A stretch of 64,000 bases of DNA from Gracilaria domingensis (Eukaryota; Rhodophyta; Florideophyceae; Gracilariales; Gracilariaceae): assembly GCA_022539475.1 (NCBI GenBank), contig VCMS01000140.1, positions 141,437 to 205,436 on the forward strand, in the 5' to 3' direction. The position numbers and the translations under genes were made by a program. The stretch's first letter is position 1. Each line of letters starts with the position of its first letter. Of the stretch, positions 1 to 64,000 are shown piece by piece. The notes under the pieces were generated by a model that was not told the origin of the DNA, did not search any database, and worked only from the letters and a program-made list of their open reading frames with translations.

Positions 1-2005
1 ACTCCAAGCTCAGGCTGTTCCGAAAAAGCAAGGTTACACATGGTTACCTTCGGTTGCATGATAATGGGTTAAAGCCCGAGAAACATATATCTTTCTACCT
101 TCTGAGATTCTCCACGCGACAGAATCTCACATCCTTTGCATCTTCGGTAGAGTTTTCCACGACCTTCTCCGGTTTGTATTTCATACTTGTTCTGCTCCCT
201 TTCATCATTTTTTATCGGGGTCCTTACAAGCATGTCGTAACCTAGGTCCCATCAATAACTTCTCCTTCGCATGGGTTTTTCGAACACCCTATTGCATCAC
301 TTAAAGCCTGTTTCAACCTTCGCGCAAACAAATGTCGTGCGTTAAACTGTTTCACACAGTCAGTACATCCTTCCATTTTCATTCCTCGGATAGATTCCCA
401 ACGGGGCTTCATTACCTCTCGTCTCACAAATTTGCATCAATAATGGTCGCCTCCACCACGTACGGATGGCGTGAGCCCTCATCTCGAATGGCAAGATCCT
501 CTGGGCACGTGCAACTATCTCCTTCCCATCAACAACCAGCACACTGTCGTATTTCCAGTTCCAACTGTCTCACTCGTTCGCCCAGTTCCTTGCCGGTATA
601 TATCTCATCCTCGAAGCATAGCTCATCTTGTTCGTCTTTGGCGTATTGAGTATGGAGTCATGAGACGGTCTTCGCAACCACCAAACAAACTCGTCGTTAC
701 GTCAATGTGTATCGTCCTGCTCTTGTTACTGTCACGTTCGTTCCTTCCCTCCACGTCTGAGAGCCTTTCTCAAGGAGTGTTAGAACCTCTTGTTCTCTGA
801 CCTTAACCTCCAGTTTGCTCTTGTTCTTCTGAGCAAGTCGTGTACGCTCATTTTCAGACTTTGCTTGTCCTTAATTGTACGATTAAGATCTCTCTTCAGT
901 TTCCACGATCTTTTCCAAAAGTCGTATCGCGAGTAAGGGATTTCATCTTCATCTTCTTCCATTGGCACCATGCACGGAAAAAGCTCCGTGACAAAGCACC
1001 ACGATCAACATCTTTATGTTCCATAACTCTCTACGGCGTTTGCTATGACAGTGCCGATCGTTTCCCCACCCGTCTATTCTCATTTCCATGGTTCGTCCTT
1101 CTTCTGACCTGATTGAACCTGTTTCTCTGTGACTCACCTGTGACTGGGGTCGGTTGTATCTCGTCTTCGTCTTCGTCTTCCTTGTGTCTGGACCCAATAT
1201 GAGGGACGGAATCATGCCTGCCTTCGATGGGAGCCATATGCGTTGCATTTCCGGCGTCCACGTATCGTTTCGCCTCCACGTTATCCTTGTCCTCGACGTC
1301 ACTTGGAATATCTACTGCGTCCGTGGACTCCCGCTCCTTTCTTCCACTGCCTTTCTTGGCACGAGAGACACCCTCATTCATTTTCTCGTTCCTCTTCACT
1401 TTTCTCGAATCATAACTGTTACGTCTGTTCCGGCAGCGCTTCTGGTATCTCCCTATCCCCAGGTTCGGCTCTAGGTTCGGCTCTCACGATGGCGCAATCC
1501 ATGGTTTCCATCTCCGCATTGTCATCCGCAGTTCTCACCTTGTCGAAACAATCATCCGATACGAGGACCTTCTGTTCCTCCACTGCCTCTTGTCCTCCTT
1601 ACATTCTGACGTACAGCCGTTCTTCTCTTATTTCCTTTCATCGCTTTGACATCTACATTTCCATCATCACTGACCCTTGGCTCCTCCATTGCAGCCATGT
1701 GGCGTGTAACAGGCCCACGCATTGCACTATTCTTGGCTTGAACGGTTTCACTTACTGTGCGTTCCGTAGTGCATGTGGAAGCTCCTGACCTCCTTCTCGT
1801 TTTACTTCCGATACTGTAGATGAAGATTTTGGTTTGCGAAGTCCAGCACGAGGTGCTCGGCCTCGGCTACTACCTCTCCATTAGTAGCACTACTTCGTGG
1901 GACGACCGCGCTCCTACGTTTGGCCACCCCAGTATCCCAGCGCTCCGGCGGTACATATGCCTTTCGCGGTTTACCACCTGCATGCTCCGCACGTTGAGGG
2001 GCCAT
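1..2005 (-). pseudogene. decayed coding region, unknown protein, runs off the window edge
   Basis: On the minus strand the three frames take turns in carrying protein-like stretches. It starts with an ATG at 2005 (MAPQRAEHAGGKPRKAYVPP...). A Lys/Glu/Arg-rich segment at about 1043-1399 contains an EDEDEDE run, a coiled-coil-like charged segment lies at about 780-971, and further pieces follow toward position 360. No single frame stays open for more than about 120 codons, so there are many frame changes and stops. The polar, low-complexity composition resembles a nuclear scaffold or regulatory protein. I recognise no catalytic domain. It lies on the same strand as the methyltransferase/SET block upstream of it and may be another gene of the same island. 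It could instead be intron-rich, but the short, abrupt frame changes look like decay. Confidence 0.4.
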
Positions 2006-2466
2006 CCGAGATCCTTCGCCTTCGTGCGCGGTAGTATTACGGAACAGATATAGAAACGTGAACGATACTGAAGGTATATGATTGAGAGTGATATGTGAGG
2101 GTCACGTACTCGTGTGCAGGACTGATATGTGAAGGGGAGGGGAATTTAACCTCGTACTGCATATATGGAAAAAAGCATTCTGCAGCATTTGTGGCGGATC
2201 GGCATTCAATTCTGGACCTTTCCCGGGTCCATATTCCGGACTTGGTCCGATTTTCCCGGATGTTGCGCCCTGCATACACAAGTACGGCACTTTCAACGAT
2301 CTTTCATACCACTATATGCATCAATATGTTACACAGTACAGCTTCAGTGTACATATGAGTAGTATTTCTGCAACCATAGCACAAGTGTTCAATACAATTT
2401 ACTTCAACAAAAAGCTTTTCTCACTACATTGAGCCCATACGAAGTTCAAGGACATTGTCTGAGAAC
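2006..2466. other. gene-free spacer
   Basis: About 460 bases between the end of the SET remnant and the start of the decayed gene. I see no convincing coding region, RNA gene or repeat. It probably holds the 3' end of the upstream minus-strand gene and the promoter of the downstream one. Confidence 0.4.
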
Positions 2467-2988
2467 CTAGGTTAACCTTTCCCAAGGATATGTGGGTCCA
2501 TAGTCAACGTAAATTTCGTCGTGCTCCTTAATGTCCCTTGAGGCCGTGACTACGAGGAGTCTGTAGTTCTCCAAAAGTCCCAAAGTTGTAGCTTGATACT
2601 CTGTGGGCTGGCGAATGAATACATTTGATTTGCGTGCCATGTTAGAATCCATTTCTTCCAATTCCTTGTCCTCATCACCTTCACGATATGACGCGTCATT
2701 GATATAGCCCGCTACACAGAAAGGAGCAGGAACTATCCAGGCATGACCAGCGTTGACTTCAGTATCTTAATGCGGGAGAGTGTTGTACATTTGCCCCTTC
2801 ACCCTCACTTTCATGCAATACTTCCTGAACCGAGATGCAGTGGCCCCCAGCTTTCCGTCTCCATACGTCAAATGTGTGGTATTGCGTCGGCTTAGATCAT
2901 GATACACCAAGGTCCCATAAAAGTATCCAATAACCTCCCCTTCGGAAAACGCCCCTAGTCGTAAATACTCCATTTCCACTTGCTGCAT
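2467..2988 (-). pseudogene. SET-domain remnant, C-terminal part of the methyltransferase gene
   Basis: Two consecutive minus-strand stretches read as a SET domain, the catalytic fold of lysine methyltransferases. The first contains GEVIGYFYGTLVY, matching the start of SET domains (an auto-inhibitory 'GEVI.EY.G' strand). After an in-frame stop near 2766 the same frame continues through a GYINDAS segment, in the place of the family's N-H-S-C motif, and ends with TASRDIKEHDEIYVDYG, the typical final strand with its catalytic-site tyrosine. The last residues of the upstream methyltransferase frame (KHAASGNGVFTTRG) are the usual SET lead-in, so the gene very probably fused a DNA methyltransferase to a SET domain. 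A frame change near 2950 and the stop suggest that it is now broken, unless these are sequence errors. Substrate is unknown. Confidence 0.6.
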
Positions 2989-4834
2989 GTTTGATATTTG
3001 ACTTCTTCACATAGAGCCATAGCGATGTCGCCTCGACAGAGAGTAAAGTGTGACTGTCCAACGTAGTCATCTTCCCTTGTAAGGCAAGTGGCCACTCATG
3101 GAACGGTTTCTCTTTGTACGTAGTGATAAGACCAGGTTCATTCCAATAGGTGGATAGGTACGACATGATATGGAATGGGAAAGATTGGTACGATGGGAAT
3201 CCCTTGGGTGCATTCCATATAGTCGAAGTCTTTCGTTTCCGTTCAGGAAATTTGGCATCCACCACATAAGACGCTTGAACTACCTCATTCGTAACCGGTT
3301 CTTTCATCTTCAATTCATTGCGCCACACCTTTCTTGCGTAATGCACAATAGCATTGTGCTTGGCATGAGAGAAACACTGCTCATCTTGCTCACATCCAAT
3401 GAAACGCCGAGGCCCCTCAATATCCATACATGTCAGCGCGCACGAGAACGTCCCGGAGTAGAGATCAACCACAACATCCCCGGGATTCGAGAACCTCGCT
3501 ATCAGCTCCATCAGTAGCTGCCTCGACTTTTGTTCTGGACGAGCCTTCGCGGTTGGAATTCTTCTACCACTCTTCACTCTCCATCGGAGACTCTCCCCAG
3601 GCGTAAGATTTGGAACCTGGTCAATGATAGAATAGTGTCCAGGATAGCGAGCTGAAACGTAGTCGAAGTTCTGATAGTTTACTATTACCTTCTGTTCCGC
3701 GTACGGGTTTCCATTCCTCACGCCATGCACGGCGTACTCCGTCGCCCCAAACAGGTGAGTAGTATTACGCGCAGGGTTCTTCAAGGGGTTCGAACGAGAA
3801 CGAATGAAGTTCATGGGCGTCGAATCCACTAAGAATGATGCGGTTTTCTTTCCGCTTGCGTCCTCCGACTTGTGCTCTCGCAAAATCTCTTCCCAGTCTC
3901 CAAACTGGTCGATACTGCAGAACAGAACGAAATTTCCTCCTGGTCGAACCATGGATGCCATGATGTCCGCAGTATTGTCCATATCATCGTCAGCCAATTC
4001 GTCGTACTCGCTGTCGCGGATGCCATATGGTGGGTCTGTGAGCACGAACTGAACGTTGCCTTCCAAAGATGTATCCGATGGGAAGATAGTACCATGGGCC
4101 TCCACCAGTTCGTCATATCCGACACAATGCATTGAGAATTGCTTCTCCATGCTTCCTCGCACCACATCTAGAGCATTTAACGTGCGCGTGTCATCAAAGT
4201 CATGAGGGGGGAGAACCCCATCTGGAACGTTATCTTTCGCCGTAACAGAGGCACCAGGTGTATCACCTTCTTCATTGTCGCTATCGAGGATGACGATGAC
4301 ATCGGAGTTAACTGAGCTTTTCCCTGCGGCGTTCCTCTTGGAGGAGCTCGGAATCTGTATCGAGTCCTCAACCTTAACCGTGACGGTATTACTTCCTCCA
4401 TCCTGCCCTGAAGGAGCGGCCCTAGGGATAAGTCGAGATGGTTGGAAGTTATGTACAGACATCGCTTGACGAATAGGAGACACGTACTCTTCGGAGGATA
4501 CATTGAAACGGGGTGGTACTCGTGCGGGGCGGCCAGGTCTGAAGCTTTCCAACAAATTCCATCTTGACGTTGGGGACATTTGGTATAGGAAGCCATTCAA
4601 CACAATCTTGCTGAAATCTGCCAAGAATTCCTTTGCCAACTCCCGTAAGTTGGCTTCGATAGTATCCGGAAGAGTATGAACCCAAGAAACGGTGTCGTTC
4701 ACATCCAACGTGGGTTTCAGTTCTTCCCCCAACGTATAAAAAGCTGACTCCGGACTGTACCCAACAGAGCGGGATTCAATGACATGGAACCCAAGCGACT
4801 TCTTTCTACAAGCAGGTATGGCAGCAACATCTGC
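2897..4834 (-). CDS. DPPY-type DNA methyltransferase (beta-class motif order)
   Basis: A 611-residue frame (counted from a non-ATG codon at 4732; the frame is open from 4834). It carries TDPPYGI, the catalytic motif IV of amino-methyltransferases, at residues 232-238, and VVVDLYSGTFS, the S-adenosylmethionine-binding motif I, near 420-430, followed by GCEQDEQCF. Motif IV before motif I is the order of beta-class enzymes that make N6-methyladenine or N4-methylcytosine; DPPY favours adenine. An acidic Ser-rich linker with DSDNEEGD precedes the core. There is no ATG start of its own. The frame overlaps the end of the upstream ORF (4717-5634), so the two were probably one protein, with a frame change near 4.8 kb. 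C-terminally it leads into a SET domain. The neighbouring divergent gene is a dioxygenase. The methylation target is not predictable here. Confidence 0.72.
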   Translation of the reverse strand, partial: ADVAAIPACRKKSLGFHVIESRSVGYSPESAFYTLGEELKPTLDVNDTVSWVHTLPDTIEANLRELAKEFLADFSKIVLNGFLYQMSPTSRWNLLESFRPGRPARVPPRFNVSSEEYVSPIRQAMSVHNFQPSRLIPRAAPSGQDGGSNTVTVKVEDSIQIPSSSKRNAAGKSSVNSDVIVILDSDNEEGDTPGASVTAKDNVPDGVLPPHDFDDTRTLNALDVVRGSMEKQFSMHCVGYDELVEAHGTIFPSDTSLEGNVQFVLTDPPYGIRDSEYDELADDDMDNTADIMASMVRPGGNFVLFCSIDQFGDWEEILREHKSEDASGKKTASFLVDSTPMNFIRSRSNPLKNPARNTTHLFGATEYAVHGVRNGNPYAEQKVIVNYQNFDYVSARYPGHYSIIDQVPNLTPGESLRWRVKSGRRIPTAKARPEQKSRQLLMELIARFSNPGDVVVDLYSGTFSCALTCMDIEGPRRFIGCEQDEQCFSHAKHNAIVHYARKVWRNELKMKEPVTNEVVQASYVVDAKFPERKRKTSTIWNAPKGFPSYQSFPFHIMSYLSTYWNEPGLITTYKEKPFHEWPLALQGKMTTLDSHTLLSVEATSLWLYVKKSNIKHAASGNGVFTTRGVFRRGGYWILLWDLGVS

Positions 4835-5634
4835 TCACCATCACCAAAGCCTAAGGTTGAGGCAAAGAAATCCCATCCCTTACAAATCGTTTGCACTGCA
4901 TGTGCCATCCGTCTCCCATGCGTCTCATTCGAAGCTATGTAGTCGTCGACGAACTGCAAAGCTCTATGGGTTCCCTTCCCGGTCCTTCCTCTCTTCGCCG
5001 CTGGGAGATTTCTCTCCGAAGTTATATGCTTCACGAAAGAGAGATAGAGTAACTGCTGAAAACGAGTGGGAGGCCCAATCCTGAACGTAGTTCTCTTCGT
5101 CTGCTTACTGCCTGGACCATGTCGTTTGAAAAGGTCATTCCAGAAAGCCCGTTCTATGAACGAGTTACCGTTGTCGACATCCTTTTCAAGACTCCAGGTA
5201 AACAAATCTCTCACGCGCCGATCAGAATTCTCGTCGTCTAGATCAGTGATACCCGTATATTTGTAGACCCTGCTCAGAAAACGCACGTCCAGACAGATCT
5301 TCGTGAGTTCTTTTGCGGAGTAGTTTTGGAAAGGACCCTTGACCGCAGTGGTGATGAACTCTCGTGCACATGCCAGGTGTTCACGGTTTGATACAGCGTA
5401 TTCCACAAATTCCGTGTACCCAACTTCACGCGGATTACCAGTACCACTTCTTGAAGCGGCATACGCATCTCGCAACTCAATGAACAACCCCCAACATTTC
5501 AAGAAACGCGTTGCCATGCTGGCTGAATCGAACGACGCGCTAGAGGATGCGCTAGAGGATACCGTGCCGTGGTTCTCATCGGCCAGCACACTCTGCTTAA
5601 CAGTCCGAGGAGCGTCATTTCCGGTGGACGCCAT
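4717..5634 (-). CDS. unknown protein, N-terminal part of the methyltransferase/SET gene
   Basis: The frame is open from 5751. I prefer the ATG at 5634 (MASTGNDAPRTVKQ), since the upstream extension is hydrophobic and looks like leader noise. The product of about 305 residues has a Ser-rich N-terminus, then a helical, charged body without any motif I can name (for example GPFQNYSAKELTKICLDVRFL). Its last codons overlap the methyltransferase frame, and the protein-like sequence appears to pass from this frame to that one near 4.8 kb, so it is best read as the N-terminal domain of one large methyltransferase/SET protein. I looked for tyrosine-recombinase or DDE transposase signatures and found none. 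It faces the dioxygenase gene across the foldback repeat. Confidence 0.5.
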   Translation of the reverse strand: MASTGNDAPRTVKQSVLADENHGTVSSSASSSASFDSASMATRFLKCWGLFIELRDAYAASRSGTGNPREVGYTEFVEYAVSNREHLACAREFITTAVKGPFQNYSAKELTKICLDVRFLSRVYKYTGITDLDDENSDRRVRDLFTWSLEKDVDNGNSFIERAFWNDLFKRHGPGSKQTKRTTFRIGPPTRFQQLLYLSFVKHITSERNLPAAKRGRTGKGTHRALQFVDDYIASNETHGRRMAHAVQTICKGWDFFASTLGFGDGEQMLLPYLLVERSRLGSMSLNPALLGTVRSQLFIRWGKN

Positions 5635-5914
5635 GTAAGAAATGAGAATCGGAAAGGACGCGAAGTAAACGAGTATTGTGAAACGGTAGAAGTTTCGGAG
5701 ATGTTTAAATGGGTGGGAAGCGTCGGAAACGTCGGGAAGCGTCGGAAACAATGGTGGAGAGCGCGGTTGCGACGGATTACCGAAAACTGAGCGGGTAATG
5801 AAATAGAGAGACGAGAGTGGGATCTAAACACATCAAACCGGTGGGGCACCTCAGTATGTGCAGTGCATTATATGTCTAGTATGTAAAACCAACGTAGAAA
5901 ACACTGGGTTCGTA

Positions 5915-6548
5915 CATCTTTGAACATCGCCCGAGCGCCGTGTGAGAACCGCGGTTCGCCGAGTTCATAGCCGAGATCATAGCTATGATCTCGGCTATGA
6001 ACTCGCCGAACCGCGGTTCCGGCACGGCGCATCTGACGAAACGCCACGTGTATACCGCCGAAAGGACCCCCCCTGAGGACCCCCCTAGAGGACCGCTTGC
6101 TGGCGTTTATGTGGGCAGTGACGTCGAATAAACGGGAGAGCGATGGAGACGCGGATGACACTTCGGACACATTGTGTAGCAAGCGTGGAAGACGGAGGGG
6201 AAGGGCTTGAGGAGGAGAGACGATGCGGTGGGAGCGGAGCAGCGCACGGAGGGCGGCGGCCATCGACTAGGCGTCACTTATTCACTGCCCACATAAACGC
6301 CAGCAACACCACCAGGTAGTGGTGGCGTGGGTGAGAACAGGTGCTTTGGTGCGCATTGTGTAGTAGAAGTGGTCTCCAGGGGGTCCTCAGGGGGGGTCCT
6401 TTCGGCGGTATACACGTGGCGTTTCGTCAGATGCGCCGTGCCGGAACCGCGGTTCGCCGAGTTCATAGCCGAGATCATAGCTATGATCTCGGCTATGAAC
6501 TCGGCGAACCGCGGCTCCCACACGGCGCTCGGGCGATGTTCAAAGATG
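5915..6548. repeat. large foldback repeat between divergent genes
   Basis: The left arm (from 5915, CATCTTTGAACATCGCC) and right arm (ending 6548, GGCGATGTTCAAAGATG) are inverted copies of about 200-270 bp, with indels, around a unique core at roughly 6130-6270. Each arm contains a near-perfect palindrome of about 75 bp: 5946-6019, centred at 5982/5983, and 6443-6518, centred at 6480/6481. Both read AGATCATAGCTATGATCT at the centre and end in CCGCGG. The structure lies exactly between the methyltransferase gene (minus) and the dioxygenase gene (plus), so both have nearly the same upstream DNA. It may be a foldback or MITE-like insertion, or a symmetrical bidirectional control region. I see no clear target-site duplication. 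Confidence 0.8.
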
Positions 6549-6867
6549 ATGAAAGGCGGGGACAGTGGTCAACCAGGACGGAATCAGACATTGATCCAAC
6601 CATTTATAACCATCAGGAACTGTACCCACACTGCTCACGTGGGCATTGCAGCCGTTTTGAACGTGAGTGGTTGCGTCCATTGTGCTCACGCGAGAAAGGG
6701 CAGAGATTCGAACACGAGCGGTTGCAACTTCACGGGAGCAAACGTACGATTTGAAGAACACCAGGACTCGTGTATATCACACACACTGGCACCATATAAT
6801 GGATATGAGGGGACTAGGAAAGGGTCAAATGAGACGCTCTCGAAAGATGAGAAAGCCTCGACGAACC

Positions 6868-9800
6868 ATGGCACCACAACTTCGGAGCGGGACCAAAACT
6901 GCTGAACCGAACGCAGCGACGGGGAACGCATCCACAGCTATGAAGTCGAAGCCCGCACCAGGCGAAGAAGTGACCTTGTTGTTGGGAGGGGCAAGAGGGA
7001 ACAGAGCAGCGATTGGGAAAGCTGTTCTCGTTGAAGTGGACGCTGGTGGAGGGAAGACAACGTTCAGAAGGGAAATGCATGGACATGCTCTGCAGGGAAA
7101 ACCAGGGGAAGATGTAGTTGGTATATGGCGAGCGAAGATATCTCATGAGCTTGACACTCCCTATCCCTATCCCTTTAAGTGTGCCGATGAAGATTCTGTT
7201 CCGAAGACATTGACGGACATGAACAGGCCCGTTTTCTACGCCTGGGACCTGAACTTAATGTCTAAGGTGGGTGACGTCGTAAGCGCTGATGAAGGGGACA
7301 AGGGTGCTCCGAGTTCCAAATTTATCGCCCCTGAGAAGCCATCGAGTACTGCTGGGAAACGGGTGCGAGTGGTAGAACCTAAAACTCCATCCAGTGCCCG
7401 AAAGCGAATGCAGATGAAAGTGGCTCATGTGAAAACCCCGTCGAATGCTAAAAAACCCCAAGGCGGGAAACAAGCGCCAGTACTAAAGCTGAAAACACCA
7501 TCGAACGTTCACGGTGGTGGAAAGCAGATGCAAGAATTCAAGATGACCACGACCCCAGAGAGTGCTGTATCGGCATTTCGTAAACAAACTGCTACGATTG
7601 TGCAGTCTGGAGCATCGAGGAACAGCACTGCGGAAGCTATTACTCAGGCTGGAAATCGCAGTGGAGTGACAATGGAAGTGATTGAGGTGGATGAAGACGA
7701 AGACGAAGACGTGGTTCTAGTGAAGGAAAGCCTTGGAAGCAACGTCAATGAACTCTTTGATGAAGGTGATGTGATACCTCCTGATGATGTCGATACGAGT
7801 TTAGCGAGTTTGGTATTTGACTTAGATCATTACGAGTATGTGTCTGTTCAAGTCGATATTGAGCTCATTCAAGTTCCGGAAATGACTGTGAGAGGGTTGT
7901 TCCGGAATCATGTCGAGGCTCTGAAAGAAGAGATTGGACGCAAAAGCTTCTTACAGGCACTTGGGACCATGAGCGTTGCTGTTCTGTCTCAGGATGTGTC
8001 CGAGAAGGACATAGTGCAGAACAATCGCTTGAAAGTGAATTGTGTGCTGATTGATGGAGCTCATCGTTATGTAGCACTCAAAGAGCTCTGTGAATCTATG
8101 CCCAACATTAGGAATCTATGTGGAGGTCTTTCTGTTTCGCTGTGGAAGAGAAAAGATGGAAAGAAGATGACCACGAGGGAAATCTTGAGCCTTGGCAATG
8201 TGCTAAACGATGGATTGAAGCAAGCTCGTCTTATGGGTTTTGCTGACAAGGTGCATTTTATTGTGTCATTTATAAGGGTCCTGGTTGAGGAAGAGAAGAA
8301 GGACTTGAGCAAGATGACGAGGACCTCTGTCGCAGGTGCACTAAGTGTTTGCGGTATCATTGGCCAGTACAATATCAAGCATTTGGCAAGATTTGCAGAG
8401 ATGGGGTTGAAGGTGGCGAAAAGTCCTGGATTGCTGGAACATTTGGAGCGGATTTGTGGGGACTACCATGAGATTGGAATTTCTTGTATATCAAGTGATG
8501 AATTCTTTACCATGGATGAGCATACAACCCACTTCACGCTCGACGCTCTGGTTGCATACTTTTCCAGGAGGCGAGTGTCGAAACTGACGGGTAGTTTTGA
8601 AGACGTACGCAAATACTTCTTTATCTGCTGCAGAAGGCTTCAATCTTTGGCAGAGAAGCTTTCGAAGAAGAAGAAAGTTACATTGGAAGAAGCGTATGCC
8701 ATGAAGGTGGAAGTGACAAAGTTTGAAATGCGCACCGTTCGTGAGTACCTTGCAACACAGGCAGCACGAATTGAAGTACCTTCGAATAAGAAGCTCTGGG
8801 AAGGAAGGATTTCGAGAAGAGTCTGGATTGCTCGTGATAAGCTGGCAAAGAGTTTAGGGGTGGATATGTTGAAACCTGCCACTGGTACTACGCCGACTGA
8901 ACCACAGTCTGAGACCAAAGCGGTAGACGAGTCTACAACGCAGAGAATGGCCACACGTTCGGCAAGTAGGAAGGCCAAAGCGCCAGTGCGCAAGGGCTCT
9001 AAGGACTCTGATGTAGAAAGTGAAGAGAATATGCCATCGAAGACAAGAAGCATGAGGAGTTCAAGACGAAGCCGTCGACGAAGGAATGCAATGAGAGACG
9101 TGAACCCTAATCAACGGAAGAAGTCAAGGACGGAGGGTATTCAATCTGTTCAGGATGAAGTTATCAGTCATCTGCGGAGTCTTGGTGCGAAGGGGGTGAG
9201 AAACTTGTTGAAAAGTCATCAGATATCCATTGGTAGCGACACAGACTCAGATGGAGTACCAATTGTGGTCTCACAGGCAGAGGACACTGACCCGTTCGAT
9301 GACACAGTACCGCAGGTGTTGGCGCCAGGTCTGAAGAAGGCTGAAGAAGTAGCATATGAAGGTGACGATTCGTGGCTAAAGTTGGTGAAGACCTTACCAA
9401 GCAAGTGGCCGACTGGAGTGGAGAATGTCATTAAATCTGTGTACCCGTGGATGGATGCGATACATCTCCAGAAGCAACACCGAGGCCACTTGTTGGAGCC
9501 CAAGAACTTTGAAAGTGTGCACCATGCAGTCTTTTGGCATGCAGCGTATCATGGCCATAAACTCCTGAACGCGGCAATGGGAGGCATGGAGGTCGACGAG
9601 AAGACGTTATGGGGGGATGCACTGAAGAACGACTCTCTTGCGTATGTCTATTTTGTAAAGAAGAACGCCGAGCTTCGAGACAGAGGTTTCTGTATTCTGG
9701 ACGGCTTTGCATCGGATGGAGAGTTGGTGAAGCTGACAGAGAGTTTGAGCAAGCTCATTGACGGGGATGTTAGTGTGGAATTACTGGACTTCTTCCGAAG

Positions 9801-10647
9801 GGACTTCGAGAGAGCTCCAGACCTTAGGATACCAGAGAACCGAATCACATGGATACCGATCATCAACGCAGATGGTGGGAGGTACATGACTACGAGAAGA
9901 GGCATAGTGGATGATATGGAGGCAGCCGTAGAAAGATATGTGCTTGTGAAGAAGAGAGCTTTACTGGATGCCCGACTGGGACAGATATGTGCTTTAATGG
10001 GTTCACAAGATAATAGGGTGGAAAAGGAGAGGATGTATGCGCCGAAGACGGGGGAGAGGGTGTTATGCACTGCAGTTGGATGCAAGCAGCAGCAGTTACA
10101 TACGGATTTCCCGACCTTGGCGAATGAGGATAAGCTGGAAGAAAAGAAGAACCCGGGGTACTTTAAGATGGTGTCCGGAAGTGTGTCGTTTCCAATTTGG
10201 GTATGTGAAGGGTCTCATACACACTACGCAGTTACTCCCAAGGCATTTGAAGGTTTGGCACGGGGGATGTTTGTGAGGAAGTTTTTCGTTCCGCCTAAGT
10301 CTATATTTATTGGAAGAGGTGATGTGTTCCATGCAGGCGCTTCAAATGAGGACGGAAGATTCCCCGAGATTCCCTTGTTTCTTTACCACATGTACATGGT
10401 ACCTGAGAAATACAACCTCCCGGATGCGGTACACCTTAACCCACACTTTCGACCTCAGTTCAAGGAGGATGAAGACCTGGTTAGTATGAAGGAGAAGAGG
10501 AAGAATCCAGAACCGTCGAATTTGGAGGAGGAGAATGATGAGGTGATAGTAGAGGAAGGGGAAGAACAGTATGAACAAGATGACGAAGATGAGAATTATG
10601 AAGTGGAGGAGATTGAAAACGATCTTGAGGATGGCGAAGAGAACTGA
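6868..10647 (+). CDS. ParB-like domain fused to 2-oxoglutarate/Fe(II) dioxygenase
   Basis: About 1259 residues from the ATG at 6868, chosen for its ACCATGG context; the frame is also open upstream, with an ATG at 6799. The N-terminal third is basic and disordered, with repeated KTPS motifs and an EDEDED run. Residues about 385-480 carry VLIDGAHRYVALKEL, the G-x-H-R motif of ParB/sulfiredoxin-like domains (DGAHR at 396-400). A basic, Arg-rich region near 690-750 may bind DNA. The C-terminus is an oxygenase: H1078-T-D1080 and H1155 form the iron-binding triad, and R1164 is a candidate 2-oxoglutarate contact. The tail is very acidic. Such oxygenases hydroxylate or demethylate proteins or bases; the target here is unknown. 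Its divergent neighbour is a DNA methyltransferase, which suggests opposed modification activities. The gene is intact and intronless. Confidence 0.7.
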   Translation: MAPQLRSGTKTAEPNAATGNASTAMKSKPAPGEEVTLLLGGARGNRAAIGKAVLVEVDAGGGKTTFRREMHGHALQGKPGEDVVGIWRAKISHELDTPYPYPFKCADEDSVPKTLTDMNRPVFYAWDLNLMSKVGDVVSADEGDKGAPSSKFIAPEKPSSTAGKRVRVVEPKTPSSARKRMQMKVAHVKTPSNAKKPQGGKQAPVLKLKTPSNVHGGGKQMQEFKMTTTPESAVSAFRKQTATIVQSGASRNSTAEAITQAGNRSGVTMEVIEVDEDEDEDVVLVKESLGSNVNELFDEGDVIPPDDVDTSLASLVFDLDHYEYVSVQVDIELIQVPEMTVRGLFRNHVEALKEEIGRKSFLQALGTMSVAVLSQDVSEKDIVQNNRLKVNCVLIDGAHRYVALKELCESMPNIRNLCGGLSVSLWKRKDGKKMTTREILSLGNVLNDGLKQARLMGFADKVHFIVSFIRVLVEEEKKDLSKMTRTSVAGALSVCGIIGQYNIKHLARFAEMGLKVAKSPGLLEHLERICGDYHEIGISCISSDEFFTMDEHTTHFTLDALVAYFSRRRVSKLTGSFEDVRKYFFICCRRLQSLAEKLSKKKKVTLEEAYAMKVEVTKFEMRTVREYLATQAARIEVPSNKKLWEGRISRRVWIARDKLAKSLGVDMLKPATGTTPTEPQSETKAVDESTTQRMATRSASRKAKAPVRKGSKDSDVESEENMPSKTRSMRSSRRSRRRRNAMRDVNPNQRKKSRTEGIQSVQDEVISHLRSLGAKGVRNLLKSHQISIGSDTDSDGVPIVVSQAEDTDPFDDTVPQVLAPGLKKAEEVAYEGDDSWLKLVKTLPSKWPTGVENVIKSVYPWMDAIHLQKQHRGHLLEPKNFESVHHAVFWHAAYHGHKLLNAAMGGMEVDEKTLWGDALKNDSLAYVYFVKKNAELRDRGFCILDGFASDGELVKLTESLSKLIDGDVSVELLDFFRRDFERAPDLRIPENRITWIPIINADGGRYMTTRRGIVDDMEAAVERYVLVKKRALLDARLGQICALMGSQDNRVEKERMYAPKTGERVLCTAVGCKQQQLHTDFPTLANEDKLEEKKNPGYFKMVSGSVSFPIWVCEGSHTHYAVTPKAFEGLARGMFVRKFFVPPKSIFIGRGDVFHAGASNEDGRFPEIPLFLYHMYMVPEKYNLPDAVHLNPHFRPQFKEDEDLVSMKEKRKNPEPSNLEEENDEVIVEEGEEQYEQDDEDENYEVEEIENDLEDGEEN

Positions 10648-10924
10648 GTGAATATGTGATGAAACTTTGTAGTAATCTATGTGTCGAATATAGTTTCGAA
10701 GTAAATGATCTTGTGAATCGAGAGAAAGTTTAAGAATTGTGGAAGCGACGACTCTACCCAAGATTGAAGTGTAGGGTAGGATACCATACCAAACACTTCA
10801 ATCCTGGAGAGCGTCATGAACAAGTGGGAACTATGTTTGTAGAGAAGAGATTCTGTTTAGTTGAAACATGTATCAGTTATGTACTTATGTTCGTATACTA
10901 CTTGTCTCGCACTTGGTGAATACG

Positions 10925-12127
10925 TTAGCCAGAAGGCAGTAGATGTTGTGTCGGGGGTCTAGGGTGCTCACCAATGGCGCACAAGTATCGCTTTGCGTTG
11001 ATTCTTGGTGCGTGTTTGACGACTCCGGAGCATACAAGTAGTACAATGAACAAGGTGTTTGTGAGGAGGGGCGGGATACCTCTGTACGAACCAAAGAATT
11101 CGGGGTCCAAAGACTCGGAGAGTGTGTGTGCGAAGAAAACTGGGACCACTCTGTTCAAAAAAAGTCTGATAGAAAGCAGGAAATCCTGAAGGAACAAAGC
11201 TTTCCGGAACGAGTTTAGAATACAACGGCAGTACGGATTTAGCCCTCTTCTCCGGTATACCACCCGATTGGAGAGCGGAACTATGTTGTTGAACGTATGT
11301 TTTGTAGAGAAATAGATCCCAAATGTGTTGATGAGAATGGTGAAGAAGCCGAAGAAGAAACCGCCGGGGAAGAAGGAAATACATGCAGTTTTGAGAGAAT
11401 CCATGACATCGATTGGAGGAGGACGGAGCTGATAGGTGACGAAGATAGAGAGGTTGAGGACGATAAGCCCACCGATGCCCATGCCGAGGTATTTATTCCT
11501 CAGTGCCGAAACGGTGCTGGATGTGTGCGACGGAGTCATTGGACCATATGCGAGTCTACCATACCTTGTGGCGTGAAGAGAGAATGCCAATTCAAACAGA
11601 ATAATGTGAAACATAGTTTCGAGCATGCTGTACAGGATGGTGAATCCCAGTTGTGTTTGGCGGGAGGAGCGATCGTAGAGAAGAGCGTGTGTTGTGAGAG
11701 GCTTTATAATCCCATAGAGAGCTCCTATGGCTACTGAAACGAAGAGGGAGAATGCCAAGAGAGAGGATAGCGAGAGCATGTTCAGTGGATTATGTGAATA
11801 AGACCGAGCCTCTGACATGTAGTTGGGTAGCTCTGAAAGATTCCCAATTGTGTGGAAGAAGGGAGGATGTTCAAGGATTCGGTCATGAACTGAAACTTCG
11901 TGAAGTATGTCATAAACATCACTGAGTTCATCCAGCAGTTCGGGGGATAAAAGGGTCTGGACTCCTCGAACCGTGGCTTCCCTGGTGTCAACGTCGTACT
12001 TCAGTTGAAGGCAGTCGTCAAAGGTGATGTATGTCCTATGGGGAAATGCGTTGAGATGGATAGGTATGAGAGCAGTTTGGTTGCGAAGCTGTACATGCGA
12101 TACCTTGTGGGTGTTTTGGAAGGCCAT
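10925..12127 (-). CDS. polytopic membrane protein of unknown function
   Basis: 400 residues starting at an ATG at 12127 (ACAATGG context). The first 115 residues are soluble and contain acidic, helical sequence (LLSPELLDELSDVYDIL). Hydrophobic segments that look like membrane spans fall at about 117-143, 160-184, 216-236, 248-276 and 365-382. A basic loop (RVVYRRRG) lies between the last two. I cannot assign a family; no transporter signature or receptor motif is visible. It is convergent with the dioxygenase gene, whose stop is about 280 bases away, and divergent from the small gene at 12768. The frame is complete with no sign of decay, unlike the neighbouring coiled-coil gene. Confidence 0.6.
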   Translation of the reverse strand: MAFQNTHKVSHVQLRNQTALIPIHLNAFPHRTYITFDDCLQLKYDVDTREATVRGVQTLLSPELLDELSDVYDILHEVSVHDRILEHPPFFHTIGNLSELPNYMSEARSYSHNPLNMLSLSSLLAFSLFVSVAIGALYGIIKPLTTHALLYDRSSRQTQLGFTILYSMLETMFHIILFELAFSLHATRYGRLAYGPMTPSHTSSTVSALRNKYLGMGIGGLIVLNLSIFVTYQLRPPPIDVMDSLKTACISFFPGGFFFGFFTILINTFGIYFSTKHTFNNIVPLSNRVVYRRRGLNPYCRCILNSFRKALFLQDFLLSIRLFLNRVVPVFFAHTLSESLDPEFFGSYRGIPPLLTNTLFIVLLVCSGVVKHAPRINAKRYLCAIGEHPRPPTQHLLPSG

Positions 12128-12767
12128 TGTGAGCTCTGCTGCCTGTGAGTAGATAGGAAAGAGGAGAAGAAATGAAGAACGAAGGGGCGAGGAGAAGATA
12201 TATTTATTGAGAACGAAACGAGCAGATATTACCTATAAAGAGGTGTATCGAAGGAGCTATATCTATGTTTTGTTTCCTTTAAGGCTTGTAAATTTGAAGT
12301 GAAGAAGGTGTTCATAAACGAGTGGCCAACTTAGCTTCCGTGATGGAAAAGCTATGAAGAGACGGAGTACATGAAGAGTAAAATGTAGGGCGATGAAGAG
12401 GACGGAAGAATCATGATATGATGGTAATGGTAGGATTTCATTTCATATACTACTGGCATGAACCATGTATGAAAAGGGACGCCCTTCTCGCAACGGTTGG
12501 GAGAACATGGAGAATGAGAAGCATAGAGAGTGTTCAAAAGTGAAGAATTATGCTAGTAAATATGAAAATAATTGCGATGCAGAGGTTGGACGGATATGAG
12601 CGGGTGCGGCGGTACTACAGTGTCATGGGACGAAAGCGTTTACCCTTGGTACACCGTGATCGGTTTGCGAAGGAACGATCAGCGAGTTCTGTTCTTTTCG
12701 GCTTCCCTGATTTCTCTTCTTTCGATATCCCTTTTGCTCTTCTACCAGATCTTCTACCAACGCGACC
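12128..12767. other. intergenic, divergent promoters presumed
   Basis: About 640 bases between two divergent genes. It is AT-rich near 12200-12300 and again near 12400-12560. I find no RNA gene, no inverted repeat and no clear TATA box. Confidence 0.3.
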
Positions 12768-13160
12768 ATGAGCGATGACGATTCGCGTTCGAACATTAGG
12801 TGGCCGTGGGAGTCGGAGGAAGGGGTACGGTCGCACAAGAAGTTAAAGAGTGTGTTCGAGGAGGAGGAAGAAAAGGACGAGCTGGACTGGTGGGCCACTG
12901 CAGTGCTGAAGTGTGCCGGAGCGATGGGGACGCGCATGGGAGAGGACGTGGGTCGACTGACGAAGAAGGTGACAGGGTTCGTGGTAAGGGAACTGAGGGG
13001 GATGAAAGAGGAGCAGAAGAAGATGATGAAACGCATTGAGAATCTGGAGGGGAACTCGAAGGAGGTGAATGGGAGGAAGAAGGGCGGGGTAGGGGGTGTG
13101 GAGGGAACGCTGGTAACTCCGGCGCCGAAGACAAAGATCGTGAACGGCGTTGGGGTATGA
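12768..13160 (+). CDS. small charged coiled-coil protein
   Basis: 130 residues from an ATG with good context (GACCATGAG). The sequence is acidic at first (FEEEEEKDELDWW) and then forms a Lys/Glu/Met-rich segment that should be a coiled coil (residues about 75-100, RGMKEEQKKMMKRIENLEGN). No domain is recognised. The frame ends in TGA at 13158, but the same frame continues directly with protein-like sequence to 13484. The stop may therefore be a recent mutation, a read-through site, or part of a splice donor (GGTATGAG). Confidence 0.5.
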   Translation: MSDDDSRSNIRWPWESEEGVRSHKKLKSVFEEEEEKDELDWWATAVLKCAGAMGTRMGEDVGRLTKKVTGFVVRELRGMKEEQKKMMKRIENLEGNSKEVNGRKKGGVGGVEGTLVTPAPKTKIVNGVGV

Positions 13161-13581
13161 GTGTGCATCGGAACCGAGGACGACGATGCGAGAGACTTTG
13201 TACCGGCGACGGATAGTTTTTGGGCGGATGAGGTGATGGAGGGAGAATTGGTGAGGAAGAGAGGTCTGAAGAGGAAGATTGGCGAGAAGAGGCCGATCCA
13301 ACCGAGGAGTGTAGGGGTAGAAGAGGATGAAATTCAGCCGAAGGTGGAGAACAAGAAAGGAAAAGGGGATAGTAAGAAGAGGACACGGGTTGGGTTCAGG
13401 ACTGTTCCGAAGCCGGTGTGGAAAGGGAGCAGTGTTGTTGGATACGAGGAGAAGTGGAGCTGGGAGGATGTTCTTGGAGGATGAGGAGGAAACTGTTGAG
13501 AATGATGATGGGAAAGAATTTCGTACGCTATCATTCGCGGATGTGGAGGTAGAGGAAGGAGATGAAGGTGCTTTACTTTGA
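13161..13581 (+). pseudogene. continuation of the coiled-coil gene past an in-frame UGA
   Basis: The frame of the upstream ORF resumes after the TGA with about 107 codons of charged sequence (basic patches RKRGLKRKIGEKR and KKGKGDSKKRTR, then SWEDVL). An acidic Glu/Asp-rich tail reads on in the next frame to 13581. Basic patches beside an acidic tail suggest a nuclear protein. There is no ATG to start it independently, so I treat it as the C-terminal half of the preceding gene. Read-through, an intron or decay are all possible. Confidence 0.4.
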
Positions 13582-14005
13582 TTGAGGTGATACAGTAGTT
13601 GCCAGGTTGATGGAGGTAGAGAAGCGGTGGGGGAATGGATGTGCGCAACTACCATTTCATGAATGTTGTACTAGCTAGAGTTAGTTTACATTCATTATTT
13701 GTGTTTATTTGCAATCGACAAGTATGCAAGTGCCGTTGGTAGCTTCCAGATCGAGCTACCACCTAATCCGTCTGAGTATACTAGGTACAAAAAACTTTCA
13801 TGTCATGGAGGTGAACTAGCAATTATGTCCGCTTTCATTCATTCTACAAATTCTGTAGTATTGCTTGAATAAATGAAAGTATGATATCCAAAACAATTTT
13901 TTTTTTGGCTTGCACATAGCCGTACATTCAATTCTTTGCACATTTTTTAACGATTCAATCCACAAAAAAGCATTCTAGCCTCTTTACATAGCGTTCCGGA
14001 AACAC
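13582..14005. other. AT-rich spacer
   Basis: About 420 bases of AT-rich DNA with a run of ten T near 13900. I see no gene. It ends abruptly where similarity to the 3' LTR of element 1 begins. Confidence 0.4.
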
Positions 14006-14340
14006 AGACGAACCCCCATCTCCCGTCGCCGGGTCTGTTGCCGCTTGTCGCACGTCCCGCCGAGGATTCCTCCTTTGTTTCTCCCTTCTTTTTCCCCCTT
14101 CTACCTAGGGCTTACACCGCTCTACGGTACCTTTCCTCTTCACCATTCCGTCACTTTTTTGCCCGACTCCTGGATCAGGCCCTTTCACCCTTCAACCTCC
14201 GTAGGTATATCCCGTACCACGGGCGGTCTTACACCCGCACTATCCGTGTTCGGAGGGCTCACCACTGAGTTCACCTTGTCTAGAGGGCAAGAACTCGAAC
14301 ACCTTGAGAGTCGATTCCATCGCTGGGGTTTTGCTCTACA
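14006..14340 (+). repeat. Element 1 5' LTR, 3' part only
   Basis: Matches 48350-48684 (starting near AACCCCCATCTCCCGTCGCC, ending CTCTACA). Sequence upstream of 14006 shows no similarity to the rest of the 3' LTR, so the left end of the element has been lost. Confidence 0.85.
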
Positions 14341-14522
14341 AGTGCTCTCCCGACTTCGCACGGGTTTGATTCTTTCCTTCGTTCTCGTTCTTGTCGAGGA
14401 GTCTCACGATTAGTGATCAAATTGGTTTTTGGGAAGCTACTGCGGAACAGTGGACTCTATAGAGTGTTTTATTTGGTTTTCGTTACTTACCGTTTGGAGT
14501 ATCGAGACCTCTCGTTGTTAAT

Positions 14523-16640
14523 TTGATCTTACCGCTGTTCGGCAGACCGTGGCCCGGTATGGCGCCACCTGCGCCGAACTCTCGAAACGGTGTGGCCAGA
14601 GATGCTGGTGTGTCTCCGCCTAGGCCTCCGCGTTCTCGCGCCTCCGTACCGGCAAGGTCGCCTGACAATGAACAGGTCCTGGAACCCCGGAGAGCTTCGT
14701 CAGTCACGTCGGGTCCTATGGCCGCTTCTACTGCAGGAGCTCCGCCCATTACGAGTATTCAGGCCACGGAGAGACCAGACAATGTGGTTAAAACTCCTGG
14801 ATTCTCGTACCTCGAGGATCAACTGCGTGTCAGTCAGCTCGTGCAAAACTCGTTTTTCGAGGATCTGCAGTATCTGAGACGAAAGCTTGACCAAGCTAAA
14901 ATCGGAGATCCGACCAACGACATTCGTGTCTTACGTCAGAACGTGAATTCCATTTTGGAAAGTCTGGGTGCACCCGCCGCTTTTGTTCAAGCTTACCATT
15001 CTTCTATTCAGGAGCATCGAGCTGAAATTGATCGCTTAACCACTCGGTTGTGTACTCTGGAAGAGATCATCCGTATGGATAACGCAACTGATGCGAAGAA
15101 TGTTAAGAAAGAAGCTTCTAAGCGCTCGGCACGCCAGTCTCCGTATCACGTAAATCGACGATCCAAAAAGGAACTCCGTTACGATTCGGATTCGTCTAGT
15201 TCCAATTCTAGCGTTCGCTCTGCGAAATCTATTTCATCCAGTTCTTCGGACAGTGAGGACGACCGAGAACGGTATGGGAGTCGATCCCGCGGAACGAAGT
15301 CGAAGGCGACATATGCCACTCAAGGAGTGATTCGCTCTCGCGAGAAAGGTAGACGTCATCTTCGACTCAAGGAGTTGAAACCAACGATTCTCCTCTACAG
15401 GAAGCTGTTATCGTATCTTTATACCGATTGGACGATTCATCGTCAAGTTGCACCTCGCGAAGTACCGGTAAGGTAAAGGACCACATCAGAAGACTGAATA
15501 TCGTCTTTACGAAGAAATTGGACGGCGAAGATCCAATTCTGGTACTGGACTTCCTGGCCCGCTTTGTGCAGGAAGCTGACATTCTCGGTATGAACGAGGC
15601 GCAAGCGTTTCTCGCTTTACCCTATTTTCTGTCGGGGATGGCTGAAGATCAGTTTAACTCGGTCCAAGGGTCGTCCCGTGCATCTCAAAGAGGTGTCAGT
15701 TGTTGGCTGGAAGCGGTCCAATATCTCCTGAGATCCTATGCAGCAGGAAGCGCGATTCACAACGCGACGCTCGCTCTACGAGATACGAAACAGAAGACTG
15801 AAGAGACCGAAATGGTTTACTCAACTAGGTTGAGTAAAGCGTTTCATGGCTGTGGAAATGTGTACTCCGCTCAGGACTCAGGAGAGATGTACAATGTTCG
15901 TGGATGGGTTGGACTCTTCTATCAAGACTTTGGTGGCGTGATATCGCGAAGAGAGAGGTAGGATTACGTATCTGGAATTGGTCCAGTATTCCCAGGCTGA
16001 AGGCGAGATCCTCCGTGCTCGGCGCCCGTCGAAACCCCGTCGCTCAAGGGCGTTGCTCGTCAGCGATTCATCTCCATCTCTTTCCTTGGAACGTAGAAAC
16101 TGCGTGAACCCGGATCTGGATAACGTCCACTTCGTTGGAAGTGCTCCCGATTCGTACGGGTCTTCTGACATTCCGTCGTCGCCGACCCTGACCTCGGAAG
16201 GTGACCCCGCACTCTATATGAGAGAAACACGGATACAGGCCACTCCACTCGCTTACGCGAACAACGGCAGACGTTTCTCACCCCCAGGATGGGTGAATGC
16301 GCAGCCGCAACGACGGCCATATGGTAATCGATCTTTCGATAAGTCGGTGACGACCATCTGTCATATTTGTTACCGACCCGGTCATATTGCACCTGTGTGC
16401 ATGTTGCCCGCTCGGGAGTTACCGAAACGTATCGGGTGGTATGAGTTCTTGTCACCAGCTGACCGTGCACGTGTTCCGAGTAAGAATTATGAATGGCAAA
16501 GGGCCAAGTTTGGCAATCCTGTTACAGGACAGAACGTTCGAACTGAGCAACCTCGGAACCAGGCTGAACAGGTAACTGTGACCAACCCCGAACCCGGGAA
16601 TTCAGTTTCCCACTCTGGACAGAGTTTGCCTTCACCGGCC
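14523..16640 (+). pseudogene. gag: Element 1 gag, broken
   Basis: Similar throughout to the intact gag of element 3: a Pro/Arg-rich start, a coiled-coil segment, a Ser/Asp-rich stretch, the shared motif RRHLRLKELKPT, a capsid-like core and a CX2CX4HX4C zinc knuckle (CHICYRPGHIAPVC, near 16357). It is a fossil with a few breaks. Confidence 0.75.
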
Positions 16641-16749
16641 AACCCCCGCCCAGAAATACTAAACTTGGAAATTCCCCGTGCGGGAGGGGCGTCTCCTCAG
16701 TCGAAGTCGGAGACGCCGGAGGCGCCGCCGCTTCGCTCCCAGGTCATTT

Positions 16750-19700
16750 TCCTTGAGAGGAAGATCCTGACGAGGAAGATGGCTCAATCTGACGTGGACT
16801 CAGAGATTCTAACGTCTCTCCGTCGTCTGTGGGTACGGTCCCGAAATTTTCGTAACCCGGATAGAGTCCTTGTGATGGCCAAGAAGAATTATAAGGTTTA
16901 CGCCGACCTCGGCTTATTACACCAGTTTATGGTTCGTCAACTCTATGTGTTGGACACGGGCGCTGCGCCCAATCTCATTCATCTTCGTTAGTGCCCCCGG
17001 CACTTCGGGAATTCGTTTGCTATGGTCCAGGCTTGGATATCGCAGACGCGAACAACAACCAGTTGCGCACGGTTGGTTACTTAACTTTCACAGTGAGACT
17101 TGGCACCTACGTGGTGAAACTTGAATTTGTTGTCTGCGATTCACTCGCTGCACCGGTTATACTCGGTTGTGATTTTTGCGATCGCTTTGTTGAAGCGATA
17201 CGCCCGAGGGCGAGAATCGTGGAAATGGAAGACGGTACAACCATTCCGATTGTTCGGAAGCTGTTGAGGCGCGCAATTCGGAAGCGCGTTTCGTTACCTG
17301 TCGCTCAGACGGTTCCAAATGTGGATCCGAAATCAACAAAGCTTCCCTCAGCGAAATCCGTTTCAATCCCGCCGGAATCCCAGGTGTGGGTGCAGTGCGT
17401 CTCCAAACACCATGGAATTCGACTAGTTAAACCGTCTTCATCGTTATACGATCAGCGACAGCTCGCTTTAGCTAATGGTGTCTTTTCTATCGAGCCCGAT
17501 CAAACTTTCAAGGTACTGGTTGCCAACTTTGGCAAAACCACTCAGTGGCTAGTGAAACATCAGGTACTGGGTTCGGTCCTGCCGCATCCGAAGGCACTCG
17601 TACAAACGAGAATCCCAACTTCCGAGTTTCTCGGTGTGCCCGAAGCTAAGGAGGGGGAGGCGCGTCCTGGAAACTTCGTTTTGTCGGATTCCTCCAGAAA
17701 TGAAAACACCGCCGTACCGGAAGCAGTTGCTACTGAAGAGGTGAATCTAGTTAGTTCGGACCGCGAACGACCGTTCACTTCAGTTAAATCAAAGCTGCCC
17801 TTTGGCACAGAACAGACGAATCCTGTTGAGGAATTAGAGAAGTTGAATCTAGACCATGTCCCAACGTCTCATCGCAAGAGGTTGCGAGACATGCTAAGAG
17901 AATTTATTCCCATGTGGGACGGTTCCCTTGGAACAATTGGAATTCCGGAGCACCGTATTGATCTGCTCCGAGATACTCGCCCCATCGCGCAACACCCGTA
18001 TCGGGCACGCCCGAAAGCGCGGGAAGAAGAAAAGTCTCAAGTCCAGAAGATGCTACGTGCCGACGTAATTGAGCCAGCTCTGTCGTCATGGGCATCGCCC
18101 GTTGTACTTGTTCCGAATTCGGATGGATCGTGGCGTTTTTGCATCGATCACAGGCGACTCAACGCCGTTACCGTCAAAGACGTGTATCCGATTCCACGGA
18201 TGGATGAGTATATCGACTCGCTGGGAAGCGCCAGAATATTTAGCGCCCTTGACGCCAATTGTGGCAGGTTCCAATTCGAAAGGAAGATCGCGACAAGACC
18301 GTGTTTGTATGTCACCAAGGACTGTACCGTTTCAAACGGATGACCTTCGGGCTAACGAATGCTCCCGCTACGTTTCAGCGCGCGATTGATATTCTGTTGG
18401 CCAGATTCAAGTGGAAGACTTGTCTTGTGTACTTGGACGACATTGTTATATTTTCCAACAGTATGGATAAACATATGTCCCATGTGAGGGAAGTGATGCA
18501 GGTTCTGCGTGACCCAGGTGTTACCTTGAAGCTCAAGAAATGCGGATTCTTTACCGACTCGGTGAAAGCCCTGAGCCACATTATCCGCCCAAGGAAACTC
18601 TCGGTCGACGAGGTAAGGGTGAAGTCGCTGAAGGAAGCGAAACATCCGACAACTCAAAACGAACTCCGATCATTTCTCGGTTTGTGTAATGTCTACCGTC
18701 GATTCGTCCGAATTTCGCTGATAATGCAGCTCCTCTCAACTCTCTCCTCAGAAAAGGACAGCCAGTTAAACTGGAACCATTCGGCGATCCGGAAGCATCC
18801 GCCTTTTCGTCGTTAATCGACGCTGTTACGTCTCCGCCGATTTTTGCGTTGCCAACTCCATGGCTTCCATATGACGTTGATACTGATTCCAGTGACCACC
18901 AAGTGGGGTGTGCATTGTTTCAGGTCTCGCAGGAAGGCGAGCGACGTCCAGTTGGATACTGGTATCGTTCATTGAACGTGCATGAGCGTAATTACTCAGT
19001 CCCTGAGAAAGAGTGTCTCGCCGTCGTTTGGGCGCTGTCTACTTTAAGTCCCTATCTCATGGGAACCCATGTTTAGGTACATACCGATCATTCGGCTCTC
19101 TGGTGGGTTATGGAGATCTCCGAGCCGTCGGGTCGCCTTATGCGTTGGCGTCTCCCTCTATCGGAATTCGATTTTGATGTCCGTTACAAACGGGGCACCC
19201 TGAAAATGCAGGCGGACGCGCTTTCCCGCTTAGGAACGTCTGGTGAAGCAGAACCTGTCGACGACGACGACATACCATGCTTCTTGATGGAAGACTGGGA
19301 GGAAGACTCCGAAATTACGGACGACGTCTGTGACGATATTCTCGCCGAAGAAACGGCCGAGCCACGGCCTGGCTCATTTAAACCCATTACCGCTAAAGAG
19401 GTAATACGTGAACAGCACGGGGATCCTTTCTGTACTCAGATAAGGGCCCGACTCAACGGGGGATTCAAGATACCCTTTCTAACCAACGATCAGGGATTCC
19501 TTGTTAGGATTGTTGGGCCACGCCCTCAAATTGTGGTTCCACACTCCCTACAATGGAGGTTTCTCCATATATCCCACTACGCAAAAATTGGGGGACACCC
19601 TAGTGGCAGGAAGTTCTATCTAATTCTCCGAAGAGACTTTTGTTGGCGAGCTATGGCATTCGACTGCTGCGCAGTACGCCGTTCATGCACGGAATGCGCC

Positions 19701-19945
19701 AAGAACAACGTCGAACTCCGACGAAATTCGAAGTCGATGAGGCTGTTCCCAGCCCGGGCTTCTTTGGAGTTCGTCGCTTTCGACATTCTGGGCGAATTAA
19801 TTCGAACCCCACGTGGTCACAGGTATCTCGTGGTTATCACGGACAGGTTTTCGAAGTTAATGCGAACGGTTGCGTTGAAGCGGATCACTGCAGCAGCAGT
19901 TGCACAAGCATTTGTGACGCATTGGGTCTTCACTTGCGGACCACC
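16750..19945 (+). pseudogene. pol: Element 1 pol, 5' portion, broken
   Basis: In order: aspartic protease (LDTGAAPN near 16956), reverse transcriptase (YLDD near 18430), RNase H, and the zinc-binding and first core part of integrase, all closely matching element 3. It is interrupted by the insertion of element 2 at 19946. It carries several breaks. Confidence 0.8.
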
Positions 19946-20515
19946 TGTGGTATAACCGATCCGTGCGAGCTGTGAGTGGGGAGCCCTGCGTGGGTTCGAC
20001 CATGCGGAGGAATGAAACGCGTGACACCTAATAGGTCGGCAGCACCCGCCGTTGCCTATAGTGCACGATGACCAAGTGGTAAATACGCCTGCACTGGTGT
20101 GCGGCAGGCACGTATTACCCTCGAGGTCAGCAAAACTAATAGAGGACTACTAGACTTACCAATTGGTGACAGTAGAACCGAACTGGTGTCGAATTAGCCT
20201 AGTTCGTGCTTGACTTTACCATTTGGTGTGGGAGGTCGGCGTCTCGGGGGTTTAGTACACCCGAGCGCCCCTCCGGCTCTCACGGGCCTAGTGTCACGTG
20301 GGCCACCGGGAGGTGCATTTGTGGTGCACCACCCCGCCACATATCTACACTACCTAGTAAATTTTAATTCTAAAGTAATGAAAATAAACTAATTAGTCCT
20401 TGCCAAGCCCGCGCTTAGCGTCCCCCGTAGTACAGTAGACACACGTGCCCGGAAGCCCGTGACGTCAACACTTGGTCTTATAGCGTCCCCGTCGATCCGG
20501 CCGAGCTATACTACG
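19946..20515 (-). repeat. Element 2 3' LTR
   Basis: 570 bp, begins TGTGGTATAACC in plus-strand reading. It matches 30848-31420 along its whole length and contains ACCANNTGGT at 20071, 20158 and 20218. Confidence 0.9.
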
Positions 20516-21277
20516 AACCCCCCTCCTACGACAGGCACGCCCCGTGGCTGTGGAGTTCTCCCGGCGTTTGCCGCCTTTTCACCAAACGGTCGTCGGCGCA
20601 CGTCGCCTGGCGCATGGCGCGTCTCGCGATGACGCGAAGGTGGCGCGGCGTTTGATGCGGTCCGCAAAATGAACTGCAGCGCCATTACTCGCGTTGAAGT
20701 GCCCCCTCGTGCGGTATGTGCGATCGTTACTTACCTTCCTTGCGGTATTGGGACGCGAAGCCGCGAAACGCGACCATTTGGGCTGATCCCGTCGTGCGCG
20801 GTACCACGTGGTTATCTTCACCCCTTTGGCTCCTACCGGAGGACCCCCTCGTCTCGCCTCCGCCCATCCGTCATCTCCCTGGACGGGTTATTACCGGCTT
20901 ACCATTTGGTCTCGTGCTTCCCGTCGGTGGGATCGCAGTTGTCAACCGATCGGCATGCCGCCCCCTCGTGGTGTCGCTTCTGTCCTTTCTCACCGGCTTG
21001 GTCTTCTTTCGTCCTTGGGGCTCCCTCTGGGCTGGTGGTGGCCTCTTTTTTTCACGGAACCCGCCTAATCGGCGCACCAATCTGGTCCTTCTCAATGTGT
21101 GTCAGCTTGCTCGTCGAGCGGCTTGCCCTTTCTCCGCGGCCCTTCAGGTCTCGTTTGGTCGTCCAATTGATGGTGTTTTCGTTTTCTACTGTCTTTCTTA
21201 CCTTCACTCCGGTTTATCCCTCGCGGTTGGTATCCTCCTTAGCACGCTCCCGCTCCACCTCTCTCCTTTCATACCTC
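20516..21277. other. Element 2 internal spacer between polypurine tract and antisense ORF
   Basis: About 760 bases. Next to the LTR lies the polypurine tract on the minus strand (AGGAGGGGGGTT). The rest would be the 5' leader or promoter of the plus-strand antisense ORF. It contains ACCANNTGGT at 20803 and 20901. I see no convincing gene of its own. Confidence 0.4.
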
Positions 21278-24038
21278 ATGGGTGATCGATCAGCTTCCCC
21301 AACGGGGTGGTCAATGACGTTCAAATGCCGTGAAGGCGGTGCTGAAGAGAGTGTCGCTCCCGCCCCTCCCAATGTGGTAGACCACGGGGATGAGACGGCG
21401 CCGTTTCAATCGAGTTATCACGTGGTTGATTCTTCGCAGCTCTGTCTGGCGTCCCAGGCCGGTACACCCGTGTCCGTTCCATCGAGCGCTAAGGCCCCCG
21501 TAGTGGCCAACCAATTGGTACTGGAGAAGCCGCGCTACGACCCTACAAAGGGATATTCCGCTTCTGAAGTTTTCCACCTCACCGGAGGCCAACCGCTGGG
21601 TCCACGAAACCGCTGTCGCCTGGTCGAGGATGTCCGGCAAAACCCCTGGGGTAGCGCGCGGCCGTGGCGGTGGCATCTTCAAGCCTAACACGCGGTCGAG
21701 TACACGCTCTCGTCAAGACCCGTATGGTCGCGCTGGGTATGATCCTTACGCGGCCACCGCCGGTCCGAGCAACGTTAACCCTCTTGCAGTCGCTGGTACG
21801 GTGGAAGCTCAACAGCTGAATCCTCATGACCTTAACAGGACGCACGGGCAGCCGCATGCCCACTATGGTGCACGCTTTGCCGATATCTCTGCCGAATTGG
21901 TCGCTCTGGGGAACTGACCTTTCCACATCAGTTCCTCCTTCTGTCCCTTGCGGTTCCGCCACATGTGTCTCACGCAGTATACTACGGTTGCCCGTTGGGA
22001 ATGTCGACGGTTGGAAGCGGTGCCTATGGCGCCGCCTCCACCACGCAAGGGCGAGAAGCAGAGCCGGTTCGGTCGACAACAGTGTTTCCATGCGCGGCAG
22101 TGGCACACGAAGTTCCTATACTACATCCCCGTGGCCATACCGTCGGATCTCTCCTTCATCCGCTGCAATGGGGAGGTCCACTACTTCCGCCGTTTGGTAT
22201 ATATCCTTCACCGCTTGGAAGAACCTGCTACCGACATCGAGGTCGATCTGGAGTACATCGCGTTTGAGCGCCCTTTAGATACCAATTATTGGACTGACCG
22301 TGGGAGGTGGGCGACCGACGCGATGGCTGAGAGCCGTGTTCGTCACCGTAACAACCGTACGCGGACAATTTTCCTACTCCACAACGTTGAGTATTGGTCA
22401 CAGAGCGACCAGAACCGCCGGGCATGTTATGTCAATCGACCCTCTTGGTGGGACCACTATGAAGTATGTCAGTGGCTGGAAGTGCCGACCCCGCCGGTCC
22501 TTGCGTACTTTGGTAGTAGCATCTCCCTCGAGAGGAACAATGTATATGCCGTTTGATCGGTCGCGCGCAGCGAGTGGGCCGTTATGGTGGCTATCCTCGC
22601 CCTTCAGGCGTCCGTGGAAGGTGTGACTTGGGACACGCGCTGCCCTGACAAGTCTGTTGGGATCAGCGGAACTCAACCAGTTGGTCGCATCTTCAACATT
22701 GCCAACGATGTGGTCCGTGACATTCGTGCCATGGGGCTCTCCAAGATCGTGGAGGGCACCAAGTGTACGGCGCAGCAGTTGGACAGCTACCTTACGGCGG
22801 TAAGTAACCACAGTTGGGGGCCTGAACATGGTTGGGATGTCTACGACCCGGAGGTTCATAGCATCGTGCCTCTCCAACAGCAGCACATGGCTGGCGAAGA
22901 CCCATTTGGTAACGACGATACCGTGATGGTGGCTGCCGAGAACTATGAGTCCCCAGCGTTGCCTCCTTCGGCGCCCGTACAGGCCACTCTTCCGACCAGC
23001 GTGACTGCGGCTGTCCCAAGTGGTCCAGCAGACCCTCAGGCAGCTGCTCATCCTCCCGAACGGGCCGCCTAGGGGCCTCTTCGGGTTGGTTTCCAGTCGC
23101 TTCCGGTAAACTCGGTACCCGCTGGTGGTGATAGTGGCGCAGTACGAAGCGCCCTGGCCCGTCTCAACCACGCTTCGATGGTGCACTTCAACCGTCCTTG
23201 TCCAAATGGTATCCTCACCGCTGTGGATATTCTCACCAACTTGCTCCCGGTGTTCGCTCACCACGAGCGGCGCACTAGTGAGCTGCGGCAGTTCCACGAC
23301 TACTTTCAGCGCAATCTCTACCGTGAGGTGACAGCCTATGTTGGTCAGTTGAGCAATCTCGTGGAAGGTCACGCGCCGTTACATCGACCTCCTGTGGAAA
23401 GTTTCAACTCGTACGCTCCTGCGTCGCAGCAGCCTGCGACCCCGATGGTAGGCTTTGGTGGCCTTGGCACCTATCAACCGCCTGGTGGACCTCCTGGTGC
23501 CAATTCTTCGGCACCCTTTCATACACCGCTTGGTCCCCATAACGTTTCCCTTCCTCCAGCAAGTACTGGGGCGGGAGCACCAAGTGGTTTCCAAACTGGT
23601 TTCTGTTCGGCTCCGCTTCCGTCGTCGTACAGCGCTCCGATGACACCTGCTGGTCCTGGACCTTCGGGAGTTGGAGCGCCTCCTAGTCTATCCCCTGGTG
23701 CAGGGCCGTCCAGCGGTCTTGCTCCTAAACCGGCCTCTAGTGATATTTCTCCGGCTAGCTTGCCGCCTTCCTTCCATCCACCCACTGGTCCTGCGAACAC
23801 CTTGCCGGTAGTTAGCAGCGGTAACCCCGCGGGGCCTGCTGCTTCTGCTCCATTACCAAGTGGTGGTGCGCCAGCGAGCGACGCTAGCGGCGTGGGCGGA
23901 AGCTCCGCCGGACCTATGTCAGTGTCCTCTGGTCATGGGGGTCCCGTTTCGTCACGCGGGACCTCCCGTGGACGTGGTAGCGGTCGTGGAACCAGTCGTG
24001 GACGCGGACGTGGCCGTTGGTCTTTCAAGGCCTCCTAG
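21278..24038 (+). pseudogene. Element 2 antisense ORF (opposite strand to gag-pol), broken
   Basis: Starts at an ATG at 21278 and ends at TAG at 24036-24038, with an AATAAA signal at 24078-24083. The middle matches the antisense ORFs of elements 1 and 3: a block around PSWWDHYEV, then a Trp/Ala-rich helix ('SEWAVMVAILALQ' against 'TEWTVRVAAFLLIEA' in element 3). The C-terminal third is Pro/Gly/Ser-rich and ends in RG repeats (SRGRGSGRGTSRGRGRGRW), typical of RNA binding. No known domain is recognised, and I see no membrane segment or signal peptide. It is a fossil with a few breaks. Confidence 0.7.
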
Positions 24039-24253
24039 ATTACCTCGTGGTTATCGCTTGTGGGCCCGTCTTTGACTAATAAAGTGTCTTGCGTTGTGCG
24101 TTATGATCTGGTTCCCTTTTCCTGTTAGGTTAGTTAGCATTTCATGTACCATTTGGCGTTCAAAGGCTTAGGCAAACCCTACCTTCCTTAGCGACGCGTA
24201 CCAGGCGAAGCAGTACCAGTTGGTGGGGTCGTTCGCCCCTGTTTGCGCCAGTA
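24039..24253. promoter_or_regulatory. Element 2 gap between convergent antisense ORF and pol
   Basis: 215 bases between the two stops. It contains AATAAA on the plus strand (24078-24083), one near-match (ACCATTTGGC, 24148) and one exact copy (24215-24224) of the ACCANNTGGT palindrome. Confidence 0.5.
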
Positions 24254-27200
24254 TCAAATGATGAAATTGTTAGGAATATGACCTGGTTGTTCCATAGAGT
24301 CGTACTCTGGCGACCATCCGTACCATCTTACCCTGTCGCGGATACGCTTTGAGGTGTGTTCGTGACCTACAATGGTGTCAATAGCACACTCCTGAGTGTC
24401 TACTTGAGGGTGTGACTCTTCCGTTTGTTCGTGGGGTGCGTGGCTCTCCGTGGGTGGTGTGACCTGTTGGTCTCGCCGTGGCTCGATCTCCTGTGCCTCT
24501 TGGGTCCTGGGGTCAGCCGTTAAGGCCCTGGTGGAAGGTTGACCGCTGGGCCGAGTGGTCGGAGGAGGGGCTATGGGAGGCGTTTCGTCCCTTTGCCCTT
24601 CTCTCTGAGTTCGCTCACCTATTGGTTGTGTCCGCGGTGTGGTCGTTTGTGCGGCATTGGCAATCCTGTCGATGGAGACGGTGTTCCCCAAGCCATCCAT
24701 TATGACCGTAGCGGTATGCTCGTCGGAGCGAATCACCTTATATGGTCCCGTCGACTTGGGTAGTAGTTTGGAATTGATATCCTCTTCAATGCGGATGTCT
24801 TCCTCCCTTTCCGCTGGAGTCGGTCGCTTACCTTTCGGTGGTATGTCGTTGAAGAACATGTCTCCGGCTACCACTTTGGTTACTCTGCTCACCGTTCGGT
24901 CGTAATCTGCTTTATACCGTTCTTGGGCTGCTGTCATTTTGACTTTGGCAGCAGCCAGAGCAGCGGGTAACTTCCGGAGTATGTTTCGCTTGACCTTCGC
25001 AGGTGTGAGTGTCCCTGCCGCTTCCGAGCGGTCGGGTCCGGGCTGGACGATAATTCCGTGTGGTGTTCGTGAAAGTACCAGGTCAAACGGGATTGTTTGG
25101 GTGACCCTGGGGACCTGGAGATTGTTCTCATATGTCAATGGTTAGACATATTCCGACCATGTGGTTTGGTGCTCTTCGACGTTGTGCCGTAGGCGTGCCA
25201 CTAGGGTCTTATTGAACCGTTCCAATTTGCCGTTTGTTTTCGGATGATAGGCCGTGGTGAAGTAGTGTTTGACTCCTAGCATGGTGCAAACCGCCTCAAA
25301 GAACTTAGAAGCCAGGTTCGAACCATTATCGGTCAGTAGGTACATAGGAGCACAGTATGGGTAGACTCAGTTCTCCAAGAAGGCTGTCGCCAGTGTCGTT
25401 GCCGTTTGGTTCTTCAGGGTTGTGGCCCTGGTGAGCTTCGTGAACCTATCGGTTATGACTACTACAAAGCGAAAACCCTCCGAGGTCTTGGGCAGGGGCC
25501 CCAGTATGTCGATCGCGACGAATTCCAGCGGCTTCGCCGCCGGGAATAGCTTCAGGTACTTCCTGTGCTTCCTTACACCACCTCGGGTCTTAATGCACGA
25601 ATTGCACTGAGCCACATAGGTATATACGTCGTTAGCCATGTACGGCCAGTAAAATTGCCTCCGAAGGGTATAGTACAACCTCGTGGCTCCAGGTTGTCCC
25701 GAAAGCCTTGGGTTGTGTGACATATACAACACCCTTTGTCTTAATGACTCAGGTACGACCTTCTGGAGAGCTCCGTCTAAAGATAAGCGTCTGATGAGGT
25801 ACCCATTGCGGTCGACGTCGAACTGAGAATCCTTCTTTCCTATTATGTCAGCGAGCGTTTTGCACAACCTATCCCGATTGTTCGCGTAGGAATTCCTCGC
25901 GGGTGATTGGAGCGTGTTCTCCTTCTTCCACAGAGAGAAGAGTCTTGACTACCACTTGATACGCACTGTCATCATGCTAGTTTCCCTTCAGAACTTCCTT
26001 GACCTCGTGGTTGTCTGATTCTATTGTGAAACATGGAATGTCGTCGTCCACTGGGTCAGTCTCCAATCCTTCGGTATTCAACCGAGACATTGCATCCGCC
26101 ACTCTGTGCTTGGCCCCGGGGCGGTACTGCACATCGTAGTCAAACTTTGAGAGTCTCAGGCGCCATCGGGCCAGACGACCCGATGCGTCCGCCAACCCTA
26201 GTATCCACCTCAAGGAGTCATGATCCGTTCGAAGCGTGAAGCGCACACCATATAGGTAAGTACGTAGCATGAGCATACTCCAAACAACCGCTAGGCATTC
26301 TTTCTCCGTTACGGTATAGTTCTGCTCTGCTTGGTTCAGAGCTCTACTCCAGTACGAAATTGGTGCGAGCTTGCCGTCCTTCTGTTCCTGAATGAGGCAG
26401 CAACCTATTTGGGCATCCCACGCGTCTGTGTCCTGCGTATACGGGAGTCCCGTTCTGGGCAGTGCCAGTACCGGTGGGGAGAGAAGCGCTGCTTTCAGTG
26501 TGTGGAAAGCCTCTACCTCGTCTTCTTCCAAGTGGTCGAAGTGTGTGGGTTGCCCTTTCTGCAACATCCGGTTCAGGGGTGCAGTTATCTTTGCAAAGCC
26601 CTTAATGAACCGCCGATAGACGTTACATAGACCTGTAAAGGATCGTATGTCCGTCTGCGATGTAGGGAGCTTCGCTTCCTGTACCGCTCGGATATTCCGT
26701 TTGGTCGCTTCGAGTTTCCCGGGGCTAATTGTATGCCCTAGTTACTCTACCTCTTGGTTAAAGAACATACACTTTCGGAGTTTGAGAGTCACGCCTGCCT
26801 CCAGTAGCAACCGCAATACCACTTGGACGTGTGAGAAGTGTTCTTCAATGGATCGCGAGTAGATGACCACGTCATCTATGTATACCAATGAGGTTGTCCA
26901 CTTTACCTTAGACAGTATGATGTCTAATGCTCTTTGGAAGGTAGCTGGGGCGTTTTGCAAACCGAACGGCATACGTAAGAAGCGATACAGGCCTGCATGG
27001 CATGTAAACGCAGTCTTATCACGATCACCCTCTGGTATTTCGATTTGCCAGTAGCCGCAGTTCGCGTCCAATGTGGTGAATATGTTCGCATCTCCTAGGG
27101 AGTCGATGCATTCGTCCATCCTCCGGATGGGATAAGAGTCCCTCACCGTTACGGCGCTGAGCTTTCTGTAGTCAATACAAAACCTCATACGGGTCTCTCC

Positions 27201-28420
27201 TCGTTTTTGGACTAGCACTACGGGGCTAGCCCATTCCGAGCTTGCCAGCTCTATAACCCACTCGTGGAGCATCCGTTCCACTTACCGCGCGGTATGGCTG
27301 TTGGTGAATGGGACGGGAGTCCGGTTTGAGGTCAATCTTATGCTGGGTGGCCTTAATGGCTCCCAGTTTACCAGACCACATGGCACTGAATGGCTCCAAG
27401 AGTCCGAGGATCCGAGCTCTGAGCTCTTCCCCTCCAAGTCCTATATTCACTTCCGTTTTCCAATTGGTCACTGGGTCGAGCTCCAGTTTCCGGTCTTCTT
27501 GCTCAGCTAGTCGTTGCACCATATGGTCTGTTTGCGGCGGGTTGGCACTGCCTCCCCCCTCCTTACCCTCCACGACCTAGTGGGACCATTGTGGTTTGAT
27601 CGTAAAGATCTTACGAGGAGCCGGTAGGGCCAGACCAATTACGATGCGCTTTGGTAACTTAACCGGGCGGTTGCTGAAGTTACTGAGGTAGACCTGAAAC
27701 GGTTTTGTCGGTATGTTGTCGACTATACCATTTGCCATTAAGGTCATATGTCGTTCGGCCAGCCGTGAGTGGTTTTGAATAGATAATAAACCAGGTTGTT
27801 GGCATGTCACCTTTACTACCAAGTGGTTCATAGGCGGTATCGTTACCGCTTTTGCCAGTCGCACCTTGTTGGAGAGTGTATTTTCCGGAACGGGTTGGTG
27901 GCGAATGCTTTTCTCCGTGGGAGGTGGTTACCAACGATGGCGATACTGGAACCATTGTGGAACAGCACCCTCTTAGAGCGTGCGAAAATCGCCCTGACGT
28001 GCTGGTCTATAAAGGTCGTCCCGAGGATACAGTCTGTTGCCAGTTGGTTAACGACTAGGAAACGGACTCGGACCTTCATGTTGTCAATCAATACCATTAT
28101 CGTAAGCGCGCCCATGACGGTTAATGGTCTGTTATTGGCGTCAACCGGCAGGTTAGTTAATGTACATGGCTGAAGCTTATTAAACTGTCTGTTAGTTAGT
28201 AGTTTGGCATTCACCAGATTAGGTCCTGCACCGGTGTCCAGGACAGTGACGCATGGTACCAAGCGGTTAGAAGTAAACCCGAGGGTGGCATTTTCCTTAT
28301 AGTTACTATACTTGAGGAAGCATATGGGTTCGGTGCCATCCATGAGGCTCTCCTCCCCTGTAACCAGTGGGTAACTGTCCATACTTGCACCACTTGGTTC
28401 TGGAAGGCCTTCCACATTCG
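24254..28420 (-). pseudogene. pol: Element 2 pol with chromodomain, broken
   Basis: From high to low coordinates: aspartic protease (VLDTGAGPN near 28240), reverse transcriptase (FCIDYRKL near 27180; YIDD, near 26880), RNase H, integrase zinc-binding region and core (YLLTDNGSNLASKFFE near 25320), a Pro/Thr-rich linker and a chromodomain remnant (RVRWYGWSPEYDS near 24310). It carries several breaks. Confidence 0.8.
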
Positions 28421-28438
28421 GACAGTTGGGGGAGGCCT

Positions 28439-30723
28439 CTATCCCAACTGTTCGGCGTTTTCCGCCTGCGGGGGAGGCTCCGTTTGGTCTTGCTCCGTAA
28501 TGATGTGTACCTGATGAGGTGTGCTTGCATTTGGGCGCGCATTTGCGTGTCCCGTGCCTGTGCTCCGCGCTATAGCCATATATTGTTTCTGGCCAGGAGA
28601 GCGTTCCATGTTCTGTGGAGCAGTCAGGGGCATGTTCTGTGGAGACACACTCGCGCACGCTATTGCCAAGTGGTGAGGCGATAGACAGAACCAACATAGG
28701 AGATTACCGGTTGTGGGGTCCTTCATCATCGCGAGCGACGGCGCGCGTGTTGGGGGACCACCTCCGGTCGGTGCTACACTCCGTTGCTGCGGGGGTGGTC
28801 TTCTATCACCATATTGGTTGAATGGCACCGCTAGGGCCGGACTGACCGCTACGGATACCTGTGATGGTGGAGCTGAGGTTTGCCTGGAGGGTGGTTCGCT
28901 GGATAGCGAGCTGGACCAGGAGGTGTTACCGCGCGATCGAGTTGTCGGTTGTGCATGCACCAAGTGGACTGGGTGACCCTAGGATGCGTATGGTGTGGAT
29001 GCCTCATCCGTAGTGGTCCCCTCTCCCTCTACGTCAAACACTGACCGCCTGGTTTTTCCTTTCTCCTTCGATGGTTTGTCAAGTGGTGCGGAGTCTTTCC
29101 TGGCGCCTGACCGGACAGTGTTGCCTAGCCCCTGTGCATGTCAGGCTAGTGCGTTGTAGTCGACCGCGCGGCTGGTGGCTAGGTAGTTACGAACCTGTGA
29201 TCGGATAGATTTCGCCACGTTGTCGGCGTACATCGATTTCAACCTCTTGGTAGTAAAGACACTCCCACAGCGCGAGGCTATTGCCAACAGGGAGCGAGCG
29301 AATTCCAATTTCGTTTGTCCCGCGCACTCGCGGTACGCAAGCACCTCTGCGTACGCCTCCTGAATTACCTCATCGGTCGCGTACGTTTCCAGTAGGAAGT
29401 TAACCACCTGTGGGTATGTCATCAACATTTCCGTTTGGTCTTCGTCTACCTCCATGGAGTTTCCTTGGAGGCCGCTATGGAGCAGCGCTCCAGCTTGACC
29501 ATTTAGGTAGAATTGAAACAACCACATGGCTGCTGCCTCTGAAAACCCATTCTGGTCACAAGCGATCTTCAACCTTTGAAGGAAATCAATGATCGCAATA
29601 GGGTCATCCCTGCTAAAGCGAGTCTCACCCAGTTGGAAACGAAGCTTCCTATGATGCTACGTTATCTTCTGAGCTACCTCTTTGGTATACTCAGCCTGTC
29701 TGTTCTCCAACCTATAGGTACGATAGTCAACCGCTTTGGTGAATAAATAGTTAAGCGGTGTAAGCACATCTAGGTCAGTCTCTTCATCGGAAGTTGAGTC
29801 CGAATCATTGTACCTTTCGGTCTTACCCTTGCGGGTATTCTTTCCTTTCTTCTAACGAGAGTCCTTCCTCTTGCGTCGTGAAAGTTTATGGTCGTCGTCT
29901 CCTGACGACTCCGAGTCGGTGCCTGAGGAGGAAGAGTCCGAGTCCGACCGGCGACTCTTTCTCTTTCCCCTTTTGGTTTTCTTCTTCTTACCATTTGGTT
30001 TACGTCGACGCTCGTCTCCTGAGCTCGACGAATCTCCATCAGGGTCTCCACCATCTGGTCCTAACAGAGCTACACCAGTGGGTTGAGGGAGGTATACGTA
30101 CCTCGGGCCCTCCATGCCAGGAGGCTCTGCCCCTTTCCCCATGGGGTCAATAAATCCTTCACCAATCGGTTGTGTAGGAAGAATAGGATAGAGAGTACCA
30201 AATGGTTTCGTGGCATCTACAGCCGGCAAGGGAGCATGCTTCATGAGGGCGGCCTGGGCCATCATCTCAGGTTGAAGCATGGCCCCCTGCTTCTGCAGAG
30301 CCAGCATAACCAATCGGTCAATGTCTCCTCGTACCTCGTTCTCTAGGTACTGTAACACCACCACGGGTACCTTGTCGAGGACCTCCTGGAAGGCTCGATC
30401 AACTACCACACGGGTGACCTCGTCCAGGTCCAGTCGCGGCCAGACTGGCACCTCCGTTTGGTCTACCACTGGGGTTGTTCCAGGAGCGGGCTCCTCCGTT
30501 GCGGAACCTGCTCCTCCGTCCACTTGTTCAGCCCGGGGAAGGGTCGAGGGGCCCCCAGCCTCTCGGTCTACCTTCTTCCCCCTCGGTGAGCGTTCCTTCC
30601 GAATCAGGTACTCCGGGTTATTCAACACCGGATAGGACACTGAACCCCGTACGGGGTGGCCACTTTGTGGAGCGCTCGGCGCCCTTTTCGGATGACGCAT
30701 GCCCCGTTTCTCCATTTAGGTAA
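28439..30723 (-). pseudogene. gag: Element 2 gag, broken
   Basis: Starts near 30715 (MEKRGMRHPKRAPSAPQ). It has an acidic/Ser-rich stretch (SSSGTDSESSGDDD), a capsid-like helical core near 29150-29570 and a zinc knuckle CWFCLSPHHLAIAC near 28700. It is less similar to the other two gags than pol is. A few breaks. Confidence 0.7.
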
Positions 30724-30827
30724 CTGGTGTCGGAGCAACTTGCTTCGGCAACGGGAACCAAACCACTCGGGTATCTCGTGACTTCCAAATCCTCCCTTTC
30801 CAGAACCACTTGGTTTTCCACAAATTA

Positions 30828-30842
30828 TAAGTCGGGAGACCA
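30828..30842 (-). other. Element 2 primer-binding site
   Basis: TGGTCTCCCGACTTA on the minus strand, 5 nt inside the 5' LTR of element 2. It is identical to the site in element 3 and close to that in element 1. Its complement would end a tRNA in GGGAGACCA. It does not fit initiator-Met as I know it, and not the tRNA-Asn in this window. Confidence 0.75.
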
Positions 30843-30847
30843 AAATA

Positions 30848-31420
30848 TGTGGTATAACCGATCGGTGCGAGCTGTGAGTGGGGAGCCCTGCGTGGGTTCG
30901 ACCATGCGGAGGAATGAAACGCGTGACACCTAATAGGTCGGCAGCACCCGCCGTTGACTATAGTGCACGGTGACCAAGTGGTAAATACGCCTGCACTGGT
31001 GTGCGGCAGGCACGTATTACCCTCGAGGTCAGCAAAACTAATAGAAGACTACTAGACTTACCAATTGGTTACTGTAGAACCGAACTGGTGTTGAATTAGA
31101 CTAGTTAGTGCTTGACTTTACCATTTGGTGTGGGAGGTCGGCGTCTCGGGGGTTTAGTACACCCGAGCGCCCCTCCGGCTCTCACGGGCCTAGTGCCACG
31201 TGGGCCACAGGGAGGTGCATTTGTGGTGCACCACCCCGGCCGCATATCTACACTACCTAGTAAATAATAATTCTAAATTAATGAAAATAAACTAATTAGT
31301 CCTTGCTAAACCCGCGCTTAGCGTCCCACGTGATACAGTAGACACACACGTGCCCGGAAGTCCGTGACGTCACCACTTGGTCTTATAGCGTCCCCGTTGA
31401 ATCGGCCGAGCTATAATACA
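30848..31420 (-). repeat. Element 2 5' LTR
   Basis: 573 bp, ends ATAATACA in plus-strand reading, followed by the target duplication CCACC. It contains ACCANNTGGT at 30973, 31060, 31120 and 31372; the last copy is lost in the other LTR. Confidence 0.9.
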
Positions 31421-33641
31421 CCACCCGTTAATCTGCTTTCAGACAATAGCTCGCATTTTGCGTCAAAGTTCTTTATGGACGTATGCCGTATCTTGGATGT
31501 CAAGAATTTGTTTACAACAACCTATCATCCCCAGTGTAATGGGCAGGTAGAACGATTTAATCGTACCATGCTTAACGCATTACGATCCTATGCTGCGGAT
31601 CACCCAAAGGATTGGGACTTGTACACCGATGCTATTACGTACGCGTATAACACCCAAGTGCATCGGGTAACGAAGCTTTCGCCGTTTGAACTCGTTCTTT
31701 CGAGGATACCGCCACCGGTAGCAATCGAATCACAATTGACGCTAGCGTCTTTCCCGTCACCACGGATGTACAAGGACACCTGGAAAAATTGGTTAACCAA
31801 GATGGTACCGTAGCCCGGAAGGCCATGGACAAGGCACAGCTTACGTACAAGCGTAATTTCGATCGCCGACTTCGCGGTACACCAGTGGTGGTAGAGCCAA
31901 ACAGCTTTGTGTTCCTTCGAAAGGAGTATTACAATCCTGACAAGGAAAAGAGACATAAGCTCCCCCCCATCGCCGATGGCCCCTATCACTTTGTTTCGGT
32001 CAATCCGGATACTGTGGTACTCGACATTGACGGACGTCATGAACGAATTTCGGGTGACCGCGTTGTGCCCGCCCCGAGGCAACCCACCGCTACCGGGCTC
32101 ACCTCAACCAATACCCAATCAGGGGATCCCCAACAGGAGGCAGAACCATCAACGGCCGCTACACTTCCGTCGCGCCCGGCGATTCTTCCGCACCCGGATG
32201 GAGGATTAATTGATCTACCTACAGTAGGTACTTCTGAGAACAGAACTGAACTTCTTACTACTTGGACGAATTCCAACGACTCTGCACGAGTATTTACAAG
32301 AGTAGCCCCCCCACCCCATCTCCTGATGGAGCCCGTGGCGCTATTTAAGGATGGGGAGGCAGCTGCTGCGATTGGCATTGATGCTCCGGTGCCGCCCGGT
32401 TCCCCAACCACGGGAAATGTGATCCACACTGACAATCCAGTCGCTTCCGTACGAGAATCTAGTGGCACGGTCGCCTCGTCAAGCCCCGATCGCGAGAACG
32501 CCTCTGTATCGTCCGCCGATATCACAGAGGATGCTCGTACTCCCCGCAAGAGGCGGAACGTCGCCGCAGAAGCAGCTACTCATCATGTGATTGCTAACCG
32601 CTCGAAGTCGCGTAACCGCGTTGAGAATGACAGTCGAACTGTGAAGACAGTTTCCGCTGATCCGGACCAGCCGCCATACGCGGAAAAATAGCGCTGCAAC
32701 CCTGAAAGGGGAAGCCTCGTGAACGAGTTGTGTTGAATATCACCATTCATTATGGATTCCCTTGTAAGACGTTTAACGCTTTCTCGGAAGCCGACACTCT
32801 ACAGTCTGAACCACGTCGCGTGTGGAGATTTGGAACCCCGCCACTACTGCAAGAGTGCAATCTCCGTGACACAGGGCCTGACAGCACCAGGCGCGTGCAA
32901 CGCGGTGGCACGTTACAACGTGGAAAGCGCTAATGAGCGGTCGGCGACCTTTCGCGAACGGATGGCCGAGCACGGCACGCACATGGTTGTCGTGGTTGCC
33001 AATCTGTGGCGTAGAGCCAATCAGAGCTCTTGGCACAAGCCCCGTGGACCGGGTAGACTGCCGCCCTGCCCACGGAGTGCTGTACATACCTCCGTCACCG
33101 AAACGGTTTTCTACGTGAAGGCCGGGAGATTCGTCAACCGGAAGCACTACCGTTTGTCAGTCTCTCGACTCTAGTCGAATAACGTGATACCGTTGGACTC
33201 GTCTGTTCGAGAGCTGTTCAACTAAACCTCTAGCTCGAGGATAGGACGCGTAGGTCGGGAGTTACAGTACGGCCGCCACAGCGGAATGCGTGGAAAACCG
33301 CGAAAGTAAGCCCGTCTCCAACACTTGGAAAGCTTCACCTGAGTGATCTTAGGCAGCTACAGAACCTCTCCAGATGAAACTGCGGCAGCAGGAGTGGCCC
33401 ATACGCCATGGAGGCCCGCGAACGGGATTTGCTCCCACAGGAACTCGTTATTGAACGCATCGTGACTCACGTCGTGAACCCCGATGGGGAGACTGAATAC
33501 CAAGACCATTGGTACGGATACTCACCTGAGGAGGATACTTTCGAGGAGATCGAACATCTACATCGATCGAAGGTTCTCGCCTACTACCGGCGCAAGCCCT
33601 TACCGCCACCTCCAACCTTGGACGCAGTCCAGGTAGGGTGA
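31421..33641 (+). pseudogene. pol: Element 1 pol, 3' portion with chromodomain, broken
   Basis: The integrase core resumes directly after element 2 (VNLLSDNSSHFASKFF, then NGQVERFNR). A Ser/Pro-rich linker follows, then a chromodomain (ERIVTHVVNPDGETEYQDHW, near 33450) and the ending LDAVQVG, as in element 3. Confidence 0.8.
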
Positions 33642-34138
33642 CAGTACTACTGTGCCGTGAGGTGAACCGACGGGCCCACTTGTGGGAGACTTATTGATGG
33701 TACTACCAAGAAGTTTGGGTTGTTCTTATGGAAGGAAGTATTGAAGGGATGAAAGAAGAAAGATGATTTCCGTCTAACGGACGCCGATTTATCGGAAAGA
33801 AGCGAACTACCGTCTAACGGTCCATATGAACAGACCGTGTAATCGCACGCGTAATGATAATTCGTACTGAACGATAGTACGCAAGAAAGCGTTGAACCGT
33901 AATCCGGTTATGAAGGAAGTGACATCGAAGTCGATTTTATTCTAAGCAGAAGTTGCACCGCTAGCTATTACGGAGTGCGTTGGTCGCAGAGCCTACCACA
34001 GCCCATCATGGAAGAAGCCCACCGTTGGGATCACTGCCATCCTGTCGTAGGACCGGCACCTCCAGGGTTGGACGGCCCCGCTTGGGGAGGCTGACTCGCG
34101 GAAGACTGCGGGCCCAATGCCAACAGCTGGCCGAGGTC
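33642..34138. promoter_or_regulatory. Element 1 gap between convergent pol and antisense ORF, with short palindromes
   Basis: Contains TCCGTCTAACGGA (33769-33781), CCGATTTATCGG (33784-33795), ACCGTCTAACGGT (33809-33821), a longer hairpin CGTAC...GTACG (33863-33881) and AACCGTAATCCGGTT (33895-33909). These could be RNA hairpins at converging transcript ends or binding sites for a dimeric protein. Confidence 0.6.
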
Positions 34139-35845
34139 CTACATATCCGGTGGAACCGGCACCCCAAGTCCGAGGAGTTGGTTGCGCATCGCTACCACGC
34201 GAGGGTTGATGTTCCCCTGCGAAGGGCCCACGCCCCAACCAATAGGAGCAACTGGCGCAACCGCCCCTCCGACGACCGGAACTCCTGCGGAAGCCGCCGA
34301 CGGACCTCCCGTGGCCGGGTCTTCCACAGTATCATCCATAATTGGATCGTCCTCCTCTCCTAGGGAGTAATAGTTGTCGGAAAACATGAACCCAACAGGG
34401 TGATCGCTCGGAACCACTCGAGGAAGTCCGCGTAGGACGAGAGCCCGCCCCTTCGGGACGGTCACGCCCTCCCAGGGATCGTAATACACGAAGGCTCCGG
34501 CACCCGGATGTCTTCGCCCTGGCGAACGGTCGTAGTGCCAACGAGTGCCCCTGGGGACGTTTTCCGCCGGAACGGTACTCCAATCAATGGAATCGATGAG
34601 ATCGATAAGGCTGATGGCCTCGCTGACGTTGTCGTCCGAACCGAGCGCGGTGTATAAGTCCAGTGATCTAATCACATTCCGTAACCTCGGAGGCAAATAC
34701 CAAACACGGTTCTGGTCGTATGCTTCCCATAGCATAAACGCGGCAACGCGAGCGGCCCATTCGGCGATGAAGAGCATCCAATACTCCGAGTGCTGATTCT
34801 CAATCATGCGTGACCCCACATAGGAGATGCACGGAGGCAATTTCGGGAAACACCGGCGTGGTACCTCATATTGAGCCCACCACGATGGGAGTGGAGCGAA
34901 TCGACCCGCTGGTGCGTCCGGACGCAAACCTTCAACCTCCATGTTCTGGTGCGGGATCAGATACCCGAACCGGGATCGCCATTTGCGTTCGTTTCGCAGT
35001 CGGTCGAAAAAGCTTCCCTCTCCCGAAGGGCGATGTAGATACCGAAACTTCGCTCGCAGGATAGGCCTGTTGAACAGGAGAATGTCCGCCGGCATCGACT
35101 CCGGGAAGTTTTCCGCAGCTTGGAAGTCCGCGAGGTTCGCGCCATACTTGATCTCTCCGTAAGTTCGGAACCGGGAAAGGTCGAACCCGTATGACTCGGG
35201 AATCCTCTCGGGGAACGAGGCTCAGTCCTCCCGAAAGTAAGCCAATCGCGCCATAGCCGCGCGCGCTTCATCCATCGTTTCGTATCTACGGCCGCGCCGT
35301 TTCGGTGACAACACGTGAGGTGCGACCGCCACGCCGTGTCTCCAATCCCAGTAATCCTCCATATCTTGGTGCAGGCCGCAAGGCAGCATACCGTTCTCGG
35401 TGTATGAATCCATCAACGCACTGTTGCGAACCGCTGTCCGGTGAAACCAGGGCGCTCTGGAATAGGCCCAGCTTCCTCCCGTAGTTGGATCTTGAACAAG
35501 GAGCGATTCGCGCCCCATCCAGCCAGCTGTAGTCGCCAGCAAGGGCACCGCCTGAGCGGAATTCCACGCCGCGACGTCGACCGGGTTCTGTGTAGCCGTG
35601 TGATGTTGATTCTGAGGTAGAGGAGCGGAGGCGAAACCACCGAGATACCCTGACGCAGGAGTTGCTGGACCCGAAACGTTCGGAGCTCCGGCTTGGGAAT
35701 GCTGCTCGTCGCCGTCGTGAGCGTTCATCGAATCATCGATCACAGAAGAAACTTCAAGTACTGAATCGTCTGAGTGCAGAGAAGTTGAGTGCGCTTGCGC
35801 GTGTGTCTCGTTGTGACGAAGAACCGGAATCTCGGCTATGTCCAT
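34139..35845 (-). pseudogene. Element 1 antisense ORF, broken
   Basis: Minus-strand coding region placed between pol and the 3' LTR of element 1. The N-terminal part has WDWRHGVAVAPH, matching WDWIARVAVIPS in element 3. The central part has RNERKWRSRFGYLIPHQ (element 3: RFERKWRSRFGVLVPYQ), PSWWAQYEVPRRC, LPPCISYVGS and EWAARVAAFML. The C-terminus shares a 'GLGVPVP' type ending. Broken, apparently once or twice. Function unknown. Confidence 0.75.
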
Positions 35846-35925
35846 GGTGGACCACGCTGATATACGAGCTTGCTGACCAGTCTCCGCTTGTTAACCGGAT
35901 GTTTCCTGCGCTAAGGAGGGGGATA

Positions 35926-36275
35926 TGTAGGGCAAAACGTGTTCGCCCGATACACGGGAATGGTCTTCATAAATCCCTGATAGGAATGATTCCGGGTACT
36001 CGGAATGTATGAGTATTGGCCCACACATGGGATGCTTTTGGCAGTATTGAGGTACGGTACCCTGAGGGGTCGGCCATGATGTGGCGCAGATGAGTATTGG
36101 TCGCGTGTACGCTTGTGTAGGGATGGGTGTGTTCACACATGTTTCGTTATGATTGTCGGATATTTTACTGGCTGCTACGGCGGGTTGTCACGTGCACCAC
36201 GTGTATGGACCTGCTTAGGTGTGCTTTAGATTATTTAATTTAGTTTAACTAATTTATCGGTTACGATATAAGAGG
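35926..36275 (+). repeat. Element 1 3' LTR, first part
   Basis: Begins TGTAGGGCAAAACG directly after a polypurine tract (AAGGAGGGGGATA, 35913-35925). It is interrupted by element 3 and resumes at 48064. Confidence 0.75.
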
Positions 36276-37132
36276 TGTAGAGCAAAATGCCCTTCGTGGG
36301 GATGCACCGAGGTGCTTTTCATAGTTTGTTGATCCGTTACCGGCTGCGACACCTCAGGTTATGAGAGGCTACTGGGGTAGTGCCCCTATTTTGGGGTATG
36401 CCTAGGAAGGGTAGTATTTCTGCACACGTGTGCCAAGTTGGCCCGATCGCGCGGGCCCCGTGGCAAGCAGGCCACGGGGGCACACCTGTAGTGTATTGGC
36501 CGGCAGCGCCGGATAGTTAGATATTTTAATTGATATTTTCAAGTGCCGTATATAATTGGCGGCACTTGCCGCCACTGTACGGGAAGTAAACCTCAACGAG
36601 GCCTTTGGCTCTGATCTTCTTGCCGCTTGCGCACGGTCACCAGCCCCATCCTGGGGAATACCGCCGCAATTCCGGGCTGATCAACCAACCTCCGTCCCTG
36701 AGGAGTACTAATCCGTCGTCACGGCACTTTTCTTATCTATTTTATTGTTTTCATTTCCGTCTTACGGCTTTCGCTACTCTGCCCTACATTGTAGGTTTGT
36801 TTTATTTGTCTCGGGAGTTTTCCCGCTTATCGCGAGTCAGTGCTCCGCAGTGCGGCTCGTTTGTGGATCTTTTGTCGTCCCAGACCGTTGGGCTGGATAC
36901 CCCCACTCGCTGTGGCTCGCCGGAACCATCCGGATACCTACGCCGATTCTACCCCTTCTACCTCCGACTGCACGCCCAGATCGGGGCCACCCGGATTTAC
37001 ACCCGGCTCGTGTTGGCCCTATCGGAGGGTTCTGCCGCTCGACTGCCCTTCACAGGGAGCAGGGCCTGAACACCCTGAGGTGCTCGTCCGCGACGCGGTT
37101 TGTTGTTTTCCCGTCGAGGGTTTTGCACCACA
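36276..37132 (+). repeat. Element 3 5' LTR
   Basis: 857 bp, TG...CA ends, nearly identical to 47202-48058. The LTR contains GC-rich short inverted repeats such as GGCGGCACTTGCCGCC. Open frames inside it have no ATG start and are not treated as genes. Confidence 0.92.
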
Positions 37133-37135
37133 AAC

Positions 37136-37150
37136 TGGTCTCCCGACTTA
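37136..37150 (+). other. Element 3 primer-binding site
   Basis: TGGTCTCCCGACTTA, 3 nt after the 5' LTR, identical to that of element 2. The priming tRNA is not identified. Confidence 0.75.
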
Positions 37151-37296
37151 GAATCGGCTTTATTGGCCAACGATCGTTGGAGCTGGTTCGTTTGTTTGGA
37201 GCCCAGATAGTTGGGAATATCCGTTCTTACGGTTCTCTCATTGCCCGTTTTCGGAAGTTGTTTTGGTTGCCCATTGGCCGACTCTTTCGGTGAACG

Positions 37297-39306
37297 ATGT
37301 CGTCCCGTCGCAGAAGTAGCGCGCCACGTGCCGCTTCTGTGCCCGGTTCGTCCGGCTTGCCGGCAAGTTTGCCTCCGTTGCCGAAGGACGCACTGGAGGT
37401 CCCAGGCAATGGCGACCCGAAACCGGCTTCCCGGGGCCGCCGTTCTGACAACGGGACCCCACCCACTCGTGGGCCAACTGAGACCGCACCTGCGGCTGAT
37501 GCCGCCGCAGCGGTTGACGTTATGTCGTCGCGGTCCGACGAGTATACCCTCCGTGAATTAGAGGCTCAGGTTCGCATCCTGCAGAACTCCCAAGTGGGCC
37601 TCATCCGGGATATTACGAAACTCCGGCAACGGCTCGATGAAGCCGGTGTCCGGGATGTTTCGAGCGACGTCCGTGTTTTACGGTCTGATGTCAACCAGAT
37701 TATGAAACACCGACAGGTGTCGGCTGGTCTGCACGAGCAGGCTGCCGCACGCCTGGACCGCCTGGCTACCCGTCTGGAGACGGTCGAGCAAATCATCGTA
37801 TCTGATGCTGTTGCGCCGGGAGCCCCGGTTTCTGAGGGTTCTCAGCACTCGCGCCGTTCCCGGAATCGTCCGGCAAAGAAGAAGGTCAAGGTTGAGTCTG
37901 ACTCGTCTTCTTCATCCTCTTCTGATGAGGAGGGCCCCAAAAAGGGGTCGTCTACCGACTCTTCGGACAGCGCGGAAGAGCGCTCTCGCTATCGTGCATC
38001 CCGTTCGCGGGCTACTGAAGCCACTTCTGGTGGTGCACGAGGCCGTACGAAAGGACGGAGACACCTCGGATTGAAGGAGTTGAAGCCGACAAACTTACTG
38101 TATCGGAAGCTACTATCTTACCGATATTATCGGCTTGATGACACGACGCCACAGAGGACCCCACGTGGGACTGGCAAAGTGCGAAATCATCTCCGACAAA
38201 TGGAGCTCACGCTAAAGCCCCACAAGTTCTCTGGGGAAGATCCAATTCTTGTCTTGGATTTTCTTAGCCGCTTCGTAGCGGAAGCCGATGTACTTCGGAT
38301 GAGCGAGGCACAGGCCTACATCGCGCTGCCGTACTTTTTGACGGGTGTAGCCGAAGATCAATTCAATTCGGTTCGTGAGTCGTCTCGCGCCTCCGAAGGA
38401 GGAGTTACGTGCTGGCCGGAAGCGGTACAATATCTCCTGCGTTCTTACGCAACAGGCAATGCGATACAAGGTGCTATACTCGCGCTGCGAGACACGAAGC
38501 AAGGAGCCGAAGAGTCGGAAACCGTTTATTCGACCCGCCTCAATAAGGCTTTCCACAGATGTGGCAACGTGTTCTCCGCAGCTGAGCGGTGTACGATGTT
38601 TGTTGATGGACTGGACCGATCAATTCGGACGTTGGTAGCCCATTATCGGGAGAACAAACGCCGGATTACCTATCTGGAACTCGTTCAATTTGCCCAAGCG
38701 GAGGGAGATGCAGCTCGAGCACGCACTGGTATCAAGGCGCGCACGCGCCGACTCCTTCATGTAGAAGGCCGAGACTCCTCACTGCCTCACTCGCGAGGTT
38801 CTGTTCAAGGGGGTTATGATAACCTACACCTGTTACAGGACGATGGTTCAATGCCGAGTTCGGAATTGCTGTCGACGACGGAGCAGTCTACAGTGGATGC
38901 AGACCCCGCTCTGTACGCCGGACGTCAAGTCCCGGCATTGCCCGTGCCGCACTCTGGCGGATATCGAAGCCAACGCCCTGGATGGAGGGACCCGTATCCT
39001 CCTCGACAGGAGCGCCGGCCGCCCAACGCGGATCTTCTTCGTCACCTTATTTGTCATACCTGTTACAGGCCAGGGCACATCGCTCCGAATTGCTTAATGC
39101 CCATACGGGATATGGCGAAGATAGTGCCTCAGTATGAGTCGTTGACGCCCGCCGAGCGGGAACGTGTTCCCGACAAATCGTACCTTCGTGCGAAGGCGGA
39201 GACTCAGCCTGGAAACCAGGAAACGGTGCCATCGAATGGTGGAACTGTAGCCGCCCCTGCGGAATCGCAACCTCCGCAGATTGGCGGCGACGCTCAGAAA
39301 AACTGA
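37297..39306 (+). CDS. gag: Element 3 Gag polyprotein
   Basis: 669 residues from the first ATG after the primer-binding site. Residues about 70-175 are a coiled coil (LEAQVRILQNSQVGL...). A Ser/acidic stretch follows at 190-240, then a motif shared with element 1 (RRHLGLKELKPTNLLYRK, about 253-270). A helical capsid-like core lies at about 300-480, and a CX2CX4HX4C zinc knuckle (CHTCYRPGHIAPNC) at about 585-600. It would build the intracellular particle and package RNA. The stop lies inside an overlap with the pol frame. Confidence 0.85.
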   Translation: MSSRRRSSAPRAASVPGSSGLPASLPPLPKDALEVPGNGDPKPASRGRRSDNGTPPTRGPTETAPAADAAAAVDVMSSRSDEYTLRELEAQVRILQNSQVGLIRDITKLRQRLDEAGVRDVSSDVRVLRSDVNQIMKHRQVSAGLHEQAAARLDRLATRLETVEQIIVSDAVAPGAPVSEGSQHSRRSRNRPAKKKVKVESDSSSSSSSDEEGPKKGSSTDSSDSAEERSRYRASRSRATEATSGGARGRTKGRRHLGLKELKPTNLLYRKLLSYRYYRLDDTTPQRTPRGTGKVRNHLRQMELTLKPHKFSGEDPILVLDFLSRFVAEADVLRMSEAQAYIALPYFLTGVAEDQFNSVRESSRASEGGVTCWPEAVQYLLRSYATGNAIQGAILALRDTKQGAEESETVYSTRLNKAFHRCGNVFSAAERCTMFVDGLDRSIRTLVAHYRENKRRITYLELVQFAQAEGDAARARTGIKARTRRLLHVEGRDSSLPHSRGSVQGGYDNLHLLQDDGSMPSSELLSTTEQSTVDADPALYAGRQVPALPVPHSGGYRSQRPGWRDPYPPRQERRPPNADLLRHLICHTCYRPGHIAPNCLMPIRDMAKIVPQYESLTPAERERVPDKSYLRAKAETQPGNQETVPSNGGTVAAPAESQPPQIGGDAQKN

Positions 39307-42300
39307 GCAAGGGAGCCTCCAGCAATGGAGAGGCGCCCCCAGCGACGGGGTTTAGTGCGCCTGAGGCTGAGAAGCCTCGCTCCCCGGTCACAATCCTTTC
39401 GAGGAAACTGGCCACTACAGACGTGGACTCTGAGCACCTTGGTGTCTTGCGTCGCCCGTGGATACGGTCTAAGAACAGCCGGTTCCCGGATAGAGTCCTG
39501 GTCATGGCGAAACGTAACTACAAAGTTTACGCCGACCTGGGTGTTTCCGACCAGTACATGGTTCGGCAGTTGTCCGTGCTCGATACAGGAGCTGGGCCAA
39601 ATTTCTTGGTTGAATCGATGATTCCGCCGCACTTGCGGTCTCGCGTTCGTGCGGCGCCGCAGATTGACATAGCGGATGCGAACAATCGGCCACTTTCGAC
39701 TGTGGGAGTAATAGACCTGCTCGTCAGGCTTGGCCGCTACGTGGCGAAGCTCGATTTCTTGGTTTGCAAGCAACTCGCTGCGCCGGTTATCCTCGGCTGC
39801 GACTTCTGTGACCGCTTCGTCGATGCAATTCGACCGCGGAAGCGAACCATCGAAATGGAAGATGGGACTACTGTACCGATCGTTCGGCGTCCCCTGCGCC
39901 GGGCTCTGAAGAAGCAAGTCCCTTTGCCTGCAGCACAGAAGCCTACAGCCGATGAACGGAAGTCTACAAAGCTCCGAGTAGCTCGGCCCATTTCCATCCC
40001 GCCTGAATCACAGGTCTGGGTTACTGTGACCTCCCCACAATGTGGCTTACAAACGGTACAACCGTTGCCTGCGTTACAGGAGAAGCATCAGCTTGCCCTC
40101 GCTAATGGGATTGTTTTCGTCGAGCCCGAGAAGCCTTTTCAGGTGCTGGTTGCGAACTTCAGCCGTTTTCCTCAACGGTTGGTTAGGAGCCAAGTTATTG
40201 GTTCGTTGCTTCCGCACCCTGCGGCTATAGTGCCTACTCAGGTTTCTATTGCCGAGGTTCTCGGAATCCTCGAAGCTGAGGAGGGGGAGGCGGAACGGAA
40301 CAATTCCGAAACGAATACTGGACCGAACAGTTCGTCGGAAGATGCTACGCCGACTTCGTCGGATGCGAATAACCGCAGCCTGTCGAAGGAAGCGATGCCG
40401 ACCTCGTCGGGCAGTAATGATACAGACCTGAGTGCTGCTGACACGAAGGATAAGGCAGTACAGGAACTGGAGTCTCTGGATCTTGAACATGTCCCAGAGA
40501 CTCACCGCGATAAACTGCGGCACATGCTTGAGGAGTTCACGCCCATGTGGGATGGCACTCTGGGTAAGATTGGTATTACCGAACATCGGATTGATTTGCT
40601 ACCGAATACTCGGCCCATTTCACAGCACCCTTACAGGGCAGGACCGACAGCTCGGCAGGAGGAGAAAGCTCAAGTTGAGAAGATGCTCCGCGCTGGAGTT
40701 ATCGAGCCGGCTCAGTCGCCTTGGGCATCGCCGGTAGTGCTCGCGCCCAAACCTGATGGGTCTTGGCGATTTTGCATCGATTACCGCAAGCTAAACGCGG
40801 CTACGGTGAAGGATGTGTATCCTATCCCACGAATGGATGAATGCATCGATTCATTGGGCGACGCGAAAGTGTTCACAACCCTAGACGCGAATTGGGGCTA
40901 TTGGCAAGTTCCCGTGAGGGCTGAGGATCGTGACAAGACAGCCTTCGTTTGTCATGAAGGATTGTACCGATTCAATCGGATGCCCTTTGGGTTAACGAAC
41001 GCGCCAGCCACTTTTCAACGAGCTGTGGATATTTTGCTAGCCCGCTTTAAGTGGAAGACTTGCCTGGTATACCTGGATGACATCATTGTCTACTCCAGCA
41101 ACCTGGATGAGCACTTGACCCACGTACGGGATGTGATGCGAGTCCTACGCGATGCAGGCATTACGCTCAAGCTCAAGAAGTGTGAGTTCTTTACCGAAAC
41201 CGTCAGGTATCTCGGCCATGTTATCCGTCCAGGACGGCTTTCGATTGACGAAGTACGCGTGAAATCCCTCAAAGAGGCTAAGCATCCGAGGACGCAGACG
41301 GAACTCCGATCTTCTCTCGGCTTGTGCAATGTGTATCGCCGCTTCATTCCGAACTTCGCGGATATCGCTGCACCTCTGAACGAGCTTCTTCGCAAAGGAC
41401 AGCCAGTCGATCTGGAAGAATTCGACGACCGCAAGGTCGCGGCTTTCTCGTCGCTCGTGGACGCGGTGACATCGCCACCTGTTTTATCCCTGCCTAGGGC
41501 TGGTTTGCCATATGCAGTAGATACGGATGCAAGCGACTACCAAGTCGGCTGTGCCCTATTCCAGACCACCAATGATGGCGAGCGATTGCCAATTGGGTAT
41601 TGGTCAAGAAGCCTCAACGTTCACGAGAGGAATTACTCGGTATCCGAGAAGGAGTGCTTGGCAGTTGTCTGGGCGTTACAGACACTGCGGCCCTATCTTA
41701 TGGGGACCCGCTTCATTGTTCATACCGATCATTCGGCATTACGCTGGCTACTCTCTATAGCAGAGCCATCTGGCCGCTTGATGCGGTGGAGACTTCGCTT
41801 GTCGGAATTCGATTTCGAAATCCGTTACAAGAAAGGACTCCTGAACACTCAGGCTGATGCACTGTCCCGCTTGGAAACAGCGGCTGAAGCTGCGCCAGTC
41901 GATGATCTGGAGATACCGTGCTTCCTCGTGGAAGACGGCTCGAGCGATGCCGATGAAGAATCGGAAGGATGGGACATCTACGATGCTGTTTTAGCCGTGT
42001 CAGACACGCAACCCGAACCGGGCTCTTTCGTACCGATCAAGCCGGAGGAACTCATCCGGGAGCAGCACACCGACCGTTTTTGTACGGAGATTCGTAGTCG
42101 TCTAAACGGTGGAGCACAGTTGCCTTTCGTCGAGAACGACCAAGGATTTCTAATCCGAACTGTCGGAAACAGGCCACAGATTGTGGTTCCGCACTCACTT
42201 CAGTCACGAGTACTGCATTTGTCGCACTATGCGAAGTTGTCAGCCCACCCTGGTGGCAGGAAGTTGTACTACACCTTACGGAAGGACTTTTACTGGCCAG

Positions 42301-44840
42301 CAATGGCTTTCGACGCGTATGCCACTGTTCGTGGATGTTCTGACTGCGCGAAGAACCGCGTCAAGCTCCATAAGTATTCCAAGAAGTTGGCACTATTCCC
42401 TGCTAGGGCTCCACTGGATTTTGTAGCGATCGATCTACTCGGCGAGTTTATTCGTACCCGCCGGGGAAACCGGTTTTTGCTTGTTATCACCGACCGCTTT
42501 TCTAAGCTGGTACGGACTGTGCCTTTAAAGAAGGTTACTGCTAGTGCGGTCGCCCAAGCTTTCGTTACTCACTGGGTTTTTGTCTATGGACCGCCGATTG
42601 ACTTACTATCGGATAATGGACCGCAGTTCACGGCTAAGTTCTTTCAGGACGTATGCCGCATCTTGCGGATCCAAAACTGGTTTACGACAACATATCATCC
42701 CCAGAGTAATGGGCAGGTTGAGCGTTTTAACCGCACGATGCTCAACGCATTGCGGACGTTTGTTGCCGAGCATCCGTCGGAATGGGATCAGTACACCGAT
42801 GCGGTGACTTATGCCTACAATACGCAGGTTCATCGCACGACTCGAATCTCACCGTTCGAGCTTGTGCTATCACGCGTCCCACCTTCGGTGGCTATCGAGC
42901 CACAGCCAACTTTGGATAAGTTTCCGTCACCCCGTCTACACAGGGACGCCTGGAAGGACTGGCTTAAGAACATTATCCCTACAGTTGGGCAGCATATCGC
43001 TAAGGCCCAGGCCGCATACAAGCGGAATTTCGACGCTAGAGTGCGTAAGAGTGCCCCTCAGATCAGGGAAGGTAGCTTTGCCTTCGTACGGAAGGAGTAC
43101 TACAACCCCGAAAAGGAGAAGCGCCACAAGCTTTCTCCTATCGCGGACGGCCCGTTCCGGGTTATTGCTGTCACCGACACAACGGTTGTCCTTGATATCA
43201 AGGGAGAGCACGAGCGTTTGTCGCTAGATCGCATAACGCCTGCGCCAAAGCCTGTTTCGCAGGATTCGCTACCGTCATCGTCGGCCCCTACCGCACCCAC
43301 TGTGGGAACAGCCGTCGAAACGGAAACAGACGCCGCGGCGGGTACCCGCACTCAACCGTCTGTGTTGCCGCATCCGGATCGCGGACTTGCCCATTTGCCT
43401 GCTAAGCCGGAATCTGACCGGTCGGTCTCCAATGCCGCACATGTGCACACGCGGATAAGGGCCCCTATGGGGATACTCGCCGCCACCCCCGACACTCCCA
43501 CTGAGGAGGGGGAGGAGGCAGGTCGTTCTTTTTCGTTGTCGCCGTCGTCGACGGAGTCGCCTTCGCAGGCCTCTGTATCGCACGCAAGTCGTGATGAATG
43601 CACGTCAACACGCGACACACAGCCGGAGAGCCGGAAAGAAGAGAACGACGCGCAGCTACCGCGGAAGCCTCAAGGAGAGGAAAATCACTCTCGCTCACCA
43701 CCACCGTCGCAAACGGAGTTACGTTTGCAGGCCCAAGAACGGGAACACAGTACCGATGGGGTACGTGATTTGCAGCCGGAAAGCCGGAGGGATCGCACAG
43801 TATCGCGGAGGCCTTCTGAGAAGGACGCCACCTCGGTGACGATTGCAGCCGGAAGACCGGAAGAGAAGGACGCGCCGTTACCACGGAAGGCTGAGGTGGA
43901 AGGCACCACTATGGTGAATCGCAAAGCCGGAAGTCCGGAGAAAGAAGAGTTAGTTCGAAAAAACCGTGCTGTTACGGCAGACCCGACTTCGGGAGATTTT
44001 GGTGCAGCACCGAGTGCCAAAGCCGTCAAAAAGACGGAACCAACCACCAGTGTGGCGAACAGTCAAGCCACAGCAAGTGGGCAGCACTCAAGCACTGACG
44101 ACGCGTGCACGTCGCGCCAAGTGTCGAGCTCCGTGGGAGATCCGCCTCCAACCGAGGATTACAGTGCGCAAGCCGGGCACGCGCCAGCCACAGACCTGGC
44201 GCCGCCTAAAAACGGTTCAAAAAATTCCGAATTTGAATCGGCTCTTGACAGCCATGCAAAGGCGCAGGTGTCGCAAACCGCAGCGCGCGGCGAACCGCCG
44301 CCACGGCACGTGCCAGAACACCACTCGCTGGCTCACCGCTCTGCGGACCGTTCACCGTCGCAACGGGAGATTGTGCCGGAACGCCGGAAGCTCGCTATTC
44401 GAGAAGACCGAAGCACAGTCACAGCCCAGCAGCATGGGGAGAAGAACCAGGAATCTGGAAGCATGGTGGTCAGGAAAGTACCATGGTCACGGAGACCAAC
44501 GCCTGGCGTACAGGATGTACTGCCGTCAGGACGGAAGCCGATCACGAACGACGATGCCCACGACGGGAGAAGCGACGACTACGCCTCGAAAGAGGATTCT
44601 TCAAGCAAGCCGCATACAGAGCGGAGTGTTCTCGATGAGGAATATTTCATTGACCGTCTGGTAAGTCACGGCTACGCCCCTGACGGGGAACTACTGTATC
44701 GAGTCCGTTGGTACGGCTACGCCTCCTCAGAGGATACGCACGAGCCCATTGAGCACTTGCCTCGCTCGAAGGTCTTGCAGTACCACCGTCGCACACGGAC
44801 GCCGATACCGGCTACGCTGGACAAGGCCCAAGTGGGTTGA
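39243..44840 (+). CDS. pol: Element 3 Pol polyprotein with chromodomain
   Basis: The frame is open from before the gag stop in the -1 frame relative to gag and has no suitable ATG at its start, so expression as a Gag-Pol fusion by frameshifting is expected. Counting from 39423: protease LDTGAGPN (about 53-60), reverse transcriptase (about 400-640, YLDD at 550-553), RNase H (about 690-810, DTDASDYQ), integrase zinc-binding region (about 930-985), DDE core (about 1000-1110; TDRFSK, LLSDNGPQF, NGQVERFNR), a disordered linker of about 430 residues, and a C-terminal chromodomain (about 1740-1797, LLYRVRWYGYASSEDT). The chromodomain places it with the chromoviruses, which target chromatin marks. 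It appears intact. Confidence 0.9.
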   Translation, partial: NCSRPCGIATSADWRRRSEKLSKGASSNGEAPPATGFSAPEAEKPRSPVTILSRKLATTDVDSEHLGVLRRPWIRSKNSRFPDRVLVMAKRNYKVYADLGVSDQYMVRQLSVLDTGAGPNFLVESMIPPHLRSRVRAAPQIDIADANNRPLSTVGVIDLLVRLGRYVAKLDFLVCKQLAAPVILGCDFCDRFVDAIRPRKRTIEMEDGTTVPIVRRPLRRALKKQVPLPAAQKPTADERKSTKLRVARPISIPPESQVWVTVTSPQCGLQTVQPLPALQEKHQLALANGIVFVEPEKPFQVLVANFSRFPQRLVRSQVIGSLLPHPAAIVPTQVSIAEVLGILEAEEGEAERNNSETNTGPNSSSEDATPTSSDANNRSLSKEAMPTSSGSNDTDLSAADTKDKAVQELESLDLEHVPETHRDKLRHMLEEFTPMWDGTLGKIGITEHRIDLLPNTRPISQHPYRAGPTARQEEKAQVEKMLRAGVIEPAQSPWASPVVLAPKPDGSWRFCIDYRKLNAATVKDVYPIPRMDECIDSLGDAKVFTTLDANWGYWQVPVRAEDRDKTAFVCHEGLYRFNRMPFGLTNAPATFQRAVDILLARFKWKTCLVYLDDIIVYSSNLDEHLTHVRDVMRVLRDAGITLKLKKCEFFTETVRYLGHVIRPGRLSIDEVRVKSLKEAKHPRTQTELRSSLGLCNVYRRFIPNFADIAAPLNELLRKGQPVDLEEFDDRKVAAFSSLVDAVTSPPVLSLPRAGLPYAVDTDASDYQVGCALFQTTNDGERLPIGYWSRSLNVHERNYSVSEKECLAVVWALQTLRPYLMGTRFIVHTDHSALRWLLSIAEPSGRLMRWRLRLSEFDFEIRYKKGLLNTQADALSRLETAAEAAPVDDLEIPCFLVEDGSSDADEESEGWDIYDAVLAVSDTQPEPGSFVPIKPEELIREQHTDRFCTEIRSRLNGGAQLPFVENDQGFLIRTVGNRPQIVVPHSLQSRVLHLSHYAKLSAHPGGRKLYYTLRKDFYWPAMAFDAYATVRGCSDCAKNRVKLHKYSKKLALFPARAPLDFVAIDLLGEFIRTRRGNRFLLVITDRFSKLVRTVPLKKVTASAVAQAFVTHWVFVYGPPIDLLSDNGPQFTAKFFQDVCRILRIQNWFTTTYHPQSNGQVERFNRTMLNALRTFVAEHPSEWDQYTDAVTYAYNTQVHRTTRISPFELVLSRVPPSVAIEPQPTLDKFPSPRLHRDAWKDWLKNIIPTVGQHIAKAQAAYKRNFDARVRKSAPQIREGSFAFVRKEYYNPEKEKRHKLSPIADGPFRVIAVTDTTVVLDIKGEHERLSLDRITPAPKPVSQDSLPSSSAPTAPTVGTAVETETDAAAGTRTQPSVLPHPDRGLAHLPAKPESDRSVSNAAHVHTRIRAPMGILAATPDTPTEEGEEAGRSFSLSPSSTESPSQASVSHASRDECTSTRDTQPESRKEENDAQLPRKPQGEENHSRSPPPSQTELRLQAQEREHSTDGVRDLQPESRRDRTVSRRPSEKDATSVTIAAGRPEEKDAPLPRKAEVEGTTMVNRKAGSPEKEELVRKNRAVTADPTSGDFGAAPSAKAVKKTEPTTSVANSQATASGQHSSTDDACTSRQVSSSVGDPPPTEDYSAQAGHAPATDLAPPKNGSKNSEFESALDSHAKAQVSQTAARGEPPPRHVPEHHSLAHRSADRSPSQREIVPERRKLAIREDRSTVTAQQHGEKNQESGSMVVRKVPWSRRPTPGVQDVLPSGRKPITNDDAHDGRSDDYASKEDSSSKPHTERSVLDEEYFIDRLVSHGYAPDGELLYRVRWYGYASSEDTHEPIEHLPRSKVLQYHRRTRTPIPATLDKAQVG

Positions 44841-44865
44841 CCACCCACGTTCCTATTGAGCGCAG

Positions 44866-45150
44866 CCGTCTCGGACGGAATATGCCGCCTCATGCGGACA
44901 GTATTGCATTACGCAAAAATATGCCGCGTCAAGCGGGTGTAACTAAGTTAACTTGATATCACTCAGCCGCCTCAGGCGGACCAGGCCGCTCTAAGCGGAC
45001 AGCTTTTTGCTGAACAAACATGCCGCGAAATGCGGAAGCCACTTACAGTGGAGAAGAAGATAAAGAAGAAAGAAGCATAAGCAGAAGGAGAAGAAGCCAG
45101 GACACTGGAAGGAAGACTAAGAAGTTTTATCGCTACAGCCGCTTGTGCGG
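44866..45150. promoter_or_regulatory. Cluster of seven short palindromes in the pol/antisense-ORF gap of element 3
   Basis: CCGTCTCGGACGG (44866-44878), CCGCCTCATGCGG (44885-44897), CCGCGTCAAGCGG (44924-44936), CCGCCTCAGGCGG (44967-44979), CCGCTCTAAGCGG (44986-44998), CCGCGAAATGCGG (45023-45035) and CCGCTTGTGCGG (45139-45150). The stems are kept while the loops vary. This suggests RNA hairpins or a dimer binding site, possibly used where converging transcripts end. The rest of the gap (44841-45348) shows no gene. Confidence 0.7.
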
Positions 45151-45348
45151 AAAAGTTACCCCTCTCTTGTGGGCCATTCGCAACAGCCTCAAACGAGGTA
45201 TTGCCCACTGAGAAGGGGGAGAGCAAGACGAAGAGTTTGAGCCAAGCCAGCACGGCTGGAGAAGTTTACCTCTAACTATTGAGTCGCCCCTCACCATCGG
45301 GGTCTATCGCGGACTACCGTAGCCCGTAGGGGATCGCGAGCCGGGGAA

Positions 45349-47148
45349 TTACGCGCCAGACGGCCCAGCACCTGGGGTGCCCCCACTACCGGGAGCCCCG
45401 GAGAAGCGCTGTGCCGCTATTGCTTGCAACTCCGACTCGTCGGTCACCGTATCGGGAACGGCCACTCCCACGCCTCGAAGGAAGTCGCGAATGACCGCCG
45501 CTCGCGGAGTGAGAGAAGAACTGCCGCCCACGGCGGATGCTACATCCTGAGCCCACGGGCCGGTCGGAGCGGGAGCCGCTACAGCGGGTGCGTCAACGAT
45601 CACGACTTCGTCGTCATCTCCCGTAGCGTCGGGCTCCGAGGCAACCCCCACTGGGCTCCCCTCATCCATGGGACTTCCTCCCTCTGCAGGGTCATCACCG
45701 TCATCGTCGACGTATACGAACCCACGCGGGTGCCCTTCCGGGATATATCGCTCCTCTCGGCGGCGACCAGCCGCCTCAGCGGGGCCAATTACCTCCCAAA
45801 TCCACGGGTCAAAGTATACGAAGTCGCCGGCGTTGACGTTCCGTCCGGGAGAACGGTCCGACTGCCGACGGACTCCGTCGGAAACCTGACTAGCAGGCAC
45901 CTCATTCCAGTCAATCTGGTCAATGACGTCCACCAACGCGGTGGCTTCGCGCGCATTGCGGACCGAGCCGAGCACTTCGGAGAGATCCAACGCTCGGATC
46001 GCTTGCCGGATGAGTTCCGGGATGAACCAAACTCGGTACGAATCATATGCCTCGATGAGGAGGAAAGCCGCAACGCGGACGGTCCATTCTGTTGCCAGGA
46101 TGCTCCACAGGCCGCGAGGCGGATCGTTCATGAAATACGAGCCTATGTAAGTTAGGCAGGGCGGTAGCTCTACGTGACACCCTCGTGGGACTTCGACCGC
46201 AGGCCAGAATGACGGCAGCGGCAGGTATCGCCCAGTATGGGAGTGACGCGCAATGCGTTCCACCTCCGTGCACTGGTACGGCACCAGTACCCCGAAGCGG
46301 GAACGCCATTTCCTCTCGAATCGGAGGCCTTCATGAAATTGAGACCGTCCAGGACGGCGAAGGAACCGGAACTCGGCGCGGAGGATCGGCCGCGCCCACA
46401 GGATCAACTCCTGCTGCGGCTGAACGGTATCCGAATATCGGTCAATTTCGTCCAACGCGTTGGCTAGGTGGTCGCCGTAGCCGACCTCGCCGAAAGTTCG
46501 GTAACGTGCCACATCGTACTGGTACTGTGCCGGCACCGGATGTTCGTTCGGAGCTCGGAAGTGTCGCGCGTACCCAATGCGGGCCATCTCATTGCGAGCG
46601 AATTGTCTCGTCTCGTTTCGACCTATAAACAGGCAGCTCGGTATAACCGCAACGCGGGCGATCCAGTCCCATGAACGGGTAACGTCAGTAGGAAGCCCAC
46701 CAGGGAGTTGACCGTCGACAGCGTACGAGTCGACGAGCTCTGTATCCCGAACGGCTTCGGCGTCAAACCAGGGGGCCTGGGCAAAAAGGAAACTGTGCCG
46801 GTGCGGATCCCGGATGCGTAAGGCGCCTGCGGTAGGCCATCCACCCAGCGTAGCTGGCATCTCGGCGTTGAACCAATCCCACACGGGCGCGGGACCAGCC
46901 TGAGCTGGAGCGTGATCTTGTCCGGAAGAACCCGGCTGGGAGGCAGCCGCCGACTGCGGGAGAGGTACAGACCGGAACGGCGGGTTCGACACTTGCATGC
47001 GTGCCGTCGAGGACGGAGGGCCGTTCGGTGCGTTGGACATCGCGGAAGGGCTCGAGATGACGAGGTTCGCTACTGACACCGGAGGTGTTGGTGGCTCCGA
47101 ACAGTTCTCGGCAGACCCGTCTTGGGAGACTTCCTTATATCCCTCCAT
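45349..47148 (-). CDS. Element 3 antisense ORF, conserved protein of unknown function
   Basis: 599 residues on the strand opposite to gag-pol, from an ATG at 47148, between pol and the 3' LTR. The first 100 residues are Pro/Ser-rich. A conserved globular part of about 330 residues follows, with WDWFNAEMP, WDWIARVAVIPS, RFERKWRSRFGVLVPYQ, LPPCLTYIGS, TEWTVRVAAFLLIEAYDSYR and ALVDVIDQIDWNEVP. The last 160 residues are acidic and then Ala/Gly/Pro-rich. No signal peptide, membrane span, zinc finger or nuclease motif is seen, so it does not look like an envelope protein. Homologous ORFs sit at the same place in elements 1 and 2, which argues for a function kept by selection. It may be expressed from a promoter in or near the 3' LTR. 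Confidence 0.75.
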   Translation of the reverse strand: MEGYKEVSQDGSAENCSEPPTPPVSVANLVISSPSAMSNAPNGPPSSTARMQVSNPPFRSVPLPQSAAASQPGSSGQDHAPAQAGPAPVWDWFNAEMPATLGGWPTAGALRIRDPHRHSFLFAQAPWFDAEAVRDTELVDSYAVDGQLPGGLPTDVTRSWDWIARVAVIPSCLFIGRNETRQFARNEMARIGYARHFRAPNEHPVPAQYQYDVARYRTFGEVGYGDHLANALDEIDRYSDTVQPQQELILWARPILRAEFRFLRRPGRSQFHEGLRFERKWRSRFGVLVPYQCTEVERIARHSHTGRYLPLPSFWPAVEVPRGCHVELPPCLTYIGSYFMNDPPRGLWSILATEWTVRVAAFLLIEAYDSYRVWFIPELIRQAIRALDLSEVLGSVRNAREATALVDVIDQIDWNEVPASQVSDGVRRQSDRSPGRNVNAGDFVYFDPWIWEVIGPAEAAGRRREERYIPEGHPRGFVYVDDDGDDPAEGGSPMDEGSPVGVASEPDATGDDDEVVIVDAPAVAAPAPTGPWAQDVASAVGGSSSLTPRAAVIRDFLRGVGVAVPDTVTDESELQAIAAQRFSGAPGSGGTPGAGPSGA

Positions 47149-47201
47149 CGCGAGGCGTATCGAGCCGACGGAGTCGGTGTCTCAGTCTGAGAAGGGGGAG
47201 A

Positions 47202-48058
47202 TGTAGAGCAAAACGCCCTTCGTGGGGATGCACCGAGGTGCTTTTCATAGTTTGTTGATCCGTTACCGGCTGCGACACCTCAGGTTATGAGAGGCTACTG
47301 GGGTAGTGCCCCTATTTTGGGGTATGCCTAGGAAGGGTAGTATTTCTGCACACGTGTGCCAAGTTGGCCCGATCGCGCGGGCCCCGTGGCAAGCAGGCCA
47401 CGGGGGCACACCTGTAGTGTATTGGCCGGCAGCGCCGGATAGTTAGATATTTTAATTGATATTTTCAAGTGCCGTATATAATTGGCGGCACTTGCCGCCA
47501 CTGTACGGGAAGTAAACCTCAACGAGGCCTTTGGCTCTGATCTTCTTGCCGCTTGCGCACGGTCACCAGCCCCATCCTGGGGAATACCGCCGCAATTCCG
47601 GGCTGATCAACCAACCTCCGTCCCTGAGGAGTACTAATCCGTCGTCACGGCACTTTTCTTATCTATTTTATTGTTTTCATTTCCGTCTTACGGCTTTCGC
47701 TACTCTGCCCTACATTGTAGGTTTGTTTTATTTGTCTCGGGAGTTTTCCCGCTTATCGCGAGTCAGTGCTCCGCAGTGCGGCTCGTTTGTGGATCTTTTG
47801 TCGTCCCAGACCGTTGGGCTGGATACCCCCACTCGCTGTGGCTCGCCGGAACCATCCGGATACCTACGCCGATTCTACCCCTTCTACCTCCGACTGCACG
47901 CCCAGATCGGGGCCACCCGGATTTACACCCGGCTCGTGTTGGCCCTATCGGAGGGTTCTGCCGCTCGACTGCCCTTCACAGGGAGCAGGGCCTGAACACC
48001 CTGAGGTGCTCGTCCGCGACGCGGTTTGTTGTTTTCCCGTCGAGGGTTTTGCACCACA
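47202..48058 (+). repeat. Element 3 3' LTR
   Basis: 857 bp, preceded by the polypurine tract GAAGGGGGAGA and followed by the target duplication AGAGG. Confidence 0.92.
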
Positions 48059-48063
48059 AGAGG

Positions 48064-48684
48064 TAACCTCCCGCTGACCTCCTCCTTCAGTAAAGGGTAA
48101 CCGAGTTCGGCTCTGAACTACGTTCGCCTGCACGAAGTGCGCAACGCCCTCAGAAGGGTCACCGCGTACGGTACGGACTGGATTAATCCCTCTGCATCAT
48201 TCAGACACAAATGACCTACACAGCTGTTGACCTCGGGCTTATTTCCGTCTTCGGACCGTTGTTTTACTTTTCTTTCCTTGCACATTACTGCTTACCTTTG
48301 TCAGGTGGTTTTTCCGCCGCTGTACAGAGTTACTGCCGCGTGGGTTTAATAGACAACCCCCATCTCCCGTCGCCGGGTCTGTTGTCGCCTGTTGCACGCC
48401 CCGCCGAGGGTTTCTCCTTTGTTTCTCCCTTCTTTTTCCCCCTTCTACCTAGGGCTTACACTGCTCTACGGTACCTTTCCTCTTCACCATTCCGTCACTT
48501 TTTTGCCGGACTCCTGGATCAGGCCCGTTCACTCCTCAACCTCCGTAGGTATATCTCGTACCACGGGCGGTCTTACACCCGCACTATCCGTGTTCGGAGA
48601 GCTCACCACTGAGTTCACCTCGTCTAGAGGGCAAGGACTTGAACTTCTTAAGAGACGATTCCATCGCTAGGGGTTTTCTCTACA
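48064..48684 (+). repeat. Element 1 3' LTR, second part
   Basis: Continues the LTR begun at 35926. Its last 335 bp match the 5' LTR remnant at 14006-14340. The complete LTR would be about 970 bp. It ends CTCTACA; no target duplication can be checked because the left end is lost. Confidence 0.8.
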
Positions 48685-51042
48685 ACTCGAATGCGACCCT
48701 GCTTATATAGACGATTGCTACCCTCTATTCTAACTTTTATTTGAGGGTAGGATATCGTACAAACTATTTATATGATTTTGTACTTTCTACACACCTCGAC
48801 AAAACGTTTTAGACACTTTGTTGCCTTACTAGCGACCTATCACATCTTGTTTTGGCGTTTACAGCCTTTAAAAGTTTCATAACGAGCTGTTCAGAATTTT
48901 CCAGACATTTCCTCTACGTTGTGAGCTCGGAAACATTTTTTCTAGATCTATCTCAAGAAAATCTGGAAGAAAGAAAATGTCTTCGTCCTACTAGGATTAC
49001 TCTTGGAGGTTTTTAGAAGTACCAGACATTTTAACACCACCATACCGTTTCTTCTACGTATTTCTTGTAGTTCAATGCAGCGCCCTCACGCGTTGCATTG
49101 AACGTTCTGCGCAACGTGCGGAACATTGCTGAAAGTGCTTACTGTGTTTACTATTGCGTAAAGTGCCTACCTTGCTTACATTGATGAGAGTTCTTACCGG
49201 GCGGTTAATCATCTGCTTTTGCGACGTTTTGTTACTCTCAGCAGCTTGAGTTAGACGTGTTTATTAAGGTAAAAGCTCTCGGGATATCTGAAACTGTGAC
49301 ATTCACCCTCATTTTCTTTCCCACATGTTCTTTTTGTCTTCTTTTTCTTGTACTTGTTACCAGTGTTAATTCCGAGCTTAAAGAGGACGATGTAGAATTC
49401 GTCGACAATTTTCGCGCGGTCGTGGGCATTGCTGCCGTCGGGGGCGCTCTGCAATCGCGAATTCTTAATGTTTCCCTTTCGCGCGCGTACCTTGGTAAGT
49501 GGCAGGACGCGTACAGCTGCGTCGAGAATGGCATGAATGCGCACGGTCACAGAAAATGTTTGTTTACGCTGCTCGCGTTTAGGTCTTCCAGACCTTTCCT
49601 CGCTTCACAAGGGCCCTGGTAGCCCGCCTGCTGGACACGTAGAACTTTTCTGTGTTGCTGAATAAAGGCTCTAACTTTTTATCTCACACGTCGTCCATAC
49701 TCGAACAACGAAAGCAAGAACTAGCGATTGTCGGTTATGAAAAGTACAAGAGTTGACGTGGAATTTGTCTTTTATTTGCGACATAAGTAAATTGCGGAAA
49801 GGCTGTATCGAATTGAGTTTAGATAGCGTAACCACTTAAGCTCTGAATTGCAAGTAGAAGTTCCAATAGAACAGCTGTTGACGCGACACCAGGATGTAGT
49901 GACTAAATTTTGTTTTTCTTTCTATCAGTGGACACGAATTATTAGTTGTTTACTTTTTAAGCTAACAAAAAGAGTTAATCCCGAATTTTGACCTGGCTTT
50001 GCCGTGTTATTCTGTGAGGGAACTGTTGTGGGGGAAGCTCGTGGGGGAGTTTTGCGAGCTGCGTCGTGTTTGATGACGGCGGCTGAAGCGCTGGGTGCGC
50101 CCTTGTCGAAGGTCGCGCTAGTTGCCGCCGCCACCGGCGCAGTAGTATATAGACCTGGATTAGTAGCAGTCCTATCTAGTCTAGTGGAATTAATCTATCG
50201 TATTCAATCTATTTACTCAGTAAACTACGGCTCTACGACGGTCTTTAACCGAGCGCGACGCAGCGCTACGCAAGGCTGTAAGTCCGCAAGCGCGATGCAG
50301 CTCTCCGCAGGAGCCGTAAGTTGCGTTGCACATGCAGCCCACCGGCGGGCCGCCACTGTGCGTCTCAGCTCTGTCCGTCCGAACAGCCCACCAGCGGGCC
50401 GCGACATCGGACTGTGCTGTTTCTGTCTAGTCCCACTCCGGGACCAGAGCCGATCTACCGATACATCTCAACAGGCATTCTATCGCTGTGCTCATCGTTC
50501 TGTGAGAAGGCCTTAACACTATCTTCTGGTTTTTCCCCGTTGTCGTGTTTTCCGCAACAGGAGCGTCTAAGATGACGGCTACTGGAACTTTTTCGTGTAT
50601 TTAGTCGTCATAACGGATTAGAACGCATTGATTGGCAGTGTCGTAAAGAGTAAAAGCGCCTCCGAAAACATCGGGTTTATCTCCATCCTGGTTTGCTATA
50701 TAGTCCTGACTGTTCGTTGTAAGCATTAATCAATACCAAGCGTTTGCTAAGTTCTAACTCAATCTTTCGTCGGAAATGTTGTTTACGTGCCACTGTATCA
50801 ATAAGAGCATTAATTTCAAAACTTTTTGTCCACATCTCGATCCCAGTATTTTCAGCCTGCGAACAGGGCGATCAATGTGCAGGCTGTCAATGTGGCATCA
50901 GTGAGGCAATCAGGAAGAAATGTCTCTCGATTCAAAAGTAATTCAGATTGAATTACAAAGCGAGCAACCATAGCTTTTTATTCTGCTCTTATGCAGCCCG
51001 AGCTTGTCAAGTACCATAGAAGTAGTATCCGTCGAAGCACAA
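48685..51042. other. gene-poor AT-rich region
   Basis: About 2.4 kb without a convincing gene. A small hairpin (CTACCCTC ... GAGGGTAG, about 48719-48752) lies near the left end. A GC-richer patch at 50000-50420 contains two direct copies of CAGCCCACC(G/A)GCGGGCCGC (50335-50353 and 50384-50402). Open frames at 49257 and 50004 are judged chance. Confidence 0.4.
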
Positions 51043-51241
51043 TAAGGCCATCTCCACCGGTTTGATGGACGATGGAAAATTCGAGGATTTTATTCGGCCA
51101 AGTGGCGTTAGCCGCCTGGCTGAAACACAGAAGCCATCTATCGTCGGTACCAAAGCGGCGCCCACCGGTTTGATGATCAACGACGAAAGATACTCAGCAG
51201 GATCGCGTAATTTGCGTATGTGGTGACATTTGCTCGCTTTC

Positions 51242-52398
51242 ATGACTTCCGTAGACAGCTCGGACGACTCCGGCGATGATGAGACCATTGCAAACCTTTT
51301 CGTAGCAACTCTATCGCACCTTGACCGTCAATTGCAATCTCAACTTTCCCTCTCAAGCGGCCGAAAGCCCCAAATGTCGCGCGCAACTTTGCCAGTGCGT
51401 ACAATACCATTATCTCAGACTACTTCTGCGATAATCCCAAGTACAATATCAAACAGTTTGAGCGTCGATTTAGACTTCCAAAGCCAGTCTTTGACACTTT
51501 GTATCATGCGCTCCTTGGGAGGGACATATTTCGAGTGCGCACAGATGCAGCAAAGAAACAAGGAATTCATCCGTTGCAGCGCATAGTAGCTGCACTCTGA
51601 TTTTTATCGTGTGGTGTTGCTGCGGACTTTCTCGATGAGTATACGCAAATGTCGGAGACATCAGTACTGCTTTCAGTTAAATCGTTCTGCAAAGAAGTTT
51701 TACATGTCTTTGGCAAAATCTATTTGAGACAACCAAATGAAGAGGACTTAAAACGAATTATGACTTTGTATCAGAGTAGAGGATTTCCAGGATGTATAGG
51801 TTGCATTGATTGCAAAAGATGGGAGTGGAATTTGTGCCCCACTGCGTATGCAGGAATGTACTCTGGAAAAGAAGGCAAACCAGCGGTTACCCTCGAAGCA
51901 GTAAGTGATTGTGAGTTGTGGATATGGCACATGTCATTTGACTATCCAGGCCCTTTGAATGACATAAACATTCTTGACACATCACCAACAGTGAAAGCAT
52001 TACTGGCAGGAGAGTTTCCGCCTCTGATGACCTACAAGGTAAATGGACAAGCACATGAAACTCTTTACTATCTTGCAGACGGTGTATATACAGACTGGTA
52101 CTGTCTTCAATAAACAATTCAGCAACCAAAGACAAAGAAGGAAAGGACATACGCCACATTTCAAGAACGAGCTAGGAAGGATGTTGAAAGCGCTTTTGGT
52201 GTTTTGGTGCAGCGCTTCCAAATTCTTGATCGCCCTGCTAGGCTTTGGCAAACGTCTGACCTTTCGCTTGTAATGCGGACCTGCATTTGTCTGCATAACA
52301 TGGTCATTGAGAGCAGGAGGGACACATACTGTGAGGACATCAAGGAATTATTGGAAGAGGAGCTACGGGGAAATGTGGAATTGAATGCGTTCAAGTAG
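51242..52398 (+). pseudogene. Harbinger transposase, broken
   Basis: Begins at an ATG at 51242 (MTSVDSSDDSGDDETI). The body in the next frame has YFCDNPKYNIKQFERRFRL, then the DDE nuclease: FPGCIGCIDCKRWEW (first Asp), YYLADGVYTDWYCLQ (second Asp) and KDVESAFGVLVQRFQIL (Glu), ending with CICLHNMVIESRRD. This matches the plant-transposon (PIF/Harbinger) DDE family. Damage: a frame change near 51350 and in-frame stops at 51598-51600 and 52111-52113. All three catalytic residues remain readable. Confidence 0.85.
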
Positions 52399-52552
52399 TT
52401 TAATGACGCAACACAAGACGGGGCACTTCTTTCAGATAGCAGCTTAGCAGCACAGCTACTCTCCCGCGAAATGAGCTTGAAAGACAGAGATTGGCACTTT
52501 CAGCTGAAGAAAGACCTGGTGCAGCACATTTGGGACACACGCAGACATTAAA

Positions 52553-53707
52553 TCAATCGGTTCTAATCGAAAATCGTAAGCGGCGAGCGTAAGTTCGTAG
52601 CGCTGGTTCCGAGGAGCGAAGCGAGGAGAGACCAGCGCAGAGGACTTCTTCCATGCCACCCTTGCGCACTAGGGCATCGACTGCAACCTTCTCCGCAGCA
52701 GATAAAAAGACTTCCAACACATTGTTTGCAGTAATCTTCTGCTGCTTATTGGCCTCACCTTTATCTTCGTTCGCCGGTCTGCGCCTCTTCTTCTTCTCTG
52801 AAGAAGAACCAATGCCACCCCCGCAGTGCCCAGGTTCGCCATCGATTCGGTCTTCCCCAGAAAGGTTCTTAACACGCTTCTCCAATCTTTCCAAGTGGAA
52901 CAGACGAGACATGCGCAAGAACTCCGTGGGGACGCGTTTGTCTTTCTCATCAGCAAGATTTTAATCCTCGCACAGAAACAACGAAATAGAATTTCTCTCC
53001 TTGAGCGCCTCAACCTTTTTCTTCATTGCCAACGCAATATCGTTCATAGTTTTCTGAAGCTATTATTCGTTACGCAACGCTTTGGCCTTGGCACGCCCTG
53101 GAAGTCCCACACCGTTTTCATCTACTGCTCTAAGTTTGGGAAAGGTATCACGTGGAATTATTTTCACCTCTTTCTCTCCATTGCATGTCTGTGACGGTGA
53201 AAGAACAGCAGATTTGTTCTCTAGTGTGCCGGCCTCCGAAATGGTGGTATTGGCGTCAACAGTAGACGCGACTGAATCACAATCCTACTTGGGACAAGTT
53301 TGCAACATCTTCCACCCACGAACATTTGGCCATACATCATGACTCTAGTCCTTTTGCTCGTAGTTCATCTTGTTTTCGCGACCGATGTTAGTAGCAACAG
53401 CCATTAAAATAGCTTCATCTACGCCGACACCAGTTGGTTTAGCATTAGTCACCCTCCAAGTAGTTACTTTAAACTTTTGGCAGTCTGCAGATATCTCAGA
53501 AAACTTTTGACGTACGCTTTTTATTGAGCGACTAGCGTATCTAGCTTTTTCGTTTTGTGGTGCAAATGATATAAACCTGCTATAAACGGTTTGAAAGAAG
53601 CGTTTACCAGTTGGGTCTTTTCCGACAATTGGATCTGTAGAGGCAAATATCCACGCTCGGGCTAGAGAGGCTCGCTCATCGTTCGTCCACTTTTTGCCAA
53701 CTGCCAT
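52553..53707 (-). pseudogene. Harbinger Myb/SANT-like DNA-binding protein, broken
   Basis: Starts at an ATG at 53707 (MAVGKKWTNDERASLARAW). The N-terminal about 90 residues are the trihelix/SANT-like domain typical of Harbinger ORF1 (W-x-E-...-AW...S.DP.VGKD, RSIKSVRQKFSEI). A downstream part contains GLPGRAKAKALRNE, the family's conserved tail, then a charged region (SSSEKKKRRRPANEDKGEANK) with a nuclear-localisation look. The first frame stops at 53345. The remainder lies in another frame with several stops, so the gene is broken. In active elements this protein brings the transposase to the ends and to the nucleus. Confidence 0.75.
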
Positions 53708-54026
53708 GTTATTCAGAAACTGTTTTTGTAGGTGAGGATGGCAAGTGGTGCGGCGGAGACATGTTGCTTTTACAGTGGTGTGGCGAACATGTTTTGCGGC
53801 AATGGAGACTTTCGAAATGCGCAATGGCGGGACAGTTTCCCGCGGTTGTGAAGAGGTTTGGTTTCCATTATCGGCGTGATGGAAAAGATGGGGTTTTCCA
53901 TCACGATGGTGATGGTTAAATTGAAGATTTTTTCATCATCTATCACCGGTGCGGGCATTTTCGGGTGGATGATGATCAAAAGACCCCCAGTTTTTGATCA
54001 TTATCCAACCGGTGTGGATGGCCTAA

Positions 54027-56640
54027 GCCAAGTTTTGGAGCAAACTGCGACTGCTATATCTCTGACGCAGTCTATTGTTTGCAATATTAGCTCAACCATT
54101 GATTTTTCTTGTTGAAGGAGAGTTTATTTAGGCTTCGTGAGAGAATAAGCTGGTTCTTGCGTTTCTAGACAAAGGTTCGGATTGTGCTTCTCGAGCCTAA
54201 ATTTTGGAATAAATATCATCACAGGTTGTAAAGAGCAACAAAGGCGGCGCTGTAATTTCTTGTTGTATATGCGTCGGTGAAGAGTAGCCAGGGGGTAAAC
54301 GGGGTCGCGAAGAGTTTGTTCTTCGGGGAAGACGAGTCACAACTCTGGTGAGCTCCATTATGTTTTGATGATGACGTCTCTAGAGAAATATGGAGTTGCA
54401 GCCGATATTAAATGAAAGAGATGCGCCTGAGAAAGTAAATAGGCTGCATGCAGCGTTAGAATGTTTGCACGTGTGGGCATATAGGGCGTAGTAAAGTACT
54501 CTTTATAGGCGACTGTTAGTATGCAGAGACGGTGGCTGGAAATGAGAGCTCTGCCGCGGTGAAGGAGATTGATTTATAAACTTGCCCGGAAATTGAATAT
54601 CTTCTTTTCATCCGGAGGTACACGTTACCGGACGTTGGGCAAGGAACGTTTTGGGCGTTTTGCCGTGTACTCACACGATTCTCATTTGAAATTTTACTTT
54701 TACAGATTTCGATTATTTTTGTTCAACTCGCTCTAGAGTACAACGAATGTCCAATAACATTACGTCAATGACGAGCATGACGTGGATAACGCTAAGTGGT
54801 GTCTCGCATTCTGTGCTTCACATTGCGCAATCTATGTTTAGAAGTGAAACAGGAGAAAGATTGTTGGAGAGCAGACATTGCTGGACAGCCTCCGCAGCAT
54901 CCTGAGCAAGAGAACCCTTCATAGAAAACTGAGTAAGTATGGATTGTTTTTACGTCTCGGACCGATGGGGCATCTGACTATGGATATCTCTATCATTACA
55001 CGTCAGTCCGAGCCAAGGTGGCTATAGAGTTAATGAAGAATCGGAGATTCGTTGGTTGCAGAAAGTTGTTCTCCTCCAAACAAATCTAGGGTTCGTCTAG
55101 TAAAACGATACGAACATTCTCATCCTCACGAACAAGCTCTGAGAGCCGTGTCTCCAAACGTGTCTGTCAAGTTGTGCGTAGTTAATGATATTTATTCAGA
55201 TGTGCGTAGTGGTGAGCTGAGAATGCTGTCGAAATGTCTGTTAGCAGATAAATTTATGGGACCTGTTGGGTGTCATCTTCCACCGCATTTGTTCTCTATT
55301 CAGTTTTGTTTCCATCGGACTTATTCCGAATTTGACAAGCCTTCGCAGCAGATATCAAAGTTATCTTCAGGGGCATGCCCGAAAGAGACTGTGTAAACTA
55401 CGCGATGTGCGTATCTATTTTGATGACGCGCGGAACCGTCGTCGAACCAATGAGATAAGAACGTGAAGTTGTCCTGAACAAGCAGATCTCAAGAAAAGGA
55501 AAACGAGCGTAGGAACCGTCCTCCGGTGTCCTATCTGTAGCTTTTCTAGATCTGGAAAGATGTTTCGTAAGCTTGCTCTCTGGTTTTTTCTCTGGGATGC
55601 CACTGAAGATGCAATTGCAATTCAGGAGCTTGTCTGAATGACCAGCTTTCAACTAGGTTGTTCCAAAGGTTGCTTGTACTATATGCCCTTCCGGTAAAGG
55701 TAGTTTTCTTCAAAGAAGATACTTCTCACCCAGTTGTGGTCTGGGTATTTCTCTTGGACCCATGTTTACTGGTGGAGAGAGTTGGGGCTATCAAGATACA
55801 GCACAAAGCCGCTGCTGACAGAACCCAGAATGAGAGCAAGAACTAGAACACATGACGAAAGCACTAAAGTATGCTACTTATACTGCACTCCGGCGTATAA
55901 GCGTAGTGACTACCATACTAATGATATTATTAGCTATCGCCAAGGTGGCTAATTAATGGTTATGAAAAGATCCCCCATTTCTCGATATGAAATGTTCCGC
56001 ATCTGCGAAAACGCTCCAAACGGAAAGGCAATGGCCAGCACAAAGGCATTTAGAAGACTTGATGACGGGGGGGGGGAATGGCGTATCAACAACAGCAATT
56101 CCCACGTGGTTTTGACGCAGACCCAACGGACCTGGAGCGGGCCATCCTTTGGAAACAGTATTACGAATCGCAATTTGCGACCGCAAGTATCGTGCTGTGT
56201 GCATTTGTGTGGTGGATGAACAGCAACGACATTCGAGAGCACTAGTCTGATTTTGAAAAAAGATATGAAACCGGCTAACGACTCCCTGTACGTGGCGCAC
56301 AGCAATGTAGATTTCCAACAATGCGGGAGCACCTTCGGCCTATACGAGGTGAAGATGGCAGAGTCGTGTAAACACACACCTCGTTTATCTTTAGTTTGTT
56401 CCATCTATTCGAAAAGAGGATTAGTCTTAACTCTTTCAGCTGTTCTTGGGGCGATATTCTGCCACAATTGAGTCTTCAAGAGATGACATCGTCACCAGAC
56501 ATTAACTCATTAAAGAAGAAGATGTTCCTACACGTCACTCGATTCCAAAGTCAACTCGTGGATAAAATCAATTTGCACACCGAGATGTAAACATCTTAAC
56601 ATAGCATACTACAACGAAAGTGGAAGAGGTTTTATCCGGA
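54027..56640. other. gene-poor AT-rich region
   Basis: About 2.6 kb with no coding region I would defend. The longest frames (for example 55052-55396) lack an ATG start and protein-like composition. It contains a run of about ten G near 56069. It probably holds distal upstream sequence of the acidic repeat gene. Confidence 0.4.
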
Positions 56641-56652
56641 GTGAGGAAGGGA

Positions 56653-56658
56653 TATAAA
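56653..56658 (+). promoter_or_regulatory. TATA box of the acidic repeat gene
   Basis: TATAAA (in GGGATATAAAAGACA), 105 bases upstream of the start codon at 56758, consistent with a leader of roughly 70-75 nt. Confidence 0.6.
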
Positions 56659-56757
56659 AGACAAGACGAACGGGTAGAACTGGAGACGTCCGACATCGAA
56701 CTCACAGTAGAACTCTACCTACATCTTCAGACTCTATCGATTACATTCAAGACAATC

Positions 56758-57202
56758 ATGAAGTATATCGTTTTCTCAGTGGCTTTAGCTTGTGCTTCAC
56801 AAATCTTCATTTCCAATGCAGCTGTCATTCCGAACGCGAAATTGGCTCATGGGGGCAAGCTCTCGCATAGTGGCTCGCGTGCGCCATTTAATGCGGCAAG
56901 TGCGGTAGGCGGGAAAGGCTTGAAGTTCACGAGTGTGAGAGATGAAGACGACTATGGCGACGACTATGGCGACGACGATCGTATCAAGAATGTGAGCGTG
57001 AGGGACGACGATGACTATGGAGATGATGATGGCGATGACGACCGCATCAAGAATGCGAGCGTGAGGGACTACGATGATGACGACGATGACGATGACGACT
57101 ACGATGATGATCGCATCAAAAATGCTAGTGTGAGAGATGATGATGACGATGGGGATGACTATGGCGATGATGATCGCATCAAGAATGCAAGTGTGCGAGA
57201 CT

Positions 57203-57242
<40 letters not shown>

Positions 57243-57651
57243 CTACGATGATGATCGCATCAAAAAGGCTAGTGTGAGAGACGACGACGACTATGGGGAT
57301 GATTATGGGGACGATGACCGTATCAAAAGTGCTAGTGTGAGAGATGATGACGACGATGGGGACGACTATGGGGACGACTATGGGGACGATGATCGCATCA
57401 AACGAGCAAGTGTGAGGGACGACGACGACTACGGGGACGACTATGGAGACGATGACCGCATCAAAAGTGCAAGTGTGAGGGACGACGACGACTACGGGGA
57501 CGACTATGGCGATGATGACCGCATCAAGAATGCCAGTGTGAGGGACGACGATGACGATGGGGACGACTATGGCGATGATGATCGCATCAAGAATGCCAGC
57601 GTGAGGGATGACTACGGCGACGATTATGGAGACGACGATCGCATCAACTGA
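56758..57651 (+). CDS. secreted acidic tandem-repeat protein
   Basis: 297 residues from the ATG at 56758, which begins a good signal peptide (MKYIVFSVALACASQIFISNA, cleavage expected after about residue 21-22). After a short basic linker, residues about 59-297 are eleven repeats of about 20 residues, SVRDDDDYGDDYGDDDRIKNA, with Asp runs of variable length. Most repeat junctions hold N-A-S or N-V-S, an N-glycosylation sequon, beside a basic RIK and VR. Asp-rich secreted repeats could bind calcium or act in the cell wall. The regular basic spacers would also permit processing into peptides. Neither role is proven by sequence. It is a single-exon gene with its own TATA box. Confidence 0.75.
56934..57648 (+). 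repeat. coding minisatellite, eleven units of about 60-70 bp
   Basis: Each unit runs from the codons for S-V-R-D to D-R-I-K-N-A. Units differ mainly in the length of GAC/GAT (Asp) runs, as expected from slippage and unequal exchange. Confidence 0.85.
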
Positions 57652-57717
57652 AAACTAGTAATGCTACTGAATGATTAAATGCACAAGATTTGAGCGCGCC
57701 GCGAACACACAAAACGG

Positions 57718-57791
57718 GTCTCCATAGCTCAGCTGGTTAGAGCGCAAGACTGTTAATCTTGAGGCCGTGGGTTCAAGCCCCACTGGGGACT
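57718..57791 (+). tRNA. tRNA-Asn: tRNA-Asn (anticodon GTT)
   Basis: A full cloverleaf fits: acceptor GTCTCCA/TGGGGAC, D-arm GCTC-AGCTGGTTA-GAGC, anticodon arm CAAGA-CTGTTAA-TCTTG with GTT at positions 34-36, variable AGGCC, and T-arm GTGGG-TTCAAGC-CCCAC. The A-box (TAGCTCAGCTGG) and B-box (GGTTCAAGCCC) promoter elements are present. No intron. CCA is not encoded, as is usual in eukaryotes. Confidence 0.95.
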
Positions 57792-57884
57792 TGGTCTTCT
57801 CCGTGCGCGGACTAACGTGCAACTGTTCCTTTTACCACTGGTGCGGAGGTCAAAAGTGAGCGCGGCATCTACCTTTGTATCATG

Positions 57885-58571
57885 CTATGGACAAGCGACG
57901 GTGCGGGAGATGGGCAAAGGGGCCGACGGGCGCACTTGCGCGTCGTCGGCGCGTGCAGACAGGGCCAACAACACGCAGACGTTGACTCGCCGCTTCGAAA
58001 GCAGCGGCTGAACATGCGCGCCTCCATACCCGAAGCGCGGGTCACGTAAGCGTCTCTCGTTGCCCCTAATCTTCCTGAGAAAGCGCGTGAGCACGGCGTC
58101 CATGCCCAGCTCTGCGAGCCCCTTGGACGTCATGGCGCCCTCCTCGAAGTAGTCACACAGATCGATAAAGTCCTTGACCATGACATAGGGGCGACACTTG
58201 CGCACCCTTGAACTGAGGTGACCGACGCCGTCGGCGTACTGCACCAAGTACCACTGCGCCTCTTCCTCCAGCGCTTGGTCGCGTACCAGTGGCTTCCGCT
58301 TGCATCGCACGCGCCACGCGTTGAGCTCCGCGAGAAACGCGGCGTGCGGCGGGCTGCTGGGAAGCAGGAACGTCGCGTTTCCGTTGGTGACGGAGCGGGT
58401 GGGGTGGTTGGTGGCGCCAACGACGTTGACGGCGGACGCGGGCGCGACGGCTTTGATGAGAGTGCTGCGCTTCGCCCTCTGCGACTCCTTGTCGGTGGGG
58501 AGTTTGCGGAGGTGTGCAAGCACCACCCTGCGCTTGCGCTTGTTTGAACGCGGGTCGCGATGTGCCGTCAT
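57885..58571 (-). CDS. CAP/SCP-like domain protein
   Basis: 228 residues from an ATG at 58571. The N-terminus is basic (RDPRSNKRKRRVVLAHLRK) with no signal peptide. Residues about 77-125 read FLAELNAWRVRCKRKPLVRDQALEEEAQWYL...DGVGHLSS (shown in part), which follows the CAP pattern 'LN..R.....L..d..L...A......GH'. A later RFGYGGAHVQPLL...NVCVLLAL resembles the final strands of that fold. Many CAP proteins are secreted; this one seems not to be. Gene-end neighbours are the tRNA on one side and the RING gene in the same orientation on the other. The family call is moderate; the ORF is supported by balanced composition compared with the surrounding GC-rich frames. Confidence 0.5.
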   Translation of the reverse strand: MTAHRDPRSNKRKRRVVLAHLRKLPTDKESQRAKRSTLIKAVAPASAVNVVGATNHPTRSVTNGNATFLLPSSPPHAAFLAELNAWRVRCKRKPLVRDQALEEEAQWYLVQYADGVGHLSSRVRKCRPYVMVKDFIDLCDYFEEGAMTSKGLAELGMDAVLTRFLRKIRGNERRLRDPRFGYGGAHVQPLLSKRRVNVCVLLALSARADDAQVRPSAPLPISRTVACP

Positions 58572-59829
58572 GCTGCTGGCGACGCGCGCTGAGACGGGCG
58601 CGCGGGGCCGGGCTGGACGAAGCGCACGGGCGCGGCGGCGCGCCTATAAGGGCGGTGCATGGCGCGCGCGTCTGCGTTCCACGCCGCGACGGCGGGCGCG
58701 AACGGCGGGCGCGAACGGCGGGCGGCGCGGCGCATTTCGCAGCGCAGCGCGCCGCGGCGCGCCGCCACGCGGGCGCGGCGCGCTCCTGCACGCGCGCCGC
58801 GCCGCGCCGCGCCGCGCCGCGCCGCGCCGCGCCGGAACGGCGCGCCGCGCGAAGCGGAACGGCAGGTGGTGACCTCCGGCGCGATGAGCGCGGCGAGCGC
58901 CACGTGCACACGCGCGGGCGCCGCGTCACCGTCGGTCGCGCTTGGCCACGCGCCCGCCGCGCGCGCGCCAGTAGCCGTGGGCGCCGCCGTCGTCGGCGCG
59001 CGCGCGCCACGCCTGCGGCTGCTGCGCGCCACACGGCCGAGCGGCGGCGGCGCGCGTCGTCGCGCGCCGCCGGCTCGCGCGCGCGCGCGCGCCCCGCCCA
59101 GCCGCGCGGCAGGCGCGCCGGCTGCGCGGGCGCGGACCGCAGGCTGGCGGCCGCGCCGTGCGGCGCGCGGCGCGGCGAGCGCGGCGGCGGCGGCGGCGGC
59201 GACGCGAGGTCGGGCGCGGCGAGGGCCGCGCCGCGACGCGAGATGCGCTTCCGCGGGGCGCGCGGCGCGGACGGCGCGCCCGACGCGTACGACGCGCGGC
59301 GCGGCGGCGGGGATGCGCCGCGCGTAGACGCGTGGCCGCGCGCGGCGAGCAGGTTGACGGGGCGCTCGAGGCGGCGCGGGCGGTGCGCGGCGGGGTGCGC
59401 GCGGCGGCGCTCGAGCGCGGCAACGTGGTCGCGCCGCTCGGCCAGCTGCGCGTGCAAGGCGGCGCTGCGGGCGGCGTCGGCGCGCAGTCGGTCGACGTGC
59501 CGCAGCAGGAGGTGGTGGTGGCGTTCGCGGAAGCGCACGACGTCGAGCAGGCGCTGCAGCTGCGGGGCGAGGTCGAGGAAGAGCGCGGCGGCGACGGCGT
59601 CGTCGTAGCGCGCGGCGCGGCCGGACGGCGCGATGGCGTCGCACAGCGTGCGGCACTGCTCGCAGCGGCCGCGCGCGGGCGGGCGCAGCGCCGTGCACGC
59701 GGCGGCGCGCGTGAGGCAGAACACGTGCCCGCAGCTGGTGAACACGCAGCCGTCGTCCGTCAGCGGCGACAGACACGCGTTGCAGCGCAGCCGCAGCGGC
59801 GTCGGCGGCGTCGGCGGCGCGCGGCTCAT
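58153..59829 (-). CDS. RING-finger protein, possibly Zip3/RNF212/HEI10-like; 3' end uncertain
   Basis: Starts at the ATG at 59829 (an in-frame ATG at 60072 would add 81 low-complexity residues). Cysteines C16, C19, C33, H35, C38, C56 and C59 give CX2C...CGHVFC...CX2C, a RING finger close to the N-terminus. A long helix or coiled coil follows (LFLDLAPQLQRLLDVVRFRERHH, about 80-140), then a Ser/Pro/Arg-rich tail. This order is that of the meiotic crossover E3 ligases, but a different RING family is possible. The open frame continues to 58153 and overlaps the CAP-like gene. Since the sequence is so GC-rich that stops are rare in every frame, the true end is probably nearer 58600. A splice could also end it. 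Confidence 0.5.
   Translation of the reverse strand: MSRAPPTPPTPLRLRCNACLSPLTDDGCVFTSCGHVFCLTRAAACTALRPPARGRCEQCRTLCDAIAPSGRAARYDDAVAAALFLDLAPQLQRLLDVVRFRERHHHLLLRHVDRLRADAARSAALHAQLAERRDHVAALERRRAHPAAHRPRRLERPVNLLAARGHASTRGASPPPRRASYASGAPSAPRAPRKRISRRGAALAAPDLASPPPPPPRSPRRAPHGAAASLRSAPAQPARLPRGWAGRARAREPAARDDARRRRSAVWRAAAAGVARARRRRRRPRLLARARRARGQARPTVTRRPRVCTWRSPRSSRRRSPPAVPLRAARRSGAARRGAARRGAARVQERAAPAWRRAAARCAAKCAAPPAVRARRSRPPSRRGTQTRAPCTALIGAPPRPCASSSPAPRARLSARRQQHDGTSRPAFKQAQAQGGACTPPQTPHRQGVAEGEAQHSHQSRRARVRRQRRWRHQPPHPLRHQRKRDVPASQQPAARRVSRGAQRVARAMQAEATGTRPSAGGRGAVVLGAVRRRRRSPQFKGAQVSPLCHGQGLYRSV
58796..58834. repeat. GCCGC tandem repeat
   Basis: Seven to eight consecutive GCCGC units within the GC-rich tail region of the RING gene. 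A slippage-prone microsatellite. Confidence 0.85.
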
Positions 59830-60593
59830 CGCGGCGGCCGCGGCGCTGGTCGGAGCCGCAGTCGCAGTCGCGGCGACGGCGGCGGCGCCATGGCGACCGC
59901 GCAGTTGCCGCCGATGGCAATCGCGCGCGCAGCGGTCGCGATCGCAGCGCTTCGCCGCGAGGCGAAGCGAAACCGGCAGAGCAACTCGCCCAAGCGAAAG
60001 CGTGTCACAAGTCTTTCGTACCGCGCGAGTTGCTCTCCCGCGCTCTCGTCTGTAAGCCTGCAACGCTGTCATGCAACTCTCGGCGTGTGCACGTGCACAC
60101 GTGTTCGTACACGATGCAAGTCATCACGCGAACTGTTTCAACGGCTATGCCCTTCATCCTCGTAGGCTACGAGTCGTGGCCCTTCATTCACACGTACGTA
60201 GTATCCTTAAGCATACCTCTGCGTGTGCCTTCGCACGTCAAGCATGTACCTTTGGTACCAACGCCACGTACCTTCGTCAGAGAACATTGGTCCCACAACC
60301 TCCGAGCAGAGCACCGCTGAGTCAATCGCTGCACCACGGCTGCCGCTCTCGTAAAACACCTCCGTCACGCACACATTCGTATTTGAAAAAGCGCGTCGCG
60401 AACCCTCGCGCCCAACTCCCGCTTACGGGGCGCCCCTTTACCGCCGTCATCAGCAACTCGCAGACGGTCGTCACCATAATCCCGCCCCGTCATTTAAGCC
60501 CCCCATCGAAACCTCTCGCAATATGACTGCTCACTTCCCCACCATCGCGCCAGCGTCACCCAACCAGCCCGCCGTCTTCGTCGTGCCGGAATC
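59830..60593. other. spacer between RING gene and Argonaute gene
   Basis: Divergent promoter region. It is GC-rich at first, then (60060-60300) rich in alternating CA/GT and ACGT words such as GTGCACGTGCACACG. No RNA gene or repeat array seen. Confidence 0.35.
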
Positions 60594-63500
60594 ATGTCCA
60601 ACAACGCGTGGAAGAGCGGTCGGCTCAATCTCTCCGCCGCCTCCAGTAGCCGCAGTGCGCCACCCCGATCTCAACCGCCTCGCCAGAACGCATGGCAGAC
60701 CGCGCGGCTCAACCCCACCGCAGCGTCCAGCAGTCCCAATGCGCCACCTCCGTCTCCATCGCCTCAGCCGAACGCATGGCAGACCGGCCGTCTCAACTCC
60801 ACTGCAGCGTCCAGCAGTCCCAATGCGCCACCTCCGTCTCCATCGCCTCAGCAGAACGCATGGCAGACCGGCCGTCTCAACTCCACCGCAGCGTCGAGCA
60901 GCCGCAATGCGCCACCCTCTTCTCAACCGCCACGCCAGAATGCATGGTTGACCGGTCGGCTCAACAACGCCGCCGCATCCAGCAGCCGCAATGCACCGCC
61001 AACATCTCAAACGCCCCGCCAGAACGTAATGTCTCAGAACCCAAGCCACACCGGTCGGCTGAATCACACCGAAGAATCCACCAGCCGCAACGTGCCACCG
61101 CGGTCTCAACCGCCCCGCGAGAGCGGCGCCCCGTCGTCCGCCGTCGTTCCGATGAGACGACCCGCCGTAGGCAAATTGGGAAGACCAGTGCAACTGCAAT
61201 CCAATTTCTTCCGCCTCAGAATTCCGGACAATCTACGAGTGCATCTCTACCACGTCACTTTTGCTCGCCATGGCTACGATACTCGTCGCCGTCCCGCTGA
61301 AATCGATTGTACTGCCAAGCAACCTGTTGGAACCAATCGAAACATCTTGGAATGTGTTCGCACCAAGTATCAGCTCTTCAGGTATAACCCAGCGTACGAC
61401 GGACGCTCAACCTTGTTTTCCGTGGAAGACCGCAGTCGACGCATCGGCGGAGACAAACCTTACCAAGTCGAGGTCACCTATGAGGGACTTGATCACACAG
61501 CAGCCAGCCTTCAAGAAAAGCTTCATGAATTTAATGTGTACATCAGCTACATTAAATCCATTGACTTTAATGACCTCAAGAATGGAAAAGTCGGTAACGT
61601 TGACGGCACTAACTTCATTCAATCGCTGGATATCGCTCTCGCTATGGCACCTCTCAGTAATCCTGAGTACGTGCAAGTGGGGCGCTGCTTTTACACTGAT
61701 GCTCGTACTACCCCTCTCACCAGGTCTTTCAATGTGGCCAGTGCTTGGTCTGGCTTCTATCAGAGCGTCAGACAGACTGCGTGCGGACTCCATCTTAACG
61801 TTGATTTATCTTGCACTTCGTTTTGGGATGGAGGTGGAATTCCTCTGATGAGTTTCCTATGCAAAGTTGATCCGCAAATTGGCCGTGTTGCTCATGGTAG
61901 TGGCTGTGCGAACGCGATTGCAAAGCTATCCTCCAAATTCAATGGCCTCAAAGTGAAAGCCACGCATAATCGAATCTCATACTCTGTGTATGGATTTTCA
62001 AACCGCTCGGCTTCGGCAGAGACGTTTTCCCTGGACGGTCGTTACGTAACCATTCAGGAATACTATGCCAGTCAGTACAATTATGCTCTTCAGTATCCGA
62101 ATTGGCCCTGCGCAAAGGTTCACAAGAAGAGAGATATATTTGTTCCAATTGAGTTGCTGGTTGTCAAGACCAAGCAGGCGTACAAAGGAGCTATGGTTGG
62201 CGAAGCACAAGGTGCCATGGTGCGACATGCCACAGCTGTCCCTGCGGTTGTTAGAGACTTCGCTCAGGACAATATCCGAACGATCGGCCATGGAGGCAAC
62301 GAAACTTGCAGATCGTTTGGTATTAGTGTCAGTGACAAACTCGTAGAGTTGCCAGGTCGAATACTACAAACGCCCTTCTTGCAGTATGAGAGCGAAAGTT
62401 ATCCAGGAACGGCCGTCCAAGTGAGAAACGGAAGCTGGACTCCCAATGCTAATGGCAGACGGCTTCGGTTCTTCAGACCTGGGAAGGTTCGAGAATGGGG
62501 CATTCTGAATACGTCCAAGTTGGGTGAGTATGAAGTTAGACGTTTTGGGACTGAACTGACTAATGCTTTACGTGATGCTGGGCTAGTTCTTGGTCATCCG
62601 ATGATTCGGGCATGCTCAGAGAATGATGTTGGAGCAATGATTCGTCAAATGTGCCGTGGGCGAAGAGTTTCAGAAGCACAAGAGCAACTTGGAATGTCAC
62701 TCCTGGTTGTCATCAAGGAACGACAAGACACCATGTGTTACGGCGCCATAAAAGCTGCCGGTGATCTAGAAGTCGGAGTTGTGACGCAAGCTTGCTTGGC
62801 ACGAAATTGTTCCAGGAGGGCACGTAACATGGACCAGTATATCAGCAAGTTAATCCTCAAAATCAACGCGAAGCTCGGGGGAATTAATTGCTACCCCCTT
62901 GGGTTTGAAGTAGCTCAGCGTGGGACAGTGCCGGACCCTGCGTTCATCAGCAATCCCTATATTGTTTTGGGAGCGGACGTAAGTCATCCGACAGGGGGTG
63001 GGCCAAGTGTAGCCGCTCTGGTGGGAAGCGTTGATGCTAAAGCCTACCAGTTTGCTGCAGCTATACATAATCAAAAGGGAAGGCAAGAAATCATTGGGGA
63101 AATGGGAACCATGTTTCGTAGTGTCTACCGACAATGGTACGAGAGGTTAGGTTGCAGGTGGCACGCAAACGCGATCATCATGTTCAGAGACGGCGTTTCT
63201 GAAGGACAGTTCACAGAGGTCATGGAGAGGGAAATACATTCAATTAGGAAAGAGTGTTCATTGATCAGCCCCGAATTCAAACCCAAGATAACTTATATTA
63301 TCATCACAAAGCGCCATCACGTTCGGTTCTTCCCCAAAGATCCCAGTTCCGGTGACAGGAATGGAAATATCCATCCAGGAACAGTTGTGGACACAGATAT
63401 CACCAGCAACGACTTCTACGACTTCTACTTAAACAGTCACTCAGCAATCCGTGGGACAAATAAGCCTTCAAAATATACTGTTCTTTTGGATGAAAACAAC

Positions 63501-63794
63501 ATCCCAACCGATGTACTGCAGGCGTATATTTTCAGACTTACCCACAGCTACTGTCGTACCAACGGTTCTGTTTCCATGGTTCATGCTGCCTACTATGCTC
63601 ATCACTTGGCCGCCAGAGGAAGGTTGTATGTGAACAAGTCTGACATGGATAAGCGAAAGAATGATGGCGGTAAGCGCGGGCGAGGGGGTATGCACAGAAA
63701 TGAGAGAGCGGGAAGGAATCGGGAAACGGATCCTGAAAGCCGTGAATCTCCTGTGATTCATCCTGTACATCATGGACGACTATTCTTTATTTAG
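60594..63794 (+). CDS. AGO: Argonaute (Ago clade), slicer residues present
   Basis: 1066 residues in a single exon. An N-terminal disordered region with tandem repeats (to about 175) is followed by ArgoN (from about 191), PAZ (about 385-525, with YNYALQYPNWPCAKVHKKRD and VPIELL), MID (about 640-760) and PIWI (about 755-1030). The catalytic tetrad is complete: D795 (GADVSHP), the glutamate finger E832 (GRQEII), D866 (FRDGVSEGQF) and H1003 (YYAHH). The C-terminus has a short Gly/Arg-rich stretch (KRGRGG). It would bind small RNAs and cleave target RNAs in RNA interference. Start: first ATG of the frame, just before the repeats. The neighbouring RING gene is divergent. The presence of a full slicer implies a working small-RNA pathway, a likely restraint on the retrotransposons to the left. 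Confidence 0.95.
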   Translation: MSNNAWKSGRLNLSAASSSRSAPPRSQPPRQNAWQTARLNPTAASSSPNAPPPSPSPQPNAWQTGRLNSTAASSSPNAPPPSPSPQQNAWQTGRLNSTAASSSRNAPPSSQPPRQNAWLTGRLNNAAASSSRNAPPTSQTPRQNVMSQNPSHTGRLNHTEESTSRNVPPRSQPPRESGAPSSAVVPMRRPAVGKLGRPVQLQSNFFRLRIPDNLRVHLYHVTFARHGYDTRRRPAEIDCTAKQPVGTNRNILECVRTKYQLFRYNPAYDGRSTLFSVEDRSRRIGGDKPYQVEVTYEGLDHTAASLQEKLHEFNVYISYIKSIDFNDLKNGKVGNVDGTNFIQSLDIALAMAPLSNPEYVQVGRCFYTDARTTPLTRSFNVASAWSGFYQSVRQTACGLHLNVDLSCTSFWDGGGIPLMSFLCKVDPQIGRVAHGSGCANAIAKLSSKFNGLKVKATHNRISYSVYGFSNRSASAETFSLDGRYVTIQEYYASQYNYALQYPNWPCAKVHKKRDIFVPIELLVVKTKQAYKGAMVGEAQGAMVRHATAVPAVVRDFAQDNIRTIGHGGNETCRSFGISVSDKLVELPGRILQTPFLQYESESYPGTAVQVRNGSWTPNANGRRLRFFRPGKVREWGILNTSKLGEYEVRRFGTELTNALRDAGLVLGHPMIRACSENDVGAMIRQMCRGRRVSEAQEQLGMSLLVVIKERQDTMCYGAIKAAGDLEVGVVTQACLARNCSRRARNMDQYISKLILKINAKLGGINCYPLGFEVAQRGTVPDPAFISNPYIVLGADVSHPTGGGPSVAALVGSVDAKAYQFAAAIHNQKGRQEIIGEMGTMFRSVYRQWYERLGCRWHANAIIMFRDGVSEGQFTEVMEREIHSIRKECSLISPEFKPKITYIIITKRHHVRFFPKDPSSGDRNGNIHPGTVVDTDITSNDFYDFYLNSHSAIRGTNKPSKYTVLLDENNIPTDVLQAYIFRLTHSYCRTNGSVSMVHAAYYAHHLAARGRLYVNKSDMDKRKNDGGKRGRGGMHRNERAGRNRETDPESRESPVIHPVHHGRLFFI
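60597..61125 (+). repeat. in-gene tandem repeat of the Argonaute N-terminus, about six units of 84 bp
   Basis: Each unit encodes about 28 residues with the pattern NAWQTGRLN.TAASSS.NAPP (core), then a Ser/Pro/Gln tail. Units 2-4 are most alike; units 1, 5 and 6 are more diverged. One Trp per unit (absent in the sixth) recalls GW/WG-type hooks, although the neighbouring residue is Ala rather than Gly. Confidence 0.85.
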
Positions 63795-64000
63795 TAACGT
63801 CGACCACTATCTAGAAGAACCTCTGAACTTCTAACATGTTTAGAATTCTTTTCATTACCTTCTTATTACCTTCGTACTTCCAGCAATGTCCACTTACAAA
63901 TTATTAACATTTTCATTTTAAAAAATTCAACTGAACGCATTTGCTGAGCCGCTTTCCATCTGGCATTGGCTGAAAGGTTTTCACGAAACTGGCGTTGATT
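63795..64000. other. 3' flank of the Argonaute gene
   Basis: AT-rich sequence after the TAG stop, presumably the 3' untranslated region. No classical AATAAA seen. Nothing else recognised. Confidence 0.4.

Follow-up and report, generated by a model that had tools for sequence, protein, structure and literature searches.

The window, i.e., the whole stretch of 64,000 nucleotides of Gracilaria domingensis DNA that was analysed, contains three nested LTR retrotransposons of the Ty3/gypsy type (Table 1). The LTRs of the outer element, E1, survive only as remnants (14006-14341 and 48351-48685). The target-site duplication of E2 is 5 bp long (CCACC, 19941-19945 and 31421-31425), and one E2 LTR end is mutated. 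The LTRs of E3 are 99.8% identical and its target-site duplication is AGAGG; TG...CA LTR ends and a duplication of 4-6 bp, as in Ty3/gypsy elements, are found for both E2 and E3. The E3 domains follow the gypsy order (RVT_1, RNase H, integrase H2C2, rve, chromodomain). E1 and E2 pol are homologous to E3 pol by BLASTP, with the order protease-RT-RNase H-integrase, and the C-terminal tail of E2 pol resembles that of E3. By sequence, Gag has a CCHC-type knuckle. In C+G content the elements slightly exceed the flank. No relatives of E3 pol were found in the viral contig or genome contig collections searched.

Table 1. Positions of the three elements, their antisense ORFs and the exact ACCANNTGGT copies of E2 within the window.
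Feature	Position	Strand	Remarks
E1, outer Ty3/gypsy element	14006..48685	+	interrupted by E2 and E3
E2, Ty3/gypsy LTR retrotransposon	19946..31420	- (sense = minus strand)	sits in E1 integrase gene
E3, young Ty3/gypsy element with chromodomain	36276..48058	+	
E2 3' LTR	19946..20515	-	
E2 5' LTR	30848..31420	-	94.9% identity with other E2 LTR
E2 gag-pol remnants	24254..29656	-	gag, protease, RT, RNase H, integrase, C-terminal tail
E2 antisense ORF	21504..24038	+	opposite to pol; in-frame stops
E1 antisense ORF	34139..35890	-	one in-frame stop
E3 antisense ORF	45349..47181	-	intact, 610 aa
ACCANNTGGT copies	20071, 20158, 20218		within E2 3' LTR
ACCANNTGGT copies	30973, 31060, 31120, 31372		within E2 5' LTR
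ACCACGTGGT	20803..20812	.	exact search
ACCATTTGGT	20901..20910	.	exact search
ACCAATTGGT	21510..21519	.	E2 antisense-ORF region
ACCAGTTGGT	22676..22685	.	E2 antisense ORF; overlooked in original prediction
ACCAAGTGGT	23579..23588	.	E2 antisense ORF
ACCAAGTGGT	23855..23864	.	E2 antisense ORF
ACCAGTTGGT	24215..24224	.	between convergent ORFs of E2
ACCATGTGGT	25156..25165	.	E2 pol
ACCATATGGT	27518..27527	.	originally given as 27528
ACCAAGTGGT	27818..27827	.	exact search
ACCACTTGGT	28389..28398	.	exact search
ACCATTTGGT	29990..29999	.	exact search
ACCATCTGGT	30050..30059	.	exact search
ACCAAATGGT	30197..30206	.	exact search
ACCACTTGGT	30805..30814	.	E2 leader

All three elements carry a homologous antisense ORF, and the broken ORFs of E1 and E2 were analysed as separate pieces. 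The E2 product has 25% amino acid identity to its E1 and E3 counterparts over ~145 aa. Between E1 and E3 the antisense protein is 38-42% identical, compared with 58-65% for most of pol; the antisense ORF evolves faster than most of pol. The products matched no Pfam or NCBIfam family and no known DNA-binding family; a Pfam search of the antisense pieces at E values up to 1 gave no hit, TRP28 (PF04195) included, and a profile of the antisense alignment gave only chance-level hits in the PDB. No relatives of the E3 antisense protein occurred in the viral contig collection searched, and its AlphaFold model, based on a five-sequence alignment, was too poor for a fold search (pLDDT 43).

E2 is studded with the palindrome ACCANNTGGT. 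An exact search finds 23 copies in the window (0.87 expected), 22 of them inside E2 (19946-31420), for which dinucleotide shuffles give 0.2±0.5 copies and a maximum of 2 in 200 shuffles. The enrichment described in the original prediction is thus real, and counting against shuffled sequence, the test that it had set beforehand, gives a clear E2 excess within the window. Of the 21 start positions that it listed, 20 are right; one was displaced by ten bases and the copy at 22676 was missed. It had also noticed no copy elsewhere in the window, but there is one, at 53429; E1 and E3 have none. Because the E2 LTR pair doubles three copies (20071/20158/20218 equal 30973/31060/31120), about 19 are independent. 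The 5'-LTR copy at 31372 has a mutated counterpart at 20468 in the other LTR.

Among 4+4 palindromes in E2 (gaps 0-8), ACCANNTGGT is by far the most frequent, the runner-up having 5 copies, and it marks the maximum of a wider enrichment that comprises ACC-N4-GGT (58 versus 4.2 expected from dinucleotide shuffles) and ACC-N5-GGT (30 versus 7). Its middle two bases are indeed free to vary, as had been proposed (10 of 16 dinucleotides are seen), and because they vary so widely we set aside a bHLH E-box reading (CANNTG core). The ACC-N4-GGT sites are irregularly spaced (CV 0.97), with no tandem arrangement. ACCANNTGGT was said to lie in LTRs, coding regions and gaps without distinction. It does occur in the LTRs and leader, in the gag/protease and 3' regions and in the antisense ORF; the conserved RT-integrase part has few copies. 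In each half of the E2 site, positions 1 and 4 are preferentially A, and no covariation was found between the halves. For E2, these statistics fit the two half-sites of the dimer-type site originally suggested.

Dense short dyads are not peculiar to E2, however, since E1 and E3 are equally dense in dyads of other classes. Both are crowded with their own CC...GG dyads, which are inverted repeats whose arms measure 4-5 bp and enclose a spacer of 3-8 bases. E3 contains 201 CCNN-(3-6)-N'N'GG inverted repeats, compared with 17.6 expected from dinucleotide shuffles; on the same basis E1 contains 106 repeats of the NCCN type (14.2 expected), and it also has 73 CCNN repeats (14.4 expected). The classes can be written as ACC(A)NN(T)GGT for E2, as N-CC-N arms separated mostly by 4 bases for E1, and as CC-N-N arms separated by 3-6 bases for E3. 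Each class starts and stops at the boundaries of its element, and dyads span the whole length of each, LTRs and genes alike. Host DNA at 1-13,900 has no excess (5 versus 11 expected from dinucleotide shuffles). The sites show no helical phasing, and those of E3 no codon phase.

The excess goes beyond the needs of the encoded proteins in all three elements. Relative to synonymous-codon shuffles, there are 82 dyads in E3 pol (11.5 expected), 38 in E3 gag (5.9), 33 in the E3 antisense ORF (7.0) and 16 in E1 pol (2.0), as well as 9 sites in the E2 antisense ORF (1.4). Chance, composition or protein-coding constraint as the source of the dyads is excluded by both kinds of shuffle together with distant-spacing controls and the flanking host DNA, and we give it practically no weight. 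A different possibility is that the element has collected sites for a host transcription, chromatin or silencing factor with a CC...GG dyad. The E2 sites do resemble a conventional dimer site, with several copies in the LTRs, but one factor would be expected to leave one class, rather than three classes in three elements of the same genome, and the sites fill coding regions distant from promoters. We consider this explanation improbable.

In the arms of E1 and E3 any Watson-Crick pair is acceptable; what is kept is complementarity, not a fixed sequence. In the E3 arms, each of the four Watson-Crick pairs is enriched 8-16x. At the inner test position of E3, where Watson-Crick pairs are enriched ~11-fold, G.T occurs 14 times versus 8.9 by chance, and within the arm it is no commoner than other mismatches. 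Pairing just outside the E1/E3 arms is avoided (14/246 versus 60.7 expected, a ~4-fold depletion), although G.T is not avoided there. E1/E3 sites almost never overlap, and the E3 flank-pair preferences are mirrored between strands (r=0.94). Since complementarity rather than sequence is kept, a plain dimer reading one fixed motif, which fits the E2 statistics, does not explain the E1 and E3 sites.

Perfect Watson-Crick arms without sequence identity, in element-specific classes, could also be produced by a mutational process: template switching at quasi-palindromes, by reverse transcriptase or during repair, would overwrite one arm with a copy of the other, and the enzyme of each element would leave its own signature. 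Such copying predicts chance levels of pairing just outside the arms, where we see depletion, and one overwritten arm, whereas the differences between E3 and E1 are equal in the two arms (1.44 and 1.31 of 4) and match the 33% background. One-arm templated copying is therefore unsupported. A mutational process also leaves the fixed ACC half-sites of E2 unexplained, and we regard it as very unlikely. Of 53 E3 sites, only 8 have a palindrome at the corresponding place in E1, and the classes therefore turned over in each lineage.

The dyads might instead act as dispersed stem-loops in genomic RNA, or in single-stranded cDNA, that Gag would bind; they would then be packaging or assembly signals spread over the element, with a preferred stem-loop for each Gag lineage. 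The E1/E3 sites are hairpin-like in their sequence-independent arms, unpaired outer flanks and near absence of overlaps, they cover the entire transcribed element including its coding regions, and Gag has its CCHC-type knuckle. Many short degenerate stem-loops along a genome have likewise been proposed as RNA packaging signals in small RNA viruses such as STNV-1 (PMC6475782). Unlike those signals, the sites described here treat wobble as a mismatch both inside and outside the arms, so that G-U is unused within stems, have strand-symmetric flank preferences, and have CC/GG, at the stem base or close to it, as their only anchor. Covariation is lacking in E2, and for one virus no packaging role of signals of this kind could be discerned in vivo (PMC6475782). 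E3 loops show no enrichment of stable RNA loops (GNRA-like). The treatment of wobble and the strand-mirrored E3 flanks favour DNA over RNA, and Gag-bound stem-loops seem to us somewhat unlikely.

We favour the reading that the dyads are element-specific self-recognition marks, read on DNA by an element-encoded factor, and put its probability at roughly 0.45. The best candidate reader is the antisense-ORF protein; we infer both the reader and its function. The motif class differs among the three elements, and the antisense ORF is homologous in all of them. An element-encoded factor would read the sites at the DNA level, so that the whole element could be recognised, rather than host DNA or a relative. 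The E2 site would behave as a homodimer target made up of two half-sites. For E1 and E3 it is arm complementarity as such that seems to be recognised, suggesting that the site takes a hairpin- or cruciform-like form. By analogy, the marks would probably serve anti-silencing, maintaining the element's own chromatin in an active state, or else let the element find its own DNA at some other stage of its cycle. Several observations speak against self-recognition: the candidate reader matches no known DNA-binding family, the sites lack helical phasing, and a fixed half-site dimer leaves unexplained both the complementarity without sequence identity in E1/E3 and the avoidance of pairing outside the arms.

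The original interpretation, which drew on the VANDAL transposons of Arabidopsis and their VANC proteins, is partly supported. VANDALs are Mu-like DNA transposons, and the motifs bound by VANC (YAGTATTAY, AGTTGTCC/AC) are tandem repeats in their non-coding parts (PMC5735166). As there, element-specific short motifs have accumulated within the element and differ between related families, and the element also codes for a fast-evolving non-transposition protein (PMC5735166). Unlike there, the elements are LTR retrotransposons, the sites are dispersed dyads rather than tandem repeats and include coding sequence, complementarity is conserved in E1/E3, and the antisense ORF products contain no VANC-like domain that we could find. 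We favour sites that would be VANC-like in function, yet with no member of the VANC family.

The position of the antisense ORF, between pol and the 3' LTR, recalls plant Ty3/gypsy elements of the Retand/Tat type, in which an antisense ORF in that place has predicted DNA binding and a TRP28 domain (PMC11963269). The antisense protein described here has no Pfam match, TRP28 included, and E3 has a chromodomain, whereas Retand belongs to a non-chromovirus lineage without one; as far as the available text of that source goes, the features described for Retand/Tat do not include dispersed palindromes (PMC11963269). A short palindrome at very high frequency is also known from cyanobacteria, where HIP1 (GCGATCGC) is one fixed word, genome-wide and tied to DNA methyltransferases (PMC4390886). 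Unlike HIP1, the dyads are confined to single mobile elements and differ in class per element.

The open-access literature searched yielded no report of such dyad arrays in LTR retrotransposons. Tentatively, they may represent a previously undescribed "self-code", in which LTR retrotransposons write hundreds of element-specific short inverted repeats into their entire sequence, coding regions included. A co-evolving element-encoded factor would read these repeats on DNA, and in E1/E3 it would do so through the complementarity of the arms and not by sequence. No further copies of E1, E2 or E3 could be found, so that the argument for co-evolution is based on three elements. If true, parasite DNA would be recognisable along its entire length through an alphabet of its own laid over protein-coding sequence. 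This would have a direct bearing on the way in which transposon machinery distinguishes its own DNA or RNA from that of the host and of relatives, and on the divergence of such recognition among lineages. The dyad class might also be of use in classifying such elements, and perhaps in finding their readers.

In the window, an exact search recovers 23 copies of the palindrome ACCANNTGGT, whose middle two bases are free, and 22 of these lie within E2, one of three nested Ty3/gypsy LTR retrotransposons (E1, E2 and E3, the latter two both inserted in E1). The expected numbers are 0.87 for the whole window and 0.2±0.5 for E2 alone (200 dinucleotide shuffles for E2), and so the excess noted in the original prediction is borne out. 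Its list of copies needs two corrections (27528 should read 27518, and 22676 was overlooked), and the motif, which the prediction had noticed only in E2, has one copy elsewhere, at 53429; E1 and E3 contain none. The LTR pair of E2 duplicates three copies, and the runner-up among all 4+4 palindromes with gaps of 0-8 has five copies in E2. The exact 10-mer is the most extreme form of a more general ACC...GGT signal, in which ACC-N4-GGT occurs 58 times in E2 (4.2 in shuffles), and ACC-N5-GGT and ACC-N6-GGT occur 30 and 16 times (about 7 expected for each). Single-base variants of ACCANNTGGT with a changed outer or inner A are 4-7-fold enriched, while changes to a C of the CC core leave hardly any enrichment. 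The half-sites vary independently of each other, as expected if two identical subunits read the site.

Features of the window
Feature	Position	Strand	Remarks
ORF	2897-4834	-	N6/N4-type DNA methylase domain (PF01555, E 1e-12); unusual as a eukaryotic nuclear gene
Inverted repeat, 170 bp	5915-6548		arms 98% identical, 96 bp inside each arm being self-complementary; lies between the 1326-aa ORF and the ORFs on the methylase side
1326-aa ORF	6667-10647		no Pfam match
E1	about 14006-48685	+	gypsy element, broken by E2 and E3
E1 antisense ORF	34139-35890	-
E2	19946-31420	sense minus	Ty3/gypsy LTR retrotransposon, inserted in the integrase gene of E1
E2 LTRs	19946-20515, 30848-31420		94.9% identical; target duplication CCACC
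E2 antisense ORF	21504-24038	+
E3	36276-48058		duplication AGAGG
E3 LTRs	36276-37132, 47202-48058		99.8% identical
E3 antisense ORF	45349-47181	-
ORF	56605-57651	+	acidic protein of tandem DDDYGDDYGDDDRIKNASVRD units; opposite strand also open
GC-rich region	58000-60100		very GC-rich; both strands open over long distances in several frames
Self-complementary stretch	58709-59483		inside the GC-rich region
Argonaute	60498-63794	+	single ORF; PAZ and Piwi, N-terminal tandem repeats

The host is a eukaryote, perhaps a red alga, and its genes here are long and uninterrupted, Argonaute among them.

Arguably a stronger signal than ACCANNTGGT is formed by hundreds of CC-anchored inverted repeats of 4-5 bp (dyads) in E1 and E3. 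The E3 class has CCNN/N'N'GG arms and spacers of 3-6 (201 against 17.6 in shuffles, a total that includes the duplicated LTR twice, presumably roughly 16 sites), and E1 has NCCN/N'GGN' arms (106 against 14.2) as well as CCNN arms (73 against 14.4). There is no excess of E3-type or E1-type dyads in E2 (15 against 18; 23 against 18) or in host segment 1-13900 (5 against 11; 9 against 11.5), and a mild one in 48700-64000 (20 against 11; 22 against 11.5). In bins along the window, all three classes change over at element boundaries. When 3-mer arms are counted per spacing, the excess of CC-containing arms is restricted to short spacers, and the reverse order, GG...CC, has little or none. The whole comparison is among the three elements of this window.

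The feature conserved in E1 and E3 is complementarity rather than sequence. When the remaining three pairs are held constant, A-T, T-A, C-G and G-C are each 8-16-fold enriched at the third arm position of E3, mismatches staying at about 1-fold, and all 16 inner dinucleotides are enriched to about the same degree. Arms longer than 4-5 bp are little above chance. In E1 and E3, the two bases that immediately flank the arms are kept from pairing (complementary in 16/122 against 30 and 14/246 against 60.7), with the same tendency for ACC-N4/5-GGT in E2 (10/88 against 21.9). Overlap between sites is very rare (in E3, neighbouring centres lie 6-16 bases apart in a single case). Templated mutation is disfavoured as the source of the dyads, because bases outside the arm tend not to pair and comparison with E1 shows no overwriting of either arm. 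Nor do the encoded proteins dictate the sites, as counts far exceed those in synonymous-codon shuffles: 82 against 11.5 in E3 pol, 38 against 5.9 in E3 gag, 33 against 7.0 in the E3 antisense ORF, 16 against 2.0 in E1 pol, and 9 against 1.4 for ACC-N4-GGT in the E2 antisense segment. Where E1 and E3 align (63-69% identity), only 8/53 E3 sites are palindromic at the aligned place in E1, which implies turnover of sites after the two lineages separated.

RNA stems would be expected to tolerate G-U pairs inside the arm and to avoid them just outside it, but the dyads do neither. Preferences for flanking base pairs are mirrored between strands in E3 (r=0.94 over six mirrored pairs) and for E1 NCCN (0.77), and this mirroring is absent from E2. 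We read the dyads as a DNA-level signal because the G-U expectations fail and the E3 flank preferences are the same from both strands; alternatively, an RNA-binding protein may demand strict Watson-Crick geometry, or the constraint may lie on sense and antisense RNA alike. The main rival, distributed RNA or cDNA packaging signals, seems to us rather unlikely. As DNA, 4-bp hairpins are of marginal stability (mean -2.0 kcal/mol), so that the DNA would have to be single-stranded, or a protein would have to assist, for a hairpin or cruciform to form.

All three elements carry, in the interval from pol to the 3' LTR, an ORF on the strand opposite to pol (the antisense ORF). These ORFs are homologous (E about 1e-89 and 1e-21 for E1-E3; about 1e-6, with 25% identity, for E2 against either), and their products have no family match in Pfam, NCBIfam or PDB. 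Between E1 and E3 they have diverged more rapidly than most of pol (38-42% against 58-65% identity), as has the C-terminal part of pol (41%). The pol of E3 contains RT, RNase H, integrase and a chromodomain; E3 has probably been active recently, given its nearly identical LTRs and intact gag, pol and antisense ORF.

The VANDAL/VANC system (PMC5735166), the precedent named in the original prediction, survives as an apparent functional resemblance to the dyads of E1-E3, but the type of element, the family of the protein and the way the motifs are arranged all differ. A study on plant Retand elements (PMC11963269) describes antisense ORFs at the same position, with predicted DNA binding; the TRP28 domain described there is absent from the present ORFs. 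Among dispersed short repeats, HIP1 (PMC4390886) and proposed packaging stem-loops (PMC6475782) come closest, and in the open-access literature we found no described system of element-specific, complementarity-based dyads throughout LTR retrotransposons. The reading we favour, at somewhat under even odds (about 0.45), is element-specific self-recognition, in which a putative factor encoded by the element, with the antisense protein as the leading candidate, would recognise the dyads of its own element on DNA.
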